Assembly (NCBI GenBank): GCA_021732025.1 | Contig: JAKFVU010000076.1 | Span: forward strand, 1-64,000 | Source: Candidatus Obscuribacterales bacterium | GTDB lineage: Bacteria > Cyanobacteriota > Vampirovibrionia > Obscuribacterales > Obscuribacteraceae | DNA: 64,000 nucleotides | Direction of reading: 5' to 3' | In this document: piece after piece, positions 1 through 64,000 of the stretch | Layout of the letters: every line of letters starts with the position of its first letter | Position numbering within the stretch: the first letter of the stretch is position 1 | The notes under the pieces: model-generated | Database searches by the model: none | What the model saw: only the letters and a program-made list of their open reading frames with translations | Told to the model about the DNA's origin: nothing | Translations under genes and position numbers: made by a program

Positions 1-1582
1 CGTCAAGCTTGCCATTCTGGCCAGGGCTACACATGATGTTAGAGGGCTTGAGATCGCGATGCACAATACCTTCACCATGCGCATGCAACAATGCGTCGCA
101 TACTTGCAGCATTACTGCTGCTGTCTCTTGTACGGTCAGACCTTTGTTCTTCTCAATCAAATCATTGAGAGAAAAACCTTTCACATATTCCATCGCCAAA
201 AATGCTTCACCACTGGCGGTGAATCCAAAATCTCTCACCGCTACAATGTTAGGATGATTGAGAGTTCCAAGCGCTTTTGCTTCTTGCTGAAAGCGCTTTA
301 CGTCATGAATATTGCTCGACACCGCAGCGTGCAAAACCTTTACGGCTAGCTCTTGTTGCAGATACAAATGCTTTGCCAAATAAACGCTTGCCATGCCACC
401 ATCGCCAAGCTCCCACATCACTTCGTACTTATCAGCAAAGATTTGGCCAACTAGCGACTTATTGATCAAGCGAGTCAGTACAGAATCGCAATAAGGGCAG
501 ACTTCCTCTTCTTGGGCAATTTCCTCTTCGCAGGCAAGGCAAACTTTTCTCACACTGCTAGGCGCACGTTCTATGCGATCTTGAATAATGCCCGAACCGA
601 GATTGATAGAAAACTCTGGATTGGCAGCAAATGAGCCCGTTTGAGTAAAGAGAGCTGATGGAGTCACACCCGCGGCCGTCGCGATCAATTGCTCAGCCGA
701 TTTCACTCCGCTAACCACCAAGGCTACCGTTAACGCCACAGCACCAAGAGCAAAGATAGCCCATCCTAAAGCGTTGTCTACAATCTTATAGTGCACTAAC
801 GCGAAACGCGCAGCAAACAGTACCGGCAAGAATACAACCAACAGTGTAGCTCGCCTTGCCACCAGTGCAGAAGCGGTATTCGAACATAAGAATCCCGCGA
901 GGCCCTGATCGCATTTTAGTAAAAAACAAGCGCTACTCATCACTATAAATAGAAACGATATTCCCTCTGACATACGCAAACAGCCGAAGAAAGTACAAAG
1001 CGACTCGGCACCACTGACGGCGCCAATTAGAGGCAGCGAAGTTATCATCAAGGCGGCGACGCAGAGCCATTGTGCTAGCTCAGTGCGTTTTTTCGAAAAC
1101 CAAGTTTGAATTGCCACGGCCGAGGTTAGAGCCATGAATGCAAACGACACATCTGGCGTCATCGGGCCCGGAAACGACAAGCCGGATGAATCTTCATTGG
1201 CGCGATACAGAATGTGGTTCAGACTCAAATCTAAGCCACCAAGAGTTTCAATGGAAGTGGCTAGACCTGCTAAAAACACAATCAAACAAAGAACACTAGC
1301 AAAAATCTGCATAGCAAAGCTAATTGGTTTTGAAATTGATGGCTCTTGAGCTACCAACAAAACACATATGGCTATACCGAGAAAGACTGTGTTGAGACCA
1401 ACGCTTGACCAAACAACTGGTCCATTTAAAAACATGTGCTTGCATGCGCTAACATCAGCGACCCAACCGTAGGTAACTGTTGCACCAAGAACAAGACTGG
1501 CAACGGCTAGAAACAGTGCCGCAATGGTGGCATAACCAACTAGGCGCTCGTTGAGGTAGTCATTGGGCAGAACAATTGACAT
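1..1582 (-). CDS. Membrane-anchored Ser/Thr protein kinase, C-terminus cut by window edge
   Basis: Partial gene; 527 residues are visible and the frame is open to the left edge. The N-terminal 280 residues hold about eight hydrophobic helices (roughly 15-37, 50-75, 85-108, 132-155, 160-182, 190-212, 228-252, 256-280). A CxxC-x10-CxxC zinc ribbon (VCLAC...CPYC) follows near residue 340. A Hanks-type kinase domain starts near residue 368 with a glycine loop (LGDGGMASVYLA), a Lys in LAVKVL, and the catalytic loop HRDLKPSN near residue 507. The order, membrane block then zinc ribbon then kinase, puts the sensor at the N-terminus, opposite to PknB-type kinases. ATG at 1582 directly abuts the TAA of the upstream thioredoxin-like gene (0 bp gap), so the two are likely co-transcribed and translationally coupled. 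The ligand and substrates cannot be told. Confidence 0.9.
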   Translation of the reverse strand, partial: MSIVLPNDYLNERLVGYATIAALFLAVASLVLGATVTYGWVADVSACKHMFLNGPVVWSSVGLNTVFLGIAICVLLVAQEPSISKPISFAMQIFASVLCLIVFLAGLATSIETLGGLDLSLNHILYRANEDSSGLSFPGPMTPDVSFAFMALTSAVAIQTWFSKKRTELAQWLCVAALMITSLPLIGAVSGAESLCTFFGCLRMSEGISFLFIVMSSACFLLKCDQGLAGFLCSNTASALVARRATLLVVFLPVLFAARFALVHYKIVDNALGWAIFALGAVALTVALVVSGVKSAEQLIATAAGVTPSALFTQTGSFAANPEFSINLGSGIIQDRIERAPSSVRKVCLACEEEIAQEEEVCPYCDSVLTRLINKSLVGQIFADKYEVMWELGDGGMASVYLAKHLYLQQELAVKVLHAAVSSNIHDVKRFQQEAKALGTLNHPNIVAVRDFGFTASGEAFLAMEYVKGFSLNDLIEKNKGLTVQETAAVMLQVCDALLHAHGEGIVHRDLKPSNIMCSPGQNGKLD

Positions 1583-2116
1583 TTATTGAGGTGCAAGAGC
1601 CTTGCTGATAGCGTCTGTATAGATCTCTTTCTTCTTTGGCCCAACTAGCTCTTTGAGTAATTTACCCTTGGCAGAAAAGACACCAATGACTGGTGCATAA
1701 TCGGCATTCTCATTGAGAAACTTAGATACACCAATAGTTTTAGCGGTAGTCTTACTGCTGGCCATTTGGTCATTAGAGGTATCAAGTTCAACGAACTGCA
1801 CACGCGACTTATATTCGTTTTGTAGCTCAGAAAGAATCGGTTTAACTTGGCCGCACCAAACTGCGCATTCATGGTCGTATATCATCACGACACGGGCATC
1901 ATACTTTCCAGTAACCGCCTTTGTCAGCCCAGCAGGATTCTCAGCTGAGGCCAAATTCGCCCCGAGAAACAAATCGGTTGCTGCGATAGTCAAAAGCGCT
2001 AGAGTCAATTTTGGCAGTGCTATACCCACCCGTCTCACCACCTGAGCAAAGCTGACGTTGAAAGAATCTGAAGTTGCCATCGAATGCCCCTTGATTGCGC
2101 CAAGTGATTGAACCAT
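1583..2116 (-). CDS. Thioredoxin-fold membrane-tethered protein with a non-standard active site
   Basis: 177 residues. A hydrophobic stretch near residues 27-57 is a signal anchor or signal peptide, followed by a thioredoxin-like domain (beta strand VVMIYDHEC, then a helix, then VQFVELDTSND). The active site reads CAVWCGQVKP: the first Cys of WCxxC is kept, but the resolving Cys is Val, and an extra Cys lies four residues upstream. It therefore cannot be a normal CxxC dithiol oxidoreductase; a CxxxC pair is possible. An alternative start is Met13. It is immediately upstream of the membrane kinase, which suggests an extracytoplasmic redox or binding partner (inference). Confidence 0.75.
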   Translation of the reverse strand: MVQSLGAIKGHSMATSDSFNVSFAQVVRRVGIALPKLTLALLTIAATDLFLGANLASAENPAGLTKAVTGKYDARVVMIYDHECAVWCGQVKPILSELQNEYKSRVQFVELDTSNDQMASSKTTAKTIGVSKFLNENADYAPVIGVFSAKGKLLKELVGPKKKEIYTDAISKALAPQ

Positions 2117-2233
2117 GCCACATTGTACCTACAAGGATTGGCTGAGATCATTACTCGTACTGAAACAGATTTATTCCCTAGTCAACTATAAAACACACCT
2201 ATTTAGTCACCTCTGACCGATAAGCAATGGCCG

Positions 2234-2938
2234 CTACTCAATGCCGCCAACGGCCTGTGGAACTTGCTCATCCGACATTAGCATGTAGCCTCTATTGCGC
2301 ACGGTTTTGATCAAGGTGCCTTCGGCGATGCCCAGACTGCGGCGCAAAAGTTTAAAGTGGGCCCGCACTGTATCGGTAGAAACCATGGCGTCATCGAGCC
2401 AGACTCTCTCTAGTATGGCTTCGGCCGAAAATACCTGATTTTGATGACGCATCAAGAATTCCAGCAAGCTGTATACCTTTGGCCGCAGCTTCAGTTCTTT
2501 GCCGTCACGAGTGACTATGCATGTGGCAGGGTCTAGGGTAATGTCGCTGACGGTCAGGATAGTGCTGGCAAGAGAGCTGGGGCGACGCAGAAGTGCTCTC
2601 ACTCTAGCTTGCAGTTCACGATGTTCAAAGGGTTTGGTAAGGTAATCGTCAGCACCGGCGTCTAGGCCTTGCTCTTTGTCTTCTAGGCGAGTTTTGGCCG
2701 TCAACATTAAAACTGGTATCTTGCCCCCAGCCTTACGATAAGCCAGAAGTACATCGATTCCAGTCAAATCTGGCATCATCCAGTCAAGTATGACTAAGTC
2801 GTACTTATTGACCCGCAGATTCAACAGAGCATCATCACCGTTCGAGGCGATCTGAACCATGTGCCCTTGGCTCTCAAGGCCAAATTTGGTCACTTCAGCT
2901 AGTGTCGAATCATCTTCTACTAATAAGATTTTGGCCAT
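2234..2938 (-). CDS. OmpR/PhoB-family response regulator
   Basis: 234 residues. The receiver domain (1-120) has the acidic pair D9/D10, phosphoacceptor D52 in LVILDWMMPD, T80 in VLMLTA and K102 in YLTKPFEH, so it should be phosphorylatable. A winged-helix DNA-binding domain (about 125-225) includes LRPKVYSLLEFL and TVRAHFKLLRRSLG. Closest in type to PhoB/RpaA/RpaB. No histidine kinase is in the same operon; the nearest is the LOV kinase on the other side of the divergent epimerase. The upstream divergent region holds a 7-4-7 direct repeat of the kind bound by this family, which would fit autoregulation (inference). Confidence 0.93.
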   Translation of the reverse strand: MAKILLVEDDSTLAEVTKFGLESQGHMVQIASNGDDALLNLRVNKYDLVILDWMMPDLTGIDVLLAYRKAGGKIPVLMLTAKTRLEDKEQGLDAGADDYLTKPFEHRELQARVRALLRRPSSLASTILTVSDITLDPATCIVTRDGKELKLRPKVYSLLEFLMRHQNQVFSAEAILERVWLDDAMVSTDTVRAHFKLLRRSLGIAEGTLIKTVRNRGYMLMSDEQVPQAVGGIE

Positions 2939-2973
2939 ATTGGTTCAGATAATAGCAGTAAACTACCAGTGGT

Positions 2974-2991
2974 CGTTCACTACATATTCAC
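2974..2991 (+). promoter_or_regulatory. 7-4-7 direct repeat, candidate response-regulator operator (site 1)
   Basis: CGTTCAC-TACA-TATTCAC: two heptamers ending TTCAC, 11 bp apart, in the divergent region between the response regulator and the epimerase. TAGTTT at 3002-3007, ten bases further on, is a possible -10. The geometry matches sites used by the PhoB/OmpR family. Similar repeats occur at 6198, 8776 and 10786. Confidence 0.5.
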
Positions 2992-3041
2992 AGGCCAAGC
3001 GTAGTTTAAAGATGTGAGTGTGCCTTCAAGCGAGAGATATC

Positions 3042-3929
3042 ATGAAAATTGCGATAGCTGGTGCCAGCGGAATGGTAGGCAAAGCCCTAACCAGAAGTTT
3101 AACAGCGAAGGGCCATTCGGTCACAGCCTTGAAGCGAGGCAATGGAGCCGGGCAGATTTTCGTAGACGTCACCCCAGAGTCACTGCAAAATTATGACGCA
3201 GTTATCAATTTAGCTGGTGAGAATATCGCTGGCAAACGTTGGACAGACGAGCAAAAGAAGTTAATTGTCGATAGCCGCGTCTCGACCACATCATTTTTAG
3301 CCAATGCACTCGCCAAAACTAGCGGGAGCCCTAAGGTGTTCATCAATGCTTCGGCTATCGGAATTTACGGCAACCGCGGCAGCGAAAAAATTACAGAAGA
3401 AAGTTCACCCGGAACTGGATTTCTTGCCAGCACATGCAAGCAATGGGAAGAGGCCGCAAAGCCCGCCAAAAGGGACGGCCTGCGAGTTGTCATCGCCCGG
3501 CTTGGTGTCGTTCTCAGCAAAGAAGGCGGAGCACTTAACAAGATGCTGCTGCCTTTCCAACTTGGAGCAGGTGGAATTCTTGGGAGTGGTCGTCAATACA
3601 TGAGTTGGATTGATATGGACGACCTGGTCAAGGCCTTCGAGTTTCTTCTGGAGAACAATGTTGAAGGTGAAGTCAATATGACATCGCCAAATCCGGCCAC
3701 AAATGCAGAATTCACCAACACCATGGGCAAAGTGCTGAGCCGTCCTGCCATTCTTCCAGCACCAGCCTTTGCCTTAAATTTGATTTTGGGAGAAATGGCC
3801 CAAGAAATGCTGCTCGAAGGCAGTTTGGTCTTACCGACAAAGCTTGAAAAGGCAGGGTTCAAGTTCGATTATGCCAATCTTGAACAGGCTCTCAATCATG
3901 AAATCAAGTCGCCAGCTGGCGTCGCTTAA
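3042..3929 (+). CDS. TIGR01777-family NAD(P)-dependent epimerase-like protein
   Basis: 295 residues of the extended SDR superfamily (YfcH/SulA type). The N-terminus KIAIAGASGMVGKAL is the Rossmann dinucleotide motif. Family features include the NLAGENIAGKRWT segment near residue 60 and a C-terminal DUF1731-like part (residues about 240-290). The start is ATG at 3042, because the protein begins directly with the Rossmann strand; an earlier in-frame ATG at 3018 would add eight unlikely residues. The substrate is not known for the family. The LOV histidine kinase follows after 18 bp, so the two form an operon. Confidence 0.88.
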   Translation: MKIAIAGASGMVGKALTRSLTAKGHSVTALKRGNGAGQIFVDVTPESLQNYDAVINLAGENIAGKRWTDEQKKLIVDSRVSTTSFLANALAKTSGSPKVFINASAIGIYGNRGSEKITEESSPGTGFLASTCKQWEEAAKPAKRDGLRVVIARLGVVLSKEGGALNKMLLPFQLGAGGILGSGRQYMSWIDMDDLVKAFEFLLENNVEGEVNMTSPNPATNAEFTNTMGKVLSRPAILPAPAFALNLILGEMAQEMLLEGSLVLPTKLEKAGFKFDYANLEQALNHEIKSPAGVA

Positions 3930-3947
3930 AAAGAAGAAGGAATCAAC

Positions 3948-5057
3948 TTGGACAGCAATTGCGCAGGCAAGAACGAGCAACTATTACTTTTCAAACGTGC
4001 TGTCGAATCTGTCCGCAACGGGATCTGCATTACCAATCCTCGCTTGCCAGACAACCCAATAGTCTATGTTAATGACGCCTTTTTAGAGATGACCACTTAT
4101 CAGCGGCATCAGGTGGTCGGTCGCAATTGTCGTTTTCTTCAACGCGACGATCGTGACCAAGCTTCTATCGAAAAGATTAGAGAAGCGATTCGCGCAGAGC
4201 AACCAATCACAACGATATTGCGCAATTACCGCCGCGACGGTTCGATATTTTGGAATGAGTTGACCGTGTCGCCGGTGCATGACGAATCTGGCACTCTTAT
4301 CAATTTTGTGGGAATTCAAAATGATATTTCTGCCCGCAAAGAAGCAGAGAAAAGAGTGTCTGAATTTTACTCAGTTATTTCTCATGAACTACGCACTCCT
4401 CTGACCTCTATCAACGGTGCTCTTAGCGTTATTGCTGATGGCTCAGCCGGCAAAGTAAACCCTCAAGTGATGCGGATGGTGAGCATTGCTCTCGAGAATT
4501 CTGAGCGTTTAATTCGATTGATTTCAGACATTCTCGATTGGAAGAAAATTGAATCAGGCAAATTCCGATTGAATACTACTAGCATCAGCCCTGAGCATTT
4601 AATCGATAGTGTGGTTGAAGCAGTCAAGCCACTTTCGCTCTCTGCCAAAGTAAAACTAAAAAAGGAAGTTTCTACCGCTGCTGAACTTTCTGTCGATGTC
4701 GACAGAACACTACAAGTGCTCACCAATCTGGTTGATAACGCTATCAAATTCTCGCCAGCTGAGAGCACCGTTACTCTTAGAGCAGAGCTTAGAGGCCATG
4801 ACACTGTGCGCTTTTCGGTGACAGATCAAGGTGCGGGTATTGCCCCTGATCAGCTGGATAAACTGTTCAAAGTTTTTCAGCAGTTAGACTCATCTGACAA
4901 GAGAAGGGCAGGAGGAACCGGACTCGGTCTATCCATCAGCCGCTCGCTGGTAGAGCTTCATGGCGGTCAGATTGGAGTGGATAGCGTGCTCGGGGAGGGC
5001 AGTACATTCTGGTTCGAGTTTTATACAGCAAATTCCAAATTACCAAGTAGACCATAG
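3948..5057 (+). CDS. LOV-domain sensor histidine kinase (blue-light receptor type)
   Basis: 369 residues, soluble. Residues 17-125 form a PAS domain with the LOV signature GRNCRFLQ, including the flavin-adduct Cys61, followed by the LOV-type NYRRDGSIFWNEL and the strand FVGIQNDI. The HisKA domain has ISHELRTPL with His146. The HATPase_c domain has N-box LVDNAIKFSP, D293-containing DQGAGI and GGTGLGL at 322-328. All kinase motifs are intact. TTG start with AAGAAGG seven bases upstream. LOV domains with this Cys bind FMN and form a light-driven adduct, so blue-light sensing is a strong prediction. A sigma factor gene follows and an OmpR-type regulator lies divergently nearby; either could be the output. 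Confidence 0.93.
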   Translation: MDSNCAGKNEQLLLFKRAVESVRNGICITNPRLPDNPIVYVNDAFLEMTTYQRHQVVGRNCRFLQRDDRDQASIEKIREAIRAEQPITTILRNYRRDGSIFWNELTVSPVHDESGTLINFVGIQNDISARKEAEKRVSEFYSVISHELRTPLTSINGALSVIADGSAGKVNPQVMRMVSIALENSERLIRLISDILDWKKIESGKFRLNTTSISPEHLIDSVVEAVKPLSLSAKVKLKKEVSTAAELSVDVDRTLQVLTNLVDNAIKFSPAESTVTLRAELRGHDTVRFSVTDQGAGIAPDQLDKLFKVFQQLDSSDKRRAGGTGLGLSISRSLVELHGGQIGVDSVLGEGSTFWFEFYTANSKLPSRP

Positions 5058-5144
5058 GTGGCAGTGCTAAAAAGAATGCAATTGAAAAAGTAATCCGTAT
5101 CGCTCCCTCAAATCTCTAGATGTTGGCACATTCGAGAACTTCAA

Positions 5145-6167
5145 ATGGTGAGCAAGATGAACGAATTAGAGAAATACATAGTTGATTTTCCACCGAGTTT
5201 ATTTGACGGCGGCAGTTTAGATTTGCTCGACAAAACAATGTCGCCGCTCAATGATGACTCGATTGAACAAATTTACGAAATCGGAGAGGTTGAAGAGGAC
5301 AAAGAATCGAAATCAACCGACAAAGAAACCCAATCTGCCAGTGGTGAAGCTGCTCTCTACGCCTATTTGCATAATATAGGAAAGACTAGCTTGATCAAAG
5401 CAAATGAAGAAATAGAACTGGGTCGAGCTATTGCGGCCGGCGACGACGCCGCCTTATCTAAGCTTGTTGTGAGTAACCTTAGGCTAGTTGTTAGCATAGC
5501 AAAACGCTTTCGCAATCAGGGTTTAGATATGGAAGACATGATTCAAGAGGGCAACCTAGGCTTGATTCATGCTGCTAAAAAATTCGACCCAACAATGGGC
5601 AATAGATTCTCAACCTATGCCACCTGGTGGATTCGCCAATCGGTGATGCGAGCAATCGCAAATAAAGGTAGAAGCATCAGAATTCCGGTACACGTAAGAA
5701 GCCAGATATCGCGCATCAAGCGCTACGCCAAAGAATTTCGCCAAGGTCATGGCCGCTTTCCAACAGAAGCTGAGCTGGCTGTAGCTTTAGAGTTGCCGCC
5801 AGAAGAGATAACGAGGTTAGTGGCCAGCTCTGGCAGCATCGCCTCACTAGATGAAACACTGCCTGGTTCAGAGAAAGATACGATAGGAAGTTTTATAGAA
5901 GACCAGTTTTCGGCATTACCTGAGCGTATGGCTGAACAGACCATGCTCCGGCGGGGCATTGACCGACTCACCCGCTATCTAAGCCCTCTTGAGAAAACGG
6001 CAATTAGCTTTCTCTATGGCCTAGAGGGTGACGGCCTGTATGACTCCAAAATGGTCGCAGCCAAGCTCAATATCGATGTCGCAGAGCTACGCCGCATACA
6101 AAAGCGGTCGCTGAAGAAGCTTCGTCGTCACTTGCACAATAAATCGCTTAGCGACTTCATTTCATAG
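5145..6167 (+). CDS. RNA polymerase sigma-70 family factor, group 2 type
   Basis: 340 residues. After an acidic N-terminus (1-60) come region 1.2 (LYAYLHNIGKTSLI), region 2 (LVVSNLRLVVSIAKRF, DMIQEGNLGLIHAAKKFD, FSTYATWWIRQSVMRAI), region 3 (IPVHVRSQISRIKRYAKEF, FPTEAELA) and region 4 (LSPLEKTAISFLYGL to KLRRHL). Lacking the long region 1.1 of a primary sigma factor, it resembles cyanobacterial group 2 factors. Region 4.1 departs from the usual LTPREREV. ATG at 5145 is the first start; ATG at 5157 is also possible. It lies 87 bp after the LOV kinase on the same strand. Confidence 0.92.
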   Translation: MVSKMNELEKYIVDFPPSLFDGGSLDLLDKTMSPLNDDSIEQIYEIGEVEEDKESKSTDKETQSASGEAALYAYLHNIGKTSLIKANEEIELGRAIAAGDDAALSKLVVSNLRLVVSIAKRFRNQGLDMEDMIQEGNLGLIHAAKKFDPTMGNRFSTYATWWIRQSVMRAIANKGRSIRIPVHVRSQISRIKRYAKEFRQGHGRFPTEAELAVALELPPEEITRLVASSGSIASLDETLPGSEKDTIGSFIEDQFSALPERMAEQTMLRRGIDRLTRYLSPLEKTAISFLYGLEGDGLYDSKMVAAKLNIDVAELRRIQKRSLKKLRRHLHNKSLSDFIS

Positions 6168-6197
6168 ATTTTATCTTCTAGATTGGGCTATAGGCCA

Positions 6198-6215
6198 CGT
6201 TCACCGGCCGTTCAC
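6198..6215 (+). promoter_or_regulatory. 7-4-7 direct repeat (site 2) upstream of small ORFs
   Basis: CGTTCAC-CGGC-CGTTCAC, a perfect repeat of the heptamer with an 11-bp period. TAAGCT at 6226-6231, ten bases on, is a possible -10, the same spacing as site 1. It follows the sigma factor stop at 6167 and would drive the small ORFs at 6269 and 6368. Confidence 0.5.
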
Positions 6216-6268
6216 TTTTGCCTATTAAGCTGTAGATGCCAATATCTAGGTCGAATTCAAGAGGAGAA

Positions 6269-6325
6269 ATGCCGATTTTCAGCTCTGTAAAGATATGTTT
6301 ACTGTATGCTCTGTATCAGCTCTAG
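6269..6325 (+). CDS. Possible 18-codon leader peptide
   Basis: ATG to TAG encoding MPIFSSVKICLLYALYQL. AGGAG lies only 2 bp upstream of the ATG (GAGG at 4 bp), a short but usable ribosome site. The end of the ORF lies inside an 8-bp hairpin, and the downstream small ORF has its own AAGGAG. This looks more like a leader than a functional protein. No homologue is recognised. Confidence 0.35.
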   Translation: MPIFSSVKICLLYALYQL

Positions 6326-6331
6326 AGCATA
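6305..6331 (+). promoter_or_regulatory. Leader hairpin with an alternative pairing
   Basis: TATGCTCT (6305-6312) pairs with AGAGCATA (6324-6331) across an 11-base loop. The sequence GCTCTAGAGC (6319-6328) is itself a palindrome and would compete for the same bases. It spans the stop codon of the 18-codon ORF and has no U-run after it, so it is not a simple terminator. Confidence 0.4.
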
Positions 6332-6367
6332 GATAATAGGCCATCCCTAAGGAGTGCTCGTTTCTAT

Positions 6368-6472
6368 ATGACTCTAGCCAGTTTGGCCATTGTAGTCCTC
6401 GGAACAATAGTTTTTACGCTTATCAACGATTATCTGCCCGTTGGCGGAGATTACATCGAAGATAACCCTTAG
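6368..6472 (+). CDS. 34-residue single-helix membrane peptide
   Basis: Hydrophobic helix at residues 2-20 (LASLAIVVLGTIVFTLI) followed by an acidic tail ending YIEDNP. AAGGAG at 6349-6354 is 13 bases before the ATG. No in-frame start lies between the ribosome site and the ATG. The topology resembles small inner-membrane regulatory peptides, but no family is recognised. Upstream are a leader hairpin and 7-4-7 repeat site 2. Confidence 0.5.
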   Translation: MTLASLAIVVLGTIVFTLINDYLPVGGDYIEDNP

Positions 6473-6548
6473 CTTCAGCTTTTTTTGACTAGCATAACAA
6501 AAAGAAGTGACACCAAATGTGATGCCACGTTGATTTGTTATTCAATTT

Positions 6549-6590
6549 GCAAATTTGCGCTTGACAGAGTGGTGCTTATAACACTATGCT
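6549..6590 (+). promoter_or_regulatory. Promoter with adjoining palindrome
   Basis: TTGACA (6561-6566), 18-bp spacer, TATGCT (6585-6590). The perfect palindrome GCAAATTTGC (6549-6558) ends two bases before the -35, a usual place for a regulator site. A hairpin, TAGAGAA-GCTAA-TTCTCTA (6601-6619), lies in the predicted 5' leader. Confidence 0.55.
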
Positions 6591-6668
6591 GTTTTTATGC
6601 TAGAGAAGCTAATTCTCTACTAGATAGAACGCTATATACAACGCGAAGTACCAGAAGAGAGGTGCCCC

Positions 6669-6848
6669 ATGGGACCATTCTATAAAACCAATACCGCCGC
6701 CAGCACTATTTGTGCGGCCCGCCGGATTGGCAATTTCGCAGGCGAGAATCTAGTGGTCGAGAAATTAGTGAATGGCAAAAGTCTCAATCTCTCGAAATCT
6801 GCAGGTATGCATCAGGGCCGAAAGCCGGATAGCACACGGAGCAACTAG
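6669..6848 (+). CDS. Small basic protein of 59 residues, unknown
   Basis: ATG preceded by AGAGAGG with a 6-base gap, behind a TTGACA/TATGCT promoter and a leader hairpin. The product is hydrophilic and basic, with two segments AARRIGNFAG and VVEKLVNGKSLNLSK and the tail RKPDSTRSN. No signal peptide or membrane helix. No homology is recognised. The strong promoter and ribosome site make it a likely real gene. Confidence 0.5.
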   Translation: MGPFYKTNTAASTICAARRIGNFAGENLVVEKLVNGKSLNLSKSAGMHQGRKPDSTRSN

Positions 6849-7126
6849 CCTTCACAAGCTAGAGAGAACAACATAAAAAGGGCTGATAAGGGTCGTTTCT
6901 GACTAGTCTGACAAGCTAGTTTAGATGCCAAAACACTCTGAAACAAACTTTTCCAATGACGCCTTGAATGGCGCAGTTTGCCGCTTGAAGCAATATTGAG
7001 CACGTCAGTGTTCAGTATGGCAAAGAGGTGCACAGAATATTTCACTTCACCGTATTTGGTGCAGATAGATTTCTGCGCCCAATAACTTCACCCCAAAAAT
7101 CTGAAACACAAAAGGAGAAATCAGTA
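6849..7126 (+). other. Intergenic region before the 92-residue ORF
   Basis: 278 bases with no convincing gene. Two open frames of about 24 codons (MPKHSETNF..., MAKRCTEYF...) lack ribosome sites. No terminator or perfect long inverted repeat is seen. Confidence 0.4.
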
Positions 7127-7405
7127 ATGAGGTTCATCATCGAAACCATAAACTCACAGCGTCACGCTAGGCGATTCATTGTCGAATATATCTTCGTCAA
7201 TGCCTACCGCCAATATGGCAATTGCCGCAGAACAGAGCGTCAGTCAAAGACCTTGCAACTTGCTGGCCATCGCCTTGGCGTACTTTCAAGTGCAAGTGCA
7301 AGTGAAATTGAAGTTGAAATTGAAGCTGCAGGTGAGATTGATGGCGCCGATGTGCAGACCTTTCAACCGAAGCAAAATCACCTTATAATCCAGATAACAA
7401 AATAA
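7127..7405 (+). CDS. Hypothetical 92-residue protein upstream of rtcB
   Basis: ATG at 7127 has AAAGGAG at 7111-7117 ten bases upstream, far better than the GTG/ATG choices further upstream in the same frame. The N-terminal half is basic (residues 1-50; RHARRF, YRQYGNCRRTERQ). The C-terminal half is acidic with an imperfect repeat (SASASEIEVEIEAAGEIDGAD), coded by a degenerate 6-base-period DNA repeat. It ends 23 bp before rtcB, so the two are probably co-transcribed. Not an archease. Function unknown. Confidence 0.6.
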   Translation: MRFIIETINSQRHARRFIVEYIFVNAYRQYGNCRRTERQSKTLQLAGHRLGVLSSASASEIEVEIEAAGEIDGADVQTFQPKQNHLIIQITK

Positions 7406-7428
7406 AAAAATACAGCAAAGAGAAGAAA

Positions 7429-8688
7429 ATGAATATCGAAAAAATCCACTATGATCCAAACGATTTGCCCTATGAAGTAATTAGGATTCACGAAAAGAAA
7501 CCAATTAAGGCATGGGTCAAAGGTGTTGCTCTAGAGGCTGCGGCCCTGCAACAATTGATTAACCTGGCATCAATGCCATTTATCCACAAACACATCGCCG
7601 TAATGCCTGATGCCCACATGGGTAAAGGCACCACCGTCGGTACCGTCATTCCCACCTTCAAAGCGATCATTCCTGCTGCTGTTGGGGTTGACTTAGGCTG
7701 CGGCATGATTGCCATGGCCACTACACTAAAAGCCAACGACTTGCCTGACAATCTTCGCTCATTGAGAACTGCAATCGAAAATGCAGTTCCTGTTGGTAAA
7801 GGTTTCTGGCGTGATGACTTGGCTGGCAGCCATCCTGCGGCCAAGCCTATCAACCAGGCTTGGTCAACATTGAGCGATAGATGGGATGTAATTGCAGCAA
7901 AACACCCTAAGGTAGATGACGGCAACTACAGCCGCAATCGTCTGCAGCTAGGTACTCTTGGTTCAGGTAATCACTTCATCGAGATTCTTCTTGATGGAGG
8001 CGACAATGTCTGGCTGATGTTGCACTCTGGCAGCAGAGGTGTAGGTAACCGTATCGGTACTTACTTCATCGAACTGGCACGCAAAGAGATGACAAGAAAT
8101 CAGATCAATCTGCCAGATAAAGACCTAGCCTATCTCTCAGAAGGAGCCGATTATTTTGACGATTATCTCTATGCTGTTCAATGGGCACAAGACTATGCCT
8201 ACCTGAACAGACAAGTGATGATGGGACAAGTAATTGAGGCACTCAAGCGCACAGGTGAGCTGCCTGAGTTTGAGGCTCAGCTCCAAGTAATCAACTGTCA
8301 CCACAACTATGTCACTCAAGAAAGCCACTTCGGTGAGACTGTCTGGGTAACAAGAAAGGGTGCAGTTAGAGCACAAGAAGGAGATTGGGGTATCATCCCA
8401 GGTTCTATGGGTGTAGGTTCATACATCGTTCGTGGAAAAGGAAACCGCGAGAGCTTCAACAGTTGCTCTCACGGAGCTGGTCGCACCATGTCTCGTAGCC
8501 AAGCGAAGAAAGTGATATCACTCGATCGTCACGCTGCTGACACGGCTCATGTTGAGTGCCGCAAAGACGAAGGCATTCTCGATGAATCACCTGGTGCGTA
8601 CAAGCCACTTGATGCGGTCATGGCAGCTCAGGCTGACCTTGTTGAAATTGTTCACAAGCTAAGACCACTTGTCTGCGTCAAAGGATGA
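7429..8688 (+). CDS. rtcB: RtcB-type RNA-splicing ligase
   Basis: 419 residues. RtcB joins 2',3'-cyclic phosphate or 3'-phosphate RNA ends to 5'-OH ends with GTP and Mn2+. Visible motifs: MPDAHMGKGTTVGTV, GVDLGCGM (metal Cys), LGTLGSGNHFIE, MLHSGSRGVGNR, NCHHNYV, GSMGVGSYIVRGKGN and SCSHGAGR, which carries the guanylylated His. All are intact, so it should be active. The length matches the shorter bacterial RtcB subgroup. It follows the 92-residue ORF by 23 bp. No RtcA or RtcR is nearby. A role in RNA repair or tRNA healing is likely. Confidence 0.95.
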   Translation: MNIEKIHYDPNDLPYEVIRIHEKKPIKAWVKGVALEAAALQQLINLASMPFIHKHIAVMPDAHMGKGTTVGTVIPTFKAIIPAAVGVDLGCGMIAMATTLKANDLPDNLRSLRTAIENAVPVGKGFWRDDLAGSHPAAKPINQAWSTLSDRWDVIAAKHPKVDDGNYSRNRLQLGTLGSGNHFIEILLDGGDNVWLMLHSGSRGVGNRIGTYFIELARKEMTRNQINLPDKDLAYLSEGADYFDDYLYAVQWAQDYAYLNRQVMMGQVIEALKRTGELPEFEAQLQVINCHHNYVTQESHFGETVWVTRKGAVRAQEGDWGIIPGSMGVGSYIVRGKGNRESFNSCSHGAGRTMSRSQAKKVISLDRHAADTAHVECRKDEGILDESPGAYKPLDAVMAAQADLVEIVHKLRPLVCVKG

Positions 8689-8775
8689 TTCACAATCAGG
8701 AGAGGGTCCAGAGGCTGAAGCAAAGCAGAATTAATTCGCAATTTTGTCTTTTTCTTCAGCCTCTGCCCGTGTTCT

Positions 8776-8793
8776 TACTCACGAAATATTCAC
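8776..8793 (+). promoter_or_regulatory. 7-4-7 direct repeat (site 3) upstream of kinase
   Basis: TACTCAC-GAAA-TATTCAC, heptamers 11 bp apart. TATTCT at 8805-8810 is a possible -10, 11 bases after the repeat. It sits in the 148-bp gap between rtcB and the kinase start at 8837. Confidence 0.45.
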
Positions 8794-8836
8794 ATACTCT
8801 CTTTTATTCTCTTAGAATAGTCCCGAAGAGAAAAAC

Positions 8837-10759
8837 TTGGTTACTAGTATTACCAGCGACAAAATCATTGACCAACGCTACCAGATTGTCACCACAATCG
8901 GGCAGGGTGGCATGGGCAAAGTGTACCTGGTTGTTGATCTCGAGAAAAACAGACAAGTTGCTCTTAAGACTTTAGAGAGAGATCTTAACGACCAAGCCGC
9001 CTGGGGAAGGTTCGAACGAGAAGCGAGAAACGCATCTCGACTGAACCACCCTAATATTGCTCGCATCTATGACTTCGGTAAGCTTAATGGCGAAGTGCCA
9101 TATTTGGTTATGGAGCTGATTACTGGTCAAACCCTGCACGAAAGAATTAGAAGCAGGGGCCCGCTGAGCGAAGAAGAAGTGCTGACTGTATTTCTCGCCA
9201 TGGCTTCAGCGCTGCAGCATGCCCACCTAATGGATACACTGCACCGCGACATTAAACCGGCCAATATAGTGGTAATCACAGATAGAGTCGGCAAAATTAT
9301 TGATGCCAAACTAATCGATTTTGGTTTAGCCAAGTGTTTCGCCGAAGACGAATTTGCCCAGTCACTGACGGCCACTGGCGAGTTAATCGGTAGCCCTTTT
9401 TATATGAGCCCAGAACATTGGAATAGCCAGGCCTTGGGACCAGGCTCAGATATCTACTCACTTGGAATTACTTTGTTCGAAGCCTTGACTGGGAAGGTTC
9501 CGTTCTCTGGTGAAAACCCATTTGCCACTGCAGTTTCTCACAACACTGCCCCACTACCCCGTTTAGCTGACTTCACCGATGCGCTAATAGATGACAGTGA
9601 TTGGCAAATTGTCTTAGACAAAATGCTCGCTAAATCAATTGATGATCGCTACAGAAGTGCTGCACAGTTTGCCCATGACCTCTATTGCATTGCTAACGGC
9701 GAAGATGTAAACCCGCAGATTGAAGAACTTTTCGACGACGAGCCAGCTAAATCAACAAAGCTCAACAACTTGCTTCTTCTTATCGGCGCCTGTGCGGTAT
9801 TTTTACTGCTCACCTGCGTAGTCTCGATGATATTTTTCGCAACTGCCAAAGCCCCAAAAAACACCCCAATTAAGCCTGCCTTCGAACGCTTGCCTAGTCA
9901 CAGTGAAAACGTCAACGAGAAAATGCCCAACTTTAGCGTCTATAGAGACAGCCAGCGTCACATCTTCGAATTTTCTGACACAACCAAAATTGGTTTCGTT
10001 TCAGTTGAAAAACCAAGCTTCGACCAACCGGCCACTGGCACCATTGAAGTTAAGCACGGTGACCGCTTCATGTTTCGCCCTAGTGATCTCTTTTTGATGC
10101 ATCCTGAAATGTTCAGGAGGTTCGGCCCATACGACCTCAATGCTTTATTTCTTCAGGGTGTACCAGCTGTGGTCAACGATCAGGTTCTCTCTAATATTAG
10201 GCATTTGACGGGGTTGCGCCACTTGATTGTGCGCAACTCGACGATTACTGCAAATGCCGTGGATACCTTTAATTGCTTTCCTCAACTAGACAACCTCACC
10301 CTTGTCGATACAGAGGTAACAGGCGCTAGCCTAGCGAATCTAAAACGCTTGAAAGAGCTAGATTCTCTCACCGCTAATGATGCTGTAAATCCCACTCCTT
10401 ATTTGGTGAAACTGGTAGGCTCAACCAGCCTTCGCCAACTTTCAGTAAAGAGCGTCGATCTCAGCGATGACGACCTCAAACTTATAGCCCAAATACCAAA
10501 TCTAAAAGAGCTGACTATCAATAGCAACCCCAAAGTAACTACAAAAGGCCTTTCCTATCTACTTAAATGCAAGAAACTCAAGAAGCTACAGATTAAACAC
10601 ATGGGGCCACTGCCAGGGGCCGCGGCAATTTTGGGGCAGCTCAAGAGTCTAAAAACACTGATGGTTGACTCCGCCGTTGTTTCAACAACAGAGCTGGCGC
10701 CACTGCAACAAGCACTTCCTGAATGTAATATCGATTTTGGTGATTCAGAAAGAGAGTAA
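8837..10759 (+). CDS. Ser/Thr protein kinase with membrane helix and C-terminal leucine-rich region
   Basis: 640 residues. The kinase domain (about 14-287) has glycine loop IGQGGMGKVYLV, VALKTL, HRDIKPANIVV, DFGLAK and GSPFYMSPEHW, all intact. A single membrane helix lies at about 309-337. The C-terminal part (about 450-635) has leucine-rich repeat-like periods (LRHLIVRNS, LDNLTLVDT, LRQLSVKS, LKELTINSN, LKKLQIKHM), placing a predicted ligand-binding surface outside the membrane. TTG start with AAGAG upstream. Downstream is the lysozyme-like gene with its own 7-4-7 repeat. The signal and targets are unknown. Confidence 0.92.
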   Translation: MVTSITSDKIIDQRYQIVTTIGQGGMGKVYLVVDLEKNRQVALKTLERDLNDQAAWGRFEREARNASRLNHPNIARIYDFGKLNGEVPYLVMELITGQTLHERIRSRGPLSEEEVLTVFLAMASALQHAHLMDTLHRDIKPANIVVITDRVGKIIDAKLIDFGLAKCFAEDEFAQSLTATGELIGSPFYMSPEHWNSQALGPGSDIYSLGITLFEALTGKVPFSGENPFATAVSHNTAPLPRLADFTDALIDDSDWQIVLDKMLAKSIDDRYRSAAQFAHDLYCIANGEDVNPQIEELFDDEPAKSTKLNNLLLLIGACAVFLLLTCVVSMIFFATAKAPKNTPIKPAFERLPSHSENVNEKMPNFSVYRDSQRHIFEFSDTTKIGFVSVEKPSFDQPATGTIEVKHGDRFMFRPSDLFLMHPEMFRRFGPYDLNALFLQGVPAVVNDQVLSNIRHLTGLRHLIVRNSTITANAVDTFNCFPQLDNLTLVDTEVTGASLANLKRLKELDSLTANDAVNPTPYLVKLVGSTSLRQLSVKSVDLSDDDLKLIAQIPNLKELTINSNPKVTTKGLSYLLKCKKLKKLQIKHMGPLPGAAAILGQLKSLKTLMVDSAVVSTTELAPLQQALPECNIDFGDSERE

Positions 10760-10785
10760 GCAAATTAGCTTAGAGCGGCTTAATA

Positions 10786-10803
10786 CTGTCACGTAATTTT
10801 CAC
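10786..10803 (+). promoter_or_regulatory. 7-4-7 direct repeat (site 4) upstream of lysozyme-like gene
   Basis: CTGTCAC-GTAA-TTTTCAC, heptamers 11 bp apart. The first half matches the E. coli PHO-box half-site CTGTCAY. AATAAT at 10816-10821 is a possible -10, 12 bases on. TTCACAGGCCA is shared exactly with site 1. Confidence 0.5.
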
Positions 10804-10871
10804 AGGCCATCGAACAATAATAAGTCTCCCCTTTCACCCGCATGAAAGTTACACCCCGGGAGACACTTACT

Positions 10872-11849
10872 ATGAGCCTTGAAACCTCCGATTCAACACC
10901 CAAGCACAAAGCCAGTGACCGCGCCGCCCTAGAGGGCAGCGACAACACTAAAAGTGCTATTCACGACCAGGTCAACGGCCTGCCAGCTAAAGACCAGCTG
11001 CCAGCCAAGCAAGATGTTGTCTCAGACAATGCTGCCATAGCAAAAATGGGCTTTCCTTCGCCATTGCTGCAAGATTCAGGGTTCGGCCAGCTCAAAGGCT
11101 CGCTCTATATGAATAATAGCGACCGCAAATTGCTTGAAGGTCCAAAGAAAGAGCTAGAAGCTCATTTGGGCGATACCCTTAGCGATCGCGTAGTGAAGAC
11201 AGTGGCTAGCAACGAAGGCAAATTCAACACCATTAACCTCAATGACGCCGGCCATGGCATTTCAGTTGGTGTCAGACAGTGGAATCAAAAGGCTGGCGAG
11301 TTGCCAGACTTACTGAAAAGCTTCCATGATAAAAACCCAGAGAAATTCGACAAAATTTTCGGTAAGTATGCCGACAATCTCTTGAGCGAAAAATATGTCA
11401 GACGCACCAATATGGCTGGCAATAAAGACATGATGGGAAGAATGAAAGAAGCTCTCAACGACCCTGAGTTTCAAGAAGTTCAAGTTGATAAATTCAAAAA
11501 GTTCGCTGAGAAAACTGGCGAAATGGCCAAGAAATATGGCCTTAAGTCTGAACTAGGAGCAGCTCTGGTTGCCGATATCGCCAATCAAATGGGCGAAGGT
11601 GGTGCCCGCCGTATCATGCGCCGCGCTGGGCTTAAACCAGGTGGTGAAGTAGAGGACGAAGCAGCTATTTTGAAGAAAATGGAAAAGCTCACTCGCCGCC
11701 CTAACTCTAAGGCACGCTTCGAAATGCTATCGAGTAGCTTCAGCCCAGACAAAATTGATCCTAAGAAAAATCTACCCGGCAGACGGCAAGAGAACAATCC
11801 CTCTACCTATGTAGCCGATCTTGATTTGACAGCAAACAACGTGGCTTAG
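10872..11849 (+). CDS. Lysozyme-like fold protein, putative peptidoglycan-active
   Basis: 325 residues. An N-terminal low-complexity region (1-60) is rich in Asp, Lys and Ser. A domain at about 75-260 holds VASNEGKFNTINLNDAGHG followed by ISVGVRQWNQKAGELPDLL. This Glu-Gly/Asp/GxxQW pattern resembles lysozyme- or chitosanase-like domains found in bacterial peptidoglycan-binding and effector proteins, with the Glu as candidate catalytic acid (family recognition by eye, moderate). No signal peptide is visible. Start: ATG at 10872 has CGGGAG eight bases upstream; ATG at 10842 would put that site inside the ORF. Convergent with ppk. Alternative: a structural or secreted protein with no enzyme activity. 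Confidence 0.6.
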   Translation: MSLETSDSTPKHKASDRAALEGSDNTKSAIHDQVNGLPAKDQLPAKQDVVSDNAAIAKMGFPSPLLQDSGFGQLKGSLYMNNSDRKLLEGPKKELEAHLGDTLSDRVVKTVASNEGKFNTINLNDAGHGISVGVRQWNQKAGELPDLLKSFHDKNPEKFDKIFGKYADNLLSEKYVRRTNMAGNKDMMGRMKEALNDPEFQEVQVDKFKKFAEKTGEMAKKYGLKSELGAALVADIANQMGEGGARRIMRRAGLKPGGEVEDEAAILKKMEKLTRRPNSKARFEMLSSSFSPDKIDPKKNLPGRRQENNPSTYVADLDLTANNVA

Positions 11850-11877
11850 CGTTGGCTTAGGGCCTAGTATTTAGAGC

Positions 11878-14202
11878 TTAGCGCTTATTAGTTTGATTGT
11901 TAGTCAAGAACCACTGCTGACAGCTTAGACCCTGTTCGCCAGTTCTTGGGTGCAATCTCAAATAACGGCCATCACTCTGCATCACTCGCGACTTATTGGT
12001 ATCAAACAAATAGGTCTTGAGCACAGCGTCACGTACAAACCTAGCCAATCTTTCGTCTTCTATAGGGAAGAGCACTTCAACACGGCGATTGAGGTTGCGA
12101 GGCATCAAGTCAGCACTACCGCAGAATATTTCGTCTTTGCCACCATTGCGGAAATAATAAATGCGACTGTGCTCAAGGAAGCGACCAACCACACTAATTA
12201 CTTGGATGTTCTCGCTCACGCCAGGTATACCGGGCCGCAAACAACATATTCCTCTAACGATAAGATCAACTTTTACACCGGCTTGAGAAGCGCGGTAAAG
12301 AAGCTCAATTAAACGCTCATCAACAAGCGCATTCATTTTTAGAATAATGCGCCCCTTGGCACCACTTTTTGCGTGCTCGATTTCGCGCAAAATCAATTCT
12401 TCGAAACGCTCACGCATATTGATTGGCGCCACCAATAATTTGCGGTAGTCGCGCTTAGCGGAATAGCCAGTGAGATAGTTAAATAAGTCAGAAATATCAG
12501 TTCCGATTTTCTCATCGCAAGTAAGCAAGCCGATATCGGTATAAAGGTGAGCTGTCATCGGATTATAATTTCCGGTGCCAAGGTGAACATAACGGCGAAT
12601 ACTATCGCCTTCTTTACGCACAACCAGGGCCAACTTAGAGTGAATTTTCAGCCCAAGCAAACCATAGACAACGTGCACGCCTTCGGCTTCAAGAGCCTTG
12701 GCCCATTCAATATTGCTTTCTTCATCAAAGCGAGCTTTCAACTCAACCAGCACGGCCACTTGCTTGCCACGCTCTTGCGCTTTGAGTAATGCTTCAACTA
12801 CAGGTGAGTTCTTGCCGACTCGGTAAAGAGTCATTTTGATAGCCAACACATTAGGGTCGCTGGCAGCAGCATTGAGGAAGTTTATAACCGGTTGAAACGA
12901 ATCATAAGGATGATGGAAAAGGATGTTGCGCCTAGCAATCGCGGCGAACATATCTTCGTCTTTATCCATTGTGTCTGGATCAAGCACCGCTGGAATAGCG
13001 GGGATGAATGGTGGATATTTGAGATCGTGACGATCTAAATTAGCTACATACTTGAGTGAGCTGAGAGGCATGCGCCCTTCAATCAAATAAACATCGTAAG
13101 GTTCAATCTGAAGATTACTCATCAAAATTTCAAGAATATAGGCAGGCATCGCGTGGTGCACTTGTAGCCTGACCACATCACCGAAGCGCCTTTGTCTTAC
13201 ACCTTCTTCAGTAGTTTCTAGAAGGTCACCGGCTTCCCATTCTTGAATTTCCATCTCGGCATCACGAGTGACGTGAAAAGGATAAACTTCAACAATCGAC
13301 ATGCCAGGGAATAGTTGTTCAATGTTTGCCTTACACAAATCATCGAGCCAAATATAGGTATTAGGTTTGCACTGAATGACACTAGAGCGCGCACCGGGCG
13401 GCTCTGTTTTACCAATCGGAACCAACTGCGGCAAACTATCAGGTATTTTGACACGAGCAAAACGCTCATCAGAAACCGGATCTCGTATCAGAACAGCTAA
13501 GTTGAGACTAAGGTTGGAAATATGGGGGAAGGGATGGCCTGGGTCAAAGGCTAGGGGTGTGAGAACCGGAAAAATCTTCTTGCGGAAATACTCGCGAGCA
13601 TCGACTTTCTGCTCTTCAGTTAACTCATCAAATTGCAAAATTTGAATGCCAGACGATTTTAGTTCTGGCAGCAAACTACCTTTCAAACAGTCATGGGCAC
13701 TAGCAAGTAAACGAGTTACTTCAGAACTAACGGCATCTAACTGCTCAGAAGGATTAAGACCATCAGGGCCAGCACTAGGAGTGCCTGACTCAATTTGGCG
13801 CTTAAGACCAGCTACTCGCACCATGAAAAACTCTTCTAGATTAGAGCCTAGAATTGACAAAAAGCGGAAGCGCTCAAGTAGCGGATTGGTAACATCCATA
13901 GCCTCTTCAAGCACACGCCATTGGAAAGCTAGCAGACTCAATTCGCGATTGAGATAATAGGCTGGGTCAGTCAAAAGCGGTCGCAAATCTTCAGGAGCAT
14001 CAACCGGCGGCTGCTCTTGGGTAACATTTACCAGCATGTTATCGGGAGGAAGCACGTGGCGAACGGCTTCGGGCGCGCCTATGACAGCCGCCACAGGTGT
14101 CGCTGGTATATCTTTTGCCCCGGCAGCGACAATCGCCTCAAGTGCTTCAGAACGTTTGATTTCAGTCGTTTTTCGACTATTGGCCGTGTCAGGTGATTGC
14201 AT
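11878..14202 (-). CDS. ppk1: Polyphosphate kinase 1
   Basis: 774 residues; typical PPK1 is about 690, the extra being a variable N-terminal extension (1-80). It catalyses reversible transfer of ATP gamma-phosphate to polyphosphate. Visible: the N-terminal domain YLNRELSLLAFQWRVLEEA; the catalytic phospholipase-D-like halves with KMTLYRVGKNSPVVEAL, LVELKARFDEESNI, the phospho-His motif KIHSKLAL, RRYVHLGTGNYNP, and the C-terminal RGICCLRPGIPG and LEHSRIYYF with SADLMPRNL. All catalytic motifs are intact. No strong ribosome site is seen before the ATG. The 170-bp upstream region has two inverted repeats and a PHO-box-like repeat. Polyphosphate storage fits the proposed lineage. Confidence 0.97.
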   Translation of the reverse strand: MQSPDTANSRKTTEIKRSEALEAIVAAGAKDIPATPVAAVIGAPEAVRHVLPPDNMLVNVTQEQPPVDAPEDLRPLLTDPAYYLNRELSLLAFQWRVLEEAMDVTNPLLERFRFLSILGSNLEEFFMVRVAGLKRQIESGTPSAGPDGLNPSEQLDAVSSEVTRLLASAHDCLKGSLLPELKSSGIQILQFDELTEEQKVDAREYFRKKIFPVLTPLAFDPGHPFPHISNLSLNLAVLIRDPVSDERFARVKIPDSLPQLVPIGKTEPPGARSSVIQCKPNTYIWLDDLCKANIEQLFPGMSIVEVYPFHVTRDAEMEIQEWEAGDLLETTEEGVRQRRFGDVVRLQVHHAMPAYILEILMSNLQIEPYDVYLIEGRMPLSSLKYVANLDRHDLKYPPFIPAIPAVLDPDTMDKDEDMFAAIARRNILFHHPYDSFQPVINFLNAAASDPNVLAIKMTLYRVGKNSPVVEALLKAQERGKQVAVLVELKARFDEESNIEWAKALEAEGVHVVYGLLGLKIHSKLALVVRKEGDSIRRYVHLGTGNYNPMTAHLYTDIGLLTCDEKIGTDISDLFNYLTGYSAKRDYRKLLVAPINMRERFEELILREIEHAKSGAKGRIILKMNALVDERLIELLYRASQAGVKVDLIVRGICCLRPGIPGVSENIQVISVVGRFLEHSRIYYFRNGGKDEIFCGSADLMPRNLNRRVEVLFPIEDERLARFVRDAVLKTYLFDTNKSRVMQSDGRYLRLHPRTGEQGLSCQQWFLTNNQTNKR

Positions 14203-14254
14203 ACATTAAATTGTAAGGCATTCGGCCTCTTGGCGACAAGGCTGTCACGCACCT

Positions 14255-14272
14255 GTAAGCAAATAGTGACAA
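14255..14272 (-). promoter_or_regulatory. PHO-box-like 7-4-7 repeat upstream of ppk1 (weak)
   Basis: On the minus strand: TTGTCAC-TATT-TGCTTAC, with the same 7-4-7 geometry as the four plus-strand sites and in the direction of ppk1, about 53 bp upstream of its ATG. The second half is degenerate and no good -10 follows. Confidence 0.3.
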
Positions 14273-14280
14273 AGATCTCA

Positions 14281-14346
14281 GCGAATTTGGGTCAAATTCG
14301 CAGCATTTTGTTATGTGCTTAACCTTTGCCCTTCAAATAACAAAAT
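14281..14346. promoter_or_regulatory. Two perfect inverted repeats in the ppk1 upstream region
   Basis: GCGAATTTG-GGT-CAAATTCGC (14281-14301) has 9-bp arms and a 3-base loop. ATTTTGTTAT (14305-14314) and ATAACAAAAT (14337-14346) form 10-bp arms 22 bases apart. CTTAACCT (14318-14325), an exact cyanobacterial PHO-box half-site, lies inside the second loop. No T-run follows the first hairpin on the minus strand, so it is more like an operator than a terminator. Confidence 0.5.
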
Positions 14347-14372
14347 AGTTAGCACGCAGACTAGTGAAGAGA

Positions 14373-15497
14373 TTAGTACAAACCATAGAGGTTAATAGCG
14401 TTGCTCCTAAGCACTGCCCGCTCGACCTCTTCCATCTGCGCCTTAAGCAAGTAGCCCTTCTCAGTCAATTCTTTCAGAGCCTCACTGAGGCCACGTCTCA
14501 AACAGGTTGCGCCATACCAAAATGACTCGGGTTGAGTATTTCCACCAGTTCCCGCCAAGAGTTTCGAGTAAGGGGCAGCAGACAATGCCTCATAGTAAAC
14601 ACGGGTCAAATCAGGTGCGAGCAAACTATTGGCCAAAGACAAATCGAAAAATACACCAGGATACACCGAAGCGAGGTATGCAACTTCGCGAACAAATGGA
14701 TAACTATGCAAGAAGACAACTTTGAGATCAGCAAAACGTTCAGCTCTCAAAATCGGTTGAAATGCCAGCGGATTAGTCTCTACTAGCATGGCTTGATAGT
14801 CGTTAGACGCCCGAATCTGCACAGGCAGCCTACGCTTCACTGCCAGATCAAGAATTTCAGTAAGTAGGTAATTATAAGAAGCGCTGCGGCTCAGGCGGCC
14901 ACTATCAACCACTTCTTTGCGAGCTGGATGATAGCCAGTACGAGCACTAGATACAGTGGCAGGCTCAAGGGAGAGTCCGCCATTGGCTAAGGTTGTCTTC
15001 AGCGCTACTACCCGCAAGTTATTTGCTGCACTTTCGCTGATAGTGGCATCTAGAGTGCGTTCAAGATTGCGCATAGCATGATCAAAAGTGTCGTTCTCTT
15101 GAAATATTCGCATCAACAGCGGTTCGATACCAAGAACACGATGAACATTTAAATTCGTCAACTGAGCCAACTGCCCAGCTGGTAGAAACGCACTTGAGCC
15201 AGCCAGAGCCTGCTCATCTATCAAAATTGTTTTGATCCCAGCATCGGCAAAGAGGCCACCCAAGTGCTCACTCTGTTCTTGACTGGCTCTCATTTTTAAA
15301 TAATCATCGAGATCGGTACAACGAAAGCGGGCAAGCAGCTTTCTGATCATACATTGATAGAACAGTGAAAGAGGAATATGCCGAGCGAGCATCTCGGGTA
15401 AATGACTTTCTGAATAAGGTTTGGCGAAATCTACTAACGAGCAATCACGGTAATCAAGCAACAGACTTTGGGCCTGATTGTCTACCATTTCAATCAA
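14373..15497 (-). CDS. Amidohydrolase_2/FluG-like protein with lost metal ligands
   Basis: 374 residues, related by eye to the amidohydrolase family that includes the FluG N-terminal domain. The family core is clear: KVVFLHSYPFVREVAYLASVYP and FFDLSLANSLLAP. But the metal-site positions are changed. The N-terminal HxH position reads DFAKPYSES; the PLQxHTG position reads VQIRASNDYQ; the C-terminal GSDA position reads GTGG (316-319). Only the His in VFLHSYPF remains. It is probably not a metal-dependent hydrolase. TTG start at 15497 with GAGAGG nine bases upstream; ATG at 15488 is the alternative. It is 20 bp after the transglutaminase-like gene, so it belongs to the MoxR operon. Confidence 0.75.
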   Translation of the reverse strand: MIEMVDNQAQSLLLDYRDCSLVDFAKPYSESHLPEMLARHIPLSLFYQCMIRKLLARFRCTDLDDYLKMRASQEQSEHLGGLFADAGIKTILIDEQALAGSSAFLPAGQLAQLTNLNVHRVLGIEPLLMRIFQENDTFDHAMRNLERTLDATISESAANNLRVVALKTTLANGGLSLEPATVSSARTGYHPARKEVVDSGRLSRSASYNYLLTEILDLAVKRRLPVQIRASNDYQAMLVETNPLAFQPILRAERFADLKVVFLHSYPFVREVAYLASVYPGVFFDLSLANSLLAPDLTRVYYEALSAAPYSKLLAGTGGNTQPESFWYGATCLRRGLSEALKELTEKGYLLKAQMEEVERAVLRSNAINLYGLY

Positions 15498-15517
15498 TTC
15501 TTGATTCCTCTCACTGA

Positions 15518-18355
15518 TTACTTTCCTTTAGACCTAATCAGCTTCTGCACGTCAGATGCTTTCTGCTTTAGGTCTTGAGACAACTCTTTATTACCGAAAT
15601 GTACTGCTTCATAAACAGTGAAAAAGTCCGAAAGAGCAATTGGCAGATCTTTGTCTACTTTCATACCTTGTTTCAATCGATCAGCGACAACCTCACCAAC
15701 ACGACGAACAAATTGCTGGCTACTCTCAGATTCTAGGCGCTCAATCTTGATCTTCTTGAGCTCTTTGATGATCGCCAAGTAGACTTTCCATTCTGGCCCA
15801 CGCCAGCTATTAAGAGCGGCTTGGCGCTTGAGGTGGCGCAGGAAGAGAATGACACCAAATATGATTCCAGCAAGTAAGATTAGCAATGTGAAAATAATGG
15901 CAATCCAGCCAGCAATCCGACGTGGGCTGAGGCCTTCTTGGTCAGTAAAATTCATTCCGGCTTGGCTCTCTAACATCTTTTGAATAGCAGATAAGCTATA
16001 GCCCTCTTCCCGGGCCTGTGCAGGCAAGATACCATCGGGCACAGCATCGAAAGGTACCCAACCATACTCAGGTATGAATACTTCGGCCCAGAAGTGCAAA
16101 TCGTTAGTGCGCACTTCACGCACACCAGACACTTTGTTGGTCGTACCTATGCCATAGCCGCTCACTAAACGCGCCGGCAGTCCCACACTGCGACAGAGCA
16201 CCACAAAGGTAGAAGCGAAGTCTTGGCTATTGCCTAGTTTTCTCTCTAACAAGAATTGCTTAATGCGGTCTTCGGCCGGAGTAAATTCTTTTGGCTTACT
16301 CACTTCATATACAGCCTGAGTTCGCATAACGTGGCAAATTCTATCGGCTTGACTGAACCAATTACCGGTTGTACCGACAGCCTGATTGGCGAACTCTACA
16401 ACTTCTGGTGAAAGAGTTTCAGGTAACTGAAGGTAGTTGCCTAATACTTTGCGCAGTGAATCTTCTTGCTCAGCAGTAAGGCCTTGCTCAACTCTCATAT
16501 GATTGGTGTCGTAGAGAGGAAGTTCAGAGATAACTTTAAAAGTGGTGCCTTTTTTTATCGGCTCAGTGCTAAATACCATGCCATAGTCATTAACGATAAT
16601 CTTCTTGGTATCGATACCAACTGTTTGCGGTATCCAGCAAACAGGCATGACATTATCAAGGTCACTAACCATCTCGTAGCCTTGAGTAAGTTCTACTACG
16701 GGCATAATTTTCGGCACAATAAAAGCATTTGCTTTCTTCAAATCAAAATTAGGTTTATCTGGTCTGAAGAAGACAAAATGCACTGAAGAGTCAGCACCAA
16801 AACCACTTAGCTGACCATCAAGAGAACGTAACCGTTCTTCTTCAAGTTGCCTTACTGCTTCGGCTTCTTCAAGCTCGGCCTGCTTAGCTGGATCATTAAT
16901 TGCGCCTGGATTCTCCGCAATGGCATTAGCTGTATTAGTACCCTCAACTTCCAAATCACCATTTGGATTATTAGCATCTTCCGTTCCAGCAGCTGTATCA
17001 GTAGATGTAGCAGCAGTTTTGCTGGTGAGAGGACGTATGTTCATATTCTTTGTTTTCAAAGAATCTTTAGATCTGGTCCAGTAGCGACCATCGAAGTTAT
17101 CGAAAACGGCGCGGCGCTCCCAGAAAAGACGAGTAGAACTTACCTTAAATAGAATCTCTCCGGTTTTATAGAACGGATTGACATCCATATCAATTGTTTG
17201 AGCAGAGATAACTCCCGGAGGCAAGGCGTTCTTATCTTTACCGTCTTTGCCTCCGTGGGCACCGCCCTTACCAGCTTCAGGTTTGCCGTCTTTTCCCTTG
17301 CCGTCTTTGCTTTTTCCGTCTTTGCCTTTGCCGTCCTTGCCTTTTGCATCGGCCTTAGCTTTGGCTTCTTTTTCTTTGGCCGCTTTCTCTTTTGCTTCTT
17401 TCTCTTTGGCTTTGGCTTCGGCACTATCTTTAGTATCTTTAGTACCTTTAGTACCTTTGCCACCGCCCTTAGCGGTCTTCTCAGGCAATTGAGGAACAGC
17501 GTGTTTCTCAGGAGCCTTCACCGGAACTGCTTTATTCTTGTCCTCGTCTGAATTTGCCATTCCGAGGTTGCGCACGGGAGCTGTATAAGGATTTCTTGCA
17601 GGCTGTTTAGCTGGAGAGTGGTCAGTAAAGTCGGGAAGCAACCTTAGAAGATTGGCAAAACTCAAGTTATGAATACTTGAAGTAATTATGTCGATAGTGT
17701 CATCTGAACGCGGAATGAAGACAAACGAGAGAATGGTGATGAATGGCAGTAAGGCCAAAGTCAATTGAGCACTGCCCTTGGGTCTGCGCCTCTTTTCTGT
17801 AAAACTAGAAGGCACCACCGGTGCTGGCACCATTGGTCGTTCGAGCCAGTTAGTCAAAGTACGCGACATACAGTCGTAATAGAGCATCATCGTTCCAAAA
17901 CTTATATAGGTCAGGACAGTGAGGCCAAAATAAATACTGCGTGCAACTGGTGACAAACAACAGAGTATGAGAGCACCGAGCATTGCGGAAAGATTTATAT
18001 CTGAACGTGACTTCAAGTCAAAAGTGTGAAGCGCAAAAGTGCCAGCGATAAAGTGCACCACTGGTCCCCAGAAATCGGCTGGGCCATTCATGGGGTTGAG
18101 AAACTCTGCTAGAGCATTGGCACCAACACCAAATACACCAACGATAACAATGCCTTGCATCCAAGATTGTTTTTCATAGCGATACTGATAGGCCACCAAA
18201 CTACCAATCGTGCATAGGGTGAATGCAAGAACCATAACAGGCCATGAGGTCCTGATGAATGCACAACTGGCGACAATACATGTCAAAGTCATGCAATAAA
18301 CAATCACCCGCAGGGCGATAGAATCTTCTGGAGTTTCAACTTCTCGCTTACTCAT
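15518..18355 (-). CDS. TgpA-like transglutaminase-fold membrane protein with Cys-to-Ser site
   Basis: 945 residues. The N-terminal ~220 residues hold several membrane helices (DUF3488-like). A Lys/Gly/Asp-rich linker at about 282-379 (KGKDGKGKDGK type) is followed by an extracytoplasmic part with a transglutaminase core (about 690-775), a membrane helix at 808-837 and a cytoplasmic DUF4129-like tail. The core keeps His in HFWAEVFIPEYGW and Asp in PFDAVP, but the catalytic Cys position (usual GxCxxFAS) is Ser710 in GNSQDFAS. The start is ATG at 18355, overlapping the DUF58 stop by 4 bp (ATGA) with GGAAGGAG 13 bases upstream; the earlier ATG at 18379 lies inside DUF58. MoxR-DUF58-TgpA is a known conserved trio of uncertain envelope function. 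Confidence 0.9.
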   Translation of the reverse strand: MSKREVETPEDSIALRVIVYCMTLTCIVASCAFIRTSWPVMVLAFTLCTIGSLVAYQYRYEKQSWMQGIVIVGVFGVGANALAEFLNPMNGPADFWGPVVHFIAGTFALHTFDLKSRSDINLSAMLGALILCCLSPVARSIYFGLTVLTYISFGTMMLYYDCMSRTLTNWLERPMVPAPVVPSSFTEKRRRPKGSAQLTLALLPFITILSFVFIPRSDDTIDIITSSIHNLSFANLLRLLPDFTDHSPAKQPARNPYTAPVRNLGMANSDEDKNKAVPVKAPEKHAVPQLPEKTAKGGGKGTKGTKDTKDSAEAKAKEKEAKEKAAKEKEAKAKADAKGKDGKGKDGKSKDGKGKDGKPEAGKGGAHGGKDGKDKNALPPGVISAQTIDMDVNPFYKTGEILFKVSSTRLFWERRAVFDNFDGRYWTRSKDSLKTKNMNIRPLTSKTAATSTDTAAGTEDANNPNGDLEVEGTNTANAIAENPGAINDPAKQAELEEAEAVRQLEEERLRSLDGQLSGFGADSSVHFVFFRPDKPNFDLKKANAFIVPKIMPVVELTQGYEMVSDLDNVMPVCWIPQTVGIDTKKIIVNDYGMVFSTEPIKKGTTFKVISELPLYDTNHMRVEQGLTAEQEDSLRKVLGNYLQLPETLSPEVVEFANQAVGTTGNWFSQADRICHVMRTQAVYEVSKPKEFTPAEDRIKQFLLERKLGNSQDFASTFVVLCRSVGLPARLVSGYGIGTTNKVSGVREVRTNDLHFWAEVFIPEYGWVPFDAVPDGILPAQAREEGYSLSAIQKMLESQAGMNFTDQEGLSPRRIAGWIAIIFTLLILLAGIIFGVILFLRHLKRQAALNSWRGPEWKVYLAIIKELKKIKIERLESESSQQFVRRVGEVVADRLKQGMKVDKDLPIALSDFFTVYEAVHFGNKELSQDLKQKASDVQKLIRSKGK
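17218..17510. repeat. Low-complexity Lys/Gly/Asp-coding tract inside the TgpA-like gene
   Basis: Degenerate tandem units coding KDGKG, KEAKEKA and KGTKGTKD on the minus strand. The DNA is visibly repetitive (units such as ttgccgtctttgcc). It encodes about 98 residues of a charged, disordered linker on the predicted extracytoplasmic side. Confidence 0.8.
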
Positions 18356-19947
18356 AAGCCTTCGAAATCTCCTTCCCATTCAATTCGCGCTAAAACCTTG
18401 CCTGAGGTTGGCCCTAGCTCAGCTTTCTCGGTCTTCTTGGCCGAGGCACCGCGACTTTTAGAGGTGGCCACCTTCTCAGTATTTTGCACTTCCATACCAG
18501 GCAAGGGCTGATCTTCATCTTGCCAGCCTGGAGAGACTTCAACTACTTCCACAGGCAGACAAACCACATCACCACGGCTTTGGCTGTACTTCACAATTTT
18601 GTCAGAGGTGGGCAACACTGTAACCAACGGACAATCGTTGATATGGTCCCAAGTAGCTGCAGCAGTTTCAACTTCTTCATCGAACGATTTGCGATTAGCC
18701 GCTACTTTTGTAATGGGCTCAACACGAGCCAGTATCTCAGCGGTTAGGGCTAGACCAGGCGGTATATGTGGCAAGTCAGCTAAGAGGTCATGCAGATCAC
18801 CTGACTCAGTTGGTGGATTGAGCAAAAGTCTTGGCATATGCCCAAGACTGTGGCCCAAATGAACCAACGAATTCACGAGTTTAACAGTCAACTCAAATTG
18901 ATCTTGACTGCGATAGTTAGCGCGCAAATTGAGCAAAATATCAAATACCGGCAAGGTTTCAGAATCAAACTCGCGCACTAACATTTTGCCTTGACGAGCT
19001 GTTGAGGCCCAATGAATATGTCTCATGCTATCGCCGCTGCGAAATTCACGAACGCTGCGAAAGCTGCTTGATTGATGAGTAATTACTGAATTAGAGGTAG
19101 CATGTCCCATAGGCGAAACAATGCCCGAAAGCAGGTAGAGAAAATTACCAGAAATCGGTAAGACATCAGGATAAACGGTGATGCTCGGTTTCGTCTCAGA
19201 CACTTCAGTCATTTTGACTGTGCGGGTCCACCAGGTTATGCCGAAAGGAAAACAAGTCGAAAGTTCAATGCTGTCAAGGAAATAGACACCACGTCTAAGC
19301 GACGGTGTGGGGAAGCTATACCATTCGGCATTATCAACTTTATCAATGTAGACTGGGTCAGGAGCTACCATAATATCGCTCGGCTTACCGTCAGCAGCAC
19401 GCTTAGTCATATTAACGGTCATGCGCAGTGCCCGAGTTGGCACCACCCATGATATCGGACCAAGTTTAAAATGGCGCTTTATATTGACACGCACTGTAGC
19501 TGTTTCAAGAGCAGCAACTTCTTGTGGTAACAAGTAACTAGAAGAGAGACCTGCCAATTCACAAAAAGGCAAAATCGATCCCAAAATCAAAGCGACAAGA
19601 AATGCAGCCGACAATAGGTAAATCCATTCACTAGCGACAAAGGCAGCAAATATATAGAGCACTGCGGAAAGTATCAAAAGACCGAATTGACGGCCTTCAA
19701 GGGTGACACTGAAGCCACGACCCACCGGTATGCGCAAACGCTTGCCACCAGACGAACCGAAGACTTGCTCTTGAGATATCGGCCGACCTGGTGCCATACC
19801 CGAGTTTTGCGGCGGCGGTTGAGACCCCATTTGAGACGAATTACTGCCGGGAGCAGGTACTCCAAGTTTTGATTTGCCACCGCCTTGCTTGCCTTTATCA
19901 GGCTGGGACGGGGACGGTCTCAAGGATTTTTTCGATGAGTTCTGCAT
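18352..19947 (-). CDS. DUF58 domain protein
   Basis: 531 residues. A disordered Pro/Gly/Ser-rich N-terminus (1-70), two adjacent hydrophobic helices (about 88-128), and a C-terminal DUF58 domain with the signature SSFRSVREFRSGDSMRHIHW and ARQGKMLVREFD. DUF58 proteins pair with MoxR ATPases and transglutaminase-like proteins. The 3' end overlaps the TgpA-like start by 4 bp. The ATG at 19947 lies 50 bp inside moxR without a clear ribosome site; a later start (such as Met42) would remove only disordered sequence. Reads as one intact frame. Confidence 0.9.
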   Translation of the reverse strand: MQNSSKKSLRPSPSQPDKGKQGGGKSKLGVPAPGSNSSQMGSQPPPQNSGMAPGRPISQEQVFGSSGGKRLRIPVGRGFSVTLEGRQFGLLILSAVLYIFAAFVASEWIYLLSAAFLVALILGSILPFCELAGLSSSYLLPQEVAALETATVRVNIKRHFKLGPISWVVPTRALRMTVNMTKRAADGKPSDIMVAPDPVYIDKVDNAEWYSFPTPSLRRGVYFLDSIELSTCFPFGITWWTRTVKMTEVSETKPSITVYPDVLPISGNFLYLLSGIVSPMGHATSNSVITHQSSSFRSVREFRSGDSMRHIHWASTARQGKMLVREFDSETLPVFDILLNLRANYRSQDQFELTVKLVNSLVHLGHSLGHMPRLLLNPPTESGDLHDLLADLPHIPPGLALTAEILARVEPITKVAANRKSFDEEVETAAATWDHINDCPLVTVLPTSDKIVKYSQSRGDVVCLPVEVVEVSPGWQDEDQPLPGMEVQNTEKVATSKSRGASAKKTEKAELGPTSGKVLARIEWEGDFEGL

Positions 19948-20866
19948 GACTGACCCGGTTGGTCTTTACTTTTGGTAAAACACGATGTCCGAAGACTGAA
20001 GGAGCAAGCAACTTAATATCATCGGGAGTGACAAAATCTCTGCCGTCGATAAAAGCATTTGCCTGCGCCGCTCTAACTAGTAGCTGTGAGCCCCGAGGGC
20101 TGACACCAAGTAAAACAGACGGGTGTTTTCTAGTAGTTTGCACAATCTGCACTACATAGTTAACGAGAGCATCGTGCACAAAGATTTTCCTCACACCAGC
20201 TCTGGCGTTCAGTACATCTTCAGTACTAAGAACAGAATCTACATGAAAACCGCCCTCGCGCATGGTCTTCTTAATGATCTCTGCCTCTTGGTCGGCCTGA
20301 GGGTAGCCCAGAGACATCGACATCATAAATCTGTCTAACTGTGCCTCTGGCAGTGGGAATGTACCATGGTGCTCAATCGGGTTCTGAGTAGCAATGACAA
20401 AAAAGAGTGGTGGCAGAGGTCTTGTAGTACCGTCACTGGTGACCTGACCTTCTTCCATGGCTTCTAAGAGCGATGACTGAGTGCGCGGTGTAGCACGGTT
20501 GATTTCATCAACTAAAAGAATGTTAGTGAAAATCGGCCCCGGCATGAAGTGAAAACTGTTGTCTTTTTGATCAAATATATTGACGCCCGACACGTCAGAC
20601 GGCAACAGGTCAGGAGTGCACTGAATACGTTTAAAGTTGGCAGTGACTGAGTTAGCTAAACTCTTCGCCAAGAGGGTCTTGCCCACACCGGGAACGTCTT
20701 CTAACAAGACATGACCGCCAGCAAGCATTGCCACAACAGCCAGCTTGGCAGGCCTTGCCTGTCCAACCAGTGCTTTGCCCATGTTCTGGACCAAGGCCTT
20801 TGCCGCACCACTGTACGCCGAGGTCTGAGCTGGGCCGGTGTTAGCAAAAGTTTGAGGTTTATTCAC
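19898..20866 (-). CDS. MoxR family AAA+ ATPase
   Basis: 322 residues. Walker A EDVPGVGKTLLAKSLA, Walker B LLVDEINRATPRTQSSLLEAMEE, sensor ATQNPIEHHGTFPLPEAQLDRF and the C-terminal lid are all intact. MoxR ATPases act as chaperone-like assembly factors. First gene of an operon with the DUF58, TgpA-like and amidohydrolase-like genes. Upstream is the short palindrome ATACC-CA-GGTAT (20906-20917). Confidence 0.95.
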   Translation of the reverse strand: MNKPQTFANTGPAQTSAYSGAAKALVQNMGKALVGQARPAKLAVVAMLAGGHVLLEDVPGVGKTLLAKSLANSVTANFKRIQCTPDLLPSDVSGVNIFDQKDNSFHFMPGPIFTNILLVDEINRATPRTQSSLLEAMEEGQVTSDGTTRPLPPLFFVIATQNPIEHHGTFPLPEAQLDRFMMSMSLGYPQADQEAEIIKKTMREGGFHVDSVLSTEDVLNARAGVRKIFVHDALVNYVVQIVQTTRKHPSVLLGVSPRGSQLLVRAAQANAFIDGRDFVTPDDIKLLAPSVFGHRVLPKVKTNRVSHAELIEKILETVPVPA

Positions 20867-21093
20867 GTTCTTCAGACCCTTCTATAAAAACCAACATAGA
20901 CGTTCATACCCAGGTATAAGTTACACCTAAACAGCTTGAATATAGCTGCCAGCGGAAGTCAAGCTTGTTGAAACTGACGATTTAGGCAATTTATCAGCCT
21001 CCGGCACCTATGCAAGGCTAGTTATTCTCTTATAATTGCAATGGAAGCTTACAAGCAATAAATTACGGTTTATATCAGGGTAGGAAGCGACGG
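20867..21093. promoter_or_regulatory. Divergent intergenic region, moxR/small membrane protein
   Basis: 227 bases. The palindrome ATACCCAGGTAT is at 20906-20917. TATAAT at 21031-21036 is a good -10 for the plus-strand small gene, though no good -35 is seen. No gene is visible. Confidence 0.4.
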
Positions 21094-21300
21094 ATGTCAA
21101 ACAACACCAAGTTCATTTTGATCGGGCTAGCAATCTGTGTAGTCCTCGGCGTCTTTCTCCAAAATACAATTTTCAACGCATTGAAACAGGACCTTGGCGG
21201 CACTTCTGAACTGCTAACACCAGACCAGATGGCCAAGAAAGCCAAAACCGATGCTATCAAAAACCAGAAGAAGTTCGAACAAAGCCACAAGAAACCGTAG
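21094..21300 (+). CDS. 68-residue membrane-anchored protein
   Basis: One hydrophobic helix (residues 6-24) then a basic hydrophilic tail (PDQMAKKAKTDAIKNQKKFEQ). AGGAAG lies eight bases before the ATG, and TATAAT is 58 bases upstream. Predicted single-pass with the tail probably outside or at the membrane surface. No family is recognised. The next gene is convergent. Confidence 0.65.
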   Translation: MSNNTKFILIGLAICVVLGVFLQNTIFNALKQDLGGTSELLTPDQMAKKAKTDAIKNQKKFEQSHKKP

Positions 21301-21334
21301 TTGGCTGCCATGTAGAAATGGCGTTTAATGATTC

Positions 21335-22501
21335 TTAAAGTATTTTCTCAGCGCTCTCTGGATCTGCGCTTAACAGCAAGTAGCGGTAAACCACATTAAG
21401 AGCACTAGCCACTGGAATGGCAAAAATGATGCCAAGCATGCCATCAATTTTGGCACCAATCATGATTGCGATGAAGATAACTACTGGGTGGAGACCAATT
21501 TTTCCGCCAATGTAGCGGGGTGCTACTAGATTGTCTTTGAGCCATTGAAAAATATTGAAAACCAAGAGCAAAATTACCACTTGACCAATGCGATTGGCAG
21601 GAATATTGTCGAGACCGTTAAGTGCAACCACAATCAATGCTGGTAAAAATCCAATGGGTGGGCCTATGACCGGCACCACTTCCCAGATACCGAGAATTAC
21701 ACTGAGCACCAGGGCGAATGGCACGCCAATCACCAAATAAACGAGCAACATCACCAAGCCGAAGGCTAAACCGAGTACTAATTGACCGCGAAAAAATGCC
21801 TGCAAACTGACATCAATTTCAGCAGACATTTTTTTCAACGACGGGCGATAACTCCTAGGAAAAGTGGCTATAACCCAATCAGTCATGCGATAACCGTCGA
21901 GCATAAAGTAGAAAGATACAACCAGAATACTCAAGGCATAAAGCAACCAAGTCATAGTCGACATGGCCACTTCGCCGACTCGCGAAAATATCATCGAAGT
22001 ATCGGGTTTAGGAATATTCTGTGCCACAGATGTGAGCAAATCGATTGCTCTAATCTGTATCTGAGCGGCATGAAGACGCTCATCGAGTGGCGCCAGCGAA
22101 CGACCAAACGTTTCAATTGTGCGGGGTAGCTCATGAAACACAGATTCGATCAACTGATTGATTTGCACCAGCAGTGATGGCACGACAGTGAGTGACAAAA
22201 TTACTAAAACTACTGCCACGATGGCATAAACGACAAAAATCGAAAACGCTCGGTTCTTCAGAATTTTCTCTAACCAGTCAACCACACTGATGAACAAATA
22301 AGAGATCAGAATAGATATGCCGAGAATTCGCACTATGTCTAAGAAATAGAGAATAAATTGACAAGCAGCACTGAAGATTATCAGAGCCAGAACTGCTATC
22401 AGAAGCTTTCTTTGCACCGATAACAAAGGATCATTCGGTCGTGACCCTGAATTAGAGCCCGAACTAGAATCTAAATTAGAATCTGAACTTGATTCTGGCA
22501 C
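21335..22501 (-). CDS. AI-2E family transporter
   Basis: 388 residues with about eight membrane helices. A Ser-rich, probably disordered N-terminus (1-25) is followed by paired helices (30-95), an amphipathic middle (LVQINQLIESVFHELPRTIE) and the C-terminal family signature region GIPFALVLSVILGIWEVVPVIG-like (reads GVPFALVLSVILGIWEVVP), then GGKIGLHPVVIFIAIMIGAKI. The family exports varied small molecules (named for AI-2 export); the substrate here is unknown. GTG start with AAGGATG upstream. Co-directional with the TPR gene 21 bp upstream. Confidence 0.9.
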   Translation of the reverse strand: MPESSSDSNLDSSSGSNSGSRPNDPLLSVQRKLLIAVLALIIFSAACQFILYFLDIVRILGISILISYLFISVVDWLEKILKNRAFSIFVVYAIVAVVLVILSLTVVPSLLVQINQLIESVFHELPRTIETFGRSLAPLDERLHAAQIQIRAIDLLTSVAQNIPKPDTSMIFSRVGEVAMSTMTWLLYALSILVVSFYFMLDGYRMTDWVIATFPRSYRPSLKKMSAEIDVSLQAFFRGQLVLGLAFGLVMLLVYLVIGVPFALVLSVILGIWEVVPVIGPPIGFLPALIVVALNGLDNIPANRIGQVVILLLVFNIFQWLKDNLVAPRYIGGKIGLHPVVIFIAIMIGAKIDGMLGIIFAIPVASALNVVYRYLLLSADPESAEKIL

Positions 22502-22522
22502 TGAACAACATCCTTGTATCTT

Positions 22523-23302
22523 CTAAGGAGTAGGCTTGGAAGCCCTAATAAAATCTATTTTTGCCTTCAATTCACCGGGGATAGTGGCAGCAGTATACCC
22601 TTTGATCTCCACCACCTTTTTGTATTGATTAAAAGCTTCATCGAGATTCTTCGATTTAAGATAAATGTCGCCTAGCAGTTCGCAATATTCAGGCCGCTCC
22701 GGCTTGAGCATCAAGGCCAACTTGATCTCTTGCTCGGCGTCAGTCGCCGCATTAGGCGTGCTCGAACTATCAGAAGAGTTATTAGAGTTTGAGGCTTCAG
22801 CTAAGAGTATTTGAGCCAAACGAAAATGCGAATCGGTATCGGCAGGGTCAATTTGAATGGCCTGACGAAAGGCAACTTCAGCCTCGTTCAGGCGTTTTTG
22901 CCGCTGCAAAATTATGCCGAGATTGAAATGATAGTCAGCTCTCTTTGGTCTGAGCTTAAGGGCGATGCGGGCCTCGGCCTCAGCCGCCACAAACTGATCT
23001 AGATCTTTGAGCGCCAAGGCAAGATTATTATGATAGCCAGCCGCAGACGGATTAATCTGAATAGCTCGGCGATAGCACTCAACAGCCTCTTTCAGCTTGC
23101 CGCTAGACTGCAGGTCAATACCCTTTAAGTTGAGCTCACGAGCATGATTAGAGGAGGCAGAAGCAGGGCTTGACCCTGATTGAGCCTCAGCAGGCACCTG
23201 TAAAGACGTGGCAAGAAATACTGCATGTAGGCCAAAAAGGCACAAACAAGATATACAACCAATGGCAGGGCCAGTTCTAGCAAGCATATTTGCAGTTTTC
23301 AC
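22523..23302 (-). CDS. Secreted or membrane-tethered TPR protein
   Basis: 259 residues. A signal peptide or anchor at about 10-40 (ending VPAEA) is followed by four or so tetratricopeptide repeats from residue 55 (AVECYRRAIQINPSAAGYHNNLA, AEARIALKLRPKRADYHFNLG, AEVAFRQAIQIDPADTDSHF). A short Ser/Asn-rich insertion lies at about 180. GTG at 23302, or ATG at 23287, starts the gene. Probably a protein-interaction scaffold in the envelope. Confidence 0.88.
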   Translation of the reverse strand: MKTANMLARTGPAIGCISCLCLFGLHAVFLATSLQVPAEAQSGSSPASASSNHARELNLKGIDLQSSGKLKEAVECYRRAIQINPSAAGYHNNLALALKDLDQFVAAEAEARIALKLRPKRADYHFNLGIILQRQKRLNEAEVAFRQAIQIDPADTDSHFRLAQILLAEASNSNNSSDSSSTPNAATDAEQEIKLALMLKPERPEYCELLGDIYLKSKNLDEAFNQYKKVVEIKGYTAATIPGELKAKIDFIRASKPTP

Positions 23303-23384
23303 TCTCTAAACCAAATGCATATTACTCTGCTAAGCTTCACAGGTAAAGCTAGCTAGCCTGGCAAAGAGCTATCAACAGGTAACC

Positions 23385-24332
23385 ATGAGAAATCGCCTTT
23401 TAGTATCCGCCTTAGTGGTCGCCATATTAATAGACGTGGCTGGCATAGTCTTTTTTGTTTTGTTTCTCACTCAGTCAGGCAAGCTGCGTAAAGTGCAAAA
23501 AGAACGGCAGGTTATGGCTGACAACCTTGCGGCTATGCGCAACAGCCAAGCTTTCACTGTCGATAAACCTCTCGAACTACCAGAGAGGCATTCATTTATT
23601 GCCAAGCAAGACGGCACCCACGACCGTTATGCCATGGCGCCGCCCATGGTCTTTGATGGCGCTAAAGACCTGACACTTGTAATCTATTTACACGGTATGG
23701 GTTCAAACGACCTCGAACCGTTCCTCTCACCAAAGCAAAGCACCATTGCCCAGACCATTCAGAGTCATTATCCCGCTGCCATTTTTGCCTCGCCCAATTA
23801 TCGAGCGACAACATCCTGGGCCAATCCCTTAGCCATTGCTGATATAAACCAGAACATCCATGAATTGATGGAACGCTATCCAGTTTCCCAAATAGTAATC
23901 ATGGGCACCTCAATGGGAGGCTGCTCCTCTCTCGCTTATAGCTATCTGGCAGCAGACGATATTAAGGCCAAGATTGTGGGAGTGGTATCTTGTGAAGGTG
24001 CTGGCGACTGGCAAGCTCTCTATCACAAGACTCCATCAAAGATGGTGAAGACCGGCATGATTATTGGCCTTGGCGGTCCTGTAGAGGCAGTGCCCAATAT
24101 GTACAGCGAGCGCAGCATCAATAACAACCTTGAAAAAGTAAGGCCTGGCACTAAGTTCGCCTTGATCTCGGCCGAGCAAGATACGGTGATTCCGCCATTC
24201 TTACAGAAAGAAATGGCAGAAAAACTCAAGAGCGCCAATTTTCCAACCAAGCTGATTTCAACTCCAGACAAGCACGGCGTGCCATCATCTGAATTATATT
24301 TAGAAGGTCTGAACTTCGTCCTAAACAAGTAG
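23385..24332 (+). CDS. Membrane-anchored alpha/beta hydrolase (esterase type)
   Basis: 315 residues. Signal anchor at residues 5-28. The alpha/beta-hydrolase core has LVIYLHGMGSND (oxyanion region), nucleophile elbow GTSMGG, Asp in AEQDTVIP and His in DKHGVP, so the triad is complete. Domain order and spacing suggest a feruloyl-esterase or PHB-depolymerase-like fold. The substrate is unknown. Ends 1 bp before the convergent NTF2-like gene. Confidence 0.85.
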   Translation: MRNRLLVSALVVAILIDVAGIVFFVLFLTQSGKLRKVQKERQVMADNLAAMRNSQAFTVDKPLELPERHSFIAKQDGTHDRYAMAPPMVFDGAKDLTLVIYLHGMGSNDLEPFLSPKQSTIAQTIQSHYPAAIFASPNYRATTSWANPLAIADINQNIHELMERYPVSQIVIMGTSMGGCSSLAYSYLAADDIKAKIVGVVSCEGAGDWQALYHKTPSKMVKTGMIIGLGGPVEAVPNMYSERSINNNLEKVRPGTKFALISAEQDTVIPPFLQKEMAEKLKSANFPTKLISTPDKHGVPSSELYLEGLNFVLNK

Positions 24333-24333
24333 T

Positions 24334-24915
24334 CTAAGAAGAAACTTTCTTCCAAAGGCCTTGGCTATGCAGTTCTTTCCATTTATCGCCTTCTTTGACA
24401 AAGACTTTTGTGTCATGCGATTCAAAGACCACAGGACGCTTGCCGCCCATCACCTTGCGCAGAACACAGGTAACAGTGGCGGTATTGCCCTTCACTTTGG
24501 CGTAGGGCTGATAGATGGTGTACGAAACGGCGTGGTTTTCGGAGGCTTGAACTGACTGTTCGTAGCGCTCTTTTATACGAGCAATTACTTGCTGTTTTCC
24601 GACCAATAGCTGCTTTGTGATGTCATCGAAAGTAGTGACGTTATCATCGAAATACTCAGCAAAATGTTCAAAGTCGCCTTTGTTTATTGCCTTTGCCATT
24701 TCATGCAAAGTATCAATTACTTTCTGTGACTCAACGCATGCGGCATGGGGATCGACGCAAGTTACACTGCACTCGTCTTTAGCTTCTTTAGTCTCGCCAG
24801 CCAGAGCAGCGCCCTGGGGTATTAAAGACGAACAACAAATCGCACTGAGTGCCAACGTCGAGAAAAGCGAGAGGTGAAGCTTGCTAGCTACTTTAGACTT
24901 AGTGATTAACATCAT
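24334..24915 (-). CDS. Secreted NTF2/SnoaL-like protein
   Basis: 193 residues. Signal peptide at 1-40 with a likely cleavage after AALA. The mature domain (70-190) matches the SnoaL/DUF4440 pattern (VIDTLHEMAKAINKGDFEHF, VTTFDD, HAVSYTIYQPYAKVKGNTA, WKELHSQGLW). Such domains bind small ligands or are calcium/calmodulin kinase II association-like. Same strand as the next small gene, 15 bp downstream of it. Confidence 0.8.
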   Translation of the reverse strand: MMLITKSKVASKLHLSLFSTLALSAICCSSLIPQGAALAGETKEAKDECSVTCVDPHAACVESQKVIDTLHEMAKAINKGDFEHFAEYFDDNVTTFDDITKQLLVGKQQVIARIKERYEQSVQASENHAVSYTIYQPYAKVKGNTATVTCVLRKVMGGKRPVVFESHDTKVFVKEGDKWKELHSQGLWKKVSS

Positions 24916-24930
24916 TTATTCTCCTCGCCC

Positions 24931-25239
24931 TTATTGCGAACGGTTCATAGCAGTTTCGACATCACGCAAAGCTCGATCGTTGTCACGTAAATAGCCATTT
25001 ACTGTATCGAGCTGAGTTTGCAAAGCAGAGATTCTTACTGCCAAACGGTTGGCTTCACCTTGCAAATAGTTTCGTTGGTCAAGCAGAGCATCTCGGCTGC
25101 GTTGAAGGCTGCCGTATACTTGCGAGTTAGCAGCCGCAGATGCAACACAAGCAACCACGAGAAACTCAATAGCCATTGCGGCAATGACTGTTGAGACCTT
25201 CAAATTAACGGTTGCAGCCACCGCTTTTTCAAGCTTCAT
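24931..25239 (-). CDS. Small protein with membrane helix and coiled coil
   Basis: 102 residues. ATG at 25239 has GGAG five bases upstream; the longer reading from 25272 adds 11 residues without a ribosome site. A hydrophobic helix at about 14-38 is followed by a coiled coil (RSRDALLDQRNYLQGEANRL, ISALQTQLDTVNGYLRDNDR). A signal-anchored, periplasm-facing coiled coil is likely. Probably an operon with the NTF2-like gene. Confidence 0.65.
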   Translation of the reverse strand: MKLEKAVAATVNLKVSTVIAAMAIEFLVVACVASAAANSQVYGSLQRSRDALLDQRNYLQGEANRLAVRISALQTQLDTVNGYLRDNDRALRDVETAMNRSQ

Positions 25240-25271
25240 ATCTACTCCATAGACCCAGAGCCAGCGAAGCA

Positions 25272-25277
25272 TATAAT
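25272..25277 (+). promoter_or_regulatory. -10 element of nadC
   Basis: TATAAT 46 bp before the nadC ATG at 25323. The -35 region (ATAGAC, 17 bp upstream) is weak. Confidence 0.4.
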
Positions 25278-25322
25278 ATTAACGCACTCTCAACTAGAAT
25301 ACAAAGGGCAATCCAAAAGAAT

Positions 25323-26288
25323 ATGTCTACCGTAGTATCAACGAAAATTACAGCCCAACTGCAAGAGCAGCTGATTGAAAAACTACTTGACCTAGCATTT
25401 CTGGAAGATTTTGGCTCTATAAGCGAAGATAAAGAGCAACCATTCGACCTGACGACCTCGGCCACTGTCAGCCCTGAGCTACAGGCTCGGGCCGAAGTGC
25501 TCTTGAAAGAGCCAGCGGTTGTAGCCGGTCTGCCTTTCTTGGCCCGGGTGATGGAGCGCCTCAGCAAAGAGGTGAAAATTGAGCTTTTAATTGAAGACGG
25601 TACCTATATAGATAAAGTCGACACGCCGACAGTGGTTGCAAAAATGAGCGGCCCCGCTCAGGCCATACTTAAGGGCGAGAGATTGGCGCTCAACATCATG
25701 CAGCGCCTTTCAGGGATAGCCACACAGACTAGACGCTATACAAGTTTGGCGAGCCCAAAGGGAATCGCCATACTAGATACGAGAAAAACTTCTCCGGGTT
25801 TACGGGTATTAGAGCGCTACGGAGTGAGAGCCGGGGGTGGTACCAATCATCGCTTTGGCCTTTTTGATGCAATTCTCATTAAAGACAACCACCTAAAGAT
25901 TGCTGGCGGTGTCAAGCAGGCACTTTTAGCAGCAGATCAGTTTCTTAAGGCCCATCCCCATTTGCAGATGAGTCAAATATTGTCAGTAGAAGTAAGCACT
26001 TTGGAAGAATTGCAGGAAGCCATAGACCTTGGCGCCAAGCGCGTGTTGCTAGACAACATGAGCCCTGATCTAGTACGTCGGTGTATCCAGAAGATATCCA
26101 CTAGTATCAGTACAAGTAGCAGTACCAGTGCCAGTGAGGGTTCCGATCAGTTCTTCGTTGAAGTCTCAGGCGGCATCACTTTAGAAAATCTCAACGGTTA
26201 TCTAATTGATGGAGTAAATGCCATCTCAACTGGCGCTCTGACTCATTCTGCACGAAACGTTGATCTCTCCCTTGAGTTCATAGACTAG
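25323..26288 (+). CDS. nadC: Nicotinate-nucleotide pyrophosphorylase (quinolinate phosphoribosyltransferase)
   Basis: 321 residues. Makes nicotinate mononucleotide from quinolinate and PRPP in NAD synthesis. Clear family motifs: LLKEPAVVAGLPF, ERLALNIMQRLSGIAT, LDTRKTSPGLRVLERYGVR, GGGTNHRFGLFDAILIKDNH, SVEVSTLEEL and RVLLDNMSPD. Start at ATG 25323; an earlier ATG at 25212 would overlap the divergent gene and the -10. Odd: a Ser/Thr-rich insertion, SISTSSSTSASEGSD (about 259-275), between the last strands. No nadA or nadB nearby. Confidence 0.95.
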   Translation: MSTVVSTKITAQLQEQLIEKLLDLAFLEDFGSISEDKEQPFDLTTSATVSPELQARAEVLLKEPAVVAGLPFLARVMERLSKEVKIELLIEDGTYIDKVDTPTVVAKMSGPAQAILKGERLALNIMQRLSGIATQTRRYTSLASPKGIAILDTRKTSPGLRVLERYGVRAGGGTNHRFGLFDAILIKDNHLKIAGGVKQALLAADQFLKAHPHLQMSQILSVEVSTLEELQEAIDLGAKRVLLDNMSPDLVRRCIQKISTSISTSSSTSASEGSDQFFVEVSGGITLENLNGYLIDGVNAISTGALTHSARNVDLSLEFID

Positions 26289-26653
26289 CTATTGACTTGT
26301 ATTGCGCAGCCAATTTGCTGATTAAGTTTCTTGCATCTTATCTCTTGACAGCCCGCCTTTCGCTGCACTATTTCACGTTTTTCAAACATTGAAGGCGAGA
26401 AAGGTGCAGCCAGTTCTGAACATTCCAAAAAGCTAGCTAAGGGTATACACTTGCATACATCTTCAGTTTGTCTTTATTTTTCAAAACGAGTTAATTAAGC
26501 ACTTGGGCTGGTAGTTCTGCAGTCTAATGTTCTACTTTGTGCACTTAACTTGTTCGTTGAATATGTACAAGCTAGGCCTTGCACCCCCACCTCACTCTCA
26601 ACTTCAGGCAACCCACAGCTCAGGTCCGAACAGACCAGGAAAGAGTAGACTTT
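26289..26653 (+). promoter_or_regulatory. 365-bp gap with a possible promoter
   Basis: TTGACA at 26345-26350, then after 17-18 bp the weak -10 CTATTT/TATTTC at 26368-26374. A small inverted repeat, TTCAA-ACA-TTGAA, follows near 26378. If used, it gives a leader of about 270 bases for the receiver-like gene. No RNA gene or protein gene is recognised here. Confidence 0.3.
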
Positions 26654-27073
26654 ATGAACCCTCCCACCAAAGTTTTCATCGTCGACAGCGACCGTCTGGC
26701 ACTGGTTACGCTGAGCCTTTGGCTTGAGCAACACAAAGACTTCGAAGTAGTCGGCACGGCATTGCCAACCAGCAAACTAGAACAAAAAATTCGCGAAAGC
26801 CAAGCTGATTTAGTCGTCTTGAGCCTTTCCACCGTCGGCATCGAAGCCGTTACAACTTTGCGCCGCGTCAAACACGCCTACAGCGATCTTCCTGTCATTA
26901 TTCTGCACCAAGGTGACGCTAAAGCAATTGAAGGGCCATTGAGCTTCGAATCTGATGCTCAACTTTCACCTGAAGCCAGCTTAAAAGACTTAGTCGAGAC
27001 CATGCGCAAACTAGGACTTCGTCAGAAAGTTGTAACTGGCTCACTCTCTAGCATGCTCACGAAGGCTGGCTAA
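26654..27073 (+). CDS. Receiver-like domain protein lacking the phosphoacceptor Asp
   Basis: 139 residues with the alternating strand/helix pattern of a CheY receiver: VFIVDSDR, ADLVVLSLSTVG, LPVIILHQGD. Relative to family consensus, the acidic pair is DSD, the phosphoacceptor position (LLDLxMPG) is Ser (LSLSTVG), the switch Thr is His, and the conserved Lys-Pro is missing. So it is a pseudo-receiver. ATG at 26654, behind GGAAAGAG. No output domain. The next gene starts 8 bp later. Confidence 0.7.
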   Translation: MNPPTKVFIVDSDRLALVTLSLWLEQHKDFEVVGTALPTSKLEQKIRESQADLVVLSLSTVGIEAVTTLRRVKHAYSDLPVIILHQGDAKAIEGPLSFESDAQLSPEASLKDLVETMRKLGLRQKVVTGSLSSMLTKAG

Positions 27074-27081
27074 AAAAGTTA

Positions 27082-28278
27082 GTGTACTTTGTCGAACTAA
27101 TTGCCGTCTGCATAACCCTAGTGGTATTGCGAAGCTTTTTGTCGGGCGAACACAATAAAGAAGTCAGCGCCGGTGAACACCTAGATTTGGCACCAGTAGA
27201 AATCGCCTATCTTACTGGCGGCGGTGATACCACTTTTGCTCTCAGCGTGCTTGTCTTCGACATGCTGCATAGAGAGGTAAAATTTCGCATAAACAGTACA
27301 ACTGAGCTTCTTTTGCCATCAACGGCTAGCAACAGCACCTTCTATGAATCAAAACTGCAAGGACTAATTAAGTCATCTCTGAAAAACTGGGGAGAGCGCA
27401 CAGTCGATGCCGCCGGTCTGAACGTCAAAAAAGATCCAATTGGTTTCATTCGCCGCTTACCACTGCTATATAGACTCTTGTCAGCAGCCCTCAAAGGAAC
27501 TGCTCAAGAGGTGCTGAAAGACCCGCGCAATTTGCGAAAGTACATATCGAAAGCAGGCCTAATGCGCATTTTGGCTGAAATTGGAGCATCAGGATTAAAG
27601 CAACAATTTGCTGATGAACTTCATGCTGAACTTTTAGCAAAAGGTCTATTGCTTGATACCAAACCGCGGCAGAAACTTGCGGCAATTTATACGTTTTGCT
27701 TTGTCATTGCCCAAATTGTATTTGTTTCATTGCTACTACTGGCAATACCAAACCATACTCACGCACTAATCATTTTTGCCATTTCGGCATTTACAGCTTG
27801 TTCGGTCAAAGCAGCTATTGGAGCCCGTTCGTTTATACCGCTCTATGAAGATCTTAGTGAAGTATTGAACCATGCCACGCGCCAGAATTTTCGCATTGCC
27901 GCCTTGCAAGTTTTTTTGCACATAGTCAATTTGTTCTTGAACGGCATGAGCATTTTGGTCTTTCTCATTCTCTTTGGCCTAGGTTCACTTGTTCTCTATC
28001 TCACTCACACAGTTAATTCGGCAGCGACATACTTAATGCTAATTAGTATGATGCTGGCCCAATACATTGCTGCCGGTTATTTGTTAGAGGCTTACAGACT
28101 CAGCCTCTCCGAATGCAATTCACCTTTGGCCATAAGCCACCTAAAACTACTAAAGACGCGCTACCGTAGCTCCTCATCGATTGATGCTCTAAAATCACTT
28201 TTGCTCAACAGCCAATATGATGCAGAATTATCTTATCTGCTTGCAATTTATGGAATTGAAACTCTCTTCTTTATATAG
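27082..28278 (+). CDS. TIGR04222-domain membrane protein
   Basis: 398 residues. After a short N-terminal hydrophobic helix, the segment LAPVEIAYLTGGGDTTFALSV is the family signature of TIGR04222 (a Gly-rich membrane protein domain). The C-terminal half has several membrane helices (about 208-245, 290-325, 330-350). GTG start at 27082, 8 bp after the receiver-like gene. Function unknown. Unlike many relatives, no Gly/Cys-rich tail is present. Confidence 0.75.
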   Translation: MYFVELIAVCITLVVLRSFLSGEHNKEVSAGEHLDLAPVEIAYLTGGGDTTFALSVLVFDMLHREVKFRINSTTELLLPSTASNSTFYESKLQGLIKSSLKNWGERTVDAAGLNVKKDPIGFIRRLPLLYRLLSAALKGTAQEVLKDPRNLRKYISKAGLMRILAEIGASGLKQQFADELHAELLAKGLLLDTKPRQKLAAIYTFCFVIAQIVFVSLLLLAIPNHTHALIIFAISAFTACSVKAAIGARSFIPLYEDLSEVLNHATRQNFRIAALQVFLHIVNLFLNGMSILVFLILFGLGSLVLYLTHTVNSAATYLMLISMMLAQYIAAGYLLEAYRLSLSECNSPLAISHLKLLKTRYRSSSSIDALKSLLLNSQYDAELSYLLAIYGIETLFFI

Positions 28279-28290
28279 AACCAAATAAAA

Positions 28291-29139
28291 ATGTCAAACA
28301 AAATTGAACAACACCCTAGAGTAATAATCACTGGCGCCTCAACCGGCATCGGTCGCGGTCTAGCCCTACTGCTAGCCGAAAAATACAAGGCCCATCTGGT
28401 ATTGACGGCCCGCAGCCAAGGCGATCTCGAAAGTGCTGCTGAGCAAGTTGTCTCATTAGGTGGCAAGGCAGAAGTCGTAGCTGGTGATATTGCCGCCGAT
28501 GGAATGGTTGATAGCCTTGTGGAGAAATGCATCACCACATATGGTGGAGTAGACATTGTCGTCAACAATGCCGGCATGGCCATACCGGGAAAATTCGAAA
28601 ATCTGACAATGTCTGATTGGCGACGCCTATTCGAAGTCAATTTCTTCACACCTCTTGCTCTCACCTATGCTGCATTGCCGCATTTGAAAAAGTCAAAAGC
28701 TGGCAAAATTGTCAACGTTTCATCGGTGGCAGGCAAAATTGCCTTTCCCGGTAGTGTCAGCTATTGCTCAAGCAAGTTTGCACTAACAGCCCTATCTGAA
28801 GGGCTAGCTGCCGAAATTGGCAATGAAGTCGATGTCATCACAGTTTGTCCTGGTTGGGTGAGAACAGAATTCTTTGAAAAGAATGCTGTAGCCGGGCAGA
28901 AAAATCCAACAATGATTGCTGAGCGCAATGACCTTAGCGGTGCCCTGATGAAACACGTTCTCAGTATTAGCACCAAACAATGCGCCAGTGACATTGAAAA
29001 AGCTCTTGCTAAAGGTGGCTCACACGAGTTGATATTAACTCTCCCTGGGCAATTTGCGGAGAGACTTCATGGCGTAGCACCGGGGCTGATGCGCTTCATT
29101 GCACGAGGCATCCCTGCTGAATTTCCAGAGAAGAAGTAA
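28291..29139 (+). CDS. Short-chain dehydrogenase/reductase
   Basis: 282 residues. Classical SDR: TGASTGIGRG cofactor loop, VNNAGMA, catalytic Ser in VSSVAG, and YCSSKFA (Tyr-x-x-x-Lys). The C-terminal region ends near a hydrophobic helix, as in membrane-associated SDRs. Twelve bp after the TIGR04222 gene. The substrate is not predictable. Confidence 0.9.
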   Translation: MSNKIEQHPRVIITGASTGIGRGLALLLAEKYKAHLVLTARSQGDLESAAEQVVSLGGKAEVVAGDIAADGMVDSLVEKCITTYGGVDIVVNNAGMAIPGKFENLTMSDWRRLFEVNFFTPLALTYAALPHLKKSKAGKIVNVSSVAGKIAFPGSVSYCSSKFALTALSEGLAAEIGNEVDVITVCPGWVRTEFFEKNAVAGQKNPTMIAERNDLSGALMKHVLSISTKQCASDIEKALAKGGSHELILTLPGQFAERLHGVAPGLMRFIARGIPAEFPEKK

Positions 29140-29142
29140 ATT

Positions 29143-30279
29143 ATGGAAGAACAAATTAAAATTGCAGTACCCATCGGCGAACCAGCGAGTGCAAGCAAAC
29201 GTCTCTGCGCCGCTGCTATTGATGTATCAATTATGTTTTCGCTCTGGCTCATTTTTAGCATATATTTTGCTATACCAATCGGTGAGCAGTTTCTGAAAAA
29301 GCCTATACTGCTTGAACACTTGCCTAGATGGGGTTACTTCGACGCTGCTGGTTTTTTGGCAGCATTTACGATTCCGTCGCTCTACTTAATCTTGTTCGAG
29401 TCGAGCAGACTAGCAGCCACGCCAGGAAAATTTCTCTTAAAACTAAAGGTAGTACCGGCAGTTAAGTCGACCAACACTTTACTGGATGGACTTAGAAGAA
29501 GCATCAGCATTTGGCTAATTTTCTACTTGCTAGACACGATAGTCTGTATCTGCGCCGATAATTATGGCATCGTCATGCGTATGCCAATTAGAAACTCACT
29601 GCAGATACAGTTTTTGATACTTTTTGCCATCACCGGTGTAACTACCTATCCAGCGTTCAGAGGCAAGTGTCAGAGTTTAGCAGACTTGGTCAGCGACAAA
29701 TTCGTCGTAATTAGAGATAGTGCCTCCGCCATGCAGCCACCTGAGCCAAGCGCACTAGAGAAAGTAATTCGAAAGAGTCGCCATATCAGCTCATTAATAT
29801 CTTGGTTATTGCTAGCGAGCGTCTTATTCTTAGCACCATTGATACCGCTGTTTGCAATGTATAGAAATTCTGCCGATTCTACTTTTGTACAACTGTTAAT
29901 AATTCCCCTAGTCGCCTGGCCAAATTCAATATTTGCCTGTTGGAAGTTTAGAAAAAAAATGATCGCCTACTTTGCCAAATTTATTGTTAGCACGTGCCTC
30001 ATAACTCTATTGCTTGCATTCTTTGTACAACTTCCTGATTCAATTATGCGCGTTCAATCTACGCCGAAAGTACTACATCTAGTGAACCAAGCAATGAAGG
30101 CAAAGCAAGAAAAAAACTTGCAATTTGCATCTCTTTGCCAACAAGCAAGAGAACAAGAGTCATTTGCCTCGTCTTATTTATTTCTACAATTCGTCTTTCT
30201 AAATTCGCTCAATTTGCAGCCAGACAATGAAAAGTTCCAGGCACAGACAAAAATACTTTGTCAGGAACAACATGACTAA
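29143..30279 (+). CDS. RDD-domain membrane protein
   Basis: 378 residues. N-terminal RDD-like block KRLCAAAIDVSIMFSLWLIF, then KFLLKLKVV and LADLVSDKFVV, giving a typical RDD domain with about three helices in 1-190. The second half has three or four more hydrophobic helices (about 208-240, 255-300) and a soluble tail. Three bp after the SDR stop, so it is the last gene of a four-gene operon (pseudo-receiver, TIGR04222, SDR, RDD). Confidence 0.8.
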   Translation: MEEQIKIAVPIGEPASASKRLCAAAIDVSIMFSLWLIFSIYFAIPIGEQFLKKPILLEHLPRWGYFDAAGFLAAFTIPSLYLILFESSRLAATPGKFLLKLKVVPAVKSTNTLLDGLRRSISIWLIFYLLDTIVCICADNYGIVMRMPIRNSLQIQFLILFAITGVTTYPAFRGKCQSLADLVSDKFVVIRDSASAMQPPEPSALEKVIRKSRHISSLISWLLLASVLFLAPLIPLFAMYRNSADSTFVQLLIIPLVAWPNSIFACWKFRKKMIAYFAKFIVSTCLITLLLAFFVQLPDSIMRVQSTPKVLHLVNQAMKAKQEKNLQFASLCQQAREQESFASSYLFLQFVFLNSLNLQPDNEKFQAQTKILCQEQHD

Positions 30280-30291
30280 CCTACAAATCAG

Positions 30292-31338
30292 CTATTCCAT
30301 ATATTTCGAACGAATTAATTGCACCCGTCTATCAAGTGTCACGGCTTCTGTTGAACGGTTGGTCTTGCGCAATAGCTCTGCATAATTCTCTAGGCAAGCC
30401 GCCACATAGGCATGCTCCGGACCGAGGGCACGTTCCCAAATTTCAATTGCCCGTCTGTACAAACTCTCGGCTCTGGCGTGGTTGCCATGTTGATGGTAAA
30501 GCCAACCCAAATTGTTGAGACTCTCAGCCACTTTGGGATGGTCTGGGCTAAGAACGCGCTCACGAATAGCCAAAGCACGTCTATGCATGGGTTCTGCTTG
30601 ATCAAATTGGTCTTTGGCTAAGAAGAGAGAAGCTAGATTATTCAATGCATTGGCCACACTAGGATGGTCCGCACCGTGCACCCTCTCTTCAATCTTGAGC
30701 ACTCGCCTAAACAATGGCTCCGCATCTGCCCTGCGGCCCTCTTCCGCATAAATATTAGCTAGCGAGTTAAGTATTTCGATCAAACTACCGTCTTCTAAGC
30801 CCAAATAGCGCTCTCGTATCTTTAAGCCGCGACGCAAGACTTCCTCAGCTTCCTGAAAGCGACTGAGGGTCATATACAGATCGCCCAAGTTACTCAAAGC
30901 AGAGGCTATGTTTAGGTGTTCCGGCCCGAGTACTTTCTCTTGCAGACTCAAGGCCCGCTTAAATAGCGGCTCGGCGTCGGCATACTTGCCCTCAGCTAAA
31001 TAAACCAGGCCAAGGTGATTGAGTGCGGCTGCTACATCAGGATGGTCAACGGCTAAAAGCCGCTCACGCATAGCCAGGGCCTTAACAAACAGCTCCTCGG
31101 CCTCTTCAAAGCGACTGTCGTGATAGAGCAAAAGCCCAAGCGAAATATAGTAATCGGCCAAATCTGGGTGATCTGGGCCGAGCGACTGCTCCATATCTGG
31201 TAGAAGCCTGAGAAGGGCGTCTACATTTTCATCGATGGACATGACTATCGTGGGTCCGCGGTTACTTTCCTCTACCTTCATATCTTTTCTACCAGTGCGG
31301 GGGGATGTTCTAAACCTGTCAAAAACCAGTGCGTTCAT
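30292..31338 (-). CDS. Kinesin-light-chain-type TPR protein
   Basis: 348 residues, nearly all tandem 42-residue TPRs of the KLC type (repeats such as EAEELFVKALAMRERLLAVD followed by HPDVAAALNHLGLVY). About six repeats from residue 45 to 335. Start: the in-frame GTG at 31350 lies within AAAGGTG, so the ATG at 31338, nine bases after it, is preferred. No signal peptide. Probably a scaffold in signalling; KLC-TPR proteins often accompany Ser/Thr kinases in this kind of genome. Confidence 0.9.
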   Translation of the reverse strand: MNALVFDRFRTSPRTGRKDMKVEESNRGPTIVMSIDENVDALLRLLPDMEQSLGPDHPDLADYYISLGLLLYHDSRFEEAEELFVKALAMRERLLAVDHPDVAAALNHLGLVYLAEGKYADAEPLFKRALSLQEKVLGPEHLNIASALSNLGDLYMTLSRFQEAEEVLRRGLKIRERYLGLEDGSLIEILNSLANIYAEEGRRADAEPLFRRVLKIEERVHGADHPSVANALNNLASLFLAKDQFDQAEPMHRRALAIRERVLSPDHPKVAESLNNLGWLYHQHGNHARAESLYRRAIEIWERALGPEHAYVAACLENYAELLRKTNRSTEAVTLDRRVQLIRSKYME

Positions 31339-31403
31339 ATATGAATGCACCTTTGGGTTTTGCCCAAGTAAATTTTGAAATATCCCAGACTCGTAGACTT
31401 AGT

Positions 31404-34178
31404 CTATTTGTCGCGTTCGCCACTAATTAAGGTCGCTTGAGCCGCTGCTAAGCGAGCCACCGGTACTCTAAAGGGCGAGCAACTAACATAAGAAAGACCA
31501 AGCTTGTGAGCGAAGGCTATAGACTGCGGTTCGCCACCATGCTCGCCGCAAATGCCTAGCTTCAGGTCGGGCTTGGTTTTGCGACCCAAATCAACGGCAA
31601 TTTGCATCAGTTTGCCCACGCCATCAAAGTCTAAGACCTCAAAAGGATTATTTTTGAGAACTTTGTGCTTTGCTCCATGGAATTCAACCCCGTCAAGGTA
31701 ACGCTGCAAGAATTTGCCTTCAGCATCGTCACGGGAGTAGCCGAAGGTCATCTGGGTGAGGTCGTTAGTGCCGAAGCTGAAAAACTCAGCGTGTTCAGCT
31801 ATTTCATCGGCAGTGACACAAGCACGAGGAATCTCGATCATAGTGCCAAATTTGTAGACAATCTCGCACCCTTCGCGCTCCATCACTTCTTTTGCTACAG
31901 CTTCTAGCTGCTGTCTGGCAAATTTCAGCTCGTTCACATGGCCCACTAGAGGAATCATGATTTCTGGCAAGACTTCAATGCCTTGCTTTTGTACGGCTAT
32001 GGCTGCTTCGAAGATCGCTTGCACTTGCATCTTATTGATGCCAGGGTAGAGCAGACCTAGGCGGCAGCCGCGCAGACCCATCATCGGATTGGCTTCTTTG
32101 AGCTCGCCTACTTTCTTCAAGAGTACTTCTTTATCGCGCAGTTCTGGGCCTTTAACGCCTTTTGCGCGCATGGTGGCAACTTCTTCAATTAAGTGCTCTT
32201 CTCTCGGCAAGAACTCATGCAATGGTGGGTCGAGTAGACGAATGGTCACAGGCAATCCGGCCATGGCCTGGAAGATACCAGTGAAGTCTTGACGCTGCAT
32301 AGGTAGCAGTTTGGCCAAAGCGGCTTCACGCTCTAGGTCAGTATTCGATAAAATCATTTGCTGCATAACAGGCAAGCGGTCTTGGGCCATGAACATGTGC
32401 TCAGTGCGACACAGGCCAATACCTTGGGCACCAAACTCACGTGCTAGTTTGGCATCTTCTGGTGTATCAGCATTGGTGCGAATGAGCAGTGTTCTCACTT
32501 GATCGGCCCAGTCAAGCAAGGTCTTAAAATCTTGGGAAAAGTCAGGATCGTGAGTGATGATTTGACCTTCAAATATTTCACCAGTAGATCCGTCGATAGA
32601 TATGAGATCGCCTTTCTTGAAGAGCTTGGTACCGACATACATTTCTTCGCGTTCCAGATCAATTTTCAATGCTTCACAGCCAGCCACACAGGGCTTGCCC
32701 ATACCACGAGCAACCACAGCAGCATGGCTAGTCATGCCACCACGACTGGTGATAACACCTTGGGCCGGCACAATGCCATGTATATCATCAGGACAAGTTT
32801 CAATGCGAATAAGAATTACTTTGAGACCCTGACTTGCCATCTTCTCGGCTTCATCAGGATTGAAAATTATCTTACCGATAGCGGCACCCGGTGAGGCATT
32901 AAGACCAGTGGCAATAAGACGGTTTTCTTGTTTTGCTTTGGCCTTGTCTTCAGCGATAAACGAGGGCAAAAGCAACTGATTGAGTTGCATTGGTTCAACC
33001 CTGTTGAGGGCTTCGTCACGGCTGATGATGCCTTCAGAAACCATATCGACTGCCACTTTTACAGCAGCAGCAGCAGTGCGCTTGCCACTTCTGGTTTGCA
33101 GCAAATAGAGCTTGCCTTGTTCAATGGTGAACTCAATGTCTTGCATATCGCGGTAGTACTGCTCAAGGCGACCGACATTGGCCAAGAGCTCTTCGTATAC
33201 TTTGGGCATGCCAGTGGCCATTTCAGAAATCTTCAGTGGTGTGCGCGTACCGGCCACCACATCTTCTCCCTGGGCATTGACTAGATATTCGCCGTATAAG
33301 AGCTTCTCACCGGTGCTGGGGTTGCGCGTAAAGCAGACACCAGTGGCAGAGGTCTCATCAAAGTTGCCAAACACCATTGATTGCACATTGACGGCAGTGC
33401 CCAAATTATGATCAATCTTGTTGAGATTGCGGTAGTAGATAGCCCGGCTGTTATTCCATGATCTAAATACGGCTTCAACAGCGCCTTTCAATTGCTCTTT
33501 GGTATCTTGAGGGAATGGCTTACCGGCTCGCTTCTCTACTAGTGCTTTGAACTGATCTACCAGCTTTTTCAAATTTTCGACTGTGAGGTCAGCGTCACTC
33601 TCAATATCTAGTTCGTCTTTTAGGTCTTCTAGCAAATCTTCAAAACTATCTTTGCTAATTTCTAAAACGACACTGCTGTACATAGCAATGAAGCGTCTAT
33701 AGCTATCCCAGGCAAAGCGAGCATTACTTGTTAAATGGGTCAGAGACTCTACTGTTTGGTCATTGAGTCCAAGATTCAAGATCGTATCCATCATGCCTGG
33801 CATTGAGAATTTGGCACCAGAACGAACAGAAAGTAGAAGTGGTTTTTTCAAATCGCCTAGTTGACGATCGACTTTCTTTTCAACATGCACAAGCTCGGCC
33901 ATCACTTCATCAAATAGGCCATCAGGCATTTTTTGCGAATTCTCAGTGTACTGCCGACAGCATGATGTCAGAATAGTCAGACCAGGCGGAACGTTGACAC
34001 CTGAATGAGTCATCTCAGCTAGGCCAGCACCCTTGCCACCAAGTAAGTCTTTCATGGCTTCGCGATTGCCAGCAAAGGCATCGCAACCTTCTTCAAAACG
34101 ATAAACTCGCTTAGCTAGTTTTAGCTGAGCATATTTATCCTTTATTTGAGCTTGACTGCTTTCGGTCATACTCACCAT
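31404..34178 (-). CDS. ppdK: Pyruvate, phosphate dikinase
   Basis: 924 residues, typical for PPDK with one full set of domains. Interconverts PEP+AMP+PPi and pyruvate+ATP+Pi. Visible: N-terminal ATP-grasp (LLGGKGAGLAEMT, LLSVRSGAKFSMPGMMDTIL), phosphoryl-His motif GGMTSHAAVVARGMGKPCVAG, and the C-terminal PEP-binding domain with FGTNDLTQMTFGYSRDD and Cys in GICGEHGG. ATG at 34178 has GGGAGAG five bases upstream. Its regulator lies 22 bp upstream in the same operon. Confidence 0.98.
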   Translation of the reverse strand: MVSMTESSQAQIKDKYAQLKLAKRVYRFEEGCDAFAGNREAMKDLLGGKGAGLAEMTHSGVNVPPGLTILTSCCRQYTENSQKMPDGLFDEVMAELVHVEKKVDRQLGDLKKPLLLSVRSGAKFSMPGMMDTILNLGLNDQTVESLTHLTSNARFAWDSYRRFIAMYSSVVLEISKDSFEDLLEDLKDELDIESDADLTVENLKKLVDQFKALVEKRAGKPFPQDTKEQLKGAVEAVFRSWNNSRAIYYRNLNKIDHNLGTAVNVQSMVFGNFDETSATGVCFTRNPSTGEKLLYGEYLVNAQGEDVVAGTRTPLKISEMATGMPKVYEELLANVGRLEQYYRDMQDIEFTIEQGKLYLLQTRSGKRTAAAAVKVAVDMVSEGIISRDEALNRVEPMQLNQLLLPSFIAEDKAKAKQENRLIATGLNASPGAAIGKIIFNPDEAEKMASQGLKVILIRIETCPDDIHGIVPAQGVITSRGGMTSHAAVVARGMGKPCVAGCEALKIDLEREEMYVGTKLFKKGDLISIDGSTGEIFEGQIITHDPDFSQDFKTLLDWADQVRTLLIRTNADTPEDAKLAREFGAQGIGLCRTEHMFMAQDRLPVMQQMILSNTDLEREAALAKLLPMQRQDFTGIFQAMAGLPVTIRLLDPPLHEFLPREEHLIEEVATMRAKGVKGPELRDKEVLLKKVGELKEANPMMGLRGCRLGLLYPGINKMQVQAIFEAAIAVQKQGIEVLPEIMIPLVGHVNELKFARQQLEAVAKEVMEREGCEIVYKFGTMIEIPRACVTADEIAEHAEFFSFGTNDLTQMTFGYSRDDAEGKFLQRYLDGVEFHGAKHKVLKNNPFEVLDFDGVGKLMQIAVDLGRKTKPDLKLGICGEHGGEPQSIAFAHKLGLSYVSCSPFRVPVARLAAAQATLISGERDK

Positions 34179-34200
34179 GATTTCTCTCCCTATTTGTGAT

Positions 34201-35070
34201 CTAGTCGTCTCTTATGTTCATATAAATCTCAGACGATGTTTCTTCAATTGCTTTGGCTGAGACGTCGAGGATATGGCATTTTAGCTCTCTAAAGATTTTC
34301 TTGGCATAACGGCTTTCTTGCATGATGCGATCAGGGTCAGCGTAATCGCTGGTGCCTGGCATACCGAGAACAGCGGCCCTTGTACTTCTAATTTCTTGCA
34401 ATTGATATGGGTCAATTTTTAAACCGAAGATGCGCTTGGCTGGTACCTGAAATAGTGCTAGGGGTGGTTCAACACCATAAACAATCGGCACATTCGCTGC
34501 CTTAAGACCATAATGGTGAGCCAAGTACATGCAATTGGGTGTCTTGCTTGTGCGCGAAACACCGACAAGAACTACATCGGCTTGCAGAATACCGTCGGGA
34601 TTTTTGCCATCATCAAAGCGTATGGCAAAATCAACGGCCTCAATGCGCTTAAAGTAAGTTTCGTCGAGCAAGTGCAAGCGGCCCGGTTGTGACAGTGGTT
34701 GAGCACCAGTCAAATTGCCAATGCGAGCCATCAGGCCACCAATCAAATCGATGCTGGGTACTTTGTACTTGTTAGCCTCAGCTTCGAGAGTTTCTCTATA
34801 TTCAGGCAATACCAGGGTATAGGCAATAATCGAGCGCCCCTGCGAAATCTCCTTAACCATGGCCGGAATTTGCTGGGAGCTACGCACCTGAGGCATTCTG
34901 TAAATGGAAGCATGGCCAGGTGGAAACTGCACAAGCGCTGCTCGAGCCACAGCCTCAGCTGTTTCTCCACTAGAATCTGACATGGTATAGATAATCAGCT
35001 CGCTAGAGTTAGACGGCAGCTTGAGCTCATTGGCCAAAGTCTTACTTGAGTCATGGTGTGCGTCTTTCAC
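34201..35070 (-). CDS. ppsR: PPDK regulatory protein (kinase/pyrophosphorylase, DUF299)
   Basis: 289 residues of PF03618. Phosphorylates and Pi-dependently dephosphorylates the active-site Thr of PPDK (or PEP synthase). Seen: YTMSDSSGETAEAVARAAL, the phosphate-binding GVSRTSKTPNCMYLAHHYG, KAANVPIVYGVEPP and FGLKIDPYQLQEIR. Being 22 bp upstream of ppdK, its target is PPDK rather than PEP synthase. Predicts ADP- and PPi/Pi-responsive control of gluconeogenic flux. Confidence 0.95.
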   Translation of the reverse strand: MKDAHHDSSKTLANELKLPSNSSELIIYTMSDSSGETAEAVARAALVQFPPGHASIYRMPQVRSSQQIPAMVKEISQGRSIIAYTLVLPEYRETLEAEANKYKVPSIDLIGGLMARIGNLTGAQPLSQPGRLHLLDETYFKRIEAVDFAIRFDDGKNPDGILQADVVLVGVSRTSKTPNCMYLAHHYGLKAANVPIVYGVEPPLALFQVPAKRIFGLKIDPYQLQEIRSTRAAVLGMPGTSDYADPDRIMQESRYAKKIFRELKCHILDVSAKAIEETSSEIYMNIRDD

Positions 35071-35121
35071 TTATCACTCACGGCAACTGACCGTAAATAA
35101 GTAACACATTTTTTCTAAAAA

Positions 35122-35150
35122 TTGGCCCTACGATATATATGTTTTATACT
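35122..35150 (+). promoter_or_regulatory. Sigma-70-type promoter of the kinase at 35260
   Basis: TTGGCC (35122-35127), 17-bp spacer, TATACT (35145-35150). The expected leader is about 103 bases. Confidence 0.55.
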
Positions 35151-35259
35151 TCGCCCGAACTGAGGGCAAAATCTGGCAGATAAGAGGCTAAAATAAGACC
35201 TAGGTATCTATAGCTAAATCCTGAAGCAAGTGGCTTAAGTAAGTAACTGAAGGAAGCAA

Positions 35260-36756
35260 TTGGATCCCCAAGAATTTACTGTTAAACAGGCCACTGCTGC
35301 CGATCTAATCGGTACAAGAGTTGGTCACGCCTACCTACTAACTGGAGTATTGGGCACAGGCGGCATGGGGAATGTCTACCGGGCCAGCCAAGAAACTATC
35401 GGTCGTGACGTCGCCATCAAATTTTTACCGGTAGAAATTGCTACTGATGCTACGGCTGTGCAGAGGCTCGGCCGAGAAGCCAAGGCCTTGGGACAATTGA
35501 ACCACCCTGGTATTGTCACAACTTTCGACTTTGGTTTTACCGAGAAGCGAGAACCTTACTTGGTTCTAGAGCTAGTTGAAGGCAAATCACTGCAAACAAT
35601 TTTAGATCAAGACAAGCGCCTAGACATGTCTCGAGCCTTGCAGATTTTCGTGCAAATATGCGAGGCCATGAGCTACGCCCACAGTCAAGGTATAGTTCAC
35701 CGCGACCTCAAGCCTCTCAATATTATGATCGGCGTGCGTGAGCAATTCGAATTCGCCAAGATACTTGATTTCGGCATCGTCAAGCTGACCTCAGAAGTGC
35801 AACAGCTAACCAAGTCTGGAGAGATTTGGGGCTCGCCTTTTTATATGAGCCCAGAGCAGTGCACTGGCGGCACCGTTGACAACCGCTCGGATATTTACAG
35901 CCTGGGAGTTGTGATGTTTCGCGCTCTCACCGGCGAAGTGCCCCATCGCGGTGCCAGTTTTCCCGAAACAATTGCGCGCAAATTATCAGAGTATCCACCT
36001 TCCTTCGACAGCATCGCCCCAGGGCTGAATCTGCCAGAGAAACTCGAGACGGTGGTTTTGAAGTGCTTGTGCAAGCAGCCCGATGAGCGCTTCAACTCAA
36101 TGCAAGAGTTACGAGCAGAGCTTCTGAAAAACTATCCCAATCGCCTTGAGTCAGAAGCAACGTTGACTTATGGGCAAGTCGATGCCGTACCGGCCAGCAA
36201 AATAAAAATAGCAGTGCAGCCTGACGCACCAGCAAAAACTCGTGCTCTGCCCCAAGCGAAGAAAACCAAGAGCGACTCGGGGTTGAAGCAGCTAGCAATA
36301 ATTGTTTCGGCATTGCTCGTTTTAGTTGGTGCCCTAGCGGCTGGAATATTTGCACTTTATCAAAGCCAACAGTCAGCGGCCCAAAAACCGCAAGCAGATA
36401 TCAGTATCAAAAGTAATACTACCAGCAGTGGCAATCTTTCTCCGGCAATTGCTCCGGCAATTGCTCCGGCAATTGCGCCCCCTATAATCACACCCGTGGC
36501 AACTCCGTCCACGGTCGAGCAAGTTAAGGAGACTGTAAAAGCTCCTGCGAAAGCCACAAAAAAAGTGATCAAAAATCCGATTAGCAAACCGAAGAAAAAC
36601 ACTAGAAAAACTGTGAGTGCAGCGCCATCACGTCCTAAAACATTGCGAGATATCTTGCGCCACACAGGTCATGAAGTTCTACAAGAAATTAGACCATTCA
36701 GGCGCGCACGGCAAAACGATCCAAACAGCTTCTACCGGGATTTTGGTGGCAGATAG
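35260..36756 (+). CDS. Ser/Thr protein kinase with C-terminal membrane helix
   Basis: 498 residues. Kinase domain at 24-290 with LGTGGMGNVYRA, VAIKFL, HRDLKPLNIMI (about 147), DFGIVK and GSPFYMSPEQC, all intact. Linker; membrane helix at about 345-367; Ala/Pro-rich extracytoplasmic tail with AIAP repeats and a Lys-rich C-terminal segment. No PASTA domain. TTG start with AAGGAAG upstream. Convergent with the BioD-like gene. Confidence 0.92.
   Translation: MDPQEFTVKQATAADLIGTRVGHAYLLTGVLGTGGMGNVYRASQETIGRDVAIKFLPVEIATDATAVQRLGREAKALGQLNHPGIVTTFDFGFTEKREPYLVLELVEGKSLQTILDQDKRLDMSRALQIFVQICEAMSYAHSQGIVHRDLKPLNIMIGVREQFEFAKILDFGIVKLTSEVQQLTKSGEIWGSPFYMSPEQCTGGTVDNRSDIYSLGVVMFRALTGEVPHRGASFPETIARKLSEYPPSFDSIAPGLNLPEKLETVVLKCLCKQPDERFNSMQELRAELLKNYPNRLESEATLTYGQVDAVPASKIKIAVQPDAPAKTRALPQAKKTKSDSGLKQLAIIVSALLVLVGALAAGIFALYQSQQSAAQKPQADISIKSNTTSSGNLSPAIAPAIAPAIAPPIITPVATPSTVEQVKETVKAPAKATKKVIKNPISKPKKNTRKTVSAAPSRPKTLRDILRHTGHEVLQEIRPFRRARQNDPNSFYRDFGGR
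36445..36480 (+). repeat. Short tandem repeat coding AIAP units
   Basis: 12-bp unit gcaattgctccg repeated about three times, inside the kinase extracytoplasmic tail. Confidence 0.75.
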
Positions 36757-36763
36757 ATCACTT

Positions 36764-37531
36764 CTATTTAACAACAGCGATGTTCAACGATTTGAGAATG
36801 AGTAAGAGATCAACACCTTCTGAGATAACCTTGATCAAATTGCCTTGATTGACTCGTGGCACTGATATAGAAGGGCTGAACTTTAGACATCCAAGGTAAG
36901 GTGCCGTGGTGCGGGAAGCTAGTAACAAAGCCACTTCTGTGCGGGTCAGTTTACTCTCTAACACTTTACCTTCATTGGCCACTGTCTCGACAGTGACCAT
37001 GCCTGTAATGGGCAACTCTTGCATGTAGCTGTAGGCTAAAACTAACTTTTCAATTGCTTCGTGATTATGGTGCGCCACGATGATGCAAGGGTAGCCGAGC
37101 TCGCGCGCAAAATCTCTGGTGTCTTTCCAGGAGTGAGCCAAAGTGCCAACACTGTTTTGCTCAAAACTCATAGGCGAGGCACAGCCACCAGGAGTTTCCA
37201 CGAAAGTGAATTGAGAGGCAGCTAAGCCCACTGACAGAGATTGCTCCCACTGCGCCTCAGAGAGATTCTTGGCAGAAGAAATAATTGAGGCGGGATAATT
37301 GCGCGGGGTTCCGCTAATTGAACAAATGAATGAAATCTCTGACTCAGCTCGCTCTTTGGTGCCAAGCACAATTGGTTTGACGGCCCGCACATCAACACCC
37401 TGTTGACGTAGCAAAGCAGATAAACCAGTCATAAAGACAGTTTTACCGCATCCGGCTTCGGTACCAATAATGGTGAGACCTTGGCTGGCTTGCTTGCCTT
37501 TTGCAGTGGTTTGAGTGGGCGCAGTTGACAT
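36764..37531 (-). CDS. BioD/CobB-like P-loop protein
   Basis: 255 residues from ATG 37531 (an in-frame TTG at 37537 is also possible). Walker A GTEAGCGKTVFMTGL, VKPIVLG, and VETPGGCASPMS match dethiobiotin synthetase order, but the usual TxVGKT and GAGG forms differ. No bioA, bioB or bioF nearby. Could be a true dethiobiotin synthetase or a relative with another substrate. Confidence 0.65.
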   Translation of the reverse strand: MSTAPTQTTAKGKQASQGLTIIGTEAGCGKTVFMTGLSALLRQQGVDVRAVKPIVLGTKERAESEISFICSISGTPRNYPASIISSAKNLSEAQWEQSLSVGLAASQFTFVETPGGCASPMSFEQNSVGTLAHSWKDTRDFARELGYPCIIVAHHNHEAIEKLVLAYSYMQELPITGMVTVETVANEGKVLESKLTRTEVALLLASRTTAPYLGCLKFSPSISVPRVNQGNLIKVISEGVDLLLILKSLNIAVVK

Positions 37532-37594
37532 AATCAACTAGAATAGCAAGTTGAATGTAATAGTTCAGTGAAAATGATCACTGATTGCTATTTA

Positions 37595-38938
37595 TTATTT
37601 CACTTGCACTGCTAGATGATCTGCGTCTTGAATCTGTTTATGGACAGCTTCTAGAGCGGCTTTAAGCTGTACGTCTTTACCGTCTTCAGGGCCACGACGA
37701 ACACCAGCAGTTGGTTTCTCTAGCCACCAAGGACCTTTTTTATCTTTCAAATCTTGCTCCGAAAGCTCAATTGCCACATCTGGTGAAATGCCTTTCTTAT
37801 GAATGTCAGTGTCACTAGGTGTGAGATATTTGGCAATTGTGACGTTGACACCACTGCCATCTTCAAGGCGGTTGATACCTTGCACTAGACCTTTTCCGAA
37901 AGTTCTCTGGCCAACCAGAATGGCTCGATTATTATCATGAAGCGCACCAGAAGTTATCTCAGAGGCTGAGGCACTGCCTTTATTGATCAAAAGCGCCAAA
38001 GGCTTGACACAAATCGGGTGTCCGTCCGATTGAGCCGGAGTCTTGTAACCATCGCGGTCGACAGTAGACAAAATATTTCCGGAATCAAGAAACATATTTG
38101 AAATGTCGATAGCATTAGTCAACAGGCCGCCGGGATTGTCGCGCAAGTCGAGCACCAATCCTTTAGCACCGGAGAGCTTAGCGATGGCATCTTTCATCTC
38201 CCGATTGGCTTGCTGGGAGATAAAGCTTGAGAGCCGAATGTAGCCGACTTCTGAGTCAAGCATTTTGGCTGTAGGTATAGCTTTAATGGCGATTTCAGCG
38301 CGAACAACTTTGACCTTAACGCGCTTGCCACTGCGGGTCAAAATCAAATTAACCGGAGTGTTTATTTCTCCACGAATGTGCTTGGCAGCATCTTCAACGT
38401 TGAACCCTTTGGTACTCTTTCCGTCAATTTCAGTGATTTCGTCGGAGGCAAGAATTCCTGCCTTATAAGCAGGAGTATCTTCAATAGGAGTGATGACAAT
38501 CACTTTATGGCTTTCAGGATCAAGACCAATCTGCACACCAATGCCAAAGAGCTTAGCGTCAATCTGCGATTTTTCATCGTCAAATGCGTCTCTGTCTAAG
38601 AACCTAGTGTAGCGGTCGCCCAAACTGGCCAGCATAGTCTCAATTGCTTTGTGGGCATCTTCGAGGGTTTTCAACTTACCGTCATAGCGATGCTCCCAGC
38701 GATCCCACGATTGGCCGGTGAAACTGGGCTCGTAATAATCTTCTTTGATCAAGCGCCAGACTCTGTGGTAGAGCCCATCGGGACGAATGGTTGGCACAAG
38801 AGGTATGTTGTGAGCCAAACGCTCTCTGTCAGGAAGCGAGGCAAGATAAGTATTTTGAGTCTGTGCACCTAGTAGACCAGAGCCGCCTAAAGCCAGTGAT
38901 AGAGCAACTGGGAGTGCTAAAAGGTGTTTCCATAACAT
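37595..38938 (-). CDS. ctpA: C-terminal processing protease (S41 family)
   Basis: 447 residues. Signal peptide at 1-26, N-terminal helical domain, PDZ domain (about 120-205; GIGVQIGLDPE, AYKAGILASDEITEIDG) and S41 domain with LRDNPGGLL, the nucleophile Ser in KGSASASEITSGAL (about 323) and the Lys in TFGKGLVQG (about 348). Serine-lysine dyad intact. Resembles cyanobacterial CtpA-type proteases, which cleave exported proteins at the C-terminus. Confidence 0.95.
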   Translation of the reverse strand: MLWKHLLALPVALSLALGGSGLLGAQTQNTYLASLPDRERLAHNIPLVPTIRPDGLYHRVWRLIKEDYYEPSFTGQSWDRWEHRYDGKLKTLEDAHKAIETMLASLGDRYTRFLDRDAFDDEKSQIDAKLFGIGVQIGLDPESHKVIVITPIEDTPAYKAGILASDEITEIDGKSTKGFNVEDAAKHIRGEINTPVNLILTRSGKRVKVKVVRAEIAIKAIPTAKMLDSEVGYIRLSSFISQQANREMKDAIAKLSGAKGLVLDLRDNPGGLLTNAIDISNMFLDSGNILSTVDRDGYKTPAQSDGHPICVKPLALLINKGSASASEITSGALHDNNRAILVGQRTFGKGLVQGINRLEDGSGVNVTIAKYLTPSDTDIHKKGISPDVAIELSEQDLKDKKGPWWLEKPTAGVRRGPEDGKDVQLKAALEAVHKQIQDADHLAVQVK

Positions 38939-39157
38939 ATTAAAACAAGACCCCGACTTACTTTCTAAACGAAATCACTACCTTGACAAGCTCTTTATAC
39001 CCAGTCACGCCAGCTTTCAGACGGTTTCAAGCGATTTTTTTCTGGCATTGGGCCAAGCTAGACTTTTATGATTAGCAATCTAGTTAGAAATCTGGATAGT
39101 GATAGGATCAACGCTATATTTATTAGGCTTACTTTTATCCGTCCCTATGAGAATCTA

Positions 39158-39979
39158 ATGGCAACTAAATCCAGCTCAGGCAATGCCGACTTAGCAGATA
39201 TCGGAATATTTGGAGGCTCTGGCTTCTACAAACTATTCGACAAATACGAAGAGAAGATGGTCGAAACACCCTACGGGCCGCCTTCGGCCGCTGTCGCCAT
39301 CGGCACTATGGGCGGCAAGCGTGTCGCTTTCATGCCGCGCCACGGTGAAAAGCACACCATTCCACCGCACAAAGTTCCTTTTAGAGCAAACCTCTGGGCT
39401 ATGCAATCTCTCGGCGTGACTAGATTGGTTTCCCCCTGTGCTGCCGGCTCACTACAAGCCCACGTCAAACCAGGCGAATTTGTGGTTTGTGACCAATTTG
39501 TCGACCGCACCTCTGGCCGTGCCGATACTTTCTATGATGGACCAATCACCACCCACGTCTCACCGGCTGAGTGCTACTGCCCCCAGATGCGTGAACTTGC
39601 AGTCAAAGCTGGCGAGAAAGCTGGAATTACAATGCACCCATCAGGCACAGTAGTGGTAATTCAGGGCCCACGTTTCTCGACCAAAGCTGAATCGGCTTGG
39701 TTCAATAAAATGGGCTGGGAAGTGATTAACATGACCCAATACCCAGAGGCGTACTTGGCAAAAGAGCTTTCGATGTGCGTTGTCAACGTTTCGCTAATTA
39801 CCGACTATGATAGTGGAGTAACTGCTAACGTGGAGCCAGTCTCGCATGCTGAAGTAATGAAGGTTTTCGCCGCCAACATTACCAAACTGCAAACACTCCT
39901 GGTCAACTTGATTGAAACCATTCCTGATAGCAGAGATAAATGCAGCTGTGCCGACACTCTCAAATCAGCCCGCGGCTAA
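39158..39979 (+). CDS. mtnP: S-methyl-5'-thioadenosine phosphorylase
   Basis: 273 residues. Phosphorolysis of methylthioadenosine to adenine and methylthioribose-1-phosphate, for methionine salvage. Motifs: GIFGGSGFY, PRHGEKHTIPPHKVPFRANL, GSLQAHVKPGEFVVCDQFVDRT, VVIQGPRFSTKAES and INMTQYPEAYLAKE. Start at ATG 39158; a start at 39068 would add 30 residues not in the family. Close relatives include purine nucleoside phosphorylase, but the sequence fits MTAP best. Confidence 0.93.
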   Translation: MATKSSSGNADLADIGIFGGSGFYKLFDKYEEKMVETPYGPPSAAVAIGTMGGKRVAFMPRHGEKHTIPPHKVPFRANLWAMQSLGVTRLVSPCAAGSLQAHVKPGEFVVCDQFVDRTSGRADTFYDGPITTHVSPAECYCPQMRELAVKAGEKAGITMHPSGTVVVIQGPRFSTKAESAWFNKMGWEVINMTQYPEAYLAKELSMCVVNVSLITDYDSGVTANVEPVSHAEVMKVFAANITKLQTLLVNLIETIPDSRDKCSCADTLKSARG

Positions 39980-40016
39980 AAGAAAGATCAGAGACTAGAC
40001 TCGAAGAGACAAGTAA

Positions 40017-40211
40017 ATGCTACGCAGCTTTTCCCTCAATCATGTGGTGGCAATATTAGCCGGTGTGCTTGCCGCTGCCTCATATTTGATGCTGCACCGC
40101 TACGGCGCGCCAGAGAAAGTCTGTGTAGGCGCAGCAATTCTGTCACTCTTGGTAGTCTCGATTTTCTGGTCGAGCGTACTGCTTGGCACCGACGATGACG
40201 AAGACGATTGA
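40017..40211 (+). CDS. Small two-helix membrane protein
   Basis: 64 residues: helices at about 8-26 and 36-55, then the acidic tail GTDDDEDD. 37 bp after mtnP and 40 bp before the M16 peptidase, same strand. Function unknown. Confidence 0.6.
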   Translation: MLRSFSLNHVVAILAGVLAAASYLMLHRYGAPEKVCVGAAILSLLVVSIFWSSVLLGTDDDEDD

Positions 40212-40251
40212 CGATTTAAATAGTAAAGAAGACAAGGACCTTATCTAAAGA

Positions 40252-41670
40252 ATGGACTTTCTAAAAAAACTGCCCTCAGGCCGACTTGCTATAGGTCTGG
40301 CGCTGCTATCTTGTTTAGCAACTAACAATATCGCTCACGCCGACGCCATTAAGTCTGATAGCGAAAAGCCCGATATTAAAATCAACCGCCCACTGATACC
40401 GGTCAACAAAGACTTCAAACTAGCGAACGGATTGCGAGTGGTGCTCTCAGAAGATCACTCAGTGCCAGTGGTATCAGTGGCAATTGTCTATGATGTGGGC
40501 GCACGAGATGAAGTAAAGAAGCGCTCTGGCTTTGCTCATTTGTTTGAACACATGATGTTTCAGGGTTCTGAAAACGTCGGCAAGATGGACCACTTCAAAT
40601 ATATAGAAAGTGCTGGCGGCAGCCTCAATGCCTCAACCCATGCCGACTTCACTAACTATTTTGAAAAGCTTCCTAGCAACCAACTAGAGCTTGCACTCTG
40701 GCTTGAATCAGACCGCATGCGCTCTCTCAAAGTTACGCCAGAAAAATTTGCTAACCAGTTAGAGACTGTCAAAGAAGAAAAAAGACTGCGTGTCGACAAT
40801 CAGCCTTATGCACCAGCATCAGTCAAATTGGAAGAACTAGCGTTCGACAATTGGAGCAATGGCCACCCACCGATCGGTTATTTCGAAGATCTCGAATCTT
40901 CTTCAGTAGAAGATGTGCGCAAATTCTTCGACACTTACTACGCGCCAAATAACGCTACCATGGCTATTGTTGGTGATTTCAACAGTGAAGAAGCCACTCG
41001 CCTGGTAGAGAAATATTTTGCCACCATCCCAAGAGTTATTTTGCCTAAGCGCCCTGACCTCAGTGAGCCCACGCAGACAAAGGCCAAGTATTTAAGTGTA
41101 GAAGATCCTCAAGCACAGGCACCGGCATTCTGGGTAGCGTGGAAGGCACCAGCTCGTCGAGAGAAAGATTTTTATGCACTAAATCTACTTCAAACTATTC
41201 TCTCTACCGGTGAATCGTCAAGGCTATATCAACGGCTCGTCAAAGAAGATCAAGTAGCCCTGCAAGTCAATTGTTCGTATGACGAACGCCGAGGCCCTTC
41301 TTTATTTGAGACTTTTGTCGTCTACAAACCTGGCTCTACAGCTGAGAAAGTAAGAGACGTTGTCTATGAAGAGCTTGACAAAATCAAGACAGCGAAAGTG
41401 ACCGACGTCGAATTGCAAAAGGCAAAAAACCAAATTTTACGCCAGCTCTTCTCGTCTAACAGCCACTCTTCACTACAAAGATCGCTCGGAAGAGCAGAGA
41501 TCTTGGCAGAGTATACCGCCTTCTTTGGCGACCCTGGTTTAGTAGATACAGACGTGGAAGCTTATCTCAATGTCAGCGCTGAAGACATTCAGCGAGTAGC
41601 AGGAAAAATATTTACCAAAGAAGGCTCAACCACGGTAGATGTCGTGCCTGTAAAGAAAAAGGAAAGCTAG
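40252..41670 (+). CDS. M16 family zinc peptidase (catalytic)
   Basis: 472 residues. Signal peptide at 1-31. The M16 catalytic motif HLFEH (96-100) is intact, with distal Glu in ETVKEEKRLR. Two M16 half-domains are present. Followed 5 bp later by a second M16 gene without the motif, the usual arrangement of heterodimeric bacterial M16 peptidases. Exported or envelope location predicted. Confidence 0.94.
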   Translation: MDFLKKLPSGRLAIGLALLSCLATNNIAHADAIKSDSEKPDIKINRPLIPVNKDFKLANGLRVVLSEDHSVPVVSVAIVYDVGARDEVKKRSGFAHLFEHMMFQGSENVGKMDHFKYIESAGGSLNASTHADFTNYFEKLPSNQLELALWLESDRMRSLKVTPEKFANQLETVKEEKRLRVDNQPYAPASVKLEELAFDNWSNGHPPIGYFEDLESSSVEDVRKFFDTYYAPNNATMAIVGDFNSEEATRLVEKYFATIPRVILPKRPDLSEPTQTKAKYLSVEDPQAQAPAFWVAWKAPARREKDFYALNLLQTILSTGESSRLYQRLVKEDQVALQVNCSYDERRGPSLFETFVVYKPGSTAEKVRDVVYEELDKIKTAKVTDVELQKAKNQILRQLFSSNSHSSLQRSLGRAEILAEYTAFFGDPGLVDTDVEAYLNVSAEDIQRVAGKIFTKEGSTTVDVVPVKKKES

Positions 41671-41675
41671 TAGCA

Positions 41676-43247
41676 ATGCAAAAGAAACTAACAGCACGAC
41701 TAATTGGTCTTACTGCCATATCGCTTATATTGAACGCAGCGCTTGTCCCAACCTTTGCCGCAGTAAAGGCAATACCAAAAAGTGCCCCGGTCAAGCCACT
41801 TATACCGAAAGCAGAAAGTCTTTCAAGAGCCCAAGTGACCAACACCGCCTTCGAAGGCTGGCGTAAGGATGCGCCAAAAATGGCAGCACCTCGCCCGTTT
41901 AACCTTCCAGACATAGTTAGCTACAAGCTAGATAATGGCCTAGAGGTTCAGTTAGTAGAAGACCATCGCTATCCATTTATATCTGCCACTCTAGGTTTTA
42001 GAGATGGCTCGGCCAATGAGCCCAAAGACATGCTGGGCTTAGCTGATATGACAGCCGACTTATTAACAGAAGGCACCACTACCAGAAAAAGCAAAGAGAT
42101 TGCTTCTGAAATTGACTTCATCGGTGGTGGCCTTGCTGCCAGTACCGATTATGACTACACCATACTTAGTGGTTCGGCCCTTTCGCCATACACTGATCGA
42201 TTATTCGATGTCCTCTCCGATGTGCTCTTGCATCCTAGCTTTCCTGAAAACGAATTGACCTTAAAGAAGGTCAACCAGATTCAGGCGCTCACTATCAAAA
42301 GAGGCAACCCTGATTTTCTCGTTGAAGAACGCTTCAATAAAGTACTCTTTGGTGAACATCCTTATTCGGTGATTTCGGCCACAGAAGAGTCTCTCAACAA
42401 AATCACGAGAAAAGATATCGAGGCCTATCACAAAGCCCACTATCAACCCAATCATTCGGTCTTTGTCGTGGTTGGAGACTTTGATCCTACTAAGATGCGG
42501 GCCCTAATCGATAGCAAATTTGGTGCTCAATGGAAAGCATCAGACGTTCCACTAGCTGTTCAGCCAGAAATGCCCAAGCAAACTGGTCGACGCATCTATT
42601 TGGTTGATCGTCCAGGATCGGTACAAACATCTTTGAAGGTCGGCAATGTTGGAGTAAAAAGAAGTGATCCTGACTACTTTGCTATGGTAGTGATGAATCA
42701 GATTCTTGGTGGAGCTGCTCATGCCAGGCTATTTCTCAACATTCGAGAGGCCAAAGGCTTTACCTATGGTGCCTATAGTCGCATGTCTGCGCGCAAACAA
42801 CCTGGCACATTCTTTGCCGGCGCCAATGTGCGCACAGAAGTGACTAATCCATCGTTGCAAGAATTTCTCTACGAACTTGATCGCATGCGCACCACAAAAG
42901 TAACCGACGCCGAACTCAAGAGCGCTCAGAACTATCTAGCTGGCTCCTTCCAGCTCGGCCTTGAAACTCAAAGCGGCTTGGCTCAGCGTCTTTTAGAAGC
43001 CAAACTCTATGATTTGCCCGATGATTTTCTCAAAACCTACGCTGAGAAAGTCACCGCCGTAAAAGTTGATGATGTTAGAGCTGCAGCACGCAAACTAATT
43101 GATTCAAATAATATTGTGGTGGCAGCTGTGGGCGATGCCAAGAAAATCAAGAGTGACCTAGAATTATTTGGGCCTGTGACTGTCTATGATGCCCAAGGCA
43201 AATTAAGTTCGATATCTGAGCCAAAAGACATAGGAGTAGTGAAATGA
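41676..43247 (+). CDS. M16 family non-catalytic partner
   Basis: 523 residues. Signal peptide at 1-30. M16 fold in two halves, but the catalytic site reads LGLADMTADLL, without HxxEH. The substrate-binding pair in its C-terminal half is kept (GFTYGAYSRM). Five bp after the catalytic subunit. It completes a heterodimeric M16 peptidase. Confidence 0.93.
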   Translation: MQKKLTARLIGLTAISLILNAALVPTFAAVKAIPKSAPVKPLIPKAESLSRAQVTNTAFEGWRKDAPKMAAPRPFNLPDIVSYKLDNGLEVQLVEDHRYPFISATLGFRDGSANEPKDMLGLADMTADLLTEGTTTRKSKEIASEIDFIGGGLAASTDYDYTILSGSALSPYTDRLFDVLSDVLLHPSFPENELTLKKVNQIQALTIKRGNPDFLVEERFNKVLFGEHPYSVISATEESLNKITRKDIEAYHKAHYQPNHSVFVVVGDFDPTKMRALIDSKFGAQWKASDVPLAVQPEMPKQTGRRIYLVDRPGSVQTSLKVGNVGVKRSDPDYFAMVVMNQILGGAAHARLFLNIREAKGFTYGAYSRMSARKQPGTFFAGANVRTEVTNPSLQEFLYELDRMRTTKVTDAELKSAQNYLAGSFQLGLETQSGLAQRLLEAKLYDLPDDFLKTYAEKVTAVKVDDVRAAARKLIDSNNIVVAAVGDAKKIKSDLELFGPVTVYDAQGKLSSISEPKDIGVVK

Positions 43248-43798
43248 CAAAGAGAGCTCTAGTAGTTGTAGACATTCAAAACGACTATTTTCCTGCTGGC
43301 AAGTGGACACTTAGTGGCATGGATGCCGCTGCCGATAACGCCGCACTGTTGTTAGACAACGCCCGCAAGAGTGGTGAGCTAGTGGTCCATGTGCGTCACG
43401 AATTTCCCACAGCTGATGCGCCTTTCTTCGCGCCGGGGAGCGAAGGCGCTCAAATTCATAAGAAAGTGCGAAACATTGAAGGCGAGCATGTGGTAGTAAA
43501 ACAGCACATAAACTCGTTTAGAAACACTGACTTAGCAGAAGTGCTTGATAAAAACGACATAGACGAAGTAGTTGTCTGTGGTGCCATGAGCCACATGTGC
43601 ATCGATGCCGTTAGTCGTGCCGCCAATGATTTTGGCTACAACGTCATTGTGGTGCATGATGCCTGCGCCACCCGCGATTTAGAATTCAACGGTAAGACGA
43701 CTGCTGCCGCCGACGTGCACAATGCTTATATGTCAGCCCTGCAATTTGGTTATGCCACAGTAGTGTCTACTCAAGAAGCGTTAGCAAACAAGGTCTAG
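43244..43798 (+). CDS. Isochorismatase-fold cysteine hydrolase (nicotinamidase-like)
   Basis: 184 residues. Catalytic triad of the family: Asp in VVDIQNDYF, Lys in VVVKQHINSF, Cys in SHMCIDAVSRAANDFGY. Start ATG overlaps the M16 stop by 4 bp (ATGA). The absence of the usual metal-site His motif makes true nicotinamidase less sure; it may be another amidase of this fold. Confidence 0.88.
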   Translation: MTKRALVVVDIQNDYFPAGKWTLSGMDAAADNAALLLDNARKSGELVVHVRHEFPTADAPFFAPGSEGAQIHKKVRNIEGEHVVVKQHINSFRNTDLAEVLDKNDIDEVVVCGAMSHMCIDAVSRAANDFGYNVIVVHDACATRDLEFNGKTTAAADVHNAYMSALQFGYATVVSTQEALANKV

Positions 43799-43805
43799 CA
43801 AAAAA

Positions 43806-44777
43806 TTAGCGCATACCTTGTTGGTTGATCAAATCTAGCAGCTGCTGAAACGTAGAAAGTTCTTTGCTCTCAGGATCTAGCAATCTAATTTTTTGCAGAT
43901 GCTCTTCCAGCTTTGGAATTTTCCAGTAGATCAAATCAATTGTCGAAAGCAATAGCCAACCTTTAATCATGTTGGGATTTTGCCGCACCACTTTTGATGC
44001 TAGATCAAATGCCCGGTCAACTTCACCGGCTGTTAGTAAGATATGACCAAGCTGAATATACGGCCACTCAAAGTCGGGGTAGTCTCGCACTAATAGCTCA
44101 AGTTTGGCTTTGGCGTCGACCATTTCTTGGGTGATATAGAGCTTCAAAGAATCGACATAACGGCGTGTGGCATCATCGCTAACAAAGCTTTGAGGCACAC
44201 GGGTGCGTAAGCGAATCTTGGCGCGCTTACCTTGCATAGTGTCAGCACCTTGAGAAATGGTTTTCTGCAGGGCGCCCCGGGCTTGTTCAGCAAAACCAAG
44301 TTGCTCATAACGAGCCCCCATCTTTAAATACTCTGATTGCGATAGCCCCTCGGGTAAGTGATCAATCGGCAAACCAATTTGGGGAAGAACAACTCCTTCA
44401 ACCACTTTATGCAAAGCGCTGTTAGCCAATTCATTTGCCAATGAAAAAACATTGCCAACATTGCGCTTAGCCTTAGACAAAGTCTCATTGCGATCAAGTA
44501 CTTTGCCGGCCTCAGAACCAGCAAGACGCACTGCCTCTTCAAAAGTACCGCGCACAGCATTGACGGCATCATTAACCGTAAAAGTAATCTCGAGAGCGGC
44601 CATCAGCGCCCCCACCTTACGTCTAGTCTCTTCTGGCACGGCGTCGCCCGAAGCAGCAATGCTGTAGCGAGAACTAGCCGCCATTTGCTTGGGCCATTTG
44701 AGCATTTGATAACGTATTGAAAGGCGCTGATATTCTATTGCTGACAGACCGTCTGGCACTTCTTTTGGTGGCAGCAT
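43806..44777 (-). CDS. TPR-like protein
   Basis: 323 residues. Mostly helical; TPR-like at the C-terminal part (FEWPYIQLGHILLTAGEVDR, NMIKGWLLLSTIDL). N-terminal signature GLSAIEYQRLSIRYQ and a related GLSQSEYLKMGARYE suggest an internal duplication. Start ATG at 44777: a TATAAT at 44809-44814 makes the TTG at 44801 nearly leaderless. Function unknown. Confidence 0.75.
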   Translation of the reverse strand: MLPPKEVPDGLSAIEYQRLSIRYQMLKWPKQMAASSRYSIAASGDAVPEETRRKVGALMAALEITFTVNDAVNAVRGTFEEAVRLAGSEAGKVLDRNETLSKAKRNVGNVFSLANELANSALHKVVEGVVLPQIGLPIDHLPEGLSQSEYLKMGARYEQLGFAEQARGALQKTISQGADTMQGKRAKIRLRTRVPQSFVSDDATRRYVDSLKLYITQEMVDAKAKLELLVRDYPDFEWPYIQLGHILLTAGEVDRAFDLASKVVRQNPNMIKGWLLLSTIDLIYWKIPKLEEHLQKIRLLDPESKELSTFQQLLDLINQQGMR

Positions 44778-44808
44778 ATTGCTTTCAATCCTCAAAACCA
44801 ATTAGGAA

Positions 44809-44837
44809 ATTATAGACCGTGTAACACAAGCGTAACA
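44809..44837 (-). promoter_or_regulatory. Promoter with 11-bp GTTAC direct repeat
   Basis: On the minus strand: TGTTAC-GCTTG-TGTTAC (44837-44821), then 6 bp on the perfect -10 TATAAT (44814-44809), upstream of the TPR-like gene. The period is 11 bp, as for sites 1-4, but with TTAC cores and shorter spacing to the -10. Confidence 0.5.
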
Positions 44838-44895
44838 TGAGCCAGCGACTATCTCAGGGTTTTCCCTATTATCGCCGAAGGGTCGAGCAGGCAAG

Positions 44896-44955
44896 ATGAA
44901 ATCAAGAACGATTGATTTTTTCGAATTTACGCCACCACAGGAGGTCTACAAATGA
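44896..44955 (+). CDS. Possible 19-codon upstream ORF of cpaB
   Basis: ATG to TGA encoding MKSRTIDFFEFTPPQEVYK. Its TGA overlaps the cpaB ATG (ATGA), and it contains the cpaB ribosome site AGGAGG. It may be a coupling leader, or chance. Confidence 0.3.
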   Translation: MKSRTIDFFEFTPPQEVYK

Positions 44956-45908
44956 CCCTCAATCCTTTGCGCACACTTTTTTTGATGCTCTCTCGCACCC
45001 CCCCAGCCATTATGCTCTTAATGATTGTGGGAGTGGCAGTGCTAATCACTGTCACGGTGACAAGCACAGAATCAGGCCGCGATAAAGCCTTTAACGAACA
45101 GCTACAAGACCTAGAAAGGAAAAATAGTGCAAAAACTAAAGTTGTCTATGTAATCAAAGACATAGCTGACGGCCAAGTAATTACTTCAGAAGCCCTTGAA
45201 GAAAAAGAAATTGAACTAACGAGAACACCGCAAGATGCTGTCACTAGTTCAAGTATCGCCATTGGGCGAACTGTTAAGTATGGTGTCAGTATGGGCCAGA
45301 TTCTCTCGACCCATGATCTAGCACCACAAGGTATCAGCTTGAGCTTTGAATCACATGTCAAACAAGGCATGAGAGCTGTGACCTTTGCCGTTGACGCCAA
45401 CTCTGGTGTGGCTGGCTTCATTGCGCCAGATAGCCACGTTGACATTCTCGGCATGGCTGGTAGTGGTGCAGACACTAGAGTGGCACCGATACTGTCAGAT
45501 GTTCAAGTTGTTGCTGTCGGTCAGATGTTCGAACGACAAGCAAAAAACCAAGCCAATCCAGCCGGTTCAGTAACAGTTGCAGTGTCGCCAGAGGACACGC
45601 AAAAGCTGATAAAGGCACTATCTGCGAGCAAACTGTATCTATCGCTGCGCAACGGCTCAGACCACGCTCCAGTAGCGACAGTTGATGTCACCGCTCTCTA
45701 TCCTCGCCCAATCAAAGCCTCTAGTGCCACCAGCGGCGGTGAATCAGCAATTTCCAATCTAGCACCACCACCTCTTCCAGATTTCACTGGCGGTCCGATA
45801 GCCAGTGCCTCATTCAATTCAAACAACGGGCAACCTGTGCCACCACCATTGCACGAAATTGAAATGTGGACTGGTTCAAAGAAAGATGTAGTGTCTGTAC
45901 CTAAATAA
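44952..45908 (+). CDS. cpaB: CpaB/RcpC Flp pilus assembly protein
   Basis: 318 residues. One membrane helix (about 20-40), a SAF domain (VYVIKDIADGQVITSEALEE), then the RcpC/CpaB domain (MRAVTFAVDANSGVAGFIAP, VDILGM, VVAVGQMF) and a Pro-rich tail. AGGAGG ribosome site at 44940-44945. No other tad/cpa gene of the usual cluster follows on this strand. Confidence 0.9.
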   Translation: MTLNPLRTLFLMLSRTPPAIMLLMIVGVAVLITVTVTSTESGRDKAFNEQLQDLERKNSAKTKVVYVIKDIADGQVITSEALEEKEIELTRTPQDAVTSSSIAIGRTVKYGVSMGQILSTHDLAPQGISLSFESHVKQGMRAVTFAVDANSGVAGFIAPDSHVDILGMAGSGADTRVAPILSDVQVVAVGQMFERQAKNQANPAGSVTVAVSPEDTQKLIKALSASKLYLSLRNGSDHAPVATVDVTALYPRPIKASSATSGGESAISNLAPPPLPDFTGGPIASASFNSNNGQPVPPPLHEIEMWTGSKKDVVSVPK

Positions 45909-45927
45909 AGGCCCTAAATAAGAGTTT

Positions 45928-46647
45928 TTAGCCTGCCGACCCAGGACTAGAGACCGGCTTTGGCCCCTTCTTCTTATCTGATTTAGTCGAGTCAGGAGAA
46001 GCAGGGCCTTTGCCGTCTTCTTTTTTAACAGCAGGCTTCGGCGCTTCAACCGGAGTATTGATCATTTTGATTTCAAAAGTTTGACCAGTGGGGTTGATCT
46101 TGACCTTGCCAGAATCACAGTTCTTAGGGTTTCTCAATTGAAACTGGCAGACAGTCTTGAAAGTCATGTGTCTGCCATCAAAATCAAAGCGACTCTTATC
46201 GGCGACAATGAGAGGTGCTGGAATCCATACCCTAGTAGCTGTAGCGACAGAAACTTGGCGCAATTCTGGATTGATCTCATCATAAAAGGTTATTAGCTCA
46301 GGTCTTTGCACAAAGAATCCACCAGGGCCACATTTGTCCATAAAGCCATTGGCCGCCTGCCGCACAGCCACGCTATCTTTTCCTTCTGAGGCTGCTTTAC
46401 CCGCCAAAGCGATGGCGATGTGGCACATGCGCTCGTTGTAGTCGTTGGCAAGATTAGCAATGAATATATTGGCAGCAAACAACGCAACAAACGACAGAAG
46501 CAAAACCCCGGCCGCGAGGTCAACGATGCTCAACTTTGCTGGATTGTGGGCCAGAGTTTCAGGAGGAACAGACTCTGGCGAAACTACGGCTTCGTCATTC
46601 TTATCTGTTGCGCTTTCTTCTATCTCAGGTTTTGCTTCTTCTGACAC
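45928..46647 (-). CDS. Single-pass protein with extracytoplasmic domain, possibly pseudopilin/TadE-like
   Basis: 239 residues: acidic cytoplasmic N-terminus (1-38), helix at about 42-66, and an extracytoplasmic domain with four Cys (MCHIAIA, KCGPGG, VCQF, NCDSG), then a Lys/Pro/Ser-rich tail. GTG start with AGAGG upstream; 21 bp after hpt. The short membrane helix and location next to cpaB suggest a TadE-like pseudopilin, but no E5 is seen at the expected spot, so this is weak. Confidence 0.55.
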   Translation of the reverse strand: MSEEAKPEIEESATDKNDEAVVSPESVPPETLAHNPAKLSIVDLAAGVLLLSFVALFAANIFIANLANDYNERMCHIAIALAGKAASEGKDSVAVRQAANGFMDKCGPGGFFVQRPELITFYDEINPELRQVSVATATRVWIPAPLIVADKSRFDFDGRHMTFKTVCQFQLRNPKNCDSGKVKINPTGQTFEIKMINTPVEAPKPAVKKEDGKGPASPDSTKSDKKKGPKPVSSPGSAG

Positions 46648-46668
46648 AAGGCCTCTAATGCAAGCTTT

Positions 46669-47256
46669 TTACTTAGCTAGTTTGAGTTCCCCTAGATAAG
46701 GAAGCTCACGGTACTTCTCAGCATAATCAAGACCATAACCGACAACGAAGAGATCTTCAATACTGAATCCGACATAATCGGCCTCAATCGGTACAACTCG
46801 ACGGGAGGGCTTGTCTAGGAAAACAGCGATTTTAAGGGTATTCGGGTTGAATTGATCGCGTAGATAATCCATAAAGAACTTGGCTGTGCGGCCCGAGTCA
46901 ATGATATCTTCGACCACAATGATGTTGCGTCTAGAAATATTGGGCAACTCTAAATAGGGAGTCTGCACTGCGCCAGAACTCTCGGTGGCACTGCCATAGC
47001 TGGCCAATCTCACGAATTCAATTTGCAGTGGATCAGGAGTGACAATCTGCCGAACAATGTCAGCGAGGAAGCAAAAGGCGCCTTTCATCACACCTATCAC
47101 AACTGGATTCTCGAGTTCTACATAATCGGCACTGATTTGAGCACCCAACTCGGCCACTCGCTTCTGAATCTGCTCGTGGGAGTAGATTGTTTTAATTGAG
47201 TCGACCTCTTTGTCGCGCTCAATTTTGGTTGCGGCCATATCAATCTTTCCGGACAT
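46669..47256 (-). CDS. hpt: Hypoxanthine(-guanine) phosphoribosyltransferase
   Basis: 195 residues. PRPP-binding loop VVEDIIDSGRTAKFFMDYL, flexible-loop region FVRLASYGSATESSG and terminal VVGYGLDYAEKYRELPYLG are typical. Purine salvage. ATG at 47256 with GGGAG eight bases upstream. Guanine deaminase is 64 bp upstream, same strand. Confidence 0.96.
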   Translation of the reverse strand: MSGKIDMAATKIERDKEVDSIKTIYSHEQIQKRVAELGAQISADYVELENPVVIGVMKGAFCFLADIVRQIVTPDPLQIEFVRLASYGSATESSGAVQTPYLELPNISRRNIIVVEDIIDSGRTAKFFMDYLRDQFNPNTLKIAVFLDKPSRRVVPIEADYVGFSIEDLFVVGYGLDYAEKYRELPYLGELKLAK

Positions 47257-47320
47257 TTCAAGAACTCCCTTTAGAACATGGAAATCGTAACAGGTTCACA
47301 TCTAAGTTGCTTCATCAAAT

Positions 47321-48634
47321 CTACATTTGAAATATGCAACGGCCTCTGACATAAGTGGCCTCAACTAGGCGATCATCACCCAAAAATACTAGGCTAGATA
47401 GAATTTCATCAGTAGGCTGGCTTAAGATGTCGTCAACGATGCCGCTCTTGCGACTGGGGTCAACAACTATAAAATCAGCCTCTTTACCCACGGTGAGCGA
47501 ACCAATTATATGCTGTAAGTGTGCTGCTTCAGCTCCACCCAAGGTAGCGCGATAGAGCAATTCTGGCGGCTCAATCCAAATATCAGGCTGCATGTAGTTG
47601 GCATCTTTCATAACATTGAAAAGCGACATCGAAGGTCCGGCCGCCACATCTGAACCAAGGCCAAAGAGACAGCCCGCATCCCGAATTTTCTGATAGAGAA
47701 AGACACCACTCTTGAGAAAGAAGTTAGAACTAGGGCAATGTGCCAACGAGCTGCGACTATCGGCCACAGTCTTAATGTCTTGATCATCTAAATGGATGGC
47801 ATGGGCAAAGACAGTGCGTTCACCAATAATGCCAAAACCTTTGTACACATCTAGATAGCTGCGAGCACTAGGAAACTGCGTCGAGACAAATTGAATCTCT
47901 TCTTTGGCCTCAGATAAATGAGTGTGAACATAGGTGCCAGCATGCTTGGCAAACAAACGACCGACGCCAGCCAGAAGTTCAGGGGTGGCAGTAACGCCAA
48001 AGCGTGGAGTGAATGCATAAAGCAGCAGTCCATCACCTTGGCCGTGCCATTTAACAGCTAGCTCTTCTGATTCTCGCAAAGAAGTTTCTGTATCTTCCGT
48101 CAAAGCCTCAGGAGAATTAGCATCCATCATCACTTTGCCCATAATTACCCGACTGCCTTTATTGAGGGCGACCTCAAAAGCGGCATCAGTAGCGGCTTTA
48201 TGAATAGTGGTAAAGACCACAGCTAAAGTAGTGCCGTTTGAGGCTAACTCATCAAAAAACCAATGGGCAATTTTACGAGCATGATTAGTGTCAGCAAAGC
48301 GAGCTTCAGCGGGGAAAATATATTTGTTGAGCCAGGCCATCAGGTGTTCGCCTGAGCGGCCGGTCTGCGAAACTTGCGGCAAATGCAGGTGCAAATCAAC
48401 TAAGCCAGGCAGCAAGAGACGTTGGCCGAAATCAATAATCTGAACATTACTATCATTTATATATTTGTCTTTTAGCTCGTGCCAAGGTGCCACATCGACA
48501 ATTTTGCCAAGGCTGTTTACAACCAAAGCGCCGCTAACGTAGTCAAGATACTCGGTACTCGAAAGGGGTGTGATTACGTGCCCGAGGTAGACTTTGGTGC
48601 TAGTCATTGTTAAATCAGATTCTGGCGCTTGCAT
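47321..48634 (-). CDS. guaD: Guanine deaminase
   Basis: 437 residues. Converts guanine to xanthine and ammonia. Amidohydrolase metal ligands intact: DLHLHLPQ, THLSEAKEE, FAHAIHL, GLGSDVAAG. Family-specific RVIMGKVMMDANSPEAL and SLRESEELAVKWHG support guanine over other deaminases. ATG at 48634; Met10 is an alternative. Operon with hpt. Confidence 0.94.
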   Translation of the reverse strand: MQAPESDLTMTSTKVYLGHVITPLSSTEYLDYVSGALVVNSLGKIVDVAPWHELKDKYINDSNVQIIDFGQRLLLPGLVDLHLHLPQVSQTGRSGEHLMAWLNKYIFPAEARFADTNHARKIAHWFFDELASNGTTLAVVFTTIHKAATDAAFEVALNKGSRVIMGKVMMDANSPEALTEDTETSLRESEELAVKWHGQGDGLLLYAFTPRFGVTATPELLAGVGRLFAKHAGTYVHTHLSEAKEEIQFVSTQFPSARSYLDVYKGFGIIGERTVFAHAIHLDDQDIKTVADSRSSLAHCPSSNFFLKSGVFLYQKIRDAGCLFGLGSDVAAGPSMSLFNVMKDANYMQPDIWIEPPELLYRATLGGAEAAHLQHIIGSLTVGKEADFIVVDPSRKSGIVDDILSQPTDEILSSLVFLGDDRLVEATYVRGRCIFQM

Positions 48635-48710
48635 AAACTCTTAGGATGACACCACAAATTAAACAGATACTGTAATACTAACTGCAAGTTAAGATACCGT
48701 GATTTAGCCA

Positions 48711-49718
48711 ATGACATTGTCAGAAATTCGCGATTCAGAGATCTTGCAGGTAATGCATGAAACCTATGAATTGTGGTCGGCAGGCCTAACCAGGGCAGAC
48801 TATTACCATTACAACTCGTTTCAGCGAACCCACGATTGGGGCAGAAGACATCTTAGATTTCTCGCCCTAAGGCACGGTGACGAAATAGCGGCTGGCTGCA
48901 AAGCCTATGAAATAGAACTTACTGCCAAAGGTAAGACCTATCCTTTCTTAGGCATAGGAGCCCTCTTTTCAAGACGAAAATTTCGCGGCCAAGGGCTGGG
49001 CGGCCGCTTCATGGAAGAATTTATCGAAAGAGCTGAGGCCATTGGAGCTGCCGGTATTCTCTTGTTTTCAGACATTGGCTCTGAATTCTATGAAAAATAT
49101 GGTTTCCAAGAACTTTCTAGTCTAGATTTTTCAATCGACTTAGCTGTCGCCAAATGGCGCTTGCCAAACGGCGCCAAGTGCCCAGCCTTTACTATCGAAG
49201 CCGTTTCTCATGCCCATACCGAAATCTTGCACCGCTACCACCAGCGGTGGCTTGCCCGGCGGCCTTTTGCAGTGAGGCGCTCAGAAAAGTATTGGCATTA
49301 CAAGATTGCCAAAGAGTTATTCCTCAATCAAAATTCGGGTTTATCCTGGCCCTGCTTACAGCTACTTACAGTAAAAGATGGCTATTGCATCTACGAAGTT
49401 GGCGGCAAGACCATGCGCATTTTAGAACTTGTGGACGGCGGTGTCGGCCCTGAAAATTTATGGCGCGCTGTTTTAACCCAGGCAAATTCTCTGCAGATAC
49501 GCAAACTGAGAGGTTGGGAAGGCAATCTCAGAGATCTTGAGCCGGGCTTTAACCTAAAGAGTTTTCTATCAGGAGACGATTTTCAGGCTGATTTTCGTGG
49601 TCAAATCTATTACTCTGAGAGAAACTGGGGCCGGACAATGATGCTCGCCCTTGACAATGATGTTGAAGACTGGTTCTATGAATTCCCTTGTCCACTAATG
49701 GAGCTGGATCATCTCTAG
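48711..49718 (+). CDS. GNAT-family N-acetyltransferase
   Basis: 335 residues. The acetyl-CoA loop is RKFRGQGLGGRFMEEFIERA (about 86-105), followed by GFQELSSLDF. The long C-terminal half (about 155-335) resembles the two-domain GNATs of the Eis/YitI type, without clear match. 15 bp before the TPP enzyme. Substrate unknown. Confidence 0.82.
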   Translation: MTLSEIRDSEILQVMHETYELWSAGLTRADYYHYNSFQRTHDWGRRHLRFLALRHGDEIAAGCKAYEIELTAKGKTYPFLGIGALFSRRKFRGQGLGGRFMEEFIERAEAIGAAGILLFSDIGSEFYEKYGFQELSSLDFSIDLAVAKWRLPNGAKCPAFTIEAVSHAHTEILHRYHQRWLARRPFAVRRSEKYWHYKIAKELFLNQNSGLSWPCLQLLTVKDGYCIYEVGGKTMRILELVDGGVGPENLWRAVLTQANSLQIRKLRGWEGNLRDLEPGFNLKSFLSGDDFQADFRGQIYYSERNWGRTMMLALDNDVEDWFYEFPCPLMELDHL

Positions 49719-49733
49719 AATGACGAGAGCATA

Positions 49734-51374
49734 ATGACAAAATCTTCGACCAAACTAACCTGCGACTTGCTCTTGCAACAGCTTCTGATTGAGGGAGCTA
49801 GTCAAATTTTTGTTGCCCCACGCTCCTGTAACTCGCCTGTAGCCCAAGCATTGGCCGAGGTCAAAGGTTTTCGTCAAGTCAACTGTGCCAGTGAATTAAC
49901 CGCAGCCTTCATGAGCATTGGCTATGCTCAGGCGTCTTCGCGTGCTGCAATTCTTTTACTTTCAGCCGGTCAGGGACTAGTCACCGCACTGCCAGCCATT
50001 TACACGGCTAGCCGCATCCACGTGCCCATGATTATCATCTGCGATCAGCTCAGCACTCAAATTTTGAACGATGACCCTGCCCTGTCTCTAGACGTTTTGT
50101 CGATGAGTAAATCTGTGTGCAAATGGTCGGCAGAAGCTAGACATGCAGGAGAGATACCGCGTCTGATCAGACGTGCATTCACTGAAGCCTTTTCACCACC
50201 GAAAGGTCCAGTGGTGCTATCGCTACCGGTTGACATCTTGAATCATACAGCTGAAGCCAATATCATCAATCCACCTCATACCAGCCCACTCGGTGGAGCC
50301 GATTACAATTTCATTCAAAAAAGTGCTCGCACTCTCGTTTCGGCTGCTAGCCCATGTATTGTCACCGGCAATGAAGTCAGTCAATACCGCGCTCGCAAAG
50401 AAGCGGCCACATTAGCAGAGGTAATCGGTTGTCCGGTTTATAGTGAACCCAATCCCACGGGCGTCAATTTTCCCAATCGGCATCCGCAGTTTGCTGGTGT
50501 GCTTTCAACCGAAATAACTCAGGCACGCGAAAGTCTAAGAGGTCACGACCTAGTTCTCGCCCTCGGTATGCAGACACGTCTGCCAGAAACAGCAGACCAA
50601 GCCTCTTTGATTTCGCCGCGCACCTCGGTGGTGCAAATCAACGTTGACCCCACCTTATCGGGCAAGACACTTCCCTGTATCGCTACGGCCACTGCCGACA
50701 TCGCCGAATCGCTATCAAGGCTAAGAGCTGAAATACAGCTTATCGCTGATGCAAAGTGGCTCAATTTAGTGAGAAAGCGAGCCCAAGACACCATTCAAGA
50801 GATTTCTGGCGAGCGTCAGAAGATGGAAGAGAATCTTGTCTATCCGAAAGAGAATGATCCGATCTCACTATTTTGGCTATTGCGCAGTGTCGATGGCGCT
50901 CGCAGTAGTGGTTCAATTGTGGTCACCGATATCGTCGGAACCAACGCCGATCCAGCCGTGGTCATGAGTTTAGAAGGCAGTTCAGCCTATTTCGCCTCAA
51001 ACTCAGGAGTGGACGGCTATGCCATCGGTGCTGCCCTCGGCACACAGTGGGCTTCTCCAGACAGCACGGTAGTTTGCATCACCTCTGATCAATCATTCTT
51101 GCAGGCCACTCAAGCACTGTGGACGGCAGCGCACTATGTGCTAAATACCAAAATAATTTTGGTCAACAACGGCGGCACAGACAGCCTCAACCTGCACCTT
51201 GGGAACTCAGATCATCAATTCCCTCTCGATTGCCCAGAGATTGAATTTACTCATTTGGCTAAGGCAATGGCTGTGCCAAGCCTTAAGGCTCAATCAATGG
51301 GTCAGCTCGAAGAGGCTCTAGCAGCAATGTTTGAGACACCTGGGCCCTTCTTAATTGACGCTCGCATTCGCTGA
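49734..51374 (+). CDS. Thiamine-diphosphate enzyme of the acetolactate synthase/decarboxylase superfamily
   Basis: 546 residues in the three-domain order: PYR (about 8-170, catalytic Glu in CASELTAAFMSIGYA), central (about 185-325) and PP domain (about 360-540). The ThDP-binding motif is TSDQSFLQA...ILVNNGG instead of GDGSF...NN; the metal Asp and Asn remain. FVAPRSCNSPVA at the N-terminus resembles SEPHCHC synthase (MenD)-like or ALS-type enzymes. No small subunit or menaquinone gene nearby. Reaction not assignable. Confidence 0.85.
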   Translation: MTKSSTKLTCDLLLQQLLIEGASQIFVAPRSCNSPVAQALAEVKGFRQVNCASELTAAFMSIGYAQASSRAAILLLSAGQGLVTALPAIYTASRIHVPMIIICDQLSTQILNDDPALSLDVLSMSKSVCKWSAEARHAGEIPRLIRRAFTEAFSPPKGPVVLSLPVDILNHTAEANIINPPHTSPLGGADYNFIQKSARTLVSAASPCIVTGNEVSQYRARKEAATLAEVIGCPVYSEPNPTGVNFPNRHPQFAGVLSTEITQARESLRGHDLVLALGMQTRLPETADQASLISPRTSVVQINVDPTLSGKTLPCIATATADIAESLSRLRAEIQLIADAKWLNLVRKRAQDTIQEISGERQKMEENLVYPKENDPISLFWLLRSVDGARSSGSIVVTDIVGTNADPAVVMSLEGSSAYFASNSGVDGYAIGAALGTQWASPDSTVVCITSDQSFLQATQALWTAAHYVLNTKIILVNNGGTDSLNLHLGNSDHQFPLDCPEIEFTHLAKAMAVPSLKAQSMGQLEEALAAMFETPGPFLIDARIR

Positions 51375-51538
51375 TTTAGCAGTTCATTCTTAACTTTAGT
51401 TCAACTGCAAGTTTAAAAAAGGTTTCAAAGAATATCGAAAAGCTTAGGCAATTTGGTATTTGAGGGCGTTTCTGCGCGCTGGTTGATAGACTATTTGAGT
51501 ACAAAGCCACAGAGTTTTTCCAATAGGATATTCGCACA

Positions 51539-53362
51539 GTGAACACATTAGCTGTAGGTAGCAAAGAAAAACTGGAGAAAGGACGAGTCGTCAACGACTT
51601 CTCCATCCAAGTTGCAACAGTAAACGGCTCCGGAAGCCAATCTTCAAATAGCGTATTGATGCGCTCCATCTTCCAGATGGGTATCCCGGTGAGCGGAAAG
51701 AACCTCTTTCCCTCTAACATTGCCGGTCTGCCAACCTGGTTCACCATCCGCGTCAACAAAAACGGTTATGTCGCCAGAAAGTCAGATATTGAAATTCTTA
51801 TAGCGATGAATCCACAAACAGCCATCGACGACGTGAAGAGTCTTTCAACTGGCGCTGTTTGTATCTCACCGGTTGAACTAAAACTAGATGCCATTCGCAA
51901 AGACGTTTTGCACTATCAAGTTCCATTCACTGAATTGGCCGCTAAAGCCAGTGAAAATCTGAAGTTGCGCAAACTGCTCATGAATATGCTCTATGTTGGC
52001 GTTGTTGCCGAACTACTAAATATCGACCACGGTCAAATCGAAAACAGCATCAGCAAACAGTTCGAAGGCAAGACTAAAGCTATCGATCTCAACTTGAATG
52101 CTGTCAAAATCGGCCGTGAGTGGGCCCGCGAAAATCTCAAAAAAGAAGACCCTTACTTCGTCGAACCAATGGACAAGACCCAAGGCAAAATCATCATTGA
52201 TGGTAACGCTGCTTGTGCTCTTGGATCACTTTTCGCCGGCGTTACTGTGGTTACCTGGTATCCAATCACTCCTTCATCAAGCTTGTGCGAACAGCTCATT
52301 GACTACCTGAAGGAATACCGCATTGACAAAGAATCTGGCAAAGCCAGCTTTGCTGTCATTCAGGCTGAAGATGAGCTAGCTGCTATCGGTATGGCTCTGG
52401 GTGCTGGTTGGGCTGGAGCCCGCTCGATGACTTCGACATCAGGACCTGGCATTTCGCTCATGGCTGAATTTGCAGGCTACGGTTACTTCACTGAAATTCC
52501 CACGGTTGTCTTTGATGTTCAGCGCGTCGGACCATCAACTGGCATGCCTACCCGCACATCCCAAGCCGATTTGATTAGTGCTTATACACTTTCACACGGC
52601 GATACCAAGCATATCGTTCTGCTTCCTGGCTCAATCATAGAATGCTATGAAATGGCTGGCGAGGCCTTTGATTTGGCTGAGAAATTCCAAACTCCAATTT
52701 TCGTGCTCACCGACCTAGACCTCGGCATGAACAACTGGATGAGCGATCCCTTTGAATATCCAACCAAACCAATCAACCGCGGTAAAGTTATGACCGCAGC
52801 TGACATTGAAAAAGCTGGCGTATTCGAGCGCTATAGAGACGTTGATGGCGACGGTATTCCATACCGCACACTGCCAGGAACAGACCATCCTCAAGCAGCC
52901 TACTTCACTCGCGGCTCTGGCCACAATGAGAAAGCTGGCTACACTGAAAAACCAGAAGACTATCTCAATTTGATGAACAGACTAGATAAGAAATTCCAGA
53001 CTGCTCGCAAGTTTGTGCCAGCTCCGGTAGTCTCAGTTGAGAAGGGTGCAAAAATCGGCATCATCGCTTACGGCTCTTCTGACTTTGCCATCGTTGAAAC
53101 ACGCGACCAACTCAAAGTAGCAAACATTCCAACTAGCTACTTGCGAGTGCGCGCCTTACCGTTCACCGACGAGCTACGCAAATTCGTCGAAAGCCACGAC
53201 CACGTGTATGTAGTAGAGCAAAACAGAGACGCTCAAATGCGCGATCTAATTCGCTTAGAACTACCCGACCTGGCAATGAAAATTCGCTCAGTTAGACACT
53301 ACGATGGTCTGCCAATCGATGCCCAATTTGTCACTGACGCAATCATGGAGCAGGAGAGATAA
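51539..53362 (+). CDS. korA: 2-oxoacid:ferredoxin oxidoreductase, fused gamma-alpha subunit
   Basis: 607 residues. Residues 1-190 are the gamma domain (VATVNGSGSQSSNSVLMRS, TWFTIRVNKNGY). From 215 is the alpha (pyrimidine) domain: GNAACALGSLFAGVTVVTWYP, IQAEDELAAIGMALGAGWAG, TSTSGPGISLMAE, and the alpha C-terminal domain. GTG start with AGGAT upstream. Oxidative decarboxylation of a 2-oxoacid with ferredoxin; 2-oxoglutarate is the usual substrate of this architecture but is not proven. Confidence 0.9.
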   Translation: MNTLAVGSKEKLEKGRVVNDFSIQVATVNGSGSQSSNSVLMRSIFQMGIPVSGKNLFPSNIAGLPTWFTIRVNKNGYVARKSDIEILIAMNPQTAIDDVKSLSTGAVCISPVELKLDAIRKDVLHYQVPFTELAAKASENLKLRKLLMNMLYVGVVAELLNIDHGQIENSISKQFEGKTKAIDLNLNAVKIGREWARENLKKEDPYFVEPMDKTQGKIIIDGNAACALGSLFAGVTVVTWYPITPSSSLCEQLIDYLKEYRIDKESGKASFAVIQAEDELAAIGMALGAGWAGARSMTSTSGPGISLMAEFAGYGYFTEIPTVVFDVQRVGPSTGMPTRTSQADLISAYTLSHGDTKHIVLLPGSIIECYEMAGEAFDLAEKFQTPIFVLTDLDLGMNNWMSDPFEYPTKPINRGKVMTAADIEKAGVFERYRDVDGDGIPYRTLPGTDHPQAAYFTRGSGHNEKAGYTEKPEDYLNLMNRLDKKFQTARKFVPAPVVSVEKGAKIGIIAYGSSDFAIVETRDQLKVANIPTSYLRVRALPFTDELRKFVESHDHVYVVEQNRDAQMRDLIRLELPDLAMKIRSVRHYDGLPIDAQFVTDAIMEQER

Positions 53363-53365
53363 ACA

Positions 53366-54397
53366 ATGGTAACTTCAACACCTCCAACAAACAGAATCGG
53401 TCTGACAATGGCCGAATACAAAGGGGCTCCATCTACACTCTGCGATGGTTGTGGTCACGACGCTATTACGGCTCAGATCATCAAAGCCTTTTATGAACTA
53501 GGCAAAGAACCACATATGGTGGCGAAGTTGAGCGGCATCGGCTGCTCGTCTAAAACACCAGCCTACTTCTTGAACCGTTCACACGGATTCAACTCTGTGC
53601 ACGGCAGAATGCCATCAGTAGCCACTGGTGTTAGCGCAGCGAACCACACACTTTCACTAATTGGTGTCAGTGGTGATGGCGATACTGCTTCCATCGGCTT
53701 AGGCCAATTTTGTCACCTTGTGCGTCGCAACGTTCCGATGATCTACATCGTAGAGAACAACGGTGTATATGGTTTAACAAAAGGTCAGTTCTCAGCTACT
53801 GCCGACCTTGGTTCAAAAGCCAAAAGTGGCGTCATCAACGAATTGCCACCAATCGACCTCTGCGGTCTAGCCATTGAGCTTGGTTGCAGTTTCGTTGGTC
53901 GTTCGTTTGCTGGCGACCCGAAACAGCTAGTAGCACTACTGAAAGCTGCTGGTTCGCACAAAGGTACAGCTGTTATTGACGTAATCAGTCCATGTGTAAC
54001 TTTCAACAACCATGAAGGTTCCACCAAGGCTTATAAGTACGCCAAAGAAATGGAAACACCATTGCACGAACTTGGTTACATTCCTTTCTTCGAACAAATC
54101 AGTGTTGACTACGAACCAGGCTCGATGCAAGAAGTAGAAATGCATGACGGCTCGAAAATTAGATTGAAGAAGACCGAACGCAATTACGATCCGACCAATC
54201 AGACCCAAGCCATTCTGACGATCAAAGAAGCTCATGACAAAAAAGAGTTTCTCACTGGTTTGCTCTACATCAATGAAGACAAAGAAGACTTCTCCACCAT
54301 CATGAATGTTGGCGATGCCCCTCTAGCTACATTGCCACAAGAGATCACCAGACCAGCGAAAAGTGTTCTTGAAGAAATTATGGCTGGCCTGAAATAG
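53366..54397 (+). CDS. korB: 2-oxoacid:ferredoxin oxidoreductase beta subunit
   Basis: 343 residues. ThDP motif GDGDTASIGLGQF...ENNGVYGLTKGQ. Four Cys for the [4Fe-4S] cluster: CDGCGH, GIGCSSKTP and SPCVTFNNHEG. Three bp after the alpha gene. Followed by a rho-independent terminator. The alternative start ATG at 53408 (MAEYKGAP) is closer to the family N-terminus. Confidence 0.94.
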   Translation: MVTSTPPTNRIGLTMAEYKGAPSTLCDGCGHDAITAQIIKAFYELGKEPHMVAKLSGIGCSSKTPAYFLNRSHGFNSVHGRMPSVATGVSAANHTLSLIGVSGDGDTASIGLGQFCHLVRRNVPMIYIVENNGVYGLTKGQFSATADLGSKAKSGVINELPPIDLCGLAIELGCSFVGRSFAGDPKQLVALLKAAGSHKGTAVIDVISPCVTFNNHEGSTKAYKYAKEMETPLHELGYIPFFEQISVDYEPGSMQEVEMHDGSKIRLKKTERNYDPTNQTQAILTIKEAHDKKEFLTGLLYINEDKEDFSTIMNVGDAPLATLPQEITRPAKSVLEEIMAGLK

Positions 54398-54419
54398 CCT
54401 GCTTATAAAATTGAAGAAA

Positions 54420-54447
54420 GGCCGCTAGAGATAGCGGCCTTTTTTTT
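54420..54447 (+). terminator. Rho-independent terminator of korAB
   Basis: GGCCGCTA (54420-54427), GAGA tetraloop, TAGCGGCC (54432-54439), then eight T. Perfect 8-bp stem. Confidence 0.95.
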
Positions 54448-54555
54448 GGGTCATCCCAAAGAGCGATGCCAAGATTGGCAGAATTGCTAAAATTAGGAAT
54501 ATGACAAGTCGATTAAATATCAGCAGAGATAAGCAGCGATAAGTAGGGCCGTTTA

Positions 54556-55947
54556 ATGCATGTCACCCTATTTGGTGCCGCCAATGAAGTCACGGGCTCA
54601 TGCTATTTGTTGCGAAGCGAATCGGCAAGAATACTTGTTGACTGCGGTATGTTTCAAGGCTCAGAAAGATTAGAGCTGCAAAATCGCATCCCTGCTCAAT
54701 TAGGTGCCAAGACAGTCAACGCAGTTTTGCTCACCCACGGTCACTTAGATCATTGCGGCAGACTACCTTTACTGACCAAAGCCGGATTCTCAGGGCCAAT
54801 CTTTGCCACCGAGGGCACGGCAGCCATTGCCAAACTCATACTCAGCGACGCTGCCAAAATTGAAGAAGAAGATACAGCTAGAGAAAACCGTCAGCGCAAG
54901 AAAGACCATTTGCCGTTGATCAAACCTGTGTTTCGACTGCGCGATGTCGAGCAAGTTTGCCGGCAATTTCAAATCATCAATTACAACCACTGGTTCGATG
55001 TCACCCTTGGTGTCAAGGCCCAGTTCGTTGAGGCCGGCCACATCTTAGGCTCTTCTAGCATCTTGCTTGATGTCAGTGAAAACGAGACAAGCAAACGGCT
55101 GGTTTTCTCTGGCGATTTAGGTCGTTTTGATGCCCCAATTATGTGCGATCCCTTGCCGCCCGAACGTGCCGACATTGTCTTTCTTGAATCTACCTACGGC
55201 GACCGCAATCATCCGCCTTTAGCTAAGACACTAGAAGAATTCGAGAGCCAGCTCAAGGCTGCCATTGCCCGCAAAGGTAAAATTCTCATCCCAACCTTTG
55301 CCGTGGGTCGCACCCAGCAAATTCTTTATCAAATTGCAGCGATGATTAGACGAGGCGCAATTGCTGCCCTGCCCATCTATCTAGATAGCCCCATGGCTAT
55401 TGCAGCCACCGAACTCTACACCAAGCATATTGTCTTTATGGATGAGGAAGCTCAAAATCTTCAGCTAACTGGGCAACTAGAAACTGATCTGACCACACTA
55501 AAAACCTGTCAAACTGCCGAAGAATCGAAGGCTCTGAACAATATAGAAGGGCCTTGTATAATTCTGGCCGGTGCTGGCATGTGCAATGCTGGCAGAATCT
55601 TGCATCACCTTCTACGCAATCTCAACAGCCCAGAGACATTGGTTGTGATTGTCGGTTACCAGGCCAAGGGCTCTATTGGCAGAGACTTAATTGAAGGAGC
55701 AACTCAGGTCAAAATTTTAGGCGAAACCGTTCGTGTACGAGCCACCGTCAGAGGGATAGGTGGATTCAGCGCCCACGCCGACCAAAAAGACTTGCTGCGC
55801 TGGCTTAGGCCGTGCACAACAACTCCACCCAAGGTTGTACTTACCCATGGAGAGAGTCATGCAATTGATCAACTAGCATATGCGATAAAAAAAGAATTTG
55901 ATATTAGTTGCCTTAAGCCTAAACAAGGTGAGACCCTGCAGTTTTAA
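54556..55947 (+). CDS. MBL-fold/beta-CASP ribonuclease (CPSF73-like)
   Basis: 463 residues. Metal motif THGHLDHCGRLP, AGHILGSSSI, SGDLGRFDAP, and ESTYGDRNHP; beta-CASP domain (about 200-340; PTFAVGRTQQILY); RMMBL-like C-terminus (GIGGFSAHADQKDLL, VVLTHGE). Complete catalytic set. RNA-processing nuclease type. The UspA and P-type ATPase genes follow. Confidence 0.93.
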   Translation: MHVTLFGAANEVTGSCYLLRSESARILVDCGMFQGSERLELQNRIPAQLGAKTVNAVLLTHGHLDHCGRLPLLTKAGFSGPIFATEGTAAIAKLILSDAAKIEEEDTARENRQRKKDHLPLIKPVFRLRDVEQVCRQFQIINYNHWFDVTLGVKAQFVEAGHILGSSSILLDVSENETSKRLVFSGDLGRFDAPIMCDPLPPERADIVFLESTYGDRNHPPLAKTLEEFESQLKAAIARKGKILIPTFAVGRTQQILYQIAAMIRRGAIAALPIYLDSPMAIAATELYTKHIVFMDEEAQNLQLTGQLETDLTTLKTCQTAEESKALNNIEGPCIILAGAGMCNAGRILHHLLRNLNSPETLVVIVGYQAKGSIGRDLIEGATQVKILGETVRVRATVRGIGGFSAHADQKDLLRWLRPCTTTPPKVVLTHGESHAIDQLAYAIKKEFDISCLKPKQGETLQF

Positions 55948-55966
55948 GACCCAAGAGGAAAACATT

Positions 55967-56419
55967 GTGAAAGTAGTCATCGCTATCAATGAGCCCGGAT
56001 TTGCCCAGATCATTTCGCACTTCGTCATTAATCACGAATGGCCAAAAAACGCCGAATTTACAGTCTTAAGTGTTTTAGAACCGATGAAGTTAGGCAATGT
56101 CATGGCAGTATTACCCGGCCCAATTTTAGACGACATAATGGCCGCGCAAAAAAAGACAGCTTCAGAACTCTGTCAAAGCACTGTGCAAGCCATCAAAACC
56201 GGTCTGCATACTGATGCAGTCAAAGAAGAAATAATAGAAGGATTTCCCAAAGACGAAATCGTTAGCTATGCCACTGCAAGCGGTGCCGATTTGATCGTCA
56301 TTGGTTCACATGATCGCAAAGGTCTTGAGCGTCTCATGCTCGGAAGTGTATCATTGGCCGTGGTCTGCCACGCCCATTGTACAGTCACCGTTGTCCGTGC
56401 CAGCAGCGAGGCAAATTGA
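55967..56419 (+). CDS. Universal stress protein (UspA family)
   Basis: 150 residues from GTG 55967, with AGAGGA eight bases upstream; a longer reading begins inside the previous gene. Seen: VKVVIAINEP at the N-terminus, GADLIVIGSHDRKGLERLMLG (ATP-binding Gly motif region) and CTVTVVR. 19 bp after the nuclease gene. Confidence 0.9.
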   Translation: MKVVIAINEPGFAQIISHFVINHEWPKNAEFTVLSVLEPMKLGNVMAVLPGPILDDIMAAQKKTASELCQSTVQAIKTGLHTDAVKEEIIEGFPKDEIVSYATASGADLIVIGSHDRKGLERLMLGSVSLAVVCHAHCTVTVVRASSEAN

Positions 56420-59115
56420 GTAAGGTTGTACAAGCTAATACAGACCCTGATCTGCCAATCGCCAAGTTTATGGAGTCATTGGGCACAGATAAGAGCACTG
56501 GCCTCTCTGCCACTCTTGCTGCCAGCAGACTAAAAACAGAGGGTGCCAATCAATTTGGCAAAACCCAATCAGTCAATGCCCTAAGTGTTCTAGTCGAGCA
56601 ATTCAAATCGAGCGTTGTTATTTTACTTGTGGTGGCAACCATCATTTCTTTTGTCATGAAAGAATATTTGCAAGCCGCAGGAATTATGGCAGCACTCGTG
56701 ATCAATGCCACAATTGGATTTTTAACCGAGTACCAGGCAAAAGTCTCACTTGAAGGCCTAGCAAAAATGGCCGGTGCCGTAGTTCGCGTCAGGCGTGATG
56801 GCAGTGAGTCTGAGTTACCAGTCTCAGAACTTGTTCGCGGTGATGTGATTTTATTAGAAGCTGGTACTCGTGTGCCAGCTGACTTACGCATTGTAGAGAG
56901 TGCAGCGTTCTCTATCGATGAGTCACCACTGAGCGGCGAAAGTGTGCCAGTCTGGAAAGACGCTGATGCTAACAAAGTGGAAGACAGAATTGCTTCTCAA
57001 GGCACCAGCGTGGTCAGTGGACGAGCAATCGGAGTTGTCACTGCCACCGGTGACAACACAAAAATGGGAAAACTGGGAGCGATGCTCCACGACGTTATCT
57101 TAGTCGAAACCCCACTGACTAAAGCTCTAGATGCCTTAGGGCAGCAGTTAACAATCTTGGTCATGGCCCTGTGCGCCTTTTTCATCCTCCTTGGCACCTG
57201 GCGCCACACTCCTTTTGAAAGAATGTTAGAAACCAGTATTGCCTTAGCTGTGGCAGCCATTCCAGAAGGTCTACCAGTAATAGCCACACTGGCTCTGGCG
57301 GCAGGCATACGCCGAATGATCAAGGCAAAAGCATTGGTGAGAAGACTAGCAGCGGTTGAAACTCTAGGCTGCGCCACGGTTATCTGCACCGATAAAACCG
57401 GCACCTTGACTGAAAATAAAATGCTGGTCACACACATAATTTTAGACAACCATCAACTGCGCGTCTCCGGACAGGGCTATGAACCAGTTGGAGAACTAAC
57501 AAGCAAACACCCAAATCTTTCTCTGAGTGACGATATTGTCACCGATTTTCTAGCAGCGATACGCCTATGCAACGACGCCAGGCTAGAAAATCACAAGCTC
57601 TCTGCCGATGAAGACGAATGGCACATACACGGTGACCCCACAGAAGGGTCATTGATTACCGCAGCAATTAAGCTTGGACTAAACGAAAGCGAATTGTGTG
57701 ATGCCTATCCACGGGTAGCGGAGATTCCTTTTGATCTCTCGCGCAAAAGAATGTCGACCATACACTCAAAACCTGACGCAGGGCAAGTTTTATATCTCAA
57801 AGGGTCACCTGGTACGGTCTTAACCATCTGTACCAAGTTTCGCACCAGCGACGGTGACAAAGAACTGACTGCAGAAATAAGAGAGCGCTTCCTTAATCAA
57901 AATCGCGAACTGGCTCATCATGGCTTAAGGGTGCTAGCGGTTGCGACAAAAGAACTAGAGCATATTCCCGGCAACCTAGATGCAGCCGTTGTAGAAAATG
58001 AGCTAACTTTGTTAGGGTTAGTGGGCATGTCTGACCGCCCCAAAGAAAATGTGGCAGAGGCAATTACCACCTGTCACCAGGCGGGAATCAGAGTGGTCAT
58101 GCTCACCGGCGATCAACCAGAGACAGCAAAAGCAATAGCAATAGAGCTGGGAATAATTACTGCCGAAACTGCAGAAAAATCGATACTCTCGGGCGCCCAG
58201 TTTCAGCAGCTTTCTGAAGAGCAAATTAGCGAGGTGCTCGGCCACGTGTGCGTACTGGCTCGAGTGACGCCAGAAATGAAACTAGATGTGGTCAAACGTC
58301 TGCAGACAGCAGGGCAGATTGTGGCAATGACGGGCGACGGCGTCAACGATGCACCAGCGCTGCGCCAATCAAATATTGGCATTGCCATGGGGTTAGCAGG
58401 AACAGACATGGCCCGCGAAGCCTCTGACGTTGTCATTACCGATGACAACTTTGCCACGATAGTAAAAGCGGTCAAGCAAGGAAGAATTATCTACGGAAAC
58501 ATTAACCGAGCCGTTGGATATTTACTTACTGCCAGTCTCACTTCAGTTGTAGCAATTGCCCTTGGCCTCATTGCCAACGGCGGTCTGTTTTTAGAACCAT
58601 TGCAACTGCTCTACTTAAATCTGATTATGCACGTCTTTCCAGGGCTTGGCATAGTCCTCCAAAACGATTCAGGAGAGGTTATGAGCCTACCTCCACGCAA
58701 ACAAACTGAAAAACTGCTAGACCATTACGAGCAGGTGCAGATACTTAGTCGCAGTGCCCTTGTGGGCGCGGTAAGTTTACTAGCCGTAATGGCCGATCAA
58801 TATTATCTAAATGGTTCAGGAGCGGCGACTGTTGCACTAACCACACTATCCCTTGCCTTGATTCTTCAATCATGGTCTTGGCTCTCAGCCGGACAAATCG
58901 CCCGCAAAGAGAGCAAGAGGCTCAATATACCAATGTTCTGGAGCACTGCTATCAACTTAGTATTATTAGTACTAGCGATTTATTTGCCACCAATGCAAAC
59001 GGTTTTGAACACTACGTCCTTAGCACCTGAGCAAATTCTCCTGGTGGTCAGCGCCGCTCTTATTACCTATCTGCTCTCTATGCCAATAGCTCAACTGGGG
59101 AGAAGAAGGCTCTAG
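56416..59115 (+). CDS. P-type cation ATPase with altered transport site
   Basis: 899 residues from TTG 56416, which overlaps the UspA TGA by 4 bp; GAGG is upstream. Complete P2-type core: SGESVPV, phosphorylated D326 in CTDKTGTLT, TGDGVNDAPAL hinge, and PEGLP in M4. M5 reads GYLLTASLTSVV, with Ser where SERCA has N768 and E771; M6 reads NLIMHVFPGL, His739 where Ca2+ pumps have Asp (D800). So Ca2+ site I is lost and the transported ion is unclear. Groups with UspA and the MBL nuclease in one operon. Confidence 0.93.
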   Translation: MSKVVQANTDPDLPIAKFMESLGTDKSTGLSATLAASRLKTEGANQFGKTQSVNALSVLVEQFKSSVVILLVVATIISFVMKEYLQAAGIMAALVINATIGFLTEYQAKVSLEGLAKMAGAVVRVRRDGSESELPVSELVRGDVILLEAGTRVPADLRIVESAAFSIDESPLSGESVPVWKDADANKVEDRIASQGTSVVSGRAIGVVTATGDNTKMGKLGAMLHDVILVETPLTKALDALGQQLTILVMALCAFFILLGTWRHTPFERMLETSIALAVAAIPEGLPVIATLALAAGIRRMIKAKALVRRLAAVETLGCATVICTDKTGTLTENKMLVTHIILDNHQLRVSGQGYEPVGELTSKHPNLSLSDDIVTDFLAAIRLCNDARLENHKLSADEDEWHIHGDPTEGSLITAAIKLGLNESELCDAYPRVAEIPFDLSRKRMSTIHSKPDAGQVLYLKGSPGTVLTICTKFRTSDGDKELTAEIRERFLNQNRELAHHGLRVLAVATKELEHIPGNLDAAVVENELTLLGLVGMSDRPKENVAEAITTCHQAGIRVVMLTGDQPETAKAIAIELGIITAETAEKSILSGAQFQQLSEEQISEVLGHVCVLARVTPEMKLDVVKRLQTAGQIVAMTGDGVNDAPALRQSNIGIAMGLAGTDMAREASDVVITDDNFATIVKAVKQGRIIYGNINRAVGYLLTASLTSVVAIALGLIANGGLFLEPLQLLYLNLIMHVFPGLGIVLQNDSGEVMSLPPRKQTEKLLDHYEQVQILSRSALVGAVSLLAVMADQYYLNGSGAATVALTTLSLALILQSWSWLSAGQIARKESKRLNIPMFWSTAINLVLLVLAIYLPPMQTVLNTTSLAPEQILLVVSAALITYLLSMPIAQLGRRRL

Positions 59116-59642
59116 TGCTTCAAGCTTGAACTTGAGCTTGATCTTGCACTTTCACGTTCAACTTTGTCGATAATTTGTGCAGCTACTTTAGGCACCAGAG
59201 CTGCCACCATAGAACTGAGATTTTCAGACAGACCAAAGTTAGAAGCACCTACTGCATACAGCCAGGCTGGCGGGCTGCTCAAATATAAGGTGTTGCATAG
59301 ATGCAATAGGGTGAGTGGATTGCATTGATGGCTCATTTGGGCACCACCAGTACTAGTAGTAGTACAACACTCTTGCTCTAGTTCAGCTTGCCTAAGTGCT
59401 TGAAGATCAGTACACTGCACGATGCCCAAAGGCAAAGTAGCGCTGGCATCAGCAAAAATGACGCCTTCGGCAGAGCGAATATTCTCGACAAATTCAGGTG
59501 CAAGAATTCTCTTCGCCATAACTTCTATGCTAACTTGTTTCGGTGTGTCTTTGGCTAGCTCCGCCACCATTTTGGCCACAGAAATACCAAAGCCGTCATC
59601 ACCAGCTAAATCGCAGCCAAAACCCACCACCAGCCAGGCCAT
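59112..59642 (-). CDS. hoxW: NiFe hydrogenase maturation protease
   Basis: 176 residues. Cleaves the C-terminal peptide of the large subunit after nickel insertion. Conserved acid in GCDLAGDDGFG, Asp in VIFADA, His in MSHQCNPLTLLHL. AAGGAT eight bases before ATG 59642; 12 bp after hoxH. Ser-rich C-terminal tail (SSSSSSLKH). Overlaps the convergent ATPase gene end by 4 bp. Confidence 0.92.
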   Translation of the reverse strand: MAWLVVGFGCDLAGDDGFGISVAKMVAELAKDTPKQVSIEVMAKRILAPEFVENIRSAEGVIFADASATLPLGIVQCTDLQALRQAELEQECCTTTSTGGAQMSHQCNPLTLLHLCNTLYLSSPPAWLYAVGASNFGLSENLSSMVAALVPKVAAQIIDKVERESARSSSSSSLKH

Positions 59643-59654
59643 AAAGTATCCTTC

Positions 59655-61064
59655 TTAACGTGCCACCCTATCGATTACGGCTCCAGAGGCATCAATTAAT
59701 TGAATGTCTAGGGCCATTTGACCAACTGCGTGAGTTGAACAACTGAGGCAAGGATCAAATGTACGGATCACCGCCTCAATGCGGTTTAAAATGCCGTCAG
59801 AGAGCTTGTCGTTCTTGATATAGTGCTTGGCCGCCTGGGTTATACCCTTATTCATGGCCAAGCTGTTGTGACCAGTGGCAATGACTAGATCGGCATAAAT
59901 AATCAGGCCATTATCATCAATTTTATAGTGATGCATAAGCGTGCCACGAGGGGCCTCAGAAATACCAAAACCCTCATGGGCATTGGCGGCAGCGTAGGCA
60001 CGAATGTGGGTATCTAAAATATCGTCTCCACGAAGCAGAAGCTCTATCATCTCGAAGGCATAGAGAATCTCAATTAGCCGAGCCAGATGATAATGGAAAG
60101 CACTGCGGTGATCGAGACTCTTAAACAGACTCAAAGCTTGATCGGCCTTAGGAGTGCCACAACTATTGGCAAGATGTAGGCGAGCTAAAGGGCCCACTCT
60201 GTACATGCCAGCAGGATAACCTTGAGCTTTGTAATATGGTGACTTCAGATAGCTATGAGGATTGATTTCTTCAGCCACAATTGACTTATAGTCCTCGGCT
60301 TTAATATCTTCCAAAATCTGGCCTTGATCGTCAGCCAAACGCAAGCGACCATCGTAAGTTTCAAGTTCGCCTTTACTACCAATTAAACTCATGAAGAGCC
60401 CAGGAAAATTAGCAAAGACAGAAATCTCTTCGCTAAACTTCTCTATCTGTTGGCTGAACCAAGTGATTGTCGACTGAGCAATACTAATGGCATCAGGTAG
60501 TTTGCTTAAAATATGATCGCGGTGCTCTGCTGATAAAGCATGGCTAACACCACCAGGAACTACCCAACCTGGGTGTATTTTCTTACCGCCCAAAAGTTCG
60601 ATTATCTCTTGCCCCAAAGCCCGCAATTGAATGCCACTTCGGGCCAATTGAGGATTCTCTCTAGCTACTCCAACTATGCTCCGCTTAGCTGGATCTGAGT
60701 CCATCCCAAGAAGCAAGTCGGGAGAAGAGAGATAAAAGAAGCTCAAAGCATGAGATTGGGCAATCTGAGCTAAATTGATTATCCGTCTAAGTTTTTCTGC
60801 AGTAGGTGGAATGCGCACCGACATCAGCATGTCACAGGCTTTTGATGAGGCCACTAAGTGACTGACAGGACAAATACCGCATATTCTTGCCATGAGCGAA
60901 GGCATTTCATGAAAAGGTCGTCCTTCTGCAAATTTTTCAAAACCACGCAGTTGGGTAACGTGAAAAAGAGCTTCTTCAACTTCGCCGTTATCATCAAGAT
61001 GAATGGTAATTTTTGAATGACCTTCAATTCTGGTGACTGGATCTATGGTTATTATCTTGCCCAT
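59655..61064 (-). CDS. hoxH: Bidirectional NiFe hydrogenase large subunit
   Basis: 469 residues. NiFe site: N-terminal RICGICPVSH and C-terminal DPCLSCSTHA, all four Cys intact. 24 residues follow the terminal His, the peptide removed on maturation. Typical group 3d features. AGGAA lies before the ATG at 61064, 37 bp after hoxY. Confidence 0.97.
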   Translation of the reverse strand: MGKIITIDPVTRIEGHSKITIHLDDNGEVEEALFHVTQLRGFEKFAEGRPFHEMPSLMARICGICPVSHLVASSKACDMLMSVRIPPTAEKLRRIINLAQIAQSHALSFFYLSSPDLLLGMDSDPAKRSIVGVARENPQLARSGIQLRALGQEIIELLGGKKIHPGWVVPGGVSHALSAEHRDHILSKLPDAISIAQSTITWFSQQIEKFSEEISVFANFPGLFMSLIGSKGELETYDGRLRLADDQGQILEDIKAEDYKSIVAEEINPHSYLKSPYYKAQGYPAGMYRVGPLARLHLANSCGTPKADQALSLFKSLDHRSAFHYHLARLIEILYAFEMIELLLRGDDILDTHIRAYAAANAHEGFGISEAPRGTLMHHYKIDDNGLIIYADLVIATGHNSLAMNKGITQAAKHYIKNDKLSDGILNRIEAVIRTFDPCLSCSTHAVGQMALDIQLIDASGAVIDRVAR

Positions 61065-61101
61065 GCAAATTCCTGTATTGGGTCGTGAATGAAATTGAAA
61101 G

Positions 61102-61650
61102 CTAGAGACCGAAGCGAGTGATAGCGTGAAGATCAGGCTGTCTTCCGGCTAATAGTTCGGATATGACCAGAAAAATGGTATCGGCAGACGGCGGACAACC
61201 CGGCACAAAAAGATCAACTTTAACGGCCGTATGAACAGGGCGAGCGTGGGCACAAAGCAATGGCACCGTATCTGGTTGCTTAGGCAGGCCACCAGCACTA
61301 ACTCTCTCAAGTATGGCATTGACTCCAAGAGGATTTCGCAACGAGGGTACATTGGCCGTGACCGCACAATCACCGAGTGAAACCAATATTTTTGTATGGG
61401 CACGCACATGCAGAATCTTTTCGAGATCGGCTTCGCTACTAATTGCACCTTCGACTAGTGTTATATCAACATAGTCAGGAAAGTGCTTTTGATCTACCAA
61501 AGGGCTATAAACCAAATCTGCTTGCTCTAAGAGCGTAAGCAAGCGGTGATCCATATCAAGCAATGACATGTGACAGCCAGAACAACCGTCTAACCATACG
61601 GTGGCTAGCTTAGGCAAGTTGGAGGCAGTATCAGAATTCTCGCTAATCAT
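61102..61650 (-). CDS. hoxY: Bidirectional NiFe hydrogenase small subunit
   Basis: 182 residues, typical HoxY length. Proximal [4Fe-4S] ligands: C23/C26 in WLDGCSGC, Cys in LGDCAVTANVPSLRN and Cys in VPGCPPSAD. No distal or medial clusters, as in HoxY. Start overlaps hoxU stop by 4 bp. Confidence 0.96.
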   Translation of the reverse strand: MISENSDTASNLPKLATVWLDGCSGCHMSLLDMDHRLLTLLEQADLVYSPLVDQKHFPDYVDITLVEGAISSEADLEKILHVRAHTKILVSLGDCAVTANVPSLRNPLGVNAILERVSAGGLPKQPDTVPLLCAHARPVHTAVKVDLFVPGCPPSADTIFLVISELLAGRQPDLHAITRFGL

Positions 61651-62354
61651 GACTTTTCTTCTTTCATTTCTTCCAGATAAACCAAGAATCTAGCGTCTTT
61701 CACCATCTCACCGGCCGCCTTGCCTTTTTCAAAAAGGGCTCCCGTTGGGCAAGCTTCGACGCATTTGCCGCAGCTGGTGCAGCTGGGAGAATCGCCCCAA
61801 GGCTGGTGCAAATCAGAAATTAATTGTGATTTGATGCCGCGTCCGGCAATATCCCAGGTGTGCGCCCCTTCCACCTCATCGCATACCCTAATGCAGCGTG
61901 TGCATAAGATGCAGCGATTAGCATCAAAAATAAATAGATCGTGCGAAGCATCGACTTCTTTTAGTGGATAGCGATAAGGCAATGAAATATGATCAATTTT
62001 CAATTCATGAGACATGTCTTGCAGCTCACAATTATTGTTAGATACGCACACTGAGCAAACGTGATTACCTTCAGTGAAAAGCATTTCTACAATGCTCTTG
62101 CGATAACCCGCCAACCGCTCTGTGTTTGTATTGACCACCATACCTTCACTAACTTTAGTGACACATGCAGCTGAAAGTTTCGGGCTGCCCTCAATCTCAA
62201 CGAGACAGAGACGACAGCCACCCCATTCTGAAACTCCATCTAGTTGACATAACGTAGGAATGTCAATGCCATGCTCTCTGGCCACATGCAAGATATCTTC
62301 GTCGTCTCGGCCACTCATTTCTTGACCGTTTATTTTCAAAGTTACAACGCGCAT
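61647..62354 (-). CDS. hoxU: Hydrogenase diaphorase subunit HoxU
   Basis: 235 residues from ATG 62354, which has GGAGG five bases upstream; the upstream frame reading is inside hoxF. N-terminal [2Fe-2S] ferredoxin (CQLDG...GGCRLC...C), CxxC...C ligands (HVCSVCVSNNNC) and two C-terminal [4Fe-4S] sets (CILCTRC, CTSCGKCVEACP). Carries electrons between HoxF and HoxY. Overlaps hoxF by 13 bp. Confidence 0.95.
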   Translation of the reverse strand: MRVVTLKINGQEMSGRDDEDILHVAREHGIDIPTLCQLDGVSEWGGCRLCLVEIEGSPKLSAACVTKVSEGMVVNTNTERLAGYRKSIVEMLFTEGNHVCSVCVSNNNCELQDMSHELKIDHISLPYRYPLKEVDASHDLFIFDANRCILCTRCIRVCDEVEGAHTWDIAGRGIKSQLISDLHQPWGDSPSCTSCGKCVEACPTGALFEKGKAAGEMVKDARFLVYLEEMKEEKS

Positions 62355-64000
62355 TTTGGCCTCCGGATGTCTTGACCGACCGGGGCGCAAACGCCTGCTG
62401 GACAGGTGTGGCCAACAATATGCGCCAGATATTCGTTCTTGAAGAATCGCAGGGTACTGAGCACCGGATTCGGTGCACCTTGGCCGAGGCCGCAAAGGCT
62501 AGTAAATTGGACCACGTCGCAGAGTGATTCTAATTGCCCCAATTCATCCATGGTGCCTTCACCTAGGGTAATGCGCTCGAGCATGTCGTGCATATGAGCA
62601 GTGCCGACTCTACATGGAATACACTTGCCGCACGATTCAGCAGCACAAAATTGCATGAAAAACTTAGCAACGTCAACCATACACGAGCTATCGTCCATAA
62701 CGATCATGCCGCCAGAACCCATGAAAGAGCCCAGAGCTAATAGACTTTCGTAGTCGATGGTAGCATCAAGATGTTCTTCTGGAATGCAGCCACCGGCCGG
62801 CCCACCAGTCTGAACAGCCTTAAACTTGTGACCATCCGGCACTCCACCGCCAATATCGAATATCATTTCTCTAAGTGTAGTACCAAGTGGTACTTCCACC
62901 AATCCAGTGTTCTTGATTCTGCCGCTGAGAGCAAAAGTTTTAGTCCCTTTGCTTTTAGGGGTGCCGATAGCTGCGTACCAATCAGCACCGTTAGTGACAA
63001 TAGGTACTATATTGGCGAAGGTCTCCACATTGTTAATAAGTGTCGGTTTACCCCAAAGACCTGACTCCGCTGGATAAGGAGGGCGCGGGCAGGGTAATCC
63101 TTTTCCTCCTTCAATCGAAGATATCAGGGCTGTTTCTTCACCACAAACGAAAGCTCCAGCTCCCAATCTAATTTCTACATGGAAATCAAAAGAGCTCGAA
63201 GCAATTTTGTTGCCTAATAAACCGTGTTTCTCAGCACTGCGGATGGCCTTCTTCACTCGCTCAACGGCAAGCGGATATTCGGCTCGCACATAGACATAAC
63301 CCTTGGTAGCACCCACGGCGTAAGCAGCTATGGCCATACCTTCCAATACTCGAAAGGGATAATCTTCAAGCACACTGCGGTTCATGAAGGCCCCGGGATC
63401 GCCCTCGTCAGCATTGCAGACCACATACTTTTGATCAGCTCGCGCCTTGGCCACAGTGCTCCACTTTAGACCAGTGGGATAACCCGCTCCACCTCGACCG
63501 CGCAGCCCACTTTTCTGCACCTGTTCAACCACTGCTTCTGGAGAGTATTCAAATAGCGCCTTCAATAAAGCAACAAAACCGCCAGCGGCTATATAGTCGT
63601 CGATACTTTCCGGATTTAATAATCCACGATGGTTAGTGACAACACGATTTTGCCTGACAAAAAAGTCGCTCTTGTTATCGCACAATAATCTTGCCACAGG
63701 CTCACCTTGCAGTGAGTCAACTATGGCTGAGACATCACTAGGTTGCGCCAACTGATAGAGCAAATCCCGTTGAGGCAATGATACTAGCGGTGCGCTAGCG
63801 CAATTTCCCTGGCAACCACCAGGCGAAACTCGGCACTTATCTTCTAATGCTCTACTCTTCACCTCAGCCTGCAATGACTGAAGCACACCACCGCTCTGCA
63901 CCGATTGGCAAGCAGTACCCATGCAAACAAAAATGCTATTTTCATATTGCGCTTGCTTGGCCTGATATTCTGCTGCTAAGGCCGCGAGCTCGTCGCTCGA
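62342..64000 (-). CDS. hoxF: Hydrogenase diaphorase subunit HoxF, start outside the window
   Basis: 552 residues visible; the frame stays open to the right edge, and the residues before the internal Met (ENSIFVC-MGTACQS) belong to the domain. N-terminal [2Fe-2S] thioredoxin-like domain (VCMGTACQ, GGCQGNC), FMN/NADH domain (GLRGRGGAGYPTGLKW, NADEGDPGAF, GAGAFVCGEETALI), C-terminal [4Fe-4S] (ESCGKCIPCRVG...LCGLG). NAD(P)H electron entry/exit. Upstream part (hoxE?) not seen. Confidence 0.96.
   Translation of the reverse strand, partial: SSDELAALAAEYQAKQAQYENSIFVCMGTACQSVQSGGVLQSLQAEVKSRALEDKCRVSPGGCQGNCASAPLVSLPQRDLLYQLAQPSDVSAIVDSLQGEPVARLLCDNKSDFFVRQNRVVTNHRGLLNPESIDDYIAAGGFVALLKALFEYSPEAVVEQVQKSGLRGRGGAGYPTGLKWSTVAKARADQKYVVCNADEGDPGAFMNRSVLEDYPFRVLEGMAIAAYAVGATKGYVYVRAEYPLAVERVKKAIRSAEKHGLLGNKIASSSFDFHVEIRLGAGAFVCGEETALISSIEGGKGLPCPRPPYPAESGLWGKPTLINNVETFANIVPIVTNGADWYAAIGTPKSKGTKTFALSGRIKNTGLVEVPLGTTLREMIFDIGGGVPDGHKFKAVQTGGPAGGCIPEEHLDATIDYESLLALGSFMGSGGMIVMDDSSCMVDVAKFFMQFCAAESCGKCIPCRVGTAHMHDMLERITLGEGTMDELGQLESLCDVVQFTSLCGLGQGAPNPVLSTLRFFKNEYLAHIVGHTCPAGVCAPVGQDIRRPKCAL

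Follow-up and report, generated by a model that had tools for sequence, protein, structure and literature searches.

Two classes of direct-repeat promoter elements in a Candidatus Obscuribacterales genome, one of them associated with a LOV-domain histidine kinase and its adjacent response regulator

Computational analysis of a 64,000-nt stretch of DNA from a Candidatus Obscuribacterales bacterium (the window) revealed four conserved direct repeats, each followed by a phased -10 element, which fall into two classes, A (sites 1 and 2) and B (sites 3 and 4). Across genomes, class A tracks a LOV-domain histidine kinase together with an adjacent response regulator. We think it likely that the LOV kinase encoded at 3948–5057 and the regulator encoded at 2234–2938 form a blue-light two-component system with sites 1 and 2 as its operators, and that sites 3 and 4 represent a second class of about 18 promoters served by a different reader.

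The four sites are site 1 (CGTTCAC-TACA-TATTCAC, 2974–2991), site 2 (CGTTCAC-CGGC-CGTTCAC, 6198–6215), site 3 (TACTCAC-GAAA-TATTCAC, 8776–8793) and site 4 (CTGTCAC-GTAA-TTTTCAC, 10786–10803), all on the plus strand. An initial annotation of the window had reported these heptamer-4-heptamer (7-4-7) repeats, and their sequences, strand and coordinates were reproduced exactly, as was their placement, since all four are intergenic and lie 5' of a plus-strand gene. The pattern TCAC-N6-TTCAC occurs four times on the two strands of the window, each time at one of these sites, with an expectation of 0.54; none of 500 Markov shuffles of matched dinucleotide composition contained four or more matches. 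The 7-4-7 geometry is 7–8-fold above expectation in the window, and spacings other than N6 gave 0–2 matches. Conservation upstream of orthologues, proposed as a check in the annotation, was found for sites 1–3 in at least four relatives and for site 4 in three. Site 1 is conserved in nine relatives, with a regulator 78–93% identical, site 2 in G001, G002, G003, G005 and G030, site 3 in G001, G002, G003 and G005, and site 4 in G001, G002 and G005.

Each site is followed by a -10 hexamer on the plus strand: TAGTTT (3002–3007) for site 1 and TAAGCT (6226–6231) for site 2, both beginning at +11 after TTCAC, TATTCT (8805–8810) at +12, the class B offset, for site 3, and AATAAT (10816–10821) at +13 for site 4. 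The offset of site 1 is shared by most of its orthologues and by class A generally, TAnnnT stands at an equal offset from site 2 in five relatives, and the hexamer of site 4 is conserved in G001 and G005. Among 60 class A sites, TANNNT begins at +11 in 25 and at +12 in 8, and in few at any further offset. For class B, counted over 47 non-redundant sites from three genomes, it begins at +12 in 25 and at +11 in 4, with no more than 3 at any other offset. The spacing differs between the classes (Fisher P = 9e-7, with some sites orthologous and hence not fully independent). The -10 elements, entered as possible in the initial annotation, thus proved real, being phased at a fixed offset across class A and class B sites. 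Because the -10 was absent from the search pattern, its phasing is independent evidence for promoter elements.

The architecture around the sites resembles that of class II OmpR/PhoB-type operators, as the annotation had suggested from their layout. Two direct repeats with an 11-bp period, in tandem and in intergenic position, end about 10–12 nt before the phased -10, and no independent -35 is present; the position of a sigma-70 -35 hexamer would fall within the spacer of the motif. Judged from sequence, the four sites are confirmed as promoter elements of OmpR/PhoB operator-like form, at which a regulator would be expected to bind.

The genomic background was gauged by counting patterns against reversed-pattern controls in the 4.6-Mb genome assembly, which is 84% complete. 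TTCAC-N6-TTCAC occurs 21 times (control, 12), and with one mismatch allowed 307 times genome-wide (control, 326). Loose matrices are of no use here because the one-mismatch excess is absent. Two tighter patterns separate the sites. The class A pattern, GTTCAC-N5-RTTCAC, matches only sites 1 and 2 in the whole genome (2 versus 0 in the control), and relatives G001 and G005 contain exactly two matches each, both syntenic with sites 1 and 2. The class B pattern, TCACG-N3-WWTTCAC, was sharpened from exact matches and occurs 18 times genome-wide (control, 5). All 18 are intergenic, none falling within an open frame of at least 120 aa, and for 17 of them a start follows within about 220 nt. TCACG does not match sites 1 and 2, which have a G before the first TTCAC; sites 3 and 4 carry TCACG and WW.

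The two patterns are also distributed differently among genomes. Class B occurs 14–22 times in five genomes of the same genus (control, 2–4), and 24 and 15 times in two genomes of another genus, g5 (control, 1 and 3). Class A without much class B was observed in G016 (12 A, 1 B) and G017 (7 A, 3 B), and class B was present where a LOV kinase was not found, in G020 (7 versus 1 in the control) and G025 (5 versus 0). The LOV-negative genomes together contain 54 class B matches (control, 20), 30 of them (control, 5) in the incomplete assemblies G004 and G033; because much of the LOV-negative excess comes from these two, it does not prove that class B is independent of LOV.

The gene on the minus strand next to site 1 (2234–2938) encodes an OmpR/PhoB-family response regulator (Pfam Response_reg, 8e-28; Trans_reg_C, 3e-20) and is the proposed binder of class A. 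On the plus strand, site 1 is followed by a TIGR01777 (YfcH/ThyD-like) NAD-dependent oxidoreductase (3042–3929; NCBIfam TIGR01777, 5.5e-102), the LOV kinase (3948–5057), which is a conserved neighbour of the regulator and its proposed partner, and a group-2-like sigma-70 factor (5145–6167), which adjoins the kinase in synteny in 8 relatives and is possibly within the site 1 transcription unit. The kinase contains the motif GRNCRFLQ, with the flavin-adduct Cys motif NCRFLQ intact in its N-terminal LOV domain, together with HisKA and HATPase_c domains. It matched a YtvA-LOV/FixL chimera in the PDB (7.9e-53), in an alignment that spans NCRFLQ.

LOV-linked regulators have in common the recognition helix SxDTVR[TA]H[IF]KLLR, which is unlike that of most other paralogues in the genome. 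Among the proteins with the 27 OmpR-type DNA-binding domains, only the regulator of the window has a TTCAC-type site in its promoter region; a match in C8 lies at a coding-region junction. The association with class A extends to more distant genera with rearranged loci. There, the gene opposite the regulator encodes a flavin amine oxidase or a short-chain dehydrogenase, and the LOV kinase gene is on the regulator's other flank; the class A site still adjoins the regulator, in unchanged orientation relative to it. Of 17 orthologous loci with a LOV-linked regulator, 14 have a class A site within 300 bp of it and 3 do not. No class A site was found within 300 bp upstream of the regulator homologues in L188–L192, which have no LOV neighbour. 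These associations favour the regulator named in the initial annotation as the reader of site 1 and, by extension, of site 2, and do not carry over to sites 3 and 4. Because the genome contains 27 OmpR-family DNA-binding domains, adjacency is uninformative as to the reader of the latter.

The co-occurrence of class A with LOV kinases was examined in two sets of genomes. In 24 genomes of the family, class A occurs 59 times in the 14 LOV-positive genomes (control, 4) and 6 times in the 10 LOV-negative ones (control, 14; Fisher P = 3e-8). A held-out set of 12 genomes gave 38 matches (control, 6) in LOV-positive and 9 (control, 5) in LOV-negative genomes. In this set the LOV-positive excess over the control was significant (P = 5e-7) and the contrast between LOV-positive and LOV-negative genomes alone was not (P = 0.11); a class A site lies near the LOV–regulator pair in 7 of the 7 LOV-positive genomes. 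The combined sets contain 97 matches (control, 10) in LOV-positive and 15 (control, 19) in LOV-negative genomes (P = 6e-8).

Class A sites in related genera occur at genes of photo-oxidative stress. A photolyase gene follows, or is divergent from, a class A site in G017 and G026, and genes for SOUL haem-binding proteins stand at class A sites in G015, G016, G017, G019 and G030. Other neighbours are flavin amine oxidases, DUF2867 proteins, TIGR01777 oxidoreductases and fatty-acid desaturases. Behind the desaturase with a class A site in G017 lie genes for an amine oxidase, a DUF1365 protein and a cyclopropane synthase (CMAS). In G019, one class A site lies 5' of a regulator–ferrochelatase run and another 5' of a SOUL–dehydrogenase run extending to the LOV kinase. 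Several class A sites in relatives precede genes with no obvious link to light. The genome of the window (84% complete) did not reveal a photolyase, and no class A site stands at its one SOUL gene, so the light reading of sites 1 and 2 rests on the relatives and on the kinase. By gene content the light set is seen in related genera, and the TIGR01777 oxidoreductase/kinase unit was the only such content found here; either the set comprises only two promoters in this genome, or the remainder lies in the unassembled 16%.

For site 2, the initial annotation had proposed a small-ORF cluster as the target. The region 3' of the site diverges among relatives apart from one ORF, unnamed there, at 6368–6472 on the plus strand, which narrows the proposal mainly to this ORF. 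It encodes a 34-aa protein, MTLASLAIVVLGTIVFTLINDYLPVGGDYIEDNP, is preceded by AAGGAG, and its product is conserved in five relatives. MTLASLAIVVLGTIVFTLINDYLPVGGDYIEDNP looks like a one-pass membrane microprotein, and site 2 probably drives its expression.

The class B targets in the window are a Ser/Thr protein kinase with an LRR-like C-terminus at site 3 (8837–10759, plus strand; Pfam Pkinase, 1.3e-47) and, at site 4, a GH46 chitosanase/lysozyme-like protein without an obvious signal peptide (10872–11849, plus strand; Pfam GH46, 3e-4, below the cut-off). The best Foldseek matches of the latter were GH46 chitosanases (probability 1.0, E = 0.2, from a low-confidence model), so that the lysozyme-like gene of the annotation bears a weak resemblance to GH46 chitosanase. 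Many class B targets elsewhere have hydrophilic N-termini and C-terminal regions that appear peptidase- or cell-wall-hydrolase-like by eye. Pfam and NCBIfam gave almost no matches to the class B targets, PDB sequence searches with three of them gave no match, and the AlphaFold model of the C77 target was of too poor a quality for use. An Rfam search of positions 1–16000 did not reveal any RNA. That class B is read by a different OmpR-family paralogue is suggested, though not conclusively, by its presence in G020 and G025, where no LOV kinase was found.

We propose the following mechanism for class A. Blue light would lead to a flavin–cysteine adduct in the LOV domain and so alter the activity of the kinase, which in turn would phosphorylate the regulator. 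LOV kinases can be dark-active. The phosphorylated regulator would bind as a head-to-tail dimer to GTTCAC-N5-RTTCAC, over the -35 position and 11 nt 5' of TANNNT, and would recruit RNA polymerase, the outcome being presumably activation rather than repression. From site 1, the kinase gene would thereby receive feedback, and expression of the TIGR01777 oxidoreductase, perhaps together with the sigma factor, would be driven; the product driven from site 2 would be the 34-aa membrane protein. Photo-oxidative-stress genes of related genera would come under the same control through their class A operators. A more speculative extension, which we regard as improbable, is a two-tier light programme, in which a photo-protective set is governed by the LOV kinase and OmpR-type regulator, which would also act, through the sigma factor encoded next to them or a paralogue of the regulator, on the hydrolase-like and possibly secreted proteins of class B. 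If true, light would schedule an extracellular activity in a non-photosynthetic sister lineage of the Cyanobacteria.

The model offered by the initial annotation was a single regulon, which would comprise about 20 promoters, with the regulator at 2234–2938 binding all four sites and class B being a sequence variant. The TTCAC core, the 11-bp period and the strand orientation are indeed common to both classes, the placement of the -10 is nearly equal, and both classes are found in g1 and g5, two genera that encode the regulator. The classes nevertheless differ in their flanking sequence, in their -10 spacing (P = 9e-7), in abundance (2 versus 18) and in the kind of target, with no overlap between the two; moreover, class A occurs with little class B in G016 and G017, and class B occurs in G020 and G025, in which no LOV kinase was found. 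On this evidence we consider a single regulon unlikely. That the sites are instead the promoter recognition sequence of an alternative sigma factor, such as that encoded at 5145–6167, would account for the fixed distance to the -10 and for the presence of a sigma gene in the cluster. The 11-bp-period repeats, the tandem arrays of three to four TTCAC-type units found elsewhere in the genome (C2 and C52) and the fact that relatives retain the motif next to a response regulator all point to an OmpR-type tandem dimer, and a sigma-70 -35 would lie inside the motif spacer, which makes recognition by such a sigma factor very unlikely.

Identity of the sites as PHO boxes of a PhoB/PhoP phosphate system was considered because their core is nearly identical to the Streptomyces coelicolor PHO box, GTTCACC (PMC4415409), and because a polyphosphate kinase gene (11878–14202) adjoins site 4. 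This gene is, however, on the opposite strand from site 4, the proposed partner kinase has a LOV photoreceptor domain, the occurrence of class A among genomes follows that of the LOV kinase, and no phosphate-acquisition gene was found among the class A and class B targets examined, a subset of those in the genomes. We therefore rejected the PHO box reading as highly improbable, and the half-site shared with the PHO box of S. coelicolor PhoP may reflect a convergent or inherited preference of the OmpR/PhoB family. Chance likeness among four intergenic words would agree with the background level of one-mismatch matches genome-wide, but it is refuted by the conservation of the sites in orthologues; the window shuffles, the phased -10 outside the search pattern and the co-occurrence with LOV leave it a negligible probability. 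Blue-light operators for sites 1 and 2, with a separate reader for class B, thus remain the reading that we prefer.

LOV kinases, OmpR-type operators and light-induced repair sets are already known. Their combination under a single operator in the present lineage is, to our knowledge and within the literature searched, new, as is the two-class structure, and no description of a photoreceptor circuit in the non-photosynthetic cyanobacterial branch was found there. The analysis names an operator, a sensor and a regulator for probable blue-light control in this largely uncultured branch, and makes the question of why non-photosynthetic organisms sense light directly testable with a heterologous reporter. 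Class B, in turn, would be a separate and larger regulon of hydrolase-like proteins that are so far uncharacterised, and its motif now allows it to be traced.

The proposed operators and sensor resemble several known systems. The Mycobacterium tuberculosis PhoP protein binds as a tandem dimer to 7-bp direct repeats with a 4-bp spacer, longer arrays being bound more tightly (PMC4832192), and PhoB sites overlap the -35 (PMC3348028). The operators of M. tuberculosis PhoP and Escherichia coli PhoB are thus like those described here in their 7-4-7 repeats and -35 overlap, and unlike class A in their consensus, non-LOV partner kinase and non-light targets. The kinase is similar to YF1, an engineered LOV histidine kinase chimera paired with FixJ (PMC9614035), in joining a HisKA–HATPase kinase to a LOV domain that resembles YtvA-LOV and carries the NCRFLQ motif, but it is a natural protein and lies beside an OmpR-type regulator. 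In Pseudomonas, genes for a photolyase, a short-chain dehydrogenase, an FAD oxidoreductase and a furan fatty acid synthase are light-inducible under LitR/LOV control (PMC9758184). These clusters (PmlR2/PmSB-LOV and PplR) have a similar gene content and a LOV protein in the circuit; their output, however, relies on LitR, a regulator of the MerR type, and on a short LOV protein, in contrast to the LOV histidine kinase, OmpR-type regulator and direct-repeat operators proposed here.

Between the class A operator at 6198-6215 (+) (site 2) and rtcB, the window contains two conserved small ORFs. The ORF at 6368-6472 encodes a 34-aa microprotein with one predicted TM segment and is preceded by an SD sequence; its size had kept it off the ORF list. 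The other, at 7126-7405, lies just upstream of rtcB; it starts with MRF[MI]IE and diverges in its C-terminal half. Within the same interval, at 6561-6590, a TTGACA element is conserved and is followed by TATGCT 18 nt further on; the pair is a predicted second promoter, of sigma-70-like type.

Two kinds of class A target recur in related genomes, one a membrane protein resembling CAAX proteases and the other a NUDIX hydrolase (loci L283:775-1980, L310:1532-2749, L288:971-1558, L316:1560-2177 and L319:658-1305). Three LOV-kinase genes are present in a single related genome, G028 (contigs C39, C240 and C258).

The site 4 target gene is convergent with a polyphosphate kinase gene (ppk, 11878-14202). 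Three class B-type targets (L059:879-2279, L064:5440-6876 and L066:5887-7161) have in common a module of ~100 aa, which had no match in Pfam or PDB.

Longer TTCAC arrays occur elsewhere in the window's own genome (G000). At C52:20650-20746 (L061), with a TPR protein on one side and a TadE-like pilus gene on the other, four units follow in succession at exact 11-bp spacing, with a further pair upstream. At C2:248590-248627 (L067), 3-4 units with 11-bp spacing run opposite in orientation to both flanking genes.
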